IMG/VR virus record: IMGVR_UViG_3300048034_000840
Location: 1 to 29,428 of that record
Reading direction: 5' to 3' (one strand)
DNA from: a virus
Length of the DNA stretch: 29,428 nt
Shown: positions 1 to 29,428 of the stretch, piece by piece
How positions within the stretch are numbered: the stretch's first letter is position 1
Layout of the letters: each line of letters opens with the position of its first letter
The notes under the pieces: generated by a model
Databases searched by the model: none
What the model saw: the letters and a program-made list of their open reading frames with translations, nothing else
Told to the model about the DNA's origin: nothing
Program-made: the position numbers and the translations under genes

Positions 1-235
1 AGTACTCTTACCGCATACCGATAATAATACTACTTGCTCAATTAATCACATATTAAATGATGAAGCTGCTCCTATAACATTTAATGACTACGGCCAATTC
101 TATTATACTACTGCAGTTTTAGATACAACTAAGATGCATGGTGTAAACAACTTGGGTAAAAACGATAGATACTTATTCAAGATTTCTTATTTTGAAAATA
201 CATACGAAGAGATTGTGAAATGCTTACAGAATTAA
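1..235 (+). CDS. 2OG-Fe(II) oxygenase-like protein, C-terminal part (cut by window edge)
   Basis: An open frame runs in from the left edge (codons from base 2) and gives the last 77 residues of a protein. It carries an HTD triplet (HxD, the usual first two iron ligands), then a distal His in KMHGVNN and an Arg ten residues after that His, followed by a beta-strand-rich end. This spacing fits the double-stranded beta-helix of Fe(II)/2-oxoglutarate oxygenases, where the Arg binds the 2OG carboxylate. The H-x9-R block closely parallels that of the next gene (HGVNNLGKNDR versus HTAMNLGKTPR), so the two are probably paralogues. It overlaps the next gene by 16 bases. Substrate unknown; the N-terminus lies outside the window. 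Confidence 0.7.
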   Translation, partial: VLLPHTDNNTTCSINHILNDEAAPITFNDYGQFYYTTAVLDTTKMHGVNNLGKNDRYLFKISYFENTYEEIVKCLQN

Positions 236-741
236 AAGATAGATATGATGCACAAAAATTATTAGACTGCATTATTGGTATGGAAGAACTTGGCCAACAA
301 ATTCATGTCAGTTCTATTAATGGAAAAAGATATTCATTTGCAACCGGAGATCTAACACACTATAAGTTGGATCAAAACGATTTTACAATTGTAAATGAAC
401 TATTTAAAGGTACGTATGCTGAAGAAGTATATAATGATTTAAACGAAAAATATGATATTTGTCGTGGTAGATACATGACTCTTGACGAAAGTTTTAGAGG
501 ATATTCCTATCATTATGATATGACAGATCGTATTCACATTCCTCTAACTACTAACGAAGATGCTATCTTTATTGTAAATGATAAAATCTTAAAGATGCCA
601 GAAGTTGGCAATACATATCAATTACACACCACAAATAAGCATACTGCTATGAATTTAGGTAAAACGCCTAGGATACATTTTACAGTTTGTTTAAAAGCCA
701 GTGCAGTAATGCAGCAATATTATGCAAGGATGACACAATGA
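220..741 (+). CDS. Aspartyl/asparaginyl beta-hydroxylase-like 2OG-Fe(II) oxygenase
   Basis: The 173-residue protein has a small double-stranded beta-helix pattern: HYD at residues 98-100, then RIHIPLTTN, a distal His at 141 and Arg at 151. Known AspH-type (PF05118-like) proteins have the same order: HxD, RxHIPL, distal His, and an Arg that holds 2-oxoglutarate. The predicted reaction is Fe(II)- and 2OG-dependent hydroxylation, in the cytoplasm, of a peptide or small molecule that cannot be named. All metal and co-substrate residues look intact. The start overlaps the end of the preceding oxygenase gene by 16 bases, and the stop overlaps the next start as ATGA. It is the middle member of three consecutive beta-helix oxygenase-like genes. 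Confidence 0.8.
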   Translation: MLTELKDRYDAQKLLDCIIGMEELGQQIHVSSINGKRYSFATGDLTHYKLDQNDFTIVNELFKGTYAEEVYNDLNEKYDICRGRYMTLDESFRGYSYHYDMTDRIHIPLTTNEDAIFIVNDKILKMPEVGNTYQLHTTNKHTAMNLGKTPRIHFTVCLKASAVMQQYYARMTQ

Positions 742-1463
742 AAGAAGCACTTGAGGGATTATATAAGAATTTTCCGCACTATCGTGGGCAACCTGAAGAA
801 AAATTGATGTCAATGATATTTCAATATATTTCTCAACCAGCAATTGATGAAGAAAAATATAATGAATTACATAGTAGCCCTATTGTAGCTACAAACATTG
901 ATATTGATGTCGATCAATTTACTAATGACATTCAAAAGTATAGTGAACATTTTAGTCAGTGGGGTAATAATCACACATCTTACCCAAGATTTGGTTTACC
1001 TTTAGTAAATTTGACTGGCGCTCTCGATGAAAAAAATGATCCATCAAGAATGCCATTAGATGAGCACTTTATGTTATACCAAGATAAAGATAATATTACG
1101 TTTGATCATAATATACTACAAAAAACTGAAGTATGCAGTATGTCTTCTTTAACTAAATTAATGGAAGTTTTTGGAGATTATATGTGCAGAAGCGCTATAT
1201 TAAAATGGGATAGTATGGGTCATTTTAAACCGCATGTCGATGTAGTAAAACCAGCACCAAACTTAAGATTATGGGGAACAACATCCACAAATATGCAGTT
1301 AAAAATGGATGGAAAGGTTATAAATAGTATCAAACCTGGAAAGATTTACATATTTGATTCATCATTAAAACACGAAGCATTTGCAACTGGCGATAATGTA
1401 TATCAATTTTTTATTGCTTTAACTATAGATGCATATGATACGATGATGGATAGGAGACTTTAA
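738..1463 (+). CDS. Divergent 2OG-Fe(II) oxygenase-like (cupin-fold) protein
   Basis: I start this 241-residue protein at the ATG that overlaps the previous stop (ATGA), with AAGGA at 726-730 as ribosome site. A longer frame back to 687 would overlap the upstream gene by 55 bases. The C-terminal half looks like a jelly-roll: HVD at residues 166-168, then strands, KPGKIYIFD, and a candidate distal His at 212 in LKHEAF. The Arg that normally follows this His by about ten residues is missing (Tyr is there), so 2OG binding may differ or be lost. The N-terminal 150 residues are unrecognised. It follows two clearer oxygenase genes. Fold call moderate, activity uncertain. Confidence 0.55.
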   Translation: MKEALEGLYKNFPHYRGQPEEKLMSMIFQYISQPAIDEEKYNELHSSPIVATNIDIDVDQFTNDIQKYSEHFSQWGNNHTSYPRFGLPLVNLTGALDEKNDPSRMPLDEHFMLYQDKDNITFDHNILQKTEVCSMSSLTKLMEVFGDYMCRSAILKWDSMGHFKPHVDVVKPAPNLRLWGTTSTNMQLKMDGKVINSIKPGKIYIFDSSLKHEAFATGDNVYQFFIALTIDAYDTMMDRRL

Positions 1464-2074
1464 TGGCACTTATTATTTGCGGTACACAAGGAGTTGGCCA
1501 AACCACATTTGCTACTAGATGCAATATTCACGATATAGCCACATCTAATATGTGGAATCTTTTCCACACATTTAGACAAACTATGAAAAGTGATATTGGA
1601 GGAATTTCTGGTCCTTACACATGGACAACAGTAAATGGGCAAACAGATACTTTTGATGAATTCAGTACTCATTTTCCGTTTTTTTACGACGCTATTACAA
1701 TTGCCGATCCACTAAAAAATAAATTCTTTAATGTAAGTGCTCCTGTATTTTTAGGTTGCAATGTTATTTTTGCAAAATGGCTTATTGAAAATAGACCAGA
1801 TGATGGCCATAAAGTTGTATTAATTACAGCACCTGAAGATATTCAATGCGAAAGATTATTTGAAAGAGAAAAACTTCGTGATCCTCGGTTGATTGGTAAA
1901 TCAAATTCTTATCAATTAGTAAAGCCTGAATTTTTAAAAGAATTTGCAGTTCATGCCGAGTATGTAACTTGGCTAGAAACAAATGCAGAATATCACATAT
2001 ATAATGATGGTACCATTGAACAATACTATGCAGCGATTGACACAATATTAAATGAATGTGATTTACTCGAATAA
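1463..2074 (+). CDS. P-loop NTPase / nucleotide-kinase-like protein with altered Walker A
   Basis: This 203-residue protein opens with a beta-strand and GTQGVGQTT at residues 7-15. The pattern fits a Walker A loop (GxxxxGK[ST]) except that the invariant Lys is Gln, codon CAA, one base from AAA. Further on are a strand ending in VVLITAPEDIQCERLFERE and a basic RDPRL stretch resembling the lid of nucleoside or shikimate-type kinases. The family would normally phosphorylate a small substrate; without the lysine, ATP hydrolysis is doubtful and the protein may bind rather than turn over nucleotide. The start overlaps the preceding stop by one base (TAATG), with GGAG just upstream. Substrate not deducible. 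Confidence 0.55.
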   Translation: MALIICGTQGVGQTTFATRCNIHDIATSNMWNLFHTFRQTMKSDIGGISGPYTWTTVNGQTDTFDEFSTHFPFFYDAITIADPLKNKFFNVSAPVFLGCNVIFAKWLIENRPDDGHKVVLITAPEDIQCERLFEREKLRDPRLIGKSNSYQLVKPEFLKEFAVHAEYVTWLETNAEYHIYNDGTIEQYYAAIDTILNECDLLE

Positions 2075-2879
2075 AACTCCAGCATATCATCACGATGACA
2101 CATTACTGATAAAGGATATGTGGGATTTGGGAGTGTCAGGCTCTCAAATAGCGATGTCTCTTGCAAAAGCCCAAAGAATACATGAATCTTTAGGGTATTT
2201 ACTTATGTCATGGAATATATTAATACTAGTACCAGAAGATGCATGTGGCAAATTTAAAGAAGAAGATTTTGAAACAAATCTCGATAGATTAAAATTCCTA
2301 ACACAATCATTTCAAAAACCAGATTTCGAAGTAGCATATACAATTGCTACTGTTCCGCATGTGCCTTTTAAAGATACCGAAATCTTTACATCCCTATGGC
2401 CATTTGAAAAACAATGGATTGGAGATGGTGATTATGTAATGATTAAAGAACCATTTCCAAATGGATTTGATAGCTATCATGTAAAAACCCGCGGAATATC
2501 TTTAGATAAAGCATTTAAGCATGCTAAAGATAATAATCTTGAGATTAAAATGTTTGACTATAAAACGAAATGGTCAGATCTTGTAGAGGATATGATTCAT
2601 TGTAAATATATTATTAGTGAAAGATCGACGCTCTTAGCACTTGCTCTTTTTACTAATACACCAACATTTATGCTATCTGCTCCAGCTCATACAATATATC
2701 TTGACGGAAAAGAAAGACCAATATTATTTGGTAATGGCAATCTCGGTATGACTTGGAATGTAGATTATTACGATAAACATATCACACAGAAATATATTGA
2801 TTCTCCGTTTTTCAACATAGATCATAATTTAAATTTAGATAAGGTTATTAAAGATGAAATGCATCATTGGTTGGGATGA
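2052..2879 (+). CDS. Uncharacterised protein, possibly GT-B-like glycosyltransferase
   Basis: I do not firmly recognise this 275-residue protein. Residues 166-208 read as a strand, a helix and a second strand (IKMFDYKTKW, then MIHCKYIISERSTLLALALF, then NTPTFML). This resembles the nucleotide-sugar-binding half of GT-B glycosyltransferases, where a strand ends near a small or charged residue and a helix precedes a 'tPt' strand. No signal peptide or membrane segment is visible. It overlaps the upstream gene by 23 bases and the downstream glycosyltransferase by 26, so translation is probably coupled. Its place between a kinase-like gene and a glycosyltransferase fits a role in glycan synthesis, but this is inference from context. 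Confidence 0.5.
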   Translation: MNVIYSNKTPAYHHDDTLLIKDMWDLGVSGSQIAMSLAKAQRIHESLGYLLMSWNILILVPEDACGKFKEEDFETNLDRLKFLTQSFQKPDFEVAYTIATVPHVPFKDTEIFTSLWPFEKQWIGDGDYVMIKEPFPNGFDSYHVKTRGISLDKAFKHAKDNNLEIKMFDYKTKWSDLVEDMIHCKYIISERSTLLALALFTNTPTFMLSAPAHTIYLDGKERPILFGNGNLGMTWNVDYYDKHITQKYIDSPFFNIDHNLNLDKVIKDEMHHWLG

Positions 2880-3477
2880 TGATTTAATAGATCAGTATCG
2901 TGTTTGCAAATCTACAATAACTGTAGATACAATGCCAACACAAAATATGTTTATTCCGTTTAACGATGGATCTACTGCTTTTACTATGTCTCGATTTACT
3001 GTGCCCGAAATGATGCAATATCATGGATGGCACGTATTTTGTGATAGTGATTTCTATTTTATAGAAGACGTACGAAAGTTGTTACACTATGCTGATTCTA
3101 AATATGCTGTTGTGGTATGTAAACATCCTGAATACGAACCAAAATCTGATTTAAAAATGGATGGTAAACAACAGACATCATATAAAAGAAAAAACTGGTC
3201 ATCTCTTATCTTATGGAATTGTTCTCATCCATCAAATAGAATATTAAGACCGCCATTTATTGCAGATTGTAACCCACTTTGGTTGCATCAATTCAAATGG
3301 TTAAAAGATGAAGAGATTGGAGAGATCCCTTTAGAGTGGAATTGCCTTGAAGGTTATTATGATTGCAATGACGCAAAAGCTATACATTATACAGATGGGG
3401 TACCTTTATTTGATAAATATAAAGACACACCTCATGCCAAACTATGGTTAGATAGGCATGAACTTTTATTGCGTTAA
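2854..3477 (+). CDS. GT-A family glycosyltransferase (DSD motif)
   Basis: This 207-residue protein matches a recognisable bacterial/phage glycosyltransferase family. It has an N-terminal IIGWDD...QYRVCKSTI, then FTMSRFTVPEM, WHVFCDSDF with the metal/nucleotide-sugar DSD at residues 64-66, and KMDGKQQTSYKRKNWSSLILWN. It ends with EWNCLEGYY and AIHYTDGVPLF (His 178 is a likely metal ligand, as in GT8-like enzymes). The domain appears complete and the key motifs are intact. It would transfer a sugar from a nucleotide-sugar donor in the cytoplasm; donor and acceptor are unknown. It overlaps the upstream gene by 26 bases and the next by 20. Confidence 0.85.
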   Translation: MKCIIGWDDDLIDQYRVCKSTITVDTMPTQNMFIPFNDGSTAFTMSRFTVPEMMQYHGWHVFCDSDFYFIEDVRKLLHYADSKYAVVVCKHPEYEPKSDLKMDGKQQTSYKRKNWSSLILWNCSHPSNRILRPPFIADCNPLWLHQFKWLKDEEIGEIPLEWNCLEGYYDCNDAKAIHYTDGVPLFDKYKDTPHAKLWLDRHELLLR

Positions 3478-4066
3478 AGTAGGAACTCGTTACGACTCTA
3501 CATTTGTAATCAAACTTGAAAACATGATTGCTAAAAACTATCATGGCGATTTCAAGTTCTCATGTATTACAGACGACAAAACCATACCCTCACACATTCA
3601 TACAATAAAAATGCCTGATCTTGGATTAGAAAAATGGTGGGCTAAAATGGTTTTATTTGATGAGTCATTTATTGAACAAGGTTTATTTTTTGATCTTGAT
3701 GTTGTAATTACTGGTGACATTACTAATTTATGGAATCCAGGTAAAGTGCCTAAATTTATGCATACTGATTGGGTAGATTTGAGTCAACTAAATATAGACA
3801 CGATAGGAAATAAACAGAGGTATTGTTCTATTAATTCGTCTATACTAATGTGGAATCAAATAACAAAGAGACACCATATTTGGCAATATTTTATGAAGAA
3901 TAAAAATAAAATTATGGATATATTTACTGGTATTGATTCTTTTATTGAACACCGGTTTCCTGATGATTACGAGCTTATGAAAAAGCCAGAAGCTGTACAT
4001 ATTCTACTTGATAAAAAACAAGATGAATTAGGAGAAGATCCATGGATACAAAAGCACTGGAATTAA
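3458..4066 (+). CDS. GT-A-like glycosyltransferase (DLD motif)
   Basis: This 202-residue protein has the layout of small GT-A enzymes: an N-terminal strand (MNFYCVKVG), a KWWAKMVLF helix before the active site, then GLFFDLDVVITGD with DLD at residues 79-81 as the expected divalent-metal site. SINSSILMWN (124-133) resembles the acceptor-side 'N.g.~lw' element, and GIDSFIEHRF follows. The order K-x-x-LF, then fDLD, then SsilmW is typical of phage and marine bacterial glycosyltransferases near GT8/GT32. It shares no long identity with its neighbours, so it probably acts on a different donor or acceptor. Start chosen at the ATG overlapping the previous gene by 20 bases. Confidence 0.72.
   Translation: MNFYCVKVGTRYDSTFVIKLENMIAKNYHGDFKFSCITDDKTIPSHIHTIKMPDLGLEKWWAKMVLFDESFIEQGLFFDLDVVITGDITNLWNPGKVPKFMHTDWVDLSQLNIDTIGNKQRYCSINSSILMWNQITKRHHIWQYFMKNKNKIMDIFTGIDSFIEHRFPDDYELMKKPEAVHILLDKKQDELGEDPWIQKHWN
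4030..4037 (+). promoter_or_regulatory. Strong ribosome binding site inside the upstream gene
   Basis: AGGAGAAG lies five bases before the ATG at 4042, inside the coding end of the preceding glycosyltransferase. It is one of the best Shine-Dalgarno matches in the plus-strand operon and supports the 4042 start for the aminotransferase-like gene despite the 25-base overlap. Confidence 0.6.
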
Positions 4067-4917
4067 GACCTGATTGGACTCAACAACAATATCCTACAGG
4101 ACATAAAATCGATTTATCTAATAACGTGTGTTTTGATGCAGCATTACCTACATTTGAATTTGATTTAAATCGGTATTCTGACACTAGTAATTGTTATAAA
4201 ATTTTATCTGATCATTATAATTTGTATCCTCGTCAAATCGCAATTGGATTAGGTCTTAGCGAATTGATTATGAGAATAATGTTTTTGATAAAACATAAAG
4301 GATTAACCTTTACAAGTATGCATACTTCGTGGGCTCCTATCGATATGTGCAGAAAACTATATCAAATTCCACACGGCCAAGATGTATGTTATATTTCTAA
4401 CCCGCATGGCACAGCTGGAACTATAATAGAAAATTACGATGAACTAATTGCTAGACATAAATTACTTATTGTTGATGAGGCTTATGCTGATTTTTGTGAG
4501 GAAATGCCAAAGGCTAAATATGGTTCTCCGAATGTATTAGTTCTAAAAACTCTAAGTAAATCTTTGGCATTACCTGGTGCTAGATTTGGTTACGCCTTTG
4601 GCCATGAAGTTTTAATTAATGAAATACAAAATCTAAGGCCCGCACAAGTAGCATTACCTGGAATCGATGATAATCTAATATCAATACTTGATGAAATACC
4701 GAATCACGTAAAAAGAATGAATGCAACAAAGGCATATATAGAAAAGAATTATGACTGTATACCTTCACATGGTAACTATGTGTTAATTAAAAATTATGAA
4801 AAGTTTAGTCGGCATTTTCATATAAAAGAACTTGAAGGTCATTGTCGTATGGCATTGATCAATCGCAATATGGTAACTAAGAATGCTATTAACAAAGAAC
4901 ACCCTTTCTTCGATTGA
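4042..4917 (+). CDS. PLP-dependent aminotransferase, histidinol-phosphate aminotransferase (HisC)-like
   Basis: The 291-residue protein has the fold-type I aminotransferase signature of the HisC/CobD group: SNPHGTAGT with Asn120, LIVDEAYADF with Asp145 and Tyr148 to hold the cofactor, and TLSKSLALPGARFGY with the likely Schiff-base Lys173 and phosphate-contacting Arg181. CRMALINR near residue 269 sits where HisC has its substrate-carboxylate Arg. It is shorter than usual HisC (about 350 residues), mainly in the N-terminal arm and small domain, but the catalytic residues are present. In this operon, a sugar- or amino-acid-phosphate amination is more likely than histidine synthesis; that is inference. 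It overlaps the radical SAM gene by 35 bases. Confidence 0.82.
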   Translation: MDTKALELRPDWTQQQYPTGHKIDLSNNVCFDAALPTFEFDLNRYSDTSNCYKILSDHYNLYPRQIAIGLGLSELIMRIMFLIKHKGLTFTSMHTSWAPIDMCRKLYQIPHGQDVCYISNPHGTAGTIIENYDELIARHKLLIVDEAYADFCEEMPKAKYGSPNVLVLKTLSKSLALPGARFGYAFGHEVLINEIQNLRPAQVALPGIDDNLISILDEIPNHVKRMNATKAYIEKNYDCIPSHGNYVLIKNYEKFSRHFHIKELEGHCRMALINRNMVTKNAINKEHPFFD

Positions 4918-5656
4918 ATTAAATCCTGTTGATATATGTAATAGAACTTGCGGCTTCTGTCCTCGTGGCCACGGATTTAAAAACACAAAAGCAATGATGA
5001 CAGATGACACAGTCGTTGCAATCAACAAATCATTACAAGATATTGATTATCGTGGAACTGTAACCTTTGCAGGTTTCGGTGAACCTTTATTGCAAAAAAA
5101 TCTAAAAAAGCATGTACAATTACTTTCAAATGGTGTACAATTAAAACAGATAAAGATTATAACGAACGGTGATTATCTAACACAAAAAACGGCATTTCAA
5201 CTTATTGACGCTGGTGTCAACTGCATTAAAATATCAATGTACGATGTAGATGATACTGAAAGATACGAAGCTTTCTTATCTCAGTATAGTCATGTAGAAA
5301 GAATATACAAACATTATTATAATGGACTTCCTGAAGAAGTAGAAGTAAATCGAACCGAATTGTGGAAAGAGCCAAAAAAACTTAATATAAAAAGAGCTTG
5401 TTACTTACCATTTTATAAGATGTTTATTAATTGGAATGGAGCAGTTGGATTATGCAGTAACGATTGGTCACAGCATAAAGTATTTGGTTATGTCCAAGAA
5501 ACACCTATACATCAAATTTGGGAATCTGACAAATTTAGAATATACCGCGATAATCTATTAAAAGATAAACGTACTGTTAATCCGTGTATTGGATGTAACG
5601 TGAATGGACAAGTATTAGGAAAAGAAAGCTTTGAATACTACAAGAACAATGTCTAA
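4883..5656 (+). CDS. Radical SAM enzyme with SPASM-type C-terminal domain
   Basis: The 257-residue protein has the radical SAM CX3CX2C cluster motif at Cys19, Cys23 and Cys26 (DICNRTCGFCPRG), followed by FAGFGEPLL, the 'GGE'-type SAM-contact strand, and KIITNG. Its C-terminal part carries Cys173, Cys191 (GLCSND), Cys235 and Cys238 (NPCIGC), the arrangement of SPASM/twitch domains that hold an auxiliary Fe-S cluster. Such enzymes make 5'-deoxyadenosyl radicals to modify peptides, sugars or small molecules. No precursor peptide is visible nearby. The substrate is unknown; the aminotransferase, methyltransferase and glycosyltransferase neighbours favour a sugar or side-chain modification. The start is nested 35 bases inside the upstream gene. 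Confidence 0.88.
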   Translation: MLLTKNTLSSIELNPVDICNRTCGFCPRGHGFKNTKAMMTDDTVVAINKSLQDIDYRGTVTFAGFGEPLLQKNLKKHVQLLSNGVQLKQIKIITNGDYLTQKTAFQLIDAGVNCIKISMYDVDDTERYEAFLSQYSHVERIYKHYYNGLPEEVEVNRTELWKEPKKLNIKRACYLPFYKMFINWNGAVGLCSNDWSQHKVFGYVQETPIHQIWESDKFRIYRDNLLKDKRTVNPCIGCNVNGQVLGKESFEYYKNNV

Positions 5657-6245
5657 ATCACCAGTTCCTTTCTGGCGATATTCTGAAATGATTATGTATG
5701 TAAATAAAAAATATCCTCATAGAGTTATTGATTTTGCTAGATCATTTACTAAGAATCAAGTAATGGCAAAATCTTGGCTAGTAGAACATCTTTATATGGT
5801 TACAGGCAATGCAAATAATATCACAGTTCTTGGATCTTGGTATGGTACAATCATTGTACCTTTATTGCTAAATTATTATTCTAATATAAAATCTATCAAG
5901 CTTATTGACTATGATGAAGAAGCACTAGCAATAGCAAAGTATATGTTTGCTAATGATATTACTACTCAAAAGTCTGATGTAAGTTTTGATTGTGAAGAGA
6001 TTGAATCAGATATTATTATCAATACTTCATGTGAACATATGTGGCATATGAAAGATATAAAGTTAAACGGTTTATGTGCTCTGCAGAGCAATGATTTCTT
6101 ACAAGAAACTTCACATGTTAATTGTGTCCATAGCCTTGAAGAGTTTATAGATCAGACTGGCCTTCAAAAAATAGACTATCAAGGTGAAATACCATTTGAC
6201 GATTATCATGATAATAAAAGATTCATGTTAATAGGTAAACAATGA
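5649..6245 (+). CDS. Class I SAM-dependent methyltransferase-like protein
   Basis: The 198-residue protein, from the ATG at 5649, shows a Rossmann methyltransferase order. VLGSWYGT at about 60-67 is motif I, although the usual GxGxG is reduced to GSWYG. LIDYDEEALAIAK at about 85-97 has the acidic residue that would bind the SAM ribose, and IIINTSCEHM (112-121) is the strand-4 region with a TSCEH motif where catalytic residues often sit. An in-frame TTG at 5631 with AGGA upstream is an alternative start that adds six residues. It overlaps the radical SAM gene by 8 bases and the next gene by 4 (ATGA). Target unknown; a methyl transfer in the same modification pathway is inferred. Confidence 0.65.
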   Translation: MSKSPVPFWRYSEMIMYVNKKYPHRVIDFARSFTKNQVMAKSWLVEHLYMVTGNANNITVLGSWYGTIIVPLLLNYYSNIKSIKLIDYDEEALAIAKYMFANDITTQKSDVSFDCEEIESDIIINTSCEHMWHMKDIKLNGLCALQSNDFLQETSHVNCVHSLEEFIDQTGLQKIDYQGEIPFDDYHDNKRFMLIGKQ

Positions 6246-7012
6246 TTCACGTGCTTTGTAGTAGCTGGGGTGAAACATATGGACCTATATACGTTAACCG
6301 GCTTTTCAATATGGTTAAAAAACATCTGCCGTTTGAATTTATATTTCACTGTCAGACCCAGGATGCACAGGGAATAGACGAGCGTATATCTATACTTCCA
6401 TTTCTACGAGACCTACCAGAATCAGCGCCAGATGAGATGTTTGCTTCAGACAACTGGAGAAATAATAAACCTCGTCTATGGGATAGGCCAAAACTAAACT
6501 ATTTTAAACCAAATGGATGGGGATTAGATGGACTACGTATTGCTTTAGATTTAGATATGATTATCCATAATGATATGACTCCAATTATCAATATGTTTGA
6601 TAAGCCATTAGTAGGCAGATCATGGTGGCATAATACAGAGCATGAGAATAGCCCAGATTGGAAGCGAAGAAATGGTGCATGTACGAATGGTGGATTTTAT
6701 ATGTGGAAAGATAATCAACTTGAAAATATATGGCTTGATTGTTTAAAAAATTATAAAAAAATATACCACATTTATACCGGCGGCAGTGATAATTTTATAA
6801 GTCAAAGGCATCTAGATTTATTTGATTTTGTGCCATCATCAATGTATTATTCATTTAATCGTGGATGTGAATGGCCACATGATTTAGATAAACATATCAT
6901 CAGAAAAGATAAAATCATGTGTGCTTTTAATACAGATCCAGGTGATGCCACGAATTTAGAATTGCATGAAGCAATAAAAATATATGATGAAGTAGAGAAA
7001 CTATGGCAGTAG
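6242..7012 (+). CDS. Glycosyltransferase-like protein (DLD motif)
   Basis: This 256-residue protein starts with a strand (IHVLCSSWGETYGP) and a helix, as in GT-A folds. RIALDLDMIIHND carries DLD at residues 103-105, the probable metal and nucleotide-sugar site. GRSWWHNTEH (125-134) and TNGGFYMWK (148-156) follow and make up the acceptor-side half. The RSWW...NGGFY pair is repeated in the next gene (RSWW and NGGFY), so these two adjacent genes probably descend from a common ancestor although the next is shorter. Starts and stops overlap neighbours by 4 and 10 bases. Donor and acceptor unknown. Confidence 0.72.
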   Translation: MIHVLCSSWGETYGPIYVNRLFNMVKKHLPFEFIFHCQTQDAQGIDERISILPFLRDLPESAPDEMFASDNWRNNKPRLWDRPKLNYFKPNGWGLDGLRIALDLDMIIHNDMTPIINMFDKPLVGRSWWHNTEHENSPDWKRRNGACTNGGFYMWKDNQLENIWLDCLKNYKKIYHIYTGGSDNFISQRHLDLFDFVPSSMYYSFNRGCEWPHDLDKHIIRKDKIMCAFNTDPGDATNLELHEAIKIYDEVEKLWQ

Positions 7013-7614
7013 ACGTATATACATGCAGAATAGGCGATAAGTATGGATTTGATTATGAAATCAATTTAATTGAAAAAATTGATAGATTACACGTGATTCA
7101 TTCTGAGAAAGAAGGATTTAAGCTACAGTGGAATAAACTGCATTTTTTTAATCTTGATATAGATGAACCAATTGTTGTACTTGATATTGACATTGATCTG
7201 ATCAATGATTATGAAGAACTTATAAATTATCCTATTGAAAGAGGACAGTTTTTAAGTATGAGATCGTGGTGGGAAGATAGAAGCGATTGCGAGTTAAATG
7301 GTGGATTTTATAAATTCTATCCATCAGACACTAAATACATCTATGAAAAATTTATATCGAATAAAAAATATTACGAAAACTTTTGGATAGAATTAGGATC
7401 AAAACCTGGACCAGTTAATGGAGAAGAAAACTTTGTTGAATGGATGGTAAAGAAAGAGCTAGATCTACAATTTGTTCCTGACACTTGGGCAGGCCGGATG
7501 GTACAAGAGCCAACCAAAGAGTGGCTGGCTCAAGCAAATCGTAAATATCCTGGTTCATATTTTTATTTAGATCAAATAAATCCTGACGTTAAATTACTGC
7601 ACTATACTATGTAA
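7003..7614 (+). CDS. Glycosyltransferase-like protein (DID motif), last gene of the operon
   Basis: The 203-residue protein has LQWNKLHFF before VVLDIDIDL (DID at 61-63 and again 63-65), then SMRSWWED (85-92) and LNGGFYKF (98-105). This order resembles the larger preceding protein and other small GT-A enzymes: K-helix, acidic metal motif, RSWW, NGGFY. The GEENFVEWMV region (about 145-155) lies where related enzymes have their D/E-rich helix after NGG. It is shorter than its neighbour, lacking most of the N-terminal insert between first strand and DxD. It ends 8 bases inside the convergent minus-strand gene, so it closes the accessory operon. Confidence 0.65.
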   Translation: MAVDVYTCRIGDKYGFDYEINLIEKIDRLHVIHSEKEGFKLQWNKLHFFNLDIDEPIVVLDIDIDLINDYEELINYPIERGQFLSMRSWWEDRSDCELNGGFYKFYPSDTKYIYEKFISNKKYYENFWIELGSKPGPVNGEENFVEWMVKKELDLQFVPDTWAGRMVQEPTKEWLAQANRKYPGSYFYLDQINPDVKLLHYTM

Positions 7615-8098
7615 CAATTGAATTGTAAAGAGTAATCGCTGCAATAGGATTGTCTGCTTCTCTAAGAGAAGTTTTATCTGTATCACTTGCAGAATCTACG
7701 GCATCAATCTCAAACATTTCTAATTTAAGATTAAAAAGTTTTTCTACATGATCGGTACTTGTCGAATCATACGAAAATAAGAATGCACTTACTTCACTCA
7801 TAATTCTTGCATTATCTTCAGGACCTGTGGCTCTAACATAGCTAACTTTGCCTGCCTCGATTAATTGCCTCTGATATTCTTCAATTTCTTCGCCTATAGC
7901 TTCATAATAATTATCAGTCCAAGCTTCAATTTGTGCAATAGAACAAACAGTCATTAGTTCTTGAAATAATGCTTGATCAGCATCGACTAAAATATTAATA
8001 TTAGTAATACTTCCGTCATCTTCCTCAACAAACGCTTGAATATTAGTACCTTCATCATTTGTAAAGATAGCTTGTAAAAGATTATGTTCAGTAATCAT
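7607..8098 (-). CDS. Hypothetical acidic protein, last gene of the late tail block
   Basis: I do not recognise this 163-residue protein. It is strongly acidic, with a helix-rich middle (EAIGEEIEEYQRQLIEAG) and no signal peptide or membrane segment. Its start overlaps the stop of the upstream tail gene by 4 bases (ATGA), so it belongs to the late operon and may be a small tail or assembly protein. Two Asp-Ser dipeptides occur near the end, a feature of its upstream neighbours. Its stop lies inside the convergent last glycosyltransferase gene. Coding status is well supported by the tight operon packing; function is open. Confidence 0.7.
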   Translation of the reverse strand: MITEHNLLQAIFTNDEGTNIQAFVEEDDGSITNINILVDADQALFQELMTVCSIAQIEAWTDNYYEAIGEEIEEYQRQLIEAGKVSYVRATGPEDNARIMSEVSAFLFSYDSTSTDHVEKLFNLKLEMFEIDAVDSASDTDKTSLREADNPIAAITLYNSIVT

Positions 8099-9423
8099 GT
8101 TACTTTCACTCCTAAATAGTGTGTTTTCACTTCTGTCAATGTTCCACCTGTCGGTACTCTTTGAGATCTATAATTATCTCCTAATTGTTGATTTCTTCTA
8201 GATTGTGTAGCACCAGTCAAGCGATGGTCTCTCATTGTTGTGCCACATTGTTGACCAGCGCCGTATTGAAATCTAACTTTAAAACCTGGTTCAGTGATAG
8301 CTACAGATTTGCAAGCTGCTTGTAACATTGATTCAAAATTATTTCTAGTCATTGATTGCAGATTTCCGCTATCATCATGAGTCATTGGATTTCTCGGTTG
8401 ATTGCCAATGCCGTTATTAAATGGATGCGGTAGCAAACTTCGAATAACTCCGGTACCAACATCAACAGAATCTACATACACATGCACATCATTTTCTGGG
8501 CTTGTTCCGCCCAATTTTTCTCCTGTTACAATGAAGTTATCTGATATTACATATCCAGATCCACCAGTACGAATTGTAATTATGTAACTAGAACCAGGTC
8601 TTTTTTCAACACCCATTGTAAATCCAGTTCCTAGAACTGGCCTTTGATACGCAGAATCTCTGTATCCTGTTGGACTTGCTTGACCACTAGAATCAAAGAC
8701 AAATTGTTGACCTGTTCTATTAGGATTTAATTTATACAAGTAGTAATTAGTTATGGTTACATTTTGTCTTCTGGCTTCAGGTAAATTTCCACCACCAAAA
8801 GCACTAATATTCGCAGTATTATCAGTATATACAGGAGTGCCACTTACACGAGAATATCTTGTATTACCAAATACTGCAGAATCATGTATTAGATATAATG
8901 GCTCGAATGTAGCCATTTGTTGACCAGCAACTTGTTTTAAGATTGGTTTAGCAAACGTATCTATAAAATCTGCTGAAGTAAATGGTACAAATTCTGAGCT
9001 ATCATTAGAATCACCGCCTGCAGCTAATCCACCGCCAGGATTTGAATACCTATGGTATACTGGCCAATTAGTGCCAAGAGTATCTTTTAAAACAGATAAA
9101 TCAAAAGGATCTGTTCCATCACCTGGTACAGGATTATGAATAGTTTGGTTAATACGAGAATAATTAACAGTAGATGTAGAAATATTACCTAAGCTACCGT
9201 CGTTATTAGAAAATCTTCTATTATTATTTCGTACAGCTGAAGCTATAACATGGGTTTCAGATAGGTTACCTAAATTTCCACCACTTCCTACAACTGTAAG
9301 TTCAACTGCAGGGTTTGCTAAGAAAGCTTTTTTTCCTTGAGCGTAAATGTCATTTAATTCAAGTAAGCTCATTTCTTTCAGATTGCCAGAATCTGTATAA
9401 TATAAAGGGCTACGTACGGCCAT
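8095..9423 (-). CDS. Tail structural protein of marine T4-like type
   Basis: The 442-residue protein begins PLYYTDSGNLKEMSLLELNDI, a start style I associate with virion proteins of marine T4-like phages; that is recollection, not a search. It is rich in Gly, Ser, Asn and Thr and has no transmembrane segment. Residues 286-327 form a GGSGY-type beta module (TGGSGYVISDNFIVTG...VHVYVDSVD) also seen in the insert of gp8 in this window. The C-terminal third (FKVRFQYGAGQQCGTTMRD, LTEVKTHYLG) looks like a separate folded domain. Eight Asp-Ser dipeptides are present. It lies three bases after the repeat-bearing tail gene. A peripheral baseplate or fibre role is likely but inferred. Confidence 0.65.
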   Translation of the reverse strand: MAVRSPLYYTDSGNLKEMSLLELNDIYAQGKKAFLANPAVELTVVGSGGNLGNLSETHVIASAVRNNNRRFSNNDGSLGNISTSTVNYSRINQTIHNPVPGDGTDPFDLSVLKDTLGTNWPVYHRYSNPGGGLAAGGDSNDSSEFVPFTSADFIDTFAKPILKQVAGQQMATFEPLYLIHDSAVFGNTRYSRVSGTPVYTDNTANISAFGGGNLPEARRQNVTITNYYLYKLNPNRTGQQFVFDSSGQASPTGYRDSAYQRPVLGTGFTMGVEKRPGSSYIITIRTGGSGYVISDNFIVTGEKLGGTSPENDVHVYVDSVDVGTGVIRSLLPHPFNNGIGNQPRNPMTHDDSGNLQSMTRNNFESMLQAACKSVAITEPGFKVRFQYGAGQQCGTTMRDHRLTGATQSRRNQQLGDNYRSQRVPTGGTLTEVKTHYLGVKVT

Positions 9424-9426
9424 AAT

Positions 9427-9990
9427 CTATCTTCCTGGTGTGAATAATGTTTTCAATACTACACTAGCTGAATCTAAAATTAAAGTAGTTACTAAGTTTT
9501 GTAAATGCCTAGAAGCAATTGAGCTATCATGAATTTCTGCACTATCGATAGAACCATAAGGCAATCTAACAGACATATTCGAATCAAAGCCAGTCGAATC
9601 ACCAGTCACAATCAACGTTCTAAGTTTTAAGTGATGACCAACTCCACTTTCAAAATTTAGATGTGTAATATCTGCACTATTGGCTTGTAAATATCCAAAG
9701 TATCCGCTATCAGCTTGTAAGTATCCAAAAACTCCGCTATCAACTCTAATAAGACCAAAGTCTCCTGACTCTAATCGCATATATTCCATATTAACACTAT
9801 CTTGCATCTGACTAACAGATGAGTCAAGAAAGTTTAGAACAGAAACTACGCTCGAGTCTGTAGCTGGAATTTGAGTTAAAATATTTGGATTTAGATCATC
9901 TAGATCTCCGACAAAACCTTGCAGCGCATTAGTTTTTTGCACCCAAGTTCCGATAGGATTTGTTAAGCTAACTTGTATATATCTTGCCAT
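9427..9990 (-). CDS. Short tail-fibre-type protein with 10-residue beta repeats
   Basis: The 187-residue protein has a compact N-terminal part that could anchor it, then residues 71-116 made of 10-residue repeats of the form xxSGxFGxLx. These are followed by a fibre-like end (GSIDSAEIHDSSIASRHL) resembling trimeric fibre shafts. Ten Asp-Ser dipeptides in 187 residues is the highest density in the window. The gene abuts the coiled-coil gene upstream (stop at 9991, start at 9990) and precedes the 442-residue tail gene by three bases. A short trimeric fibre or fibre-connector protein is the best guess; no specific T4 homologue is recognised. Confidence 0.65.
   Translation of the reverse strand: MARYIQVSLTNPIGTWVQKTNALQGFVGDLDDLNPNILTQIPATDSSVVSVLNFLDSSVSQMQDSVNMEYMRLESGDFGLIRVDSGVFGYLQADSGYFGYLQANSADITHLNFESGVGHHLKLRTLIVTGDSTGFDSNMSVRLPYGSIDSAEIHDSSIASRHLQNLVTTLILDSASVVLKTLFTPGR
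9643..9780 (-). repeat. Tandem 30-base repeats coding for SGxFGxL units
   Basis: About four and a half units of 30 bases. The two central copies (9683-9712 and 9713-9742 on the plus strand) are nearly identical; the outer ones are diverged. Translated on the minus strand they give LESGDFGLIR, VDSGVFGYLQ, ADSGYFGYLQ and the decayed ANSADITHLN, then FESG. The regular period of ten with alternating hydrophobics suggests a beta-solenoid or triple-beta shaft. Near-identity of neighbouring units points to recent duplication by slippage or unequal crossover. Confidence 0.8.
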
Positions 9991-10194
9991 TTATTTCTCT
10001 ATCAGTTGTTTAATTAGATCTTTCATTTCTTGTAGCTCGTTTTTCAATTCTTTAATTTCATTATCTCTTGATTTCCTAAATTTCTTTGCCTCACGTGCCG
10101 CAGCAATAGTTGCAGAATCTGTATTTAGTATAGCGTTCGAACTTGTATCTCTAACTAATGTTTGTGATCCTTCTACTTTTAAAAATTTTCTCAT
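9991..10194 (-). CDS. Small coiled-coil protein of marine T4-like tail operons
   Basis: This 67-residue protein has a short N-terminal segment (FLKVEGSQTLVRDTSSNAILNTDS) and then a charged helix of about 35 residues with heptad leucines (IKELKNELQEMKDLIKQLIEK), a likely coiled coil. I recall similar small proteins (KVEG, LVRD, AILNTD plus coiled coil) in cyanophage structural operons, but no function is known to me. It overlaps the stop of the giant upstream gene by one base (TAATG) and is directly followed by the repeat fibre gene. It might act as an oligomerisation or assembly factor for its neighbours; this is inference. Confidence 0.75.
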   Translation of the reverse strand: MRKFLKVEGSQTLVRDTSSNAILNTDSATIAAAREAKKFRKSRDNEIKELKNELQEMKDLIKQLIEK

Positions 10195-13100
10195 TATACA
10201 GCCAGTGCAATAACTCTTAAGTCTCTAAAAATTGGTGGCTTTGCAGAGTTAGTAGACTTCATTACAATCTTAATTACAAACCGAGAGAAAGAAGTTGAAA
10301 GTCCGTTTTGGCCACCTACCAAATATCTATAATCTCTAAATATATTCGGATTTTCATCTGACGGTAATTCATTTTCTTTTGCAACTTCAATCCATGGTGT
10401 ATCATCGAAATTTTCACCATCGTTAGCAACTTTATAGTAAACATCAAAATCTGCTACTGAAGGCCGATGGGCTGAAAGTAGAATCTTAAGGCCAATAGCA
10501 TCTTCTTCAAGAGTTACTGGTCTAACAATATGTTTACCAATGTGTGATCCACCAATAGCGGCTGTTTCATCAACAAAATTAATTGGATGATTATGCTGTG
10601 GAGCATTTACTGGAGGATTAGCAGAGTCCTGCATATCGACATGATTGTGAATCAAGAACATAGATGCTCTTTGCATATCAATCAAAGGAGAAACATCAGG
10701 ATTACCAGTAGTCAAACCTAATTCTACAGTAGTTGATTTTATACCAGCTCCTAAGTTGGTTACTTCTAAATCAGCATTTGCAATCATAGCTGGTGTATTA
10801 AAGACGTTATTCTCTCTGACATCTAAGTCAGTAAATACAACATCTTTAGCATACGGTGTTTCTGTACCTGCTAATGATTTACCAGATGTAAATTTACCTC
10901 TTAAAGTTAATCCAGTACTCACTGGTAATAGCGGCTCAATAAATGGTACAACTGTTTCGAACATCATATTTCGAGTAGATAATACTTCTGTGCCACCGAA
11001 GTTGAACGCGCTGCTAGGATTTGTTTTTGACAATGTAATTGTAAAGTTATCTTCATCAACATCAACTACTGTCCGTGAACCTAGAATGTCTGTTCCTACT
11101 AATCCACCACCATAACTAGCATTTGAATCAAGACCATAAATTTTTACATTATCACCTGATATAAATCCATGATTCTTTTGATTTACAATGAGAGTGCTAC
11201 TTGCCGAATCAAATGTAAGTGGATTTTCATCCATTAATTTGCGAGAGATAGGAGCATTTTCTAGTACTGCCGTACCACCAGCCAAATCAAATTGTGCTTG
11301 ATGGATTTGGAACATCATATCTTTGGTTTGTGCAGGTTCCCATGTTGTTGAATTCTGTGATAAGAATAAAGAACCAAGAGTTGGTTGCTTTGTAACTTTC
11401 TTTTCTGTAGAATTCAAGATAAACTGTTCGGTTTCTGCAATATAAATGTTATAATCAACTGATTCAGCCTTAACTACGAATGCATATTCGGTATATGGAT
11501 TCAAGAAAACAGGCTCATCAAAAACAAAATCTGTTGGTGCATTTGCATTATTAGATACCGCTACATTGGCTGGATTAACAAATACTACTGAACCAGGAAT
11601 AATAGTAGTAGATGATGGATGTCCATTTTCTACTGGTCTTAATTCTACTGATACCGGTATTGAATTAGATTTTGATGCAAAATACAATCTAACTCTTGTT
11701 GCATATATTCCATCAACTTTATCAACATAAAATGTTTGAGCAACTGGATCTTGACCACCATCTGGTCGCTGAATAGTTCTTGAAGTACCTCTAATTGTAA
11801 TAAATCGAGTTGAAAGAATATCTCTCTGCCGAGTTTCAATTACACCAGAAGAAATAAATGTTGTTTTAGCAATTGAAAGAGCATCTTTATCTACATTAGC
11901 TGTAATGTCTAGTAGCTTAAATTCTCTTTCTCCAGTTCTAAATCTAATATTTCTAGTAGAAGGAATAAAGAACGACCCTTCAACAACACCTTGAGCATTA
12001 GTACTTAATGTAGATGGTGTATTCGGATGTTGCGTTGCATTATTTAATCTATTTCCATATTCATCTGATGTAGCTGCAAATCTTTGGAATGATTCTGATT
12101 TGACCCATGAGTCAACAGAAACACCATCAAATCTTGGCCACATTTGTACATTTGGTCCTAAGCCTTGAGCTTTAAAGAATACCATTCGTGAGCGCATAAA
12201 TGGAATAATTGCAACGTTTACAACTCTATCTCCAATAACTTCTCTAATAGTTTCGTTTCTAACGACTCTATTGGTGTCAACTCTAAGACCGGTTTGTCTT
12301 CTATTAAGAACTCTACCTACTCCAGCATTTGCCGGATTTCCGCCCCAATTCCAATTCCAGTTATTAAAATTAAATGCTTGTGTTCTATCAATTCTTGTTC
12401 CACCTTGAATAATCCTTGGAGGAATATAAACTGTTTCTTTCCATTCGTCAGACGAAGGAGAAAGAAGCATATTACCTCTATGAGTAATAACAGCGAATGG
12501 ATTAACGTTAATAGTTTGCGATACTACGGGCTGATCAATATACGTTTGTTCTGTATATTTAATATAAACATTATCGCCTTTTAGTACAGTATTCGATGAT
12601 AAATCAGAATCATAAATTAGTCGAACATTTTCTTCATTAAATGTTGGTCTCATTATTCGAGTTGATGGGTCAATAGAAGCTTTGTATTCAGAGCTAGCTG
12701 TAAATGAAACTGAGTGATCTACAAAATTATCAACAATAAATCCTGATTTTGTTCTATCAGTGCCAGAAGAATCAAACACAGCAAAGTTTTGTACATCTAC
12801 TTCTAATAGACTTAGAGCAGTCGCTTCTTCAAGATTATCAACTCTATCTTCAAGCTTTTGTATATCGCGCATTGTGAAGCCCTTAGCTTCAATATTACGC
12901 ATAACCATATCTTCTTCATTCTTTGAACCAGCATTTAATTCAACGCGGTATAGTTCTAAAGTTTGTTCTGGTGTATTCGCAAACTTAGGTGTTAAAGAAG
13001 GCGTACCTTGAACTACAGAAATTTTTGCTTCTTGGCCAATAACAATTTTATCATATCTAGGCAAATAATATTCTGTATCTAGTGTAACTAGACTTGTGTT

Positions 13101-15236
13101 TACAGGGATTTCATTTACTCTTGCTGTTGCTGCAGCAAAACCTACATTATTGTCATCTTTACGTGATCTAAAGTCAAGTACATCTGTTAGACTAACAACA
13201 TCACCATTTTGTTTTGTGTGTGATGGAATTTTTCCATAAGCTACTTGACCAGTGTATGAACTTGCATCAAAATAATCACCAGTTGGACCATGATTAAAAT
13301 AAGTATACCTTACATAAATATTTCCTACTGGAGTTTTTGCTGTAGTTTTTAGAAGTAGTTTACCAGTTTCGTAGAAATTATCTCTTTGGCCGTTATCGAC
13401 AATAAAGTCAGCTCTTAAATCATTTCCATCTGAATCTACTGTACGAATTCTTTGTACTTCAAAAATATCAGCTTTACCTAAATCTACATACGGCTGTCCG
13501 TTACCAGATGGTATTGTAATACCAGCAGCCATAGTTTGAGTCGCTAATGTTTTTGTTCTTGTTACACCATCTTTTTGCACTTGAGCAATTACTTCAATTG
13601 CAGTATTTCCTGGACCACCGGTAATAGATGCTGATTGCGTTCCAACACCTGATACTGTAGTAGGAGTAAATGCATCTCCAGCAACGGCCGAGAAAATCCA
13701 TTGATTTGAATTGGCAAAGTCTTCACCGCTTGATAGCGATGGGAATGTTGCAGCTCCTGTACCATCAGTAGTTGCTGTCAATCTTCTTTGTGTAATAACA
13801 GTAACATCAGAAGTAGCTTTGACTCTTGTATTCGGGAAATCAAATAGTAAGTCGTTATTGGCAGCATCTTTAATAACCGCTATTCCATTTTCTAATTCTA
13901 AGTTAGCAAATGAATTTGCAGCTGTTCCAATCGATGCAACGTCTCTGAAGTTTTGACCTGCATTCATTTGAATATCCATCAAATAATAGCGTGTCAATGC
14001 TCCATCTTCTTCTACTGATTTTACACGTGCACTACCAATAGTTGATCCACCATAAGAACGTGTGCTGCGCAAATCTTGTTTTTCAAATGTTTCAATATTT
14101 GGCAATCCGTTAATTGAATCAATCATAACAAAGTTACCAAAGCCAGCTGCTACAGGTTCGCTATTAATAGTAACTGATGTAGTAGCTTTCGGTACTTCAA
14201 TTACTGTAGGATCTGCACGATGAGCTCTATAACCTGCAACATATGCAGTGCCAGGAGAAACATTCAAATCAAAATGAGTAGCTGATGCAGAATCATAATT
14301 GATTCTAAATGGTTTTTTTACAAAATCTCCATTAATTTCTTTTACACGAAGGGCATCAAAATCAGCGATTTTGTTATAATCGTTTGTGCCACTAACTGCC
14401 TCAATTAATGCGCCATCACGGATTTTTCCGAAGAAAACAAATGTATCAGCAGAATCTTTATCAGACTCATTTGTTAAAGTCAAAGTAATTCTATAGCGAT
14501 CTGCACCAGGAGCCGTTAGATTTGGATTAGCTGTTTGATTATCATAAAGAGCTAAAGTATCACTAACCGTTATAATATCTTGTGTGACTACAAAACCTAC
14601 GTTTTCTGTTGGAGCAGAATCGTATTTTGATACTAGAATAGATTGCGCATCTGCTTGAACAAAATGTCCTTGCGTAAAAAATGTACCTTCTTGCATTGAG
14701 GCTCGAGTGCCTCTACCTACAGCTTTATTTGACGGTGTATTTGTAGTTTGAACTTTAAGAGTTACACCACTACTAGATCCAACAATATTTTCGCTAGGTG
14801 TTAAGCGTACTGGTGCTGAACCAATAGTACCAGAACTTTGATTAATATATTGAACATATAATGTGGCTGGATCACCTGTAAGTACATCAATCGGTAAAAT
14901 TTCAATTACTTTTACACTTACGTTTGAAGTTTGACCAACAAAAGTATCATCAATCATTGTAATAGTATTGGCAGGCAAACTAGTAGTGGCATCAATTTTT
15001 ACATATTCATATTGATTATTAATAAGCATGCCGCCTGGTACAACGGAAGCGCCTTCTTTAAATATATTTCTGCCAAATCTTTCAATTTCTTTTTGAATAA
15101 TAGTCTGCATTTGCGTAAGCTCACGCGCTTGCAACTGCTTACCACTATTAAACAGTATACGATGATAGTGATCGCTATCTTTAAAGTCATCTCTATATGT
15201 TGTTGCAAATAGATTTTTAGTAAAATTATTAGGCAT
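10194..15236 (-). CDS. Giant baseplate/fibre structural protein, DUF4815-type N-terminus
   Basis: At 1680 residues this is the largest gene in the window. The N-terminus (YHRILFNSGKQLQARELTQMQ, IQKEIERFGRNIFKEG) fits the DUF4815 family found in marine myovirus virion proteins. The middle has beta-rich, Thr/Val-rich stretches without obvious repeats. Near residues 1150-1330 comes a module (DPVAQTFYVD, YATRVRLYF, VELRPVENGHP, FLNPYTEYAFVV) familiar from other marine T4-like structural proteins, followed by LGSLFLSQN. The C-terminus (VDVYYK-like strands, RDLRVIALAV) looks like a jelly-roll cap. It starts ten bases after gp8 with AGGATGAG as ribosome site. Position after gp8 suggests a baseplate periphery or fibre-network role; exact part unknown. 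Confidence 0.78.
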   Translation of the reverse strand: MPNNFTKNLFATTYRDDFKDSDHYHRILFNSGKQLQARELTQMQTIIQKEIERFGRNIFKEGASVVPGGMLINNQYEYVKIDATTSLPANTITMIDDTFVGQTSNVSVKVIEILPIDVLTGDPATLYVQYINQSSGTIGSAPVRLTPSENIVGSSSGVTLKVQTTNTPSNKAVGRGTRASMQEGTFFTQGHFVQADAQSILVSKYDSAPTENVGFVVTQDIITVSDTLALYDNQTANPNLTAPGADRYRITLTLTNESDKDSADTFVFFGKIRDGALIEAVSGTNDYNKIADFDALRVKEINGDFVKKPFRINYDSASATHFDLNVSPGTAYVAGYRAHRADPTVIEVPKATTSVTINSEPVAAGFGNFVMIDSINGLPNIETFEKQDLRSTRSYGGSTIGSARVKSVEEDGALTRYYLMDIQMNAGQNFRDVASIGTAANSFANLELENGIAVIKDAANNDLLFDFPNTRVKATSDVTVITQRRLTATTDGTGAATFPSLSSGEDFANSNQWIFSAVAGDAFTPTTVSGVGTQSASITGGPGNTAIEVIAQVQKDGVTRTKTLATQTMAAGITIPSGNGQPYVDLGKADIFEVQRIRTVDSDGNDLRADFIVDNGQRDNFYETGKLLLKTTAKTPVGNIYVRYTYFNHGPTGDYFDASSYTGQVAYGKIPSHTKQNGDVVSLTDVLDFRSRKDDNNVGFAAATARVNEIPVNTSLVTLDTEYYLPRYDKIVIGQEAKISVVQGTPSLTPKFANTPEQTLELYRVELNAGSKNEEDMVMRNIEAKGFTMRDIQKLEDRVDNLEEATALSLLEVDVQNFAVFDSSGTDRTKSGFIVDNFVDHSVSFTASSEYKASIDPSTRIMRPTFNEENVRLIYDSDLSSNTVLKGDNVYIKYTEQTYIDQPVVSQTINVNPFAVITHRGNMLLSPSSDEWKETVYIPPRIIQGGTRIDRTQAFNFNNWNWNWGGNPANAGVGRVLNRRQTGLRVDTNRVVRNETIREVIGDRVVNVAIIPFMRSRMVFFKAQGLGPNVQMWPRFDGVSVDSWVKSESFQRFAATSDEYGNRLNNATQHPNTPSTLSTNAQGVVEGSFFIPSTRNIRFRTGEREFKLLDITANVDKDALSIAKTTFISSGVIETRQRDILSTRFITIRGTSRTIQRPDGGQDPVAQTFYVDKVDGIYATRVRLYFASKSNSIPVSVELRPVENGHPSSTTIIPGSVVFVNPANVAVSNNANAPTDFVFDEPVFLNPYTEYAFVVKAESVDYNIYIAETEQFILNSTEKKVTKQPTLGSLFLSQNSTTWEPAQTKDMMFQIHQAQFDLAGGTAVLENAPISRKLMDENPLTFDSASSTLIVNQKNHGFISGDNVKIYGLDSNASYGGGLVGTDILGSRTVVDVDEDNFTITLSKTNPSSAFNFGGTEVLSTRNMMFETVVPFIEPLLPVSTGLTLRGKFTSGKSLAGTETPYAKDVVFTDLDVRENNVFNTPAMIANADLEVTNLGAGIKSTTVELGLTTGNPDVSPLIDMQRASMFLIHNHVDMQDSANPPVNAPQHNHPINFVDETAAIGGSHIGKHIVRPVTLEEDAIGLKILLSAHRPSVADFDVYYKVANDGENFDDTPWIEVAKENELPSDENPNIFRDYRYLVGGQNGLSTSFSRFVIKIVMKSTNSAKPPIFRDLRVIALAV

Positions 15237-15246
15237 CGCTCATCCT

Positions 15247-16590
15247 TTAGAACTGTAAGATAACTTTTACGTCTTCTGCTTGTACATTAGATCGTAAGAT
15301 AGCTGCTCTATTATCTATGTATAATATATCACCGGTGTTAGGATCTACTAGTGGATTGATTTTAGCCGAATCAATAATACCAGTACCTACACCATTTGTT
15401 TCGTTAATGACTTCGCCGTCTTGGAAATCAGAAAATCCAGTAGTAGTAGTTTGATGATAATAGATGTCAACTGAATCAATATCATCGATATAAGCTTCGG
15501 CCAAAGTAATTTGACCTCTGATAATTTTATCTTTAGTGAAAGCTTGTACTACACTTGATAGCTTCATTCTCTTCAGAGTATTTCCAGTTGTAGCTGTAAA
15601 GATTACTCCGTCATCGTCTTTAATATCTTTAACTAGACTTACTTGTCTAAAATCTTGATCTGTAATGAAGTTACTGTCTGTTCCTTCAATACGTGTGTGG
15701 AACATAATAGCTGCTGATTTTAAATCAACTCGACAGTCCGCACCAATACCAGAGTCAGGGCCGAGAACTGCACGAGCAGTAGCACCTTGACCACCTCCAC
15801 CAACAATTTCTACTTCTGCACGAGTATAACCACTACCTAATAATTGAGTTGAGCCGCTATCAGCCATTTTAATCCAAGCAAGCGTACCAGTTGCCGAATC
15901 AATCCGCGCGCGGGCGGAGGCACCTGTACCTGCGCCTAGAATATTTACTGTAGGATTCGATGTATATGCACTACCTGTACCTGTAATAATAATAGAAGTA
16001 ACTGCTCCAACAATAGCTGTATCTTGAACTTCTTCTTGTTTTAGCTGAATACCAGTTGAAGATGAATCTGTTTGTCCTTGTTTTTTGACTGGCAAGAAAT
16101 TTGATGACATAAAGCTATTAGCACGAGATGCACTAACAGTAAACAAAAATTTCCAAACGTATCCATCTGACAATCTAAAAGAATCGTTATTTGCACTAGT
16201 CGGTTCTACGGTAGATGCTTGTGCTACACCAGCGTTATCTCTACCAGTTTCTAAGCAAATATAAACATTGTTATTATCATTCATTACATAATAAGGATTG
16301 GCTGGATAACCTGAAACTTGACTATCATATTGAGAATATATGGTGCCATTTGACCAATTATATCTTGGAACAACCAATGATGTAGCTTGAACTTTCTTTA
16401 CTGATTGCATTTGGTTTCTAACAGCAGCAACATCACTTGCTCTGTTAATTGGTGTTGGGACTGTATCTGCACTATCCCAAATTTCTGATCTACCAATACC
16501 AATATAGTAGCGCGCAGTATTTTGAGCAAACTGATCAAAAAACTGTCTAGCTAAAAGAGTTCTAAGAGCGTCGGTTACAATAGCTGGCAT
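15247..16590 (-). CDS. gp8: Baseplate wedge protein gp8
   Basis: The 447-residue protein aligns by eye with T4 gp8 (334 residues). It has IGIGRSEIWDSADTVPTP near the start (T4 FGRSEPW), DGYVWKFLF at 142-150 (T4 DGYVWEYLF), FITDQDFRQVSLV at 308-320, and GDILYIDNRAAI at 420-431 (T4 GEMIYMENRPPI), ending in strands KVILQF. gp8 dimers form part of the wedge with gp6 and gp7. The extra length is mostly an insert at about 198-283 made of two GSGY/GGG beta modules absent from T4 gp8. It follows the gp9-like fibre gene by ten bases. Ten Asp-Ser pairs occur, several in or near the insert. Confidence 0.9.
   Translation of the reverse strand: MPAIVTDALRTLLARQFFDQFAQNTARYYIGIGRSEIWDSADTVPTPINRASDVAAVRNQMQSVKKVQATSLVVPRYNWSNGTIYSQYDSQVSGYPANPYYVMNDNNNVYICLETGRDNAGVAQASTVEPTSANNDSFRLSDGYVWKFLFTVSASRANSFMSSNFLPVKKQGQTDSSSTGIQLKQEEVQDTAIVGAVTSIIITGTGSAYTSNPTVNILGAGTGASARARIDSATGTLAWIKMADSGSTQLLGSGYTRAEVEIVGGGGQGATARAVLGPDSGIGADCRVDLKSAAIMFHTRIEGTDSNFITDQDFRQVSLVKDIKDDDGVIFTATTGNTLKRMKLSSVVQAFTKDKIIRGQITLAEAYIDDIDSVDIYYHQTTTTGFSDFQDGEVINETNGVGTGIIDSAKINPLVDPNTGDILYIDNRAAILRSNVQAEDVKVILQF
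15742..15999 (-). repeat. Duplicated Gly-rich beta module inserted in gp8
   Basis: Two copies of a roughly 35-residue unit lie in tandem in the gp8 reading frame. Copy one is ITGTGSAYTSNPTVNILGAG then TGASARARIDS; copy two is LLGSGYTRAEVEIVGGGGQG then ATARAVLGPDSG. A third relative is in the 442-residue tail protein (residues 286-327). Each copy has the pattern GxGYT, a short strand, GGG, then GAxAxA. Such modules recur in phage surface proteins and are probably exposed loops on the wedge. Confidence 0.65.
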
Positions 16591-16600
16591 AATTTATTCC

Positions 16601-18436
16601 TTAATTTTCTACAAATCTTACTGTTACGTTATGATCTTCAGTATCGAGACCAGTATCATTATCAATTGCTAGCTTTAATCTATCACCTGCAGCAAATGAT
16701 ACACTTACTGCAGAGTTCATTGTTATTTCGCCAGTTGATGTTACTTCTACTGATGGTGTAGCTACACCTGATCCATTCTTATAGATGTTTAATTGATGTG
16801 TCAAGCTTCCAGTACTATGAGCATTTGCATTTGAGCTGATAGTCACTCGAGTTATAGTACCAGCGACTGGCATAACAACTCCACTAAGCATAGAAGATCC
16901 ATTAGCACCTAACAAATCAATTGCACTAGATGCACCACTAATTGTGGAGTTATAACCAAATTGTAAATACTGCGCATTTGTTGCTGCACTAGTTACTGCA
17001 GCTCGATCTATTGCATACCAACCATCTGAGTCTGCAAATTCAAATTGGTTTTGATCCGTATTATAGTGCATTGCACCTTTACGGTATGTTGTATTATAGA
17101 ATGCGTTCGTATGATATTGCGTTCTCTCGGCATCAGTGTTATGTGGTAGCATAACCAAACCACCTTCACCGAAGCGAGACATTGTACCACCTGCTGGTGT
17201 ATTTGTTCTTACAAACCAATCTGCACTTACATCATCAGTTGTTCGCAATGAAAGAGCATTAGCGCTAATCACCAAACCGTTTGGTTGTACAGTATCTGAC
17301 TTAGTAATATTTGGTGCACCAGACGCAGAATCGAAGAAGAGCCTTTGTGTTGGATCAAGGACAAGGGCATCATCAACACCTAGCGTGCCACCTCCAAATC
17401 TAAACTCGCTATTCTCGAACTTAACCTCACCGCCACCAAGGAAGATAGTAGTGCCGCTAAGGTGCAAGTCTTTCCATTTTTTAGTAGCTGTACCAAGATC
17501 ATAAGTCTCATCGACGTGTGGTACAAAATCACGATTTACATGATCAAAATTACTATCAATTTGGGTTTGTACTTCAGTAGCATCTGTAAATGTTGATTGC
17601 AGATTAGCTAGAGTTTGACCACCAAGAGTTTCAGCATCTACATTTAAAGCATCAACAAACGCCGTTGTTACACGGTTGTCAATTGCTGTATTGGCTCTTG
17701 TTGTTGTAAAGTATAAGTTACCTGCACCAGAACCACCGTTTGCATTAGCAGAATCTTCAGGAATATCATCAGTCACTGAACCAAGTAATGCGGCTTGCAA
17801 ATCACTAATTGCAGAATCGACTTTAAGATTTCCTTGAATATCAAATTTTCTTAATGCCGAATCGATAGACGAATCGACTGCAGTTGCAGTTTGTAATCCC
17901 ATACCAAGTGCTGCATCTGAATCTAAACCAGTTTTTTGTCTAAATCGTACGTAGGCCGAATCGATGTATGCTGTAACATCAGTAGAGTCAAGGCTGAGTC
18001 TATTTGCTCGAGCAGAATCTAAGAAGCCTGCACCAAATAATGCATCAATTGCAGAAGCTGAGTCAAGTAACTTTGTAGTGCCTCCACGAATTCCTAAAAT
18101 ATAATCGCGATTAGCTTCTCTTTTAATATCTGTTACAAAAGCTAATGTGCCTGTGCTATCTTGTAATGTAATATTATTGATTTGTGTAGGATCTGCAGGA
18201 ATCAATCGAGTGACAGTTGTCATCGAATCTTTTGTAGCACCGTCAAAAAGAATGCCGTCAAAACCAAATCCAATACCGTTACTATTTACACTTTGCAAAT
18301 TAAGTTGTAGTGAAAGAGCGGTAATATTAGAATATAGTTCAGTAAAGTTGGCATTAATTTTAGTAGCGCCAGTACGTAGATCATCTCCAGTACCGTCGTT
18401 ACCTACTGTTCCAGTAAATATGTTTTGTCTTGCCAT
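16601..18436 (-). CDS. Tail fibre protein with gp9-like N-terminal domain
   Basis: The 611-residue protein starts NIFTGTVGNDGTGDDL, then KINANFTELY. This matches the N-terminal domain of T4 gp9, the wedge protein that connects long tail fibres (T4: DTGEIGNASTGDILF, KINSDFNAIY). Beyond residue 50 it no longer resembles T4 gp9. Residues 125-229 carry eleven of its 14 Asp-Ser dipeptides in a helix-like repeat region. DETYDLGTATKKWKDLHLSG (309-328) is a common fibre shaft-to-head element, and 485-611 is a beta-sandwich-like tip. I infer a fibre or receptor-binding protein that docks through a gp9-type domain. A late promoter lies just upstream. Confidence 0.75.
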   Translation of the reverse strand: MARQNIFTGTVGNDGTGDDLRTGATKINANFTELYSNITALSLQLNLQSVNSNGIGFGFDGILFDGATKDSMTTVTRLIPADPTQINNITLQDSTGTLAFVTDIKREANRDYILGIRGGTTKLLDSASAIDALFGAGFLDSARANRLSLDSTDVTAYIDSAYVRFRQKTGLDSDAALGMGLQTATAVDSSIDSALRKFDIQGNLKVDSAISDLQAALLGSVTDDIPEDSANANGGSGAGNLYFTTTRANTAIDNRVTTAFVDALNVDAETLGGQTLANLQSTFTDATEVQTQIDSNFDHVNRDFVPHVDETYDLGTATKKWKDLHLSGTTIFLGGGEVKFENSEFRFGGGTLGVDDALVLDPTQRLFFDSASGAPNITKSDTVQPNGLVISANALSLRTTDDVSADWFVRTNTPAGGTMSRFGEGGLVMLPHNTDAERTQYHTNAFYNTTYRKGAMHYNTDQNQFEFADSDGWYAIDRAAVTSAATNAQYLQFGYNSTISGASSAIDLLGANGSSMLSGVVMPVAGTITRVTISSNANAHSTGSLTHQLNIYKNGSGVATPSVEVTSTGEITMNSAVSVSFAAGDRLKLAIDNDTGLDTEDHNVTVRFVEN

Positions 18437-18439
18437 TTT

Positions 18440-18446
18440 CTATCCT
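18440..18446 (-). promoter_or_regulatory. Ribosome binding site of the gp9-like fibre gene
   Basis: On the minus strand AGGATAG lies three bases before the ATG at 18436, inside the short gap that also holds a late promoter. It supports this start. Confidence 0.5.
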
Positions 18447-18462
18447 GCAATAATATTAATCT

Positions 18463-18470
18463 TATTTATA
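18463..18470 (-). promoter_or_regulatory. T4-type late promoter (TATAAATA) before the fibre gene
   Basis: On the minus strand the gap between the gp7-like gene and the gp9-like fibre gene contains an exact TATAAATA. It ends 27 bases before the start codon. In T4 this element is read by the sigma-like gp55 with gp33 and the gp45 clamp. The gap (18437-18474) is the widest in the minus-strand block, and the motif occurs in only one other gap, so chance is unlikely. It should start a late transcript for the fibre, gp8 and distal tail genes. Confidence 0.78.
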
Positions 18471-18474
18471 TATG

Positions 18475-19557
18475 TTAATACGGCTTATTTGATGTTAAAT
18501 AGCCAATTGCGACATAATTCTGAGGACTTACATAATCAGCAGCAAATGTCTTGTATTCTCTCATATCGAATGTTTCGAACGCGTTATCAAATCGAATTCC
18601 AACACCATTAGAATCTAAATTGTCAAATGTAATTCCATAATCAGCCCATTCTTTAAGGTCTTTATACAACAACATTACATCATTAATCGATGCATATTCT
18701 TTACCACCAACTGGTGTAGCCAAATCTGAATCAGCCCAATAACCAGTTAATCGATAAGGGCTAGTTCTAAACTGTGGATCATTGATATGAAATTTTGCAC
18801 CAAAATTAGATCTAGCACCGTGTGCAGTATAATTATTTAGATGTGATATATCACCTTGTGCTTGTGGTGGATTAATAGTACTAATAGCATCTGCGCTATC
18901 TATGACAAATTTAATGTTCTTAAATGGATCAGGTACCGATTCATCGGTAATAATATTGATAATATCAGTACCTTCGATTGCCACCTCATTCGCTAGATAA
19001 AATCCAGTAGGGTGAACAAATCTACGCCATAATTGTTCCCATATTCCAATTGATAATGGTGATTTAACTAAAATAGAAAATATTTGAAATTTGCCGCCGT
19101 CTTGAATATACTTACCATATTCAGCACCAAGTTCTGATTCTCCTACATTAAACAAAGATTTTTTAGGATATATGATTTCAACTTCTTCATCAAAGAATCC
19201 TCTAAAAAATCCTTCTCCTGAAAACAAAGAACCTTTTACTCTAAAGAAATTACCAAAATTTCTAATAGCTTCTCGTGGAAATGTAAAATTACCGCCCGAT
19301 ACACCGAGAGCAAGAGTTTCAAATAACTGATCTAAGCGTTCTAGACTGGCATCTTCAGTTTCTCTTATACTATTAAGCTCATGAATTATTCCATCAAAAT
19401 TAGTATCTGAATCTTGGAATTCGTAATATCCCTCAAGAAACTTTACAAGACTAGGATAATCTTCCCTAAAATATTCAGGTAAAATTTCTTCAACTAGACT
19501 TCTTCGAAAATTGATATCGATTCTGTCAAAATGTTTGAGGGTTTCTTCTTTAGCCAT
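18475..19557 (-). CDS. gp7: Baseplate wedge protein, short gp7-like
   Basis: The 360-residue protein lies directly after gp6, where T4 has gp7. It reads LVEEILPEYFREDYPSLVKFLEGYYEFQD near the start, then an FFRVKGSLFSGEGFFRGFFDEEVEIIYPK block (about 126-154) that I associate with the gp7-like wedge proteins of marine T4-like phages. T4 gp7 is 1032 residues, so this version is about one third of that length and can contain only the core that ties gp6 to the hub. The start overlaps the gp6 stop by one base (TAATG). Identification rests on position and on recalled family features rather than on clear T4 identity. Confidence 0.65.
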   Translation of the reverse strand: MAKEETLKHFDRIDINFRRSLVEEILPEYFREDYPSLVKFLEGYYEFQDSDTNFDGIIHELNSIRETEDASLERLDQLFETLALGVSGGNFTFPREAIRNFGNFFRVKGSLFSGEGFFRGFFDEEVEIIYPKKSLFNVGESELGAEYGKYIQDGGKFQIFSILVKSPLSIGIWEQLWRRFVHPTGFYLANEVAIEGTDIINIITDESVPDPFKNIKFVIDSADAISTINPPQAQGDISHLNNYTAHGARSNFGAKFHINDPQFRTSPYRLTGYWADSDLATPVGGKEYASINDVMLLYKDLKEWADYGITFDNLDSNGVGIRFDNAFETFDMREYKTFAADYVSPQNYVAIGYLTSNKPY

Positions 19558-21398
19558 TAGTTATCGACTTCCAATGTTGTTGTCTGTCTATCGATAAATG
19601 CTGAAGTAGATGAATTTGTAGGATCTAGCTTTAGCACATAATTTCTAAGTGGTTTAACAAAGCTTTGATTTTCAGGAGTTACTGATAATCTTAAATATGT
19701 TGTACCTAATATTAATGCTTCTGGATTGATACCTGAAATGCTAACTGTACCAAGTGGTGCACTATATTCACCTACGTTATCTTGCAATACGTTACCAGCG
19801 AGATCATAAACCTGCAATTTTTGTGAAGAAAGTTTATTACGTAATTGAGCTACAACTCCACGGAATTGAAATGTATCTGATATGACTGTATGATTGACAT
19901 CATCAGGATCGGCAATACGCATAGGGAATGCTAATTCGTGAGAGGTTGCAACCCCAACAGATGGTGTAAATCTTAGCTGACATTTTATTTCTGTACGAGA
20001 TGATAGTACTGCAGGACTCAATGCATCTATTTCTGTTAAAAGATTTGATCTTCTAAATACAGATTCAAATTTTCCTAAGTTATTTACAAAGAAATTTTGT
20101 TTAAATGTAAAGACATCTGTTTCTACAGATGAAAGTGTATTTCCTGTTAATGCAGGATCAAAATTAAATACAGTGTTTAATTCAAGGAATATAATAACCG
20201 GTTCTACAAACTTTGTTTCAATTGACATAACAGAAAGATTTTTTGTAAAATTGTTTACGATACTTGCTTCTGTCTCTGTTTTTGTAGATTGCGCAGTATT
20301 AGCTTTATATAGAATAGAGACGTAAGCTCTACCATAATCAACTGGTACATTTTCATCGCCTGACCAAACAGTAACATCATCAATAACTGTATAATTACTT
20401 TGTATCGTTGCTTTATAATCGAGCGATGTCACGAGTCTTTGTTGAGTTGCATATGCGTAAGGAGCCAGGTTTTTAATCGAATCAATCGATTGTTTAATCT
20501 CTCCACCAGTAGAAGCTGCAGAAGTAACTACAGATACTGGATAAGATTGGCCATTAATAGTTACATTATTCGTAGATGTAAATATAGTGCCTTCGTTAGC
20601 ATCTGGTCCATTTACTTGCAAATAGGTAATAACAATTTTATTACCAGGTTCTGGAGATTTACCAAAAGAAATACCATCGCCAAAGTTAACTTCGTAAAAT
20701 CCGTTTGGTGCTTCACGTATAGTAAACAATAAAGAATCTGGGGTAATACGAACAGCGTCTTTTACTGGAGAATAGTTTTCAAAATTAGAAGAACTTGCAG
20801 TATCAAACACTTGCATAACTGCAGTAGATTTATCCATCTTCTCATCAGGAATAACATAAATTTGTCTCTCAGTTTTTTCTCCAACCAAGAATGTTTTAAC
20901 TTTTTCTACACCTTCAAAAACTGGAATATCATCAGAGCCATCATTTTGTACGATGCTATATAATCCACTGCCATTATCTTTTGCTGTGAATGCATCAAGG
21001 GTTCTGAATGTGTAAGTTATTCCGTCAATCTGTGTAGTAAATGTTAGACCTTTAGGAACTAATACTGTTGGAGGTCTATTCGAAACTCCGCCTAAATTAA
21101 GTGATAATTTAAGTAAAGCTTTTGCAGCTGTCATAGATCTCACATCGTAACCTAAAGTTTCGGCATGGGATACAACTGAACTTCGCAATTGTGCTGTATT
21201 AAGGAATGCTTCATTCAATGCAAAGTTGGCAGTTAGACCATTAACGTGTGTATTATACGCAAGCACGTCAAGAATATTCGATAAGCCTGAGGCTTCAAAA
21301 TCATAATCAGCATATTCTGATTGAGCTTTAAAGTACTCTTTCAATCGTCCTTTGATATTTTGAAAATCAAGATCTGATGATTTAATTGTAGTAGCCAT
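19557..21398 (-). CDS. gp6: Baseplate wedge protein gp6
   Basis: The 613-residue protein begins with IKSSDLDFQNIKGRLKEYF, then FEASGLSNILDVLAYNTHVNGLTANFALNEAFLNTAQLRSSVVSHAETLGY. This is the conserved N-terminal region of T4 gp6 and of baseplate J-like proteins. T4 gp6 is 660 residues, so it is full length. gp6 dimers form the continuous ring that joins the six wedges around the hub. The middle holds the beta-rich J-like domain (YEVNFGDGISFGK, about 240), and the C-terminus is a beta-domain. It starts directly at the end of gp25 (no gap) and its stop overlaps the gp7-like start by one base. No anomalies seen. Confidence 0.93.
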   Translation of the reverse strand: MATTIKSSDLDFQNIKGRLKEYFKAQSEYADYDFEASGLSNILDVLAYNTHVNGLTANFALNEAFLNTAQLRSSVVSHAETLGYDVRSMTAAKALLKLSLNLGGVSNRPPTVLVPKGLTFTTQIDGITYTFRTLDAFTAKDNGSGLYSIVQNDGSDDIPVFEGVEKVKTFLVGEKTERQIYVIPDEKMDKSTAVMQVFDTASSSNFENYSPVKDAVRITPDSLLFTIREAPNGFYEVNFGDGISFGKSPEPGNKIVITYLQVNGPDANEGTIFTSTNNVTINGQSYPVSVVTSAASTGGEIKQSIDSIKNLAPYAYATQQRLVTSLDYKATIQSNYTVIDDVTVWSGDENVPVDYGRAYVSILYKANTAQSTKTETEASIVNNFTKNLSVMSIETKFVEPVIIFLELNTVFNFDPALTGNTLSSVETDVFTFKQNFFVNNLGKFESVFRRSNLLTEIDALSPAVLSSRTEIKCQLRFTPSVGVATSHELAFPMRIADPDDVNHTVISDTFQFRGVVAQLRNKLSSQKLQVYDLAGNVLQDNVGEYSAPLGTVSISGINPEALILGTTYLRLSVTPENQSFVKPLRNYVLKLDPTNSSTSAFIDRQTTTLEVDN

Positions 21399-21839
21399 CT
21401 ATCTAAGCCTCGCTAAGTTTACATCTATTGATACTGTTTCTCCAACATTCACCACTTCAAAAGTAATTGTTGCTCTAATCTCATTTCTATCAGGATATGA
21501 AGTAAAATCTATATTCAATACTCTTGCTCTTGGTTCGTATCGCGCAATTGTAGATGCAATATTTTCTGCAACTTCTTGTGGATTATAATCTGTTTCTAAC
21601 TCAAAAAGAGCTACACCCAAATTCCCGCCAAATCTTGGCTGAAATGGTTTTTCATATGATCCTGTCAACAATAAATTCTTTATCGCTTGCTTTACAGCAG
21701 CAGCATGGCGTTTTTTATAAACATCACCAGAAGGTTTAACCAAAAATGCTAAATCAATATCCGAATAAACTCGGGCATCTGATTGTACTATTGATGAACC
21801 GTTTAGGTTGCCATCTTCTACTGAAAATGCTTTTGCCAT
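21399..21839 (-). CDS. gp25: Baseplate wedge protein gp25
   Basis: The 146-residue protein has the GPW/gp25 family core: YSDIDLAFLV, AIKNLLLTGSYEKPFQPRFGGNLGVALFEL (about 53-82), then a helix ending IARYEPRARVLNIDF. EKPF.P.FG is the family hallmark; these proteins begin sheath assembly and sit in the inner wedge core with gp6, gp7 and gp53. T4 gp25 is 132 residues. It starts 26 bases after the upstream gene, with AGGAAAA as ribosome site and a TATAAATA late promoter upstream, so it heads a transcript with gp6 and gp7. All family features look intact. Confidence 0.95.
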   Translation of the reverse strand: MAKAFSVEDGNLNGSSIVQSDARVYSDIDLAFLVKPSGDVYKKRHAAAVKQAIKNLLLTGSYEKPFQPRFGGNLGVALFELETDYNPQEVAENIASTIARYEPRARVLNIDFTSYPDRNEIRATITFEVVNVGETVSIDVNLARLR

Positions 21840-21843
21840 TACT

Positions 21844-21850
21844 TTTTCCT
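21844..21850 (-). promoter_or_regulatory. Ribosome binding site of gp25
   Basis: On the minus strand AGGAAAA lies four bases before the ATG at 21839 and fixes this start; the next possible initiator in frame would cut into the conserved N-terminus. Confidence 0.5.
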
Positions 21851-21862
21851 AATTGTTTAGTC

Positions 21863-21870
21863 TATTTATA
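21863..21870 (-). promoter_or_regulatory. T4-type late promoter (TATAAATA) before gp25
   Basis: On the minus strand an exact TATAAATA straddles the end of the upstream 198-residue gene and the short gap before gp25, ending 24 bases before the gp25 ATG. Sequence and spacing mirror the other late promoter at 18463-18470. It fits recognition by a gp55-type late sigma factor and would drive gp25, gp6 and the gp7-like gene. Confidence 0.78.
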
Positions 21871-22462
21871 TAGAAATTTCAGCTAATTCACCATGAGTCT
21901 GAACGTTTTCATTAAATCGAGTTTCAATTTCATTCTTATAAGTTACCTCCCAACCGTTCTTAATTACAGGAGTTGTAATAATTAGTTGTGTTGTTAATGA
22001 TTCGTCTGGATTAAAAGTATCATACGAAAGAGACAACATCTCAAATTCTGTAGTATCTTTCAAATATTTTGCCAAGTCAAAAGTTTTTTGATTTGATATA
22101 AGCCCATTGATACCGCGCAATTCATATACTACCGCTCTACCCTTTTGCTTTAGATCATTTAAGCTACCAATCTGAGGAGTTTCTCCTTCGGCTGGAACAT
22201 ACAATCCTTCGGCAACAATCATTCTATGATTATTAAACTCAGCTTGATTCGTAAGAACTTGTCTCATAATTTTTGCATGGATAGCATAATTCTTGGCCAA
22301 GTTTAATCTGTCAATAGGATCTGTAATATGATTCATGTTTGTCTGAGAACCATAACCACCTAAAAATTTTGCCATTGTAATTCCAGGTGCTAGCTTAGTA
22401 GCAGGAGTAATTCTGCCAACTCTTTCTGGATTATATGCTGGATCTACTGTAAAAATTGCCAT
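21866..22462 (-). CDS. Baseplate-region protein, possibly degenerate M15 peptidase fold
   Basis: I do not securely recognise this 198-residue protein. The middle reads like a worn-down M15/DD-carboxypeptidase fold: a long helix (RLNLAKNYAIHAKIMRQVLTN, 52-72), a strand (HRMIVAEGLYVP), then DLKQKGRAVVYELRGINGL (103-121). In active enzymes the matching place is SxHxxGxAxD with zinc ligands His and Asp; here those positions are Lys and Val/Tyr. If the comparison holds, it is a structural remnant of a cell-wall hydrolase. It lies between the spike gene and gp25 with one-base overlap at its start (TAATG), so a baseplate or spike-associated role is likely. Fold call is weak. Confidence 0.45.
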   Translation of the reverse strand: MAIFTVDPAYNPERVGRITPATKLAPGITMAKFLGGYGSQTNMNHITDPIDRLNLAKNYAIHAKIMRQVLTNQAEFNNHRMIVAEGLYVPAEGETPQIGSLNDLKQKGRAVVYELRGINGLISNQKTFDLAKYLKDTTEFEMLSLSYDTFNPDESLTTQLIITTPVIKNGWEVTYKNEIETRFNENVQTHGELAEISI

Positions 22463-23949
22463 TATTTCTTCACCGTCTTTACACCTGCACCGCGAGAATT
22501 AGGAAACGATGTTTTTCCTCTCACTTTTGTATCTTGTGCACTTACTATTCGACCAGCATCTGGAGCAACTTTATTAATCCACATTGCTGCTAACTTACCT
22601 TCAGTCGCTTGAGCCGCAGTAAAATCTTCATTTCTTGCATTAATAGGATCACGCATTTTAGATCTAATTTCAGGTGTAGTAAGTTTACAAGAACTAAGTC
22701 CTCCATATGGAGTTGTTTTATCAATTGCATCTTTTAAATCATTAGTAATATCAATTTGCACGTTGCGTGTACCTCTATCGCCTTTATGCAAATACGAAGT
22801 AGCCTCATCGGCATCGACCCTCGTCCGAGTAAATGGATCAATTGCTACATCAGCGGTGTTATCCTGAGTTACTGTATAGCCTGTCGGTGCACCTACACCT
22901 CCACCAGGAGAGGACGGATCTGCATAATTCTGAGAATTTGTGATGTCTGCAGTGATTGCTTGATGCGCCGTACCTTGTAGATCACCATATACAACTGGTA
23001 TATTCATATGACCTGACGTTACTTGAGTATCATTGCGAATAGTCGGCACTGTTAATGTTTCTCCAATATTAACGTGGTGACCAGTGTACATACTATAATT
23101 ATGCATAATTACATTCTCTCCACCAATATCTCCAGTATTACCGGTAGCAGAAAGATCATCAGCCAATATATTAATATTGTCAGAAGCAATAAAGACTTCA
23201 TCTGTTCCAGTAATTTTTAGAACACCAGTATTAGTACCAGTACCATCATCATCACTTTTAGAACCCACAAATATTTCTTTGTCGCCTTGTGAAAACTCAT
23301 GGCTAGTTCCTTTCGTAATAATACTATTATTACCAAGAGTAGTTAAAGCATTACTACCAGCAACATATTCTGTAGAATTTTTAATTGTAGTTAATTCTTT
23401 ATTTTTCGTTACTGTTTGTCGGTATCCACCCTTAATATTCTCGGTCTTATCTCCACCTGTAGTAAGGTTAAAATTACCACCGACATTTAAATCAAAATCA
23501 CCAGCTACATTTAATTTAAGGTTACCATTATAAAAAATTTCTCCATTACCTTCTACAATAACCTTTTCATCGTGTGCAGAAATACGAATCATGTGGTTTG
23601 TAGAAGATATAATAACAGTACCATCGGCTCGCATCTCAACGCCTGAACCGGTCTTATGCTTAAACAGCATACGCTCATTGCCTGGTGTATCATCAATTTC
23701 TGTTACATGACCAGAGATTGATTCTCTTACTTGATTTTTTGGATATTTACTATTCGGACCTTCACGTAAACCTAAATCTAATCCGACATGGCCACCACCA
23801 ATATATAAGTTATTGCGTTTAATACCACGAGCAGCAAAGTTTGTCGAAGCTTTTCCCATATAATGTCGACGAGGAAAAACCTTTTTAGGATCTTTATAAC
23901 CGTCTGGTTCTACAGTACCAACATTAGTATTCAAATCTAATTTATACAT
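22462..23949 (-). CDS. Cell-puncturing spike protein, gp5 C-terminal beta-helix-like
   Basis: The 495-residue protein looks like the needle part of T4 gp5 or VgrG. SISGHVTEIDDTPGNERMLFKHKTGSGVEM (about 78-107) is the strand pair before the helix. Short alternating repeats follow, such as GNLKLNVAGDFDLNVGGNFNLTTGGD (about 142-167) and TENIKGGYRQTV, typical of a trimeric beta-helix. Residues beyond 330 are Gly/Pro/Thr-rich, then a mixed charged C-terminal domain of about 120 residues. T4 gp5 carries OB fold, lysozyme and helix in one chain; here the helix is a separate gene. It overlaps both neighbours by one base (TAATG). Role: membrane-piercing tip of the central hub. Confidence 0.75.
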   Translation of the reverse strand: MYKLDLNTNVGTVEPDGYKDPKKVFPRRHYMGKASTNFAARGIKRNNLYIGGGHVGLDLGLREGPNSKYPKNQVRESISGHVTEIDDTPGNERMLFKHKTGSGVEMRADGTVIISSTNHMIRISAHDEKVIVEGNGEIFYNGNLKLNVAGDFDLNVGGNFNLTTGGDKTENIKGGYRQTVTKNKELTTIKNSTEYVAGSNALTTLGNNSIITKGTSHEFSQGDKEIFVGSKSDDDGTGTNTGVLKITGTDEVFIASDNINILADDLSATGNTGDIGGENVIMHNYSMYTGHHVNIGETLTVPTIRNDTQVTSGHMNIPVVYGDLQGTAHQAITADITNSQNYADPSSPGGGVGAPTGYTVTQDNTADVAIDPFTRTRVDADEATSYLHKGDRGTRNVQIDITNDLKDAIDKTTPYGGLSSCKLTTPEIRSKMRDPINARNEDFTAAQATEGKLAAMWINKVAPDAGRIVSAQDTKVRGKTSFPNSRGAGVKTVKK

Positions 23950-25763
23950 TACTTATTCCAACTTTTAGTTTTAGGATTCCACGTATATCCAGCATCTAAC
24001 ATTTTTTGCCTTTGCTCTTGGCCAGTTTTAATTGCTGCTTCAAGAAAATTGCCTGAAGATGATAGATTATCACTGAAGCTTCCTAATAAACCAGTACCTA
24101 GTTTCTGTGCTTCTGCCATTTTATTATCAATTTCACTTTGAGCATCTGCAATATCTTTATTCGCTTTATCGATAGCTGCTTGTGCATCTTCTGGAGTAGG
24201 CTCAGGCTTTGGTTCTACAAGAGCTTTCAATTCAGCCAAAGACTTAGGCACATTCGGATCAGGAGCTCCTTGTACATTATTCGGAGCTGGTTCTTCTACA
24301 ACTTCTGCAGACGACGTTTTAACGTCTAATAAACCAGTAGATCGTTTTTGCGGAAGTTTTGCAGTAGATGCTTTATTCTGATATATACTTTCTTTATTAA
24401 ATTTCTTTACATACTGGATTCCACTAAATCCAGGTGACGTTTGTTGTGGGTCAATATCTTGTACAGAAAGAACTTCTCCACCTGGTTTTACTCTAAACCA
24501 ACTACGAATAAGAAGATCTAATGATTCCCATTGATCAGAAGTTATACTGTCTTGTGATAAGAATTCTTCCCATTTTGGATTAGTTCTTGATTCAGTAGAA
24601 CCGGCAATCAGTTGTATATTAATAGCTCCAACTCGCATTTGATCTGGATTAAACTTACCTGATTCAAAATCAAGTGGTCTTCCACGAATTACTTGGCCAT
24701 CAGGATAAATGATATAATGATGTTGTATACCTGATTCAATCGCTGGTGTTTCGGTTGGTATAGAATTAGCAAGTGCCAAATGTAATTCTTTGACTGTAAA
24801 TGAAACATCGTTTGCATTACCTAACCAATCAATAATTAAATTTTGTAGTTCTCTACTCGAATTTGCTATCTCTAATTCAAATTCTTCTTGCGATGTGACA
24901 GGTTCAAATTTATACTTACGAGTATTAGTATGTCTGCCAGCAAACCCTTTCGCCAAAAGTTTTATATCTAATGATTCGAGAGTAGATACAAAGTTACCAA
25001 AACTTCCACCCTTTGTTAAAGATTTCGATAAGTTACTAGCACCTGATGGTTCTACGATATTTCTTGAAAAGCTTTTTTCTCCAGTGGTTGGATCTGTTAC
25101 TTCTGATGTATTATCAGCTATTGCCTTTCCAACTTCTTTGAAAGATCCAGTGCCTTGTGCAAGAGAAGCAATGCTTCCGAGTATATTACCAAACTTTGCA
25201 CCAAGAGAACCAAACGGATCTTCAGAACCAATAGGATTTCCTAATTCTTCTTGTTGTTTTTTAGTTGCTGCTTTTACTGATTTTTTAAGATCTGCTACAG
25301 GATCTTTTTTTACTGCCTCTTTTACAACAGACGGTACCGGTGAAGTCTCTGAATTTACTTTATCGATTGTAGATTGATCTGCTTTCACAACATCTTTCAA
25401 TACAGCTTGAATAGCTTTCGGTGATCTTTGAGTAAGAGCAATAGTCAATTGGCCATTACCCGAAGATTTACCAAATAGATCTGAAGATGACGCTGTTTTA
25501 TCGTTTGTTTTTTCGATATTTGCAGGACCATTGTTTGTAATTTGTGATATGACTGGACCATCAGTAACTGTTTCGCCACTGACGCCTGATGCACCAAGAG
25601 TTTTGAACCCACCCTTTTCTTCGAGATCAGCCGCTACTTCAATCGTAACAGTCGCCATTCTATTTAAGATTTGTAAGTCTTGTTCAGGTACTAATCCAGT
25701 ATTTCTTAATGCATCTATAGCTTGGTTTGCTTGTACCTGTGCAAGTTCTTTATCGATTGCCAT
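23949..25763 (-). CDS. Baseplate protein with amidase-like domain lacking zinc ligands
   Basis: The 604-residue protein has a long low-complexity Ser/Lys/Ala-rich first half. Residues 300-460 resemble an N-acetylmuramoyl-L-alanine amidase (Amidase_2, T7 lysozyme type): KELHLALANS, then QHHYIIYPDGQVIRGRP, GAINIQLIAGS, ITSDQWESLDLLIRSW and GEVLSVQDIDPQQTSPGF. Against T7 lysozyme from memory, the first zinc His is kept (His328), but zinc His122 is Gln435, zinc Cys130 is Ser443 and catalytic Lys128 is Gln. It is therefore probably not an active amidase but may bind peptidoglycan or serve as structure. The tail (about 520-604) has an Ala/Gln-rich helix and ends YTWNPKTKSWNK. It lies between the hub lysozyme and spike genes. 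Confidence 0.7.
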   Translation of the reverse strand: MAIDKELAQVQANQAIDALRNTGLVPEQDLQILNRMATVTIEVAADLEEKGGFKTLGASGVSGETVTDGPVISQITNNGPANIEKTNDKTASSSDLFGKSSGNGQLTIALTQRSPKAIQAVLKDVVKADQSTIDKVNSETSPVPSVVKEAVKKDPVADLKKSVKAATKKQQEELGNPIGSEDPFGSLGAKFGNILGSIASLAQGTGSFKEVGKAIADNTSEVTDPTTGEKSFSRNIVEPSGASNLSKSLTKGGSFGNFVSTLESLDIKLLAKGFAGRHTNTRKYKFEPVTSQEEFELEIANSSRELQNLIIDWLGNANDVSFTVKELHLALANSIPTETPAIESGIQHHYIIYPDGQVIRGRPLDFESGKFNPDQMRVGAINIQLIAGSTESRTNPKWEEFLSQDSITSDQWESLDLLIRSWFRVKPGGEVLSVQDIDPQQTSPGFSGIQYVKKFNKESIYQNKASTAKLPQKRSTGLLDVKTSSAEVVEEPAPNNVQGAPDPNVPKSLAELKALVEPKPEPTPEDAQAAIDKANKDIADAQSEIDNKMAEAQKLGTGLLGSFSDNLSSSGNFLEAAIKTGQEQRQKMLDAGYTWNPKTKSWNK

Positions 25764-26656
25764 TATGCAGTTTCCATTAGATTAAATATTATTTTTGCTT
25801 CTGATATTCTTTTTGCTGATGTACCTTCTGCAGGTATTTCAAATTTCTTTTCGAACACACTCGCTGCAGTCTCAACATCTTCTGCTGCACGCAAATCTTC
25901 TAAACCGAGATAACCGTGTTTATATAATTCATGCATTACAAATTGTAATTGACAATATAGGCTATCTATAGGCATTTTATTAGAGTTTGCAAAGTTAACG
26001 AGCTGAGCATAACGACTTGGTTTACCTGAACCTGGATTCCATTGACAAATACCAAATGAACCCTCACCCTTATTTAATGCTGCAGGATTAATATCATTTC
26101 CTGTACGAGACTCTACAATCATGTTACCTAAAATTCCTGCAGCCTGATGCGGTTCAAAAGGATTCGGAATAAGATCTGAGATAAAGAAGTTATATGCTCT
26201 TTCTTTATTATCCTTACCAATCAAATTCTTATCATCTATTTCTTTTGCCAATGCTGCATTCATTACAGCTCTACTTGCATTTGCATATGAATTATTCTTT
26301 TGTTGTACATAATTTGATTCAGGTATAGCATGATCGATTGGTTCATACTTTGGAATAGATCCAACTATCAGAGGAAGTTGAGAGTTTTTACCATCTAAGA
26401 ATACGCCAAACACTTGAGCCATTGGTTTAATACCAGTGTTAGCACCAATACCGCTACTACCACCTTCTGTAATAGGTGAAACAACCTGTGCCCATGGTAA
26501 ATCGCCTAATGAAATATGAATAGTATTCGATGTATGTACACCAAATATGCGGACTTTGACACGACCGAGTTCTAATGGATCATTAATATCAATGACGGTA
26601 CCAATAAACCATCTATTCTGATCACCGTAATATTCAATATCTGTACTTGGTATCAT
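25763..26656 (-). CDS. gp5: Baseplate hub lysozyme: gp5-like OB fold plus phage tail lysozyme domain
   Basis: The 297-residue protein starts like T4 gp5: RWFIGTVIDINDPLELGRVKVRIFGVHT (15-42), LPWAQVVSP and QVFGVFLDG, the OB fold that docks on the gp27-type hub. After a linker, residues 150-290 fit the phage tail lysozyme domain (PF18013 type) rather than T4-lysozyme: ERAYNFFISDLI, AAGILGNMIVESRTG with probable catalytic Glu182, GSFGICQW, and AASVFEKKFEIPA. It should cut peptidoglycan during tail penetration. No beta-helix follows; that part is in a separate gene. It overlaps the gp27-like stop by four bases and the next start by one. Confidence 0.85.
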   Translation of the reverse strand: MIPSTDIEYYGDQNRWFIGTVIDINDPLELGRVKVRIFGVHTSNTIHISLGDLPWAQVVSPITEGGSSGIGANTGIKPMAQVFGVFLDGKNSQLPLIVGSIPKYEPIDHAIPESNYVQQKNNSYANASRAVMNAALAKEIDDKNLIGKDNKERAYNFFISDLIPNPFEPHQAAGILGNMIVESRTGNDINPAALNKGEGSFGICQWNPGSGKPSRYAQLVNFANSNKMPIDSLYCQLQFVMHELYKHGYLGLEDLRAAEDVETAASVFEKKFEIPAEGTSAKRISEAKIIFNLMETA

Positions 26657-28020
26657 GCTACAACTCCAGCAGAGTATTCATCGGTATTTAGGTTTGCAAC
26701 TTTTGCACAAAGTAAAGTAAGATCATGTCTTTCTCCTACAAAGGTATGTTTTGCCTGAAATATAACATAATCTCCTGATTTCTTTGAATCTATTTTTTGA
26801 GATTCAAGAGATGAATTAATATTACTCATAAACATCAGACTAATCGAGTTACCTATTGTATAGTGTACAGGAACTGACTCTGTGCTATTGATAAACTCTT
26901 TACCAGAAACGCGTATTTCAATTGTACTTTTTGATAAAAGATTTTTCAGTGCACTCGCTATCAGTTTCTTTTTATGTCCACCCTGTGTATCTTCTTCATC
27001 GTATGAATTATAAGTTCCTTGGCCAATTGAATATGCACCAGAAGAAGCAATGTGGAATATCTCTCTTGCATTATGCTCTTGCAATTTTACGTCATCAAAT
27101 GTAAAATCATCGGCCACGTTCATTTCTGATTGCTCATCGTTTTTTAATGAAATTGATTCTTGTAGATCGTTATGAATGTTAAAGTTGACAGCAATATCTT
27201 GTGCTTCATTTGTATTATAATAGTGGTGTGTACCTCCGATCAAACCTTTCTTAATAAGACGTACCATATTCTCAGCATTTTTATGCCGATAGTCGTGTAT
27301 GATCATAAATCTTTTTACGTTTTCTGATACAGCAGAAGATTGACCATAGAAAAATGGATTTTTCTTGTTAATCGCAGGAGCAGATAATATGTCACTTAAG
27401 TTCGCAAGATATATTTCGTTATCAGCAAGAGTAGAAAATAAGAAGTATGGATAACCTTCTTTGTCTGTGGCTCTATTCTTAATCCAAATCATTGATTCAA
27501 GTGGATTCATATTTGGTATAATAACATTCATCTCACCCTGATAATTATTTTCACCAATAACGTTTACTGCTTTATTTAGAAATTGACTCGCGATATTACT
27601 AATAATACTCGATGGTTTACCTCGATACGATCTATTTACATTATATAAATTTGATTTGAATGCAACTTCTTCTGTAAGATGCAGCATAATAGTTTCAGTA
27701 TTATCATTTAATTTTTTTGTTTCTACAAGATCAATAATAAACATCTTCTCATATATTGGACCATTTTTTGATCTCTTAAATGCAATCGTTAGATTCTCTG
27801 CACCTTGCAAATCTGCACGATTGTACACTCTTGAAAAATCTGTCAGAATAATATTGCCCGATAAATATGGCTTATCAAGATGCTCATATATTTCAATCGC
27901 TGAAACAAGTGTTCTTAGATCAACAGGATCGATAAATCTGCCGACATGATTTAACTCTACTTTTTCAAGAATATAATCAGAAGACTGCTGATCATTTTGA
28001 AAAACTTGTTGTTCAGCCAT
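26653..28020 (-). CDS. gp27: Baseplate hub protein, gp27-like
   Basis: The 455-residue protein has the early part of T4-type hub proteins: DYILEKVELNHVGRFIDPVDLRTLVSAIEIYEHLDKPYLSGNIILTDFSRV (about 15-65), then GAENLTIAFKR and MFIIDLVETKKL. These resemble the tube-like domains of gp27 that trimerise under the tail tube and hold gp5. T4 gp27 is 391 residues; the extra here lies in the middle and in a C-terminal strand-rich part (HYTIGNSISLMFMS, YVIFQAKHTFVGERHDLTLL). It sits directly before the gp5-like gene (ATGA overlap), as a hub partner should. Sequence identity to T4 is low; role rests on domain pattern and position. Confidence 0.72.
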   Translation of the reverse strand: MAEQQVFQNDQQSSDYILEKVELNHVGRFIDPVDLRTLVSAIEIYEHLDKPYLSGNIILTDFSRVYNRADLQGAENLTIAFKRSKNGPIYEKMFIIDLVETKKLNDNTETIMLHLTEEVAFKSNLYNVNRSYRGKPSSIISNIASQFLNKAVNVIGENNYQGEMNVIIPNMNPLESMIWIKNRATDKEGYPYFLFSTLADNEIYLANLSDILSAPAINKKNPFFYGQSSAVSENVKRFMIIHDYRHKNAENMVRLIKKGLIGGTHHYYNTNEAQDIAVNFNIHNDLQESISLKNDEQSEMNVADDFTFDDVKLQEHNAREIFHIASSGAYSIGQGTYNSYDEEDTQGGHKKKLIASALKNLLSKSTIEIRVSGKEFINSTESVPVHYTIGNSISLMFMSNINSSLESQKIDSKKSGDYVIFQAKHTFVGERHDLTLLCAKVANLNTDEYSAGVVA

Positions 28021-28021
28021 A

Positions 28022-28774
28022 TTAGTTTCCTATAGCTTTACGATATAATGCTGCCACTTCTTGAATACTATCAGGCTTAATAACAGTAATTTCTTTTAAC
28101 TTATTATTTTGTGTATGATAATAATCTTCGATAGTTACTTCAAGCTGTAGTGCACCAGGCCCGGTAGCTGGATTAATATCTACTCTTTCACCGTTTTGTG
28201 TATAGTGATGAGGAGATTTATATTCAGGCATAGTATTACAGTCAACAGATTGTGTTCCAATTGCATCAATAGATTTCGAAATCACTCTTTCGATAGGACT
28301 AAATGGTATAGTTCCAATCAACTCAATATGAATAGCACCAACATCCAATCTTCTTCGAAGTACTTTACCTCTAGCACCAGAATTTTGTCCAACTACAATT
28401 TCTCCTGGTTTAAAGTGACCAGTCAAATCATCTTTTGTCATAGCTACTGTATGAGGAAAATCTCTTTTTAATTGTTTTTCCATTTGCCGAAACGATAGTG
28501 GCCAACCGGACTCTCGCAAATGGTCATTCATTAGAAAAAATGTCCAATGATATGACGGAGAACCATATAGGTTCATCGATGCATTATCAGGTCTTTCGTG
28601 CTCTTGAATATAATATTTTAGATAAAATGCTTTACTTCTTTTGATCTCATCAATAATATCTACATATAATGACATATCTTGTATAAGCTCAGTAACAACA
28701 ATGCCTGTGCCTATATCTTCGGCTTCATTACCAAAAACATATTCTACTCTTGGGAAATACTTAAAATAATCCAT
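28022..28774 (-). CDS. gp53: Baseplate wedge protein gp53
   Basis: The 250-residue protein starts DYFKYFPRVEYVF and carries NLYGSPSYHWTFFLMND (about 68-84), the hallmark of the gp53 wedge family. T4 gp53 (196 residues) lies in the inner wedge and clamps gp6 rings with gp25. The extra about 50 residues fall mainly in a central KPGEIVVGQNSGARGKVLRR (122-141) beta module and the C-terminal tail. This module resembles the short SH3-like beta repeats of other phage tail proteins. The start overlaps the upstream gp48-like stop by one base (TAATG); the downstream gene begins one base after the stop. No anomalies. Confidence 0.88.
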   Translation of the reverse strand: MDYFKYFPRVEYVFGNEAEDIGTGIVVTELIQDMSLYVDIIDEIKRSKAFYLKYYIQEHERPDNASMNLYGSPSYHWTFFLMNDHLRESGWPLSFRQMEKQLKRDFPHTVAMTKDDLTGHFKPGEIVVGQNSGARGKVLRRRLDVGAIHIELIGTIPFSPIERVISKSIDAIGTQSVDCNTMPEYKSPHHYTQNGERVDINPATGPGALQLEVTIEDYYHTQNNKLKEITVIKPDSIQEVAALYRKAIGN

Positions 28775-29428
28775 TAGTGTGGTCCTACATTTGTTGCAAC
28801 CGAGCCTTCTAAGATGTCTTTCTTTGTAAGAGCTCTGAATTCTGTAAATGTTAATGATAGATCTACTTCGGTAGGTTGACCATCTGCGTGAAATACCATA
28901 TTCGAACTATTATATGTCGTCGTGGCATTCTCAAGATAACACATCAAAGGCTGAGGTAATTTAGTATTGCGAACACCGTTATATAGATACTGAATCTTAA
29001 ACATCTTAGGAAAGTTAAATCCTATAGGCAGACCACCAATTTCAATGGCTTCTGGATACATTTCAGATCTGAACTTTCTTATAATATCTTGTATTTCTGT
29101 GGCTTCTTTTGATGAAGTTGCAATCAATTTAAAGACAAATGTAAATTTACGAATAGTTGGTCCTTCGAACATAGATCGAGTATTCGGATTAATAATCTTT
29201 TGTAGTGCAACTCTTGTGAAGTTTTGTATTCCACCGCTTGGTAATTTATTAAATGCTCGTGTAGCCGCAACCTGTGCAGCTTCTGCCGACGCTAAATCAC
29301 CTTTTAAAAGATTAAACAAATCAGCTGCACCTTCGGTAACACCTTTTGCCACAGATCCTATTAAGCTTCCTTGATTTCTACTCGCAGCGAGTGCTGTAGC
29401 TCCACTAGGCCCAAGGTTTGCATTACTA
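28774..29428 (-). CDS. gp48: Baseplate tail tube cap, gp48-like, C-terminal part (5' end outside window)
   Basis: The frame stays open to the right edge and gives at least 217 residues; the GTG at 29350-29352 is internal, not a necessary start. Features of the gp48/gp54 cap family are present: GGIQNFTRVALQKIINPNTRSMFEGPTIRKFTFVFKLIATS, then ATEIQDIIRKFRSEMYPE, PQPLMCYLENATTTYNSSNMVFH and PTEVDLSLTFTEFRALTK. The last resembles tube-protein strands, as these caps mimic the tail tube. T4 gp48 is about 364 residues, so about 150 may lie outside. gp48 and gp54 are similar; I prefer gp48 from the match style and from recalled synteny with gp53 in marine T4-like phages. Confidence 0.75.
   Translation of the reverse strand, partial: SNANLGPSGATALAASRNQGSLIGSVAKGVTEGAADLFNLLKGDLASAEAAQVAATRAFNKLPSGGIQNFTRVALQKIINPNTRSMFEGPTIRKFTFVFKLIATSSKEATEIQDIIRKFRSEMYPEAIEIGGLPIGFNFPKMFKIQYLYNGVRNTKLPQPLMCYLENATTTYNSSNMVFHADGQPTEVDLSLTFTEFRALTKKDILEGSVATNVGPH

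Follow-up and report, generated by a model that had tools for sequence, protein, structure and literature searches.

What do the genes that open this stretch of viral DNA make together, and on which molecule would their product be placed? The stretch analyzed here (the window) covers positions 1–29,428 (29,428 nt) of IMG/VR virus record IMGVR_UViG_3300048034_000840, the source of which is a T4-like marine myophage. A sequence-only reading had described the operon at its start as a self-contained modification pathway beside the tail genes. We examined this proposal gene by gene and by comparison with related phages.

Results

ORF calling in the window gives 12 tightly overlapping ORFs on the plus strand between positions 2 and 7614 (Table 1), and relatives carry them in the same order, which bears out the overlapping twelve-gene operon described before. 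The count of 12 holds for the window only: g01 is cut by the window edge, and in relatives an additional gene of about 213 aa without a family match (g00) heads the operon, so that the whole operon comprises 13 genes. By eye, g00 has a GNAT-like appearance, but this assignment found support from no model and was rejected. Searches in Pfam, PHROGs, and NCBIfam returned no family for g00, g05, g10, g11, and g12, and tRNA and Rfam scans of the window detected no tRNA and no Rfam RNA. The operon does lie beside tail genes: the genes after it, on the minus strand, encode gp6, gp8, gp10, VrlC, and tail proteins, and in three relatives (G001–G003) fibre-like proteins of 2196–2780 aa flank its other side.

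Table 1. Position and assignment of features in the window
Feature	Position	Strand	Assignment and basis
g01	2..235	+	2OG-oxygenase-like; C-terminal 77/153 aa present (vs relatives); motif residues, no Pfam match
g02	220..741	+	2OG-oxygenase-like (Asp_Arg_Hydrox-like); PF05118 E=5e-4, under cut-off
g03	738..1463	+	2OG-oxygenase-like (Asp_Arg_Hydrox-like); PF05118 E=0.014; resembles Mosig_00081
g04	1463..2074	+	degenerate P-loop protein, probably no working kinase; Walker A lysine replaced; dN/dS 0.38
g05 (GT1)	2052..2879	+	probable GT-B type glycosyltransferase; AF2 model, weak Foldseek matches
g06 (GT2)	2854..3477	+	nucleotide-diphospho-sugar transferase-like; phrog_28018 E=5e-42; DxD
g07 (GT3)	3458..4066	+	glycosyltransferase, 3' core; phrog_1962 (glycosyltransferase) E=3e-12; DxD
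g08	4042..4917	+	HisC-fold PLP aminotransferase-like; Aminotran_1_2 E=1e-13
g09	4883..5656	+	BtrN-like radical SAM; one predicted 4-Cys auxiliary cluster (twitch type)
g10 (MT)	5631..6245	+	class I methyltransferase-like, 3' core; weak PDB matches
g11 (GT4)	6242..7012	+	GT-A glycosyltransferase by predicted fold, 3' core; AF2/Foldseek and DxD
g12 (GT5)	7003..7614	+	glycosyltransferase-like, 3' core, converges on g13; DxD; Mosig_00092 relative
g13	7607..8098	-	small protein, tail to tail with operon (8 bp overlap); Mosig_00095 homologue
g14	8095..9423	-	tail-associated protein, fast-evolving; dN/dS 0.28; Mosig_00097 homologue
VrlC baseplate protein (DUF4815)	10194..15236	-	PF16075 E=9e-58; tblastn to Mosig and HTVC008M VrlC
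T4-type late promoter box TATAAATA	18463..18470	-	upstream of gp10-like tail gene
T4-type late promoter box TATAAATA	21863..21870	-	upstream of 21399-21839 tail gene

Synteny of the whole gene set extends to five additional IMG/VR contigs (G001, G002, G003, L028, and L030, all in the same order; oxyA was not scored in L028), and two further contigs that are cut by contig ends (L003 and L009) carry only the 3' part. Since the same genes recur in the same order, the operon is not a product of chance, and synteny of the full set persists at 34–78% identity. The operon is under purifying selection with the exception of g04: between the window and G001, dN/dS is 0.05–0.17 for all operon genes tested except this one (0.38), the fastest-evolving in the operon. 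Operon content is mosaic and hypervariable among related phages, and comparison of gene orders resolves it into a feature not described before, a fixed 3' core of GT3-MT-GT4-GT5 (g07, g10–g12) joined to a swappable 5' part. This core and the HisC/radical SAM pair (see below) recur as co-occurring units in distant relatives, and close relatives share the full set. Independent occurrence of the genes, which would have counted against the earlier reading, is therefore not what is seen. The most widespread of them is g10, with at least 565 relatives in IMG/VR; neighbors of the g13/g14/g15/VrlC group are present at the locus for 91 of 122 unique MT proteins. A tblastn search of 50,697 phage records gave no match to g00, g03, or g11, and a single match (phage Mosig) to g10.

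These data also bear on the idea that a recombination hotspot collected unlinked metabolic "moron" genes by chance, with no single pathway among them. Mosaic content and a degenerate, fast-evolving g04 are consistent with such a history, but synteny over this range of identities, overlapping genes, low dN/dS, the fixed 3' core, and the recurrent HisC/radical SAM pair argue against it, and we consider it the least probable of the explanations discussed here.

Of the three proteins described as 2OG-oxygenase-like, all keep an invariant HxD...H motif: H81/D83/H122/R132 of g01 (numbering of a relative; 8 homologues), H98/D100/H141/R151 of g02 (9 homologues), and H167/D169/H213 of g03, for which four of five homologues match PF05118. 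In Pfam the assignment stays sub-threshold, because g02 (20.3) and g03 (15.7) do not reach the PF05118 gathering score of 22.6. The match of g02 to TIGR04531, a model for a putative non-proteinogenic amino acid hydroxylase, is far under the cut-off (E = 7e-5). The proposal that g04 is kinase-like is doubtful because the Walker A motif (GxxxxGK[ST]) lacks its lysine in the window and in full-length relatives (Q/V/V/V/V/R at this position; the one K is that of a short relative from L037). The sole family match in Pfam, PHROGs, and NCBIfam, to AAA_18, is weak and sub-threshold, and g04, a degenerate P-loop protein, is probably no working kinase.

Four glycosyltransferase-like proteins had been counted; the type of protein was correct, but the number is five, four with a DxD motif and one probable GT-B. 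The DxD is invariant in homologue alignments of g06 (D64/D66), g07 (D79/D81), g11 (D103/D105), and g12 (D61/D63, 21 homologues). By both predicted fold and DxD, g11 is a GT-A glycosyltransferase (GT8/GT24-like): its AF2 model (pLDDT 80, pTM 0.84) matches UGGT, LgtC, and LARGE1 in Foldseek (prob 1.00, E 3e-7). The model of g05 (pLDDT 85) weakly resembles POMGNT2, TibC, and WaaC (best E 0.011, prob 0.95), which makes this protein a probable GT-B type enzyme. For g06, g07, and g12 the assignment comes from DxD and PHROG or homologue annotation only (g06 is 39% identical to Mosig_00188, "glycosyltransferase"); PDB profile searches returned nothing useful for GT3, GT4, and GT5, and only WbbM (E 0.25) for GT2. 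The call of g10 as methyltransferase-like also stands, though on weak PDB matches, with E 0.001 for a methyltransferase and E 0.0085 for spermidine synthase.

The two central enzymes agree with their first description. In addition to Aminotran_1_2, g08 matches HisC in a profile search of the PDB (E = 1e-26), and the Schiff-base lysine K173 as well as D145, Y148, R181, and R269 are invariant in 12 homologues. Against the curated NCBIfam equivalog TIGR01141 it scores 80.6 bits, below the required 276.55 bits, and in the HisC scan bacterial genomes yielded no relative. By these profiles g08 has an HisC fold with the PLP residues kept, and its predicted function is not that of HisC. The usual substrates of HisC-type enzymes are phosphorylated ketones or amino acids, not sugars. 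The radical SAM/SPASM assignment of g09 holds as well: in a profile search the protein matches BtrN (4M7S/4M7T) over its full length (E = 1e-37; runner-up 1e-9), and all seven cysteines (C19/C23/C26 and C173/C191/C235/C238) are invariant in nine homologues. It thus has the CX3CX2C motif and four cysteines predicted to bind an auxiliary [4Fe-4S] cluster, as expected for a BtrN-type enzyme, the auxiliary cluster of which has four Cys ligands (PMC9012708). R157, aligned to BtrN R152, is kept in eight of nine homologues.

This pair recurs. Of 52 other viral loci, 26 have a PLP aminotransferase gene no more than 2 kb from the BtrN-like gene. This aminotransferase nearly always belongs to the HisC-like kind, and in 20 of the 52 loci it directly adjoins; overall, PLP genes make up 33 of 839 ORFs. 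Homologues of g09 are found in 24 of 197 SAR11-family genomes. The loci read closely are polysaccharide regions with genes for NTP transferase, epimerase, GT2, and O-antigen ligase, and in 6 of 10 short loci a PLP aminotransferase lies near the g09 homologue; the phage core MT (g10) and the phage GT2 (g06) are near-absent from these genomes (1/197 each). The recurrent HisC-like/BtrN-like pair, present also in SAR11 polysaccharide loci, is a new observation. The probable reaction of the pair is conversion of a hydroxyl group on a sugar to an amine. As evidence that the phage infects SAR11, the occurrence of g09 relatives in these genomes is suggestive only, and its VrlC is only about 31% identical to that of the two pelagiphages among the matches listed.

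SPASM proteins are often peptide maturases, and radical SAM/SPASM, PLP, and 2OG enzymes could act on a peptide, in RiPP-like chemistry, or on a free non-proteinogenic amino acid, to which the weak TIGR04531 match of g02 would correspond. However, g09 has a single predicted auxiliary cluster and BtrN as by far its best solved-structure match, its SAR11 homologues sit in polysaccharide regions, and the operon contains five GT-like genes and no recognized precursor peptide. We consider such chemistry very improbable.

As to timing, a sigma70-like promoter (TGTACA/TTTACA-17-TGnTATAAT; about 0.15 occurrences expected in 72 kb, counting both strands) precedes the operon in five relatives and in L037. 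The same promoter stands before a gp32-like gene, whereas the tail genes carry TATAAATA. This opposition of a conserved putative sigma70-like operon promoter to late boxes at the tail genes is new. Because a generic promoter scan performed at chance level (54 found, 58.2 expected), the assignment relies on position and on conservation in relatives and does not rest on the consensus by itself. A late-type box precedes the equivalent operon of Mosig, and early timing is therefore not general. G001 and G003, too, have a palindromic late box some 100 nt upstream. A conserved copy of TATAAATA in g03 (position 1319) was rejected as a promoter, as it is coding sequence about 140 nt ahead of the next gene.

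Discussion

From the gene set, its conservation, the catalytic motifs, the BtrN and GT-A matches, the co-occurrence of the pair, and the promoter sequences, we infer substrates, step order, acceptor, and purpose as follows. We tentatively favor a glycan-modification cassette with BtrN/HisC-type amination that most likely acts on an LPS-type surface glycan of the host early in infection. In this scheme g09 would oxidize a sugar or cyclitol hydroxyl to the ketone, the adjoining g08 would convert this ketone to an amine, the hydroxylases and the methyltransferase-like enzyme would decorate the unit further, and five soluble glycosyltransferases would build or attach it from host nucleotide sugars. 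The most likely product is an oxidized or aminated sugar on a surface glycan, which may block superinfection or alter recognition.

A co-inherited glycan-modification operon beside the tail genes thus agrees with synteny, catalytic motifs, GT-A fold, and purifying selection. It is not "self-contained", as had been proposed: among the operon genes we recognized none for nucleotide-sugar synthesis, lipid carrier, flippase, or ligase, and no operon protein has a strong hydrophobic segment, so the operon must use host precursors and machinery. Soluble enzymes without export genes are no less consistent with a cytoplasmic protein as the target of glycosylation, and the phage's own tail proteins are a close rival to the host glycan as acceptor. 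The rarity of the core MT and GT2 (g06) in SAR11 genomes and the usual substrates of HisC-type enzymes also count against the favored scheme. Phage glycosyltransferases of mycobacteriophages have been proposed to act on capsid and tail proteins. The position of the GT/MT core next to tail genes, the aspartyl-hydroxylase-like folds, for which proteins can be substrates, and the late-type box of Mosig all suit such decoration of the virion in the cytoplasm. Close relatives, however, have the conserved sigma70-like promoter and not a late promoter alone, and a BtrN-like enzyme and aminotransferase are also encoded in SAR11 polysaccharide loci that lack phage genes. We regard virion decoration as a serious, if on balance doubtful, explanation.

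If the favored cassette on the host glycan is correct, an abundant marine phage group alters surface sugars by chemistry otherwise known from aminoglycoside biosynthesis, and a few defined enzymes would make it possible to test the old guess that the LPS of the host (or the virion itself) is modified by marine myophages. With its constant core and variable cassette, the layout would allow islands to be typed and related to the O-chain types of hosts. A further version, which we think unlikely, is that an exchanged unit of BtrN-like and HisC-fold enzymes aminates a glycan or donor sugar without NAD, in company with the GT/MT core, an early promoter, and a swapped 5' cassette. The virus would then place an amino-sugar of its own on its tail or on the surface of the host, and cassette swaps would change the glycan "type", as in O-antigen loci.

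BtrN itself is an aminocyclitol dehydrogenase of butirosin biosynthesis, and enzymes of its type carry out the two-electron oxidation of a cyclitol or sugar alcohol. It resembles g09 in size, CX3CX2C motif, the four cysteines of the predicted auxiliary cluster, and R152, but differs by low pairwise identity and by the HisC-fold partner of g09. By position and content, the operon appears to be a variant of the pelagimyophage "host recognition cluster", a hypervariable island: it lies directly beyond VrlC, the anchor of the published island, within the structural module and together with tail fibre genes, and its content is hypervariable between related phages. The far boundary of the published cluster is the neck gene gp14 (PMC7029224), which is not shown on any relative contig. 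Zaragoza-Solas et al. 2020 proposed host surface modification for this cluster, which has GT8-type glycosyltransferases and radical SAM cassettes, and stated that detection of middle/late promoters failed in pelagimyophages (PMC7029224). The earlier reader's remark that no described phage system with this combination was known to it is true only in a narrow sense: a key-word search of this paper found no 13-gene set, GT3-MT-GT4-GT5 core, BtrN/HisC pair, or divergent early/late promoters, but the site and gene class are published and Mosig is analogous.

Cyanophage P-SSM2 similarly carries putative surface-glycan genes, LPS clusters proposed to alter the surface of the infected cell (PMC2984593), and is absent from the tblastn matches listed for the operon proteins searched. 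In Synechococcus phage S-SCSM2R (PQ898602) baseplate and tail fibre genes flank a pair formed by an HisC-like gene (37% identity) and the radical SAM/SPASM gene (28%) that follows it. This pair stands alone; a g06 homologue (40%) lies elsewhere in the genome, and tblastn found no core MT or GT4. The cultured phage Mosig EXVC030M (MT647606, genes 00072-00094) has an ArnB-like aminotransferase, a carbamoyltransferase, nitroreductases, and other radical SAM enzymes in place of the HisC/BtrN-like pair, and encodes its homologues of g06 and g07 at other sites of the genome. Its island nevertheless occupies the same site, next to homologues of g13, g14, and VrlC, and combines hydroxylases, radical SAM enzymes, aminotransferases, and glycosyltransferases with homologues of g03, g10 (Mosig_00090), and g12.

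Extent and conservation of the operon

The window comes from a T4-like myophage (IMG/VR virus fragment, 29,428 bases), the minus strand of which carries gp6, gp8 and gp10-like baseplate genes, the baseplate protein gene vrlC and tail protein genes. Twelve overlapping plus-strand ORFs (g01–g12) fill window positions 2–7614. The search for this gene set in other phages, proposed in the sequence-only reading, recovered it with the same content and order in the IMG/VR relatives G001, G002, G003, L028 and L030, and the reading of the overlapping genes as an operon stands. The count of twelve does not: g01 is cut by the window edge (full length in relatives: 153 aa), and relatives carry one further upstream gene, g00, outside the window; the operon therefore has 13 genes. 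Protein identity to G001 and G002 is about 78–93% for most genes and about 52% for g04; to G003 it is 34–78%. Values of dN/dS (window vs G001) are 0.05–0.17 for operon genes and 0.38 for g04.

Coordinates of features in the window and its relatives
Feature	Sequence	Coordinates	Strand	Note
Operon ORFs	window	2–7614	+	
g05	window	2052–2879	+	
g14	window	8095–9423	-	dN/dS 0.28
gp10-like protein	window	16601–18436	-	dN/dS 0.44
Extra genes	G003 (IMGVR_UViG_3300021335_000011)	59238–60398, 64713–67399, 69668–71052		reversed coordinates; by eye
Fibre-like protein	L037	2–514	-	repeated IDSAYIxAR-type units

HMM mapping of 269 loci divides the operon into a constant 3′ block of three glycosyltransferase-like genes and a methyltransferase-like gene (GT3-MT-GT4-GT5; g07, g10–g12), tail to tail with g13/g14, and a 5′ part in which gene content varies between phages; elsewhere this part holds beta-ketoacyl synthase (KAS), QueC-like, other radical SAM, short-chain dehydrogenase and further genes. 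A GT3/GT4/GT5-type gene lies within 3 kb of 99 of 122 distinct MT homologues, and tail-module genes share the fetched locus with 91, both counts being inflated because many loci had been found through those very genes. Beyond the island, inspection by eye of the 72 kb relative G003 showed KAS-like, class III aminotransferase-like and fatty-acid-desaturase-like genes, along with two additional GT-like ones.

Predicted enzymes

BtrN is the best structure match of g09 over its full length (E = 1e-37; runner-up structure, 1e-9). The residue R157 of g09 aligns with BtrN R152, which we take to be important for catalysis. Three radical SAM and four auxiliary-cluster cysteines are present in g09. BtrN, which turns the alcohol group of an aminocyclitol into a ketone, holds its auxiliary cluster through four Cys ligands (PMC9012708). 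The neighboring g08 has a HisC fold with intact PLP residues and scores far under the HisC equivalog cut-off. Campylobacter phages (CPt10, CP20 and others) also encode radical SAM proteins that share about 24% identity with g09; several of these bear the annotation "BtrN protein".

Genes of the g08/g09 type are adjacent in close relatives, in L033, L107, L108 and L111, and, as in the window, in Synechococcus phage S-SCSM2R. Among 52 further viral loci, collected through g09 alone and, as some are near-identical, not 52 independent cases, a PLP aminotransferase gene lies within 2 kb of the g09 homologue in 26 and directly beside it in 20 (PLP genes overall: 33/839 ORFs). Together with the SAR11 loci described below, this co-occurrence supports, without proving, a predicted sugar oxidation followed by amination.

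The DxD motif is invariant in g06, g07, g11 and g12. The g11 model matches the GT-A enzymes UGGT, LgtC and LARGE1, and that of g05 gives weak GT-B matches; an in-frame deletion removes 7 residues of close relatives' g05 from the window copy. There is weak evidence that g10 is methyltransferase-like. Three 2OG-oxygenase-like proteins had been proposed: HxD...H is invariant across homologues of g01, g02 and g03, as is an Arg in those of g01 and g02, but g02 and g03 score under the PF05118 cut-off and a Pfam search with g01 gave no match. The kinase-like label for the P-loop protein g04 is undercut by loss of the Walker A lysine.

Expression timing

G001, G002, G003, L028 and L030 all have, ahead of the operon, TGTACA or TTTACA, 17 nt, and TATAAT with a preceding TGn (chance expectation about 0.15 per 72 kb, both strands). 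In G003 this pattern also precedes a gene judged gp32-like by eye, and L037 has a similar promoter-like site. Tail genes of the window and relatives carry the T4 late box TATAAATA, close to the cyanophage box NATAAATA (PMC2984593). Given this sigma70-like pattern before the operon and the late box on tail genes, early expression is probable for the operon and late expression for the tail genes. Three results limit this reading: G001 and G003 also have a late box about 100 nt ahead of the operon, a generic promoter scan stayed at chance level, and in Mosig (Pelagibacter phage EXVC030M) the operon has a late-type box.

Host, function and relation to known clusters

The closest annotated VrlC proteins, among them the homologues from phage C48C1 and from two Pelagibacter phages, Mosig and HTVC008M, are 31–34% identical; SAR11 as the host is a best guess and no firmer than that. 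Relatives of g09 occur in 24 of 197 SAR11-family genomes. Three such loci, read closely, contain NTP transferase, epimerase, GT2, O-antigen ligase and class III aminotransferase genes; a PLP gene lies near the g09 relative in 6 of 10 short loci, one being HisC-like and overlapping. MT and GT2 (g06) are nearly phage-only, each found in 1/197. The sole SAR11-family MT match lies on L285, a contig in a SAR11-family bin, beside carbamoyltransferase- and nitroreductase-like genes arranged as in Mosig; L285 is thus probably a phage contig inside a bacterial bin.

The gp10-like protein and g14 evolve much faster than adjacent baseplate genes and may be host-contact proteins.

The proposed modification pathway is partly supported. 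Glycan modification with an oxidation-amination step is the most likely function; we tentatively favor the host surface as its target, with the phage's own tail nearly as probable. The O-chain clusters of SAR11 show high diversity (PMC11898729). Zaragoza-Solas et al. (PMC7029224) placed a hypervariable host recognition cluster of pelagimyophages, which contains GT8 glycosyltransferases as well as cassettes with radical SAM genes, between VrlC and gp14, and proposed that it modifies host O-chains and so prevents coinfection. Mosig has another gene set at the same site, including homologues of g10, g12 and g03. Compared with that account, the window operon is a new variant of the pelagimyophage host recognition cluster (PMC7029224).
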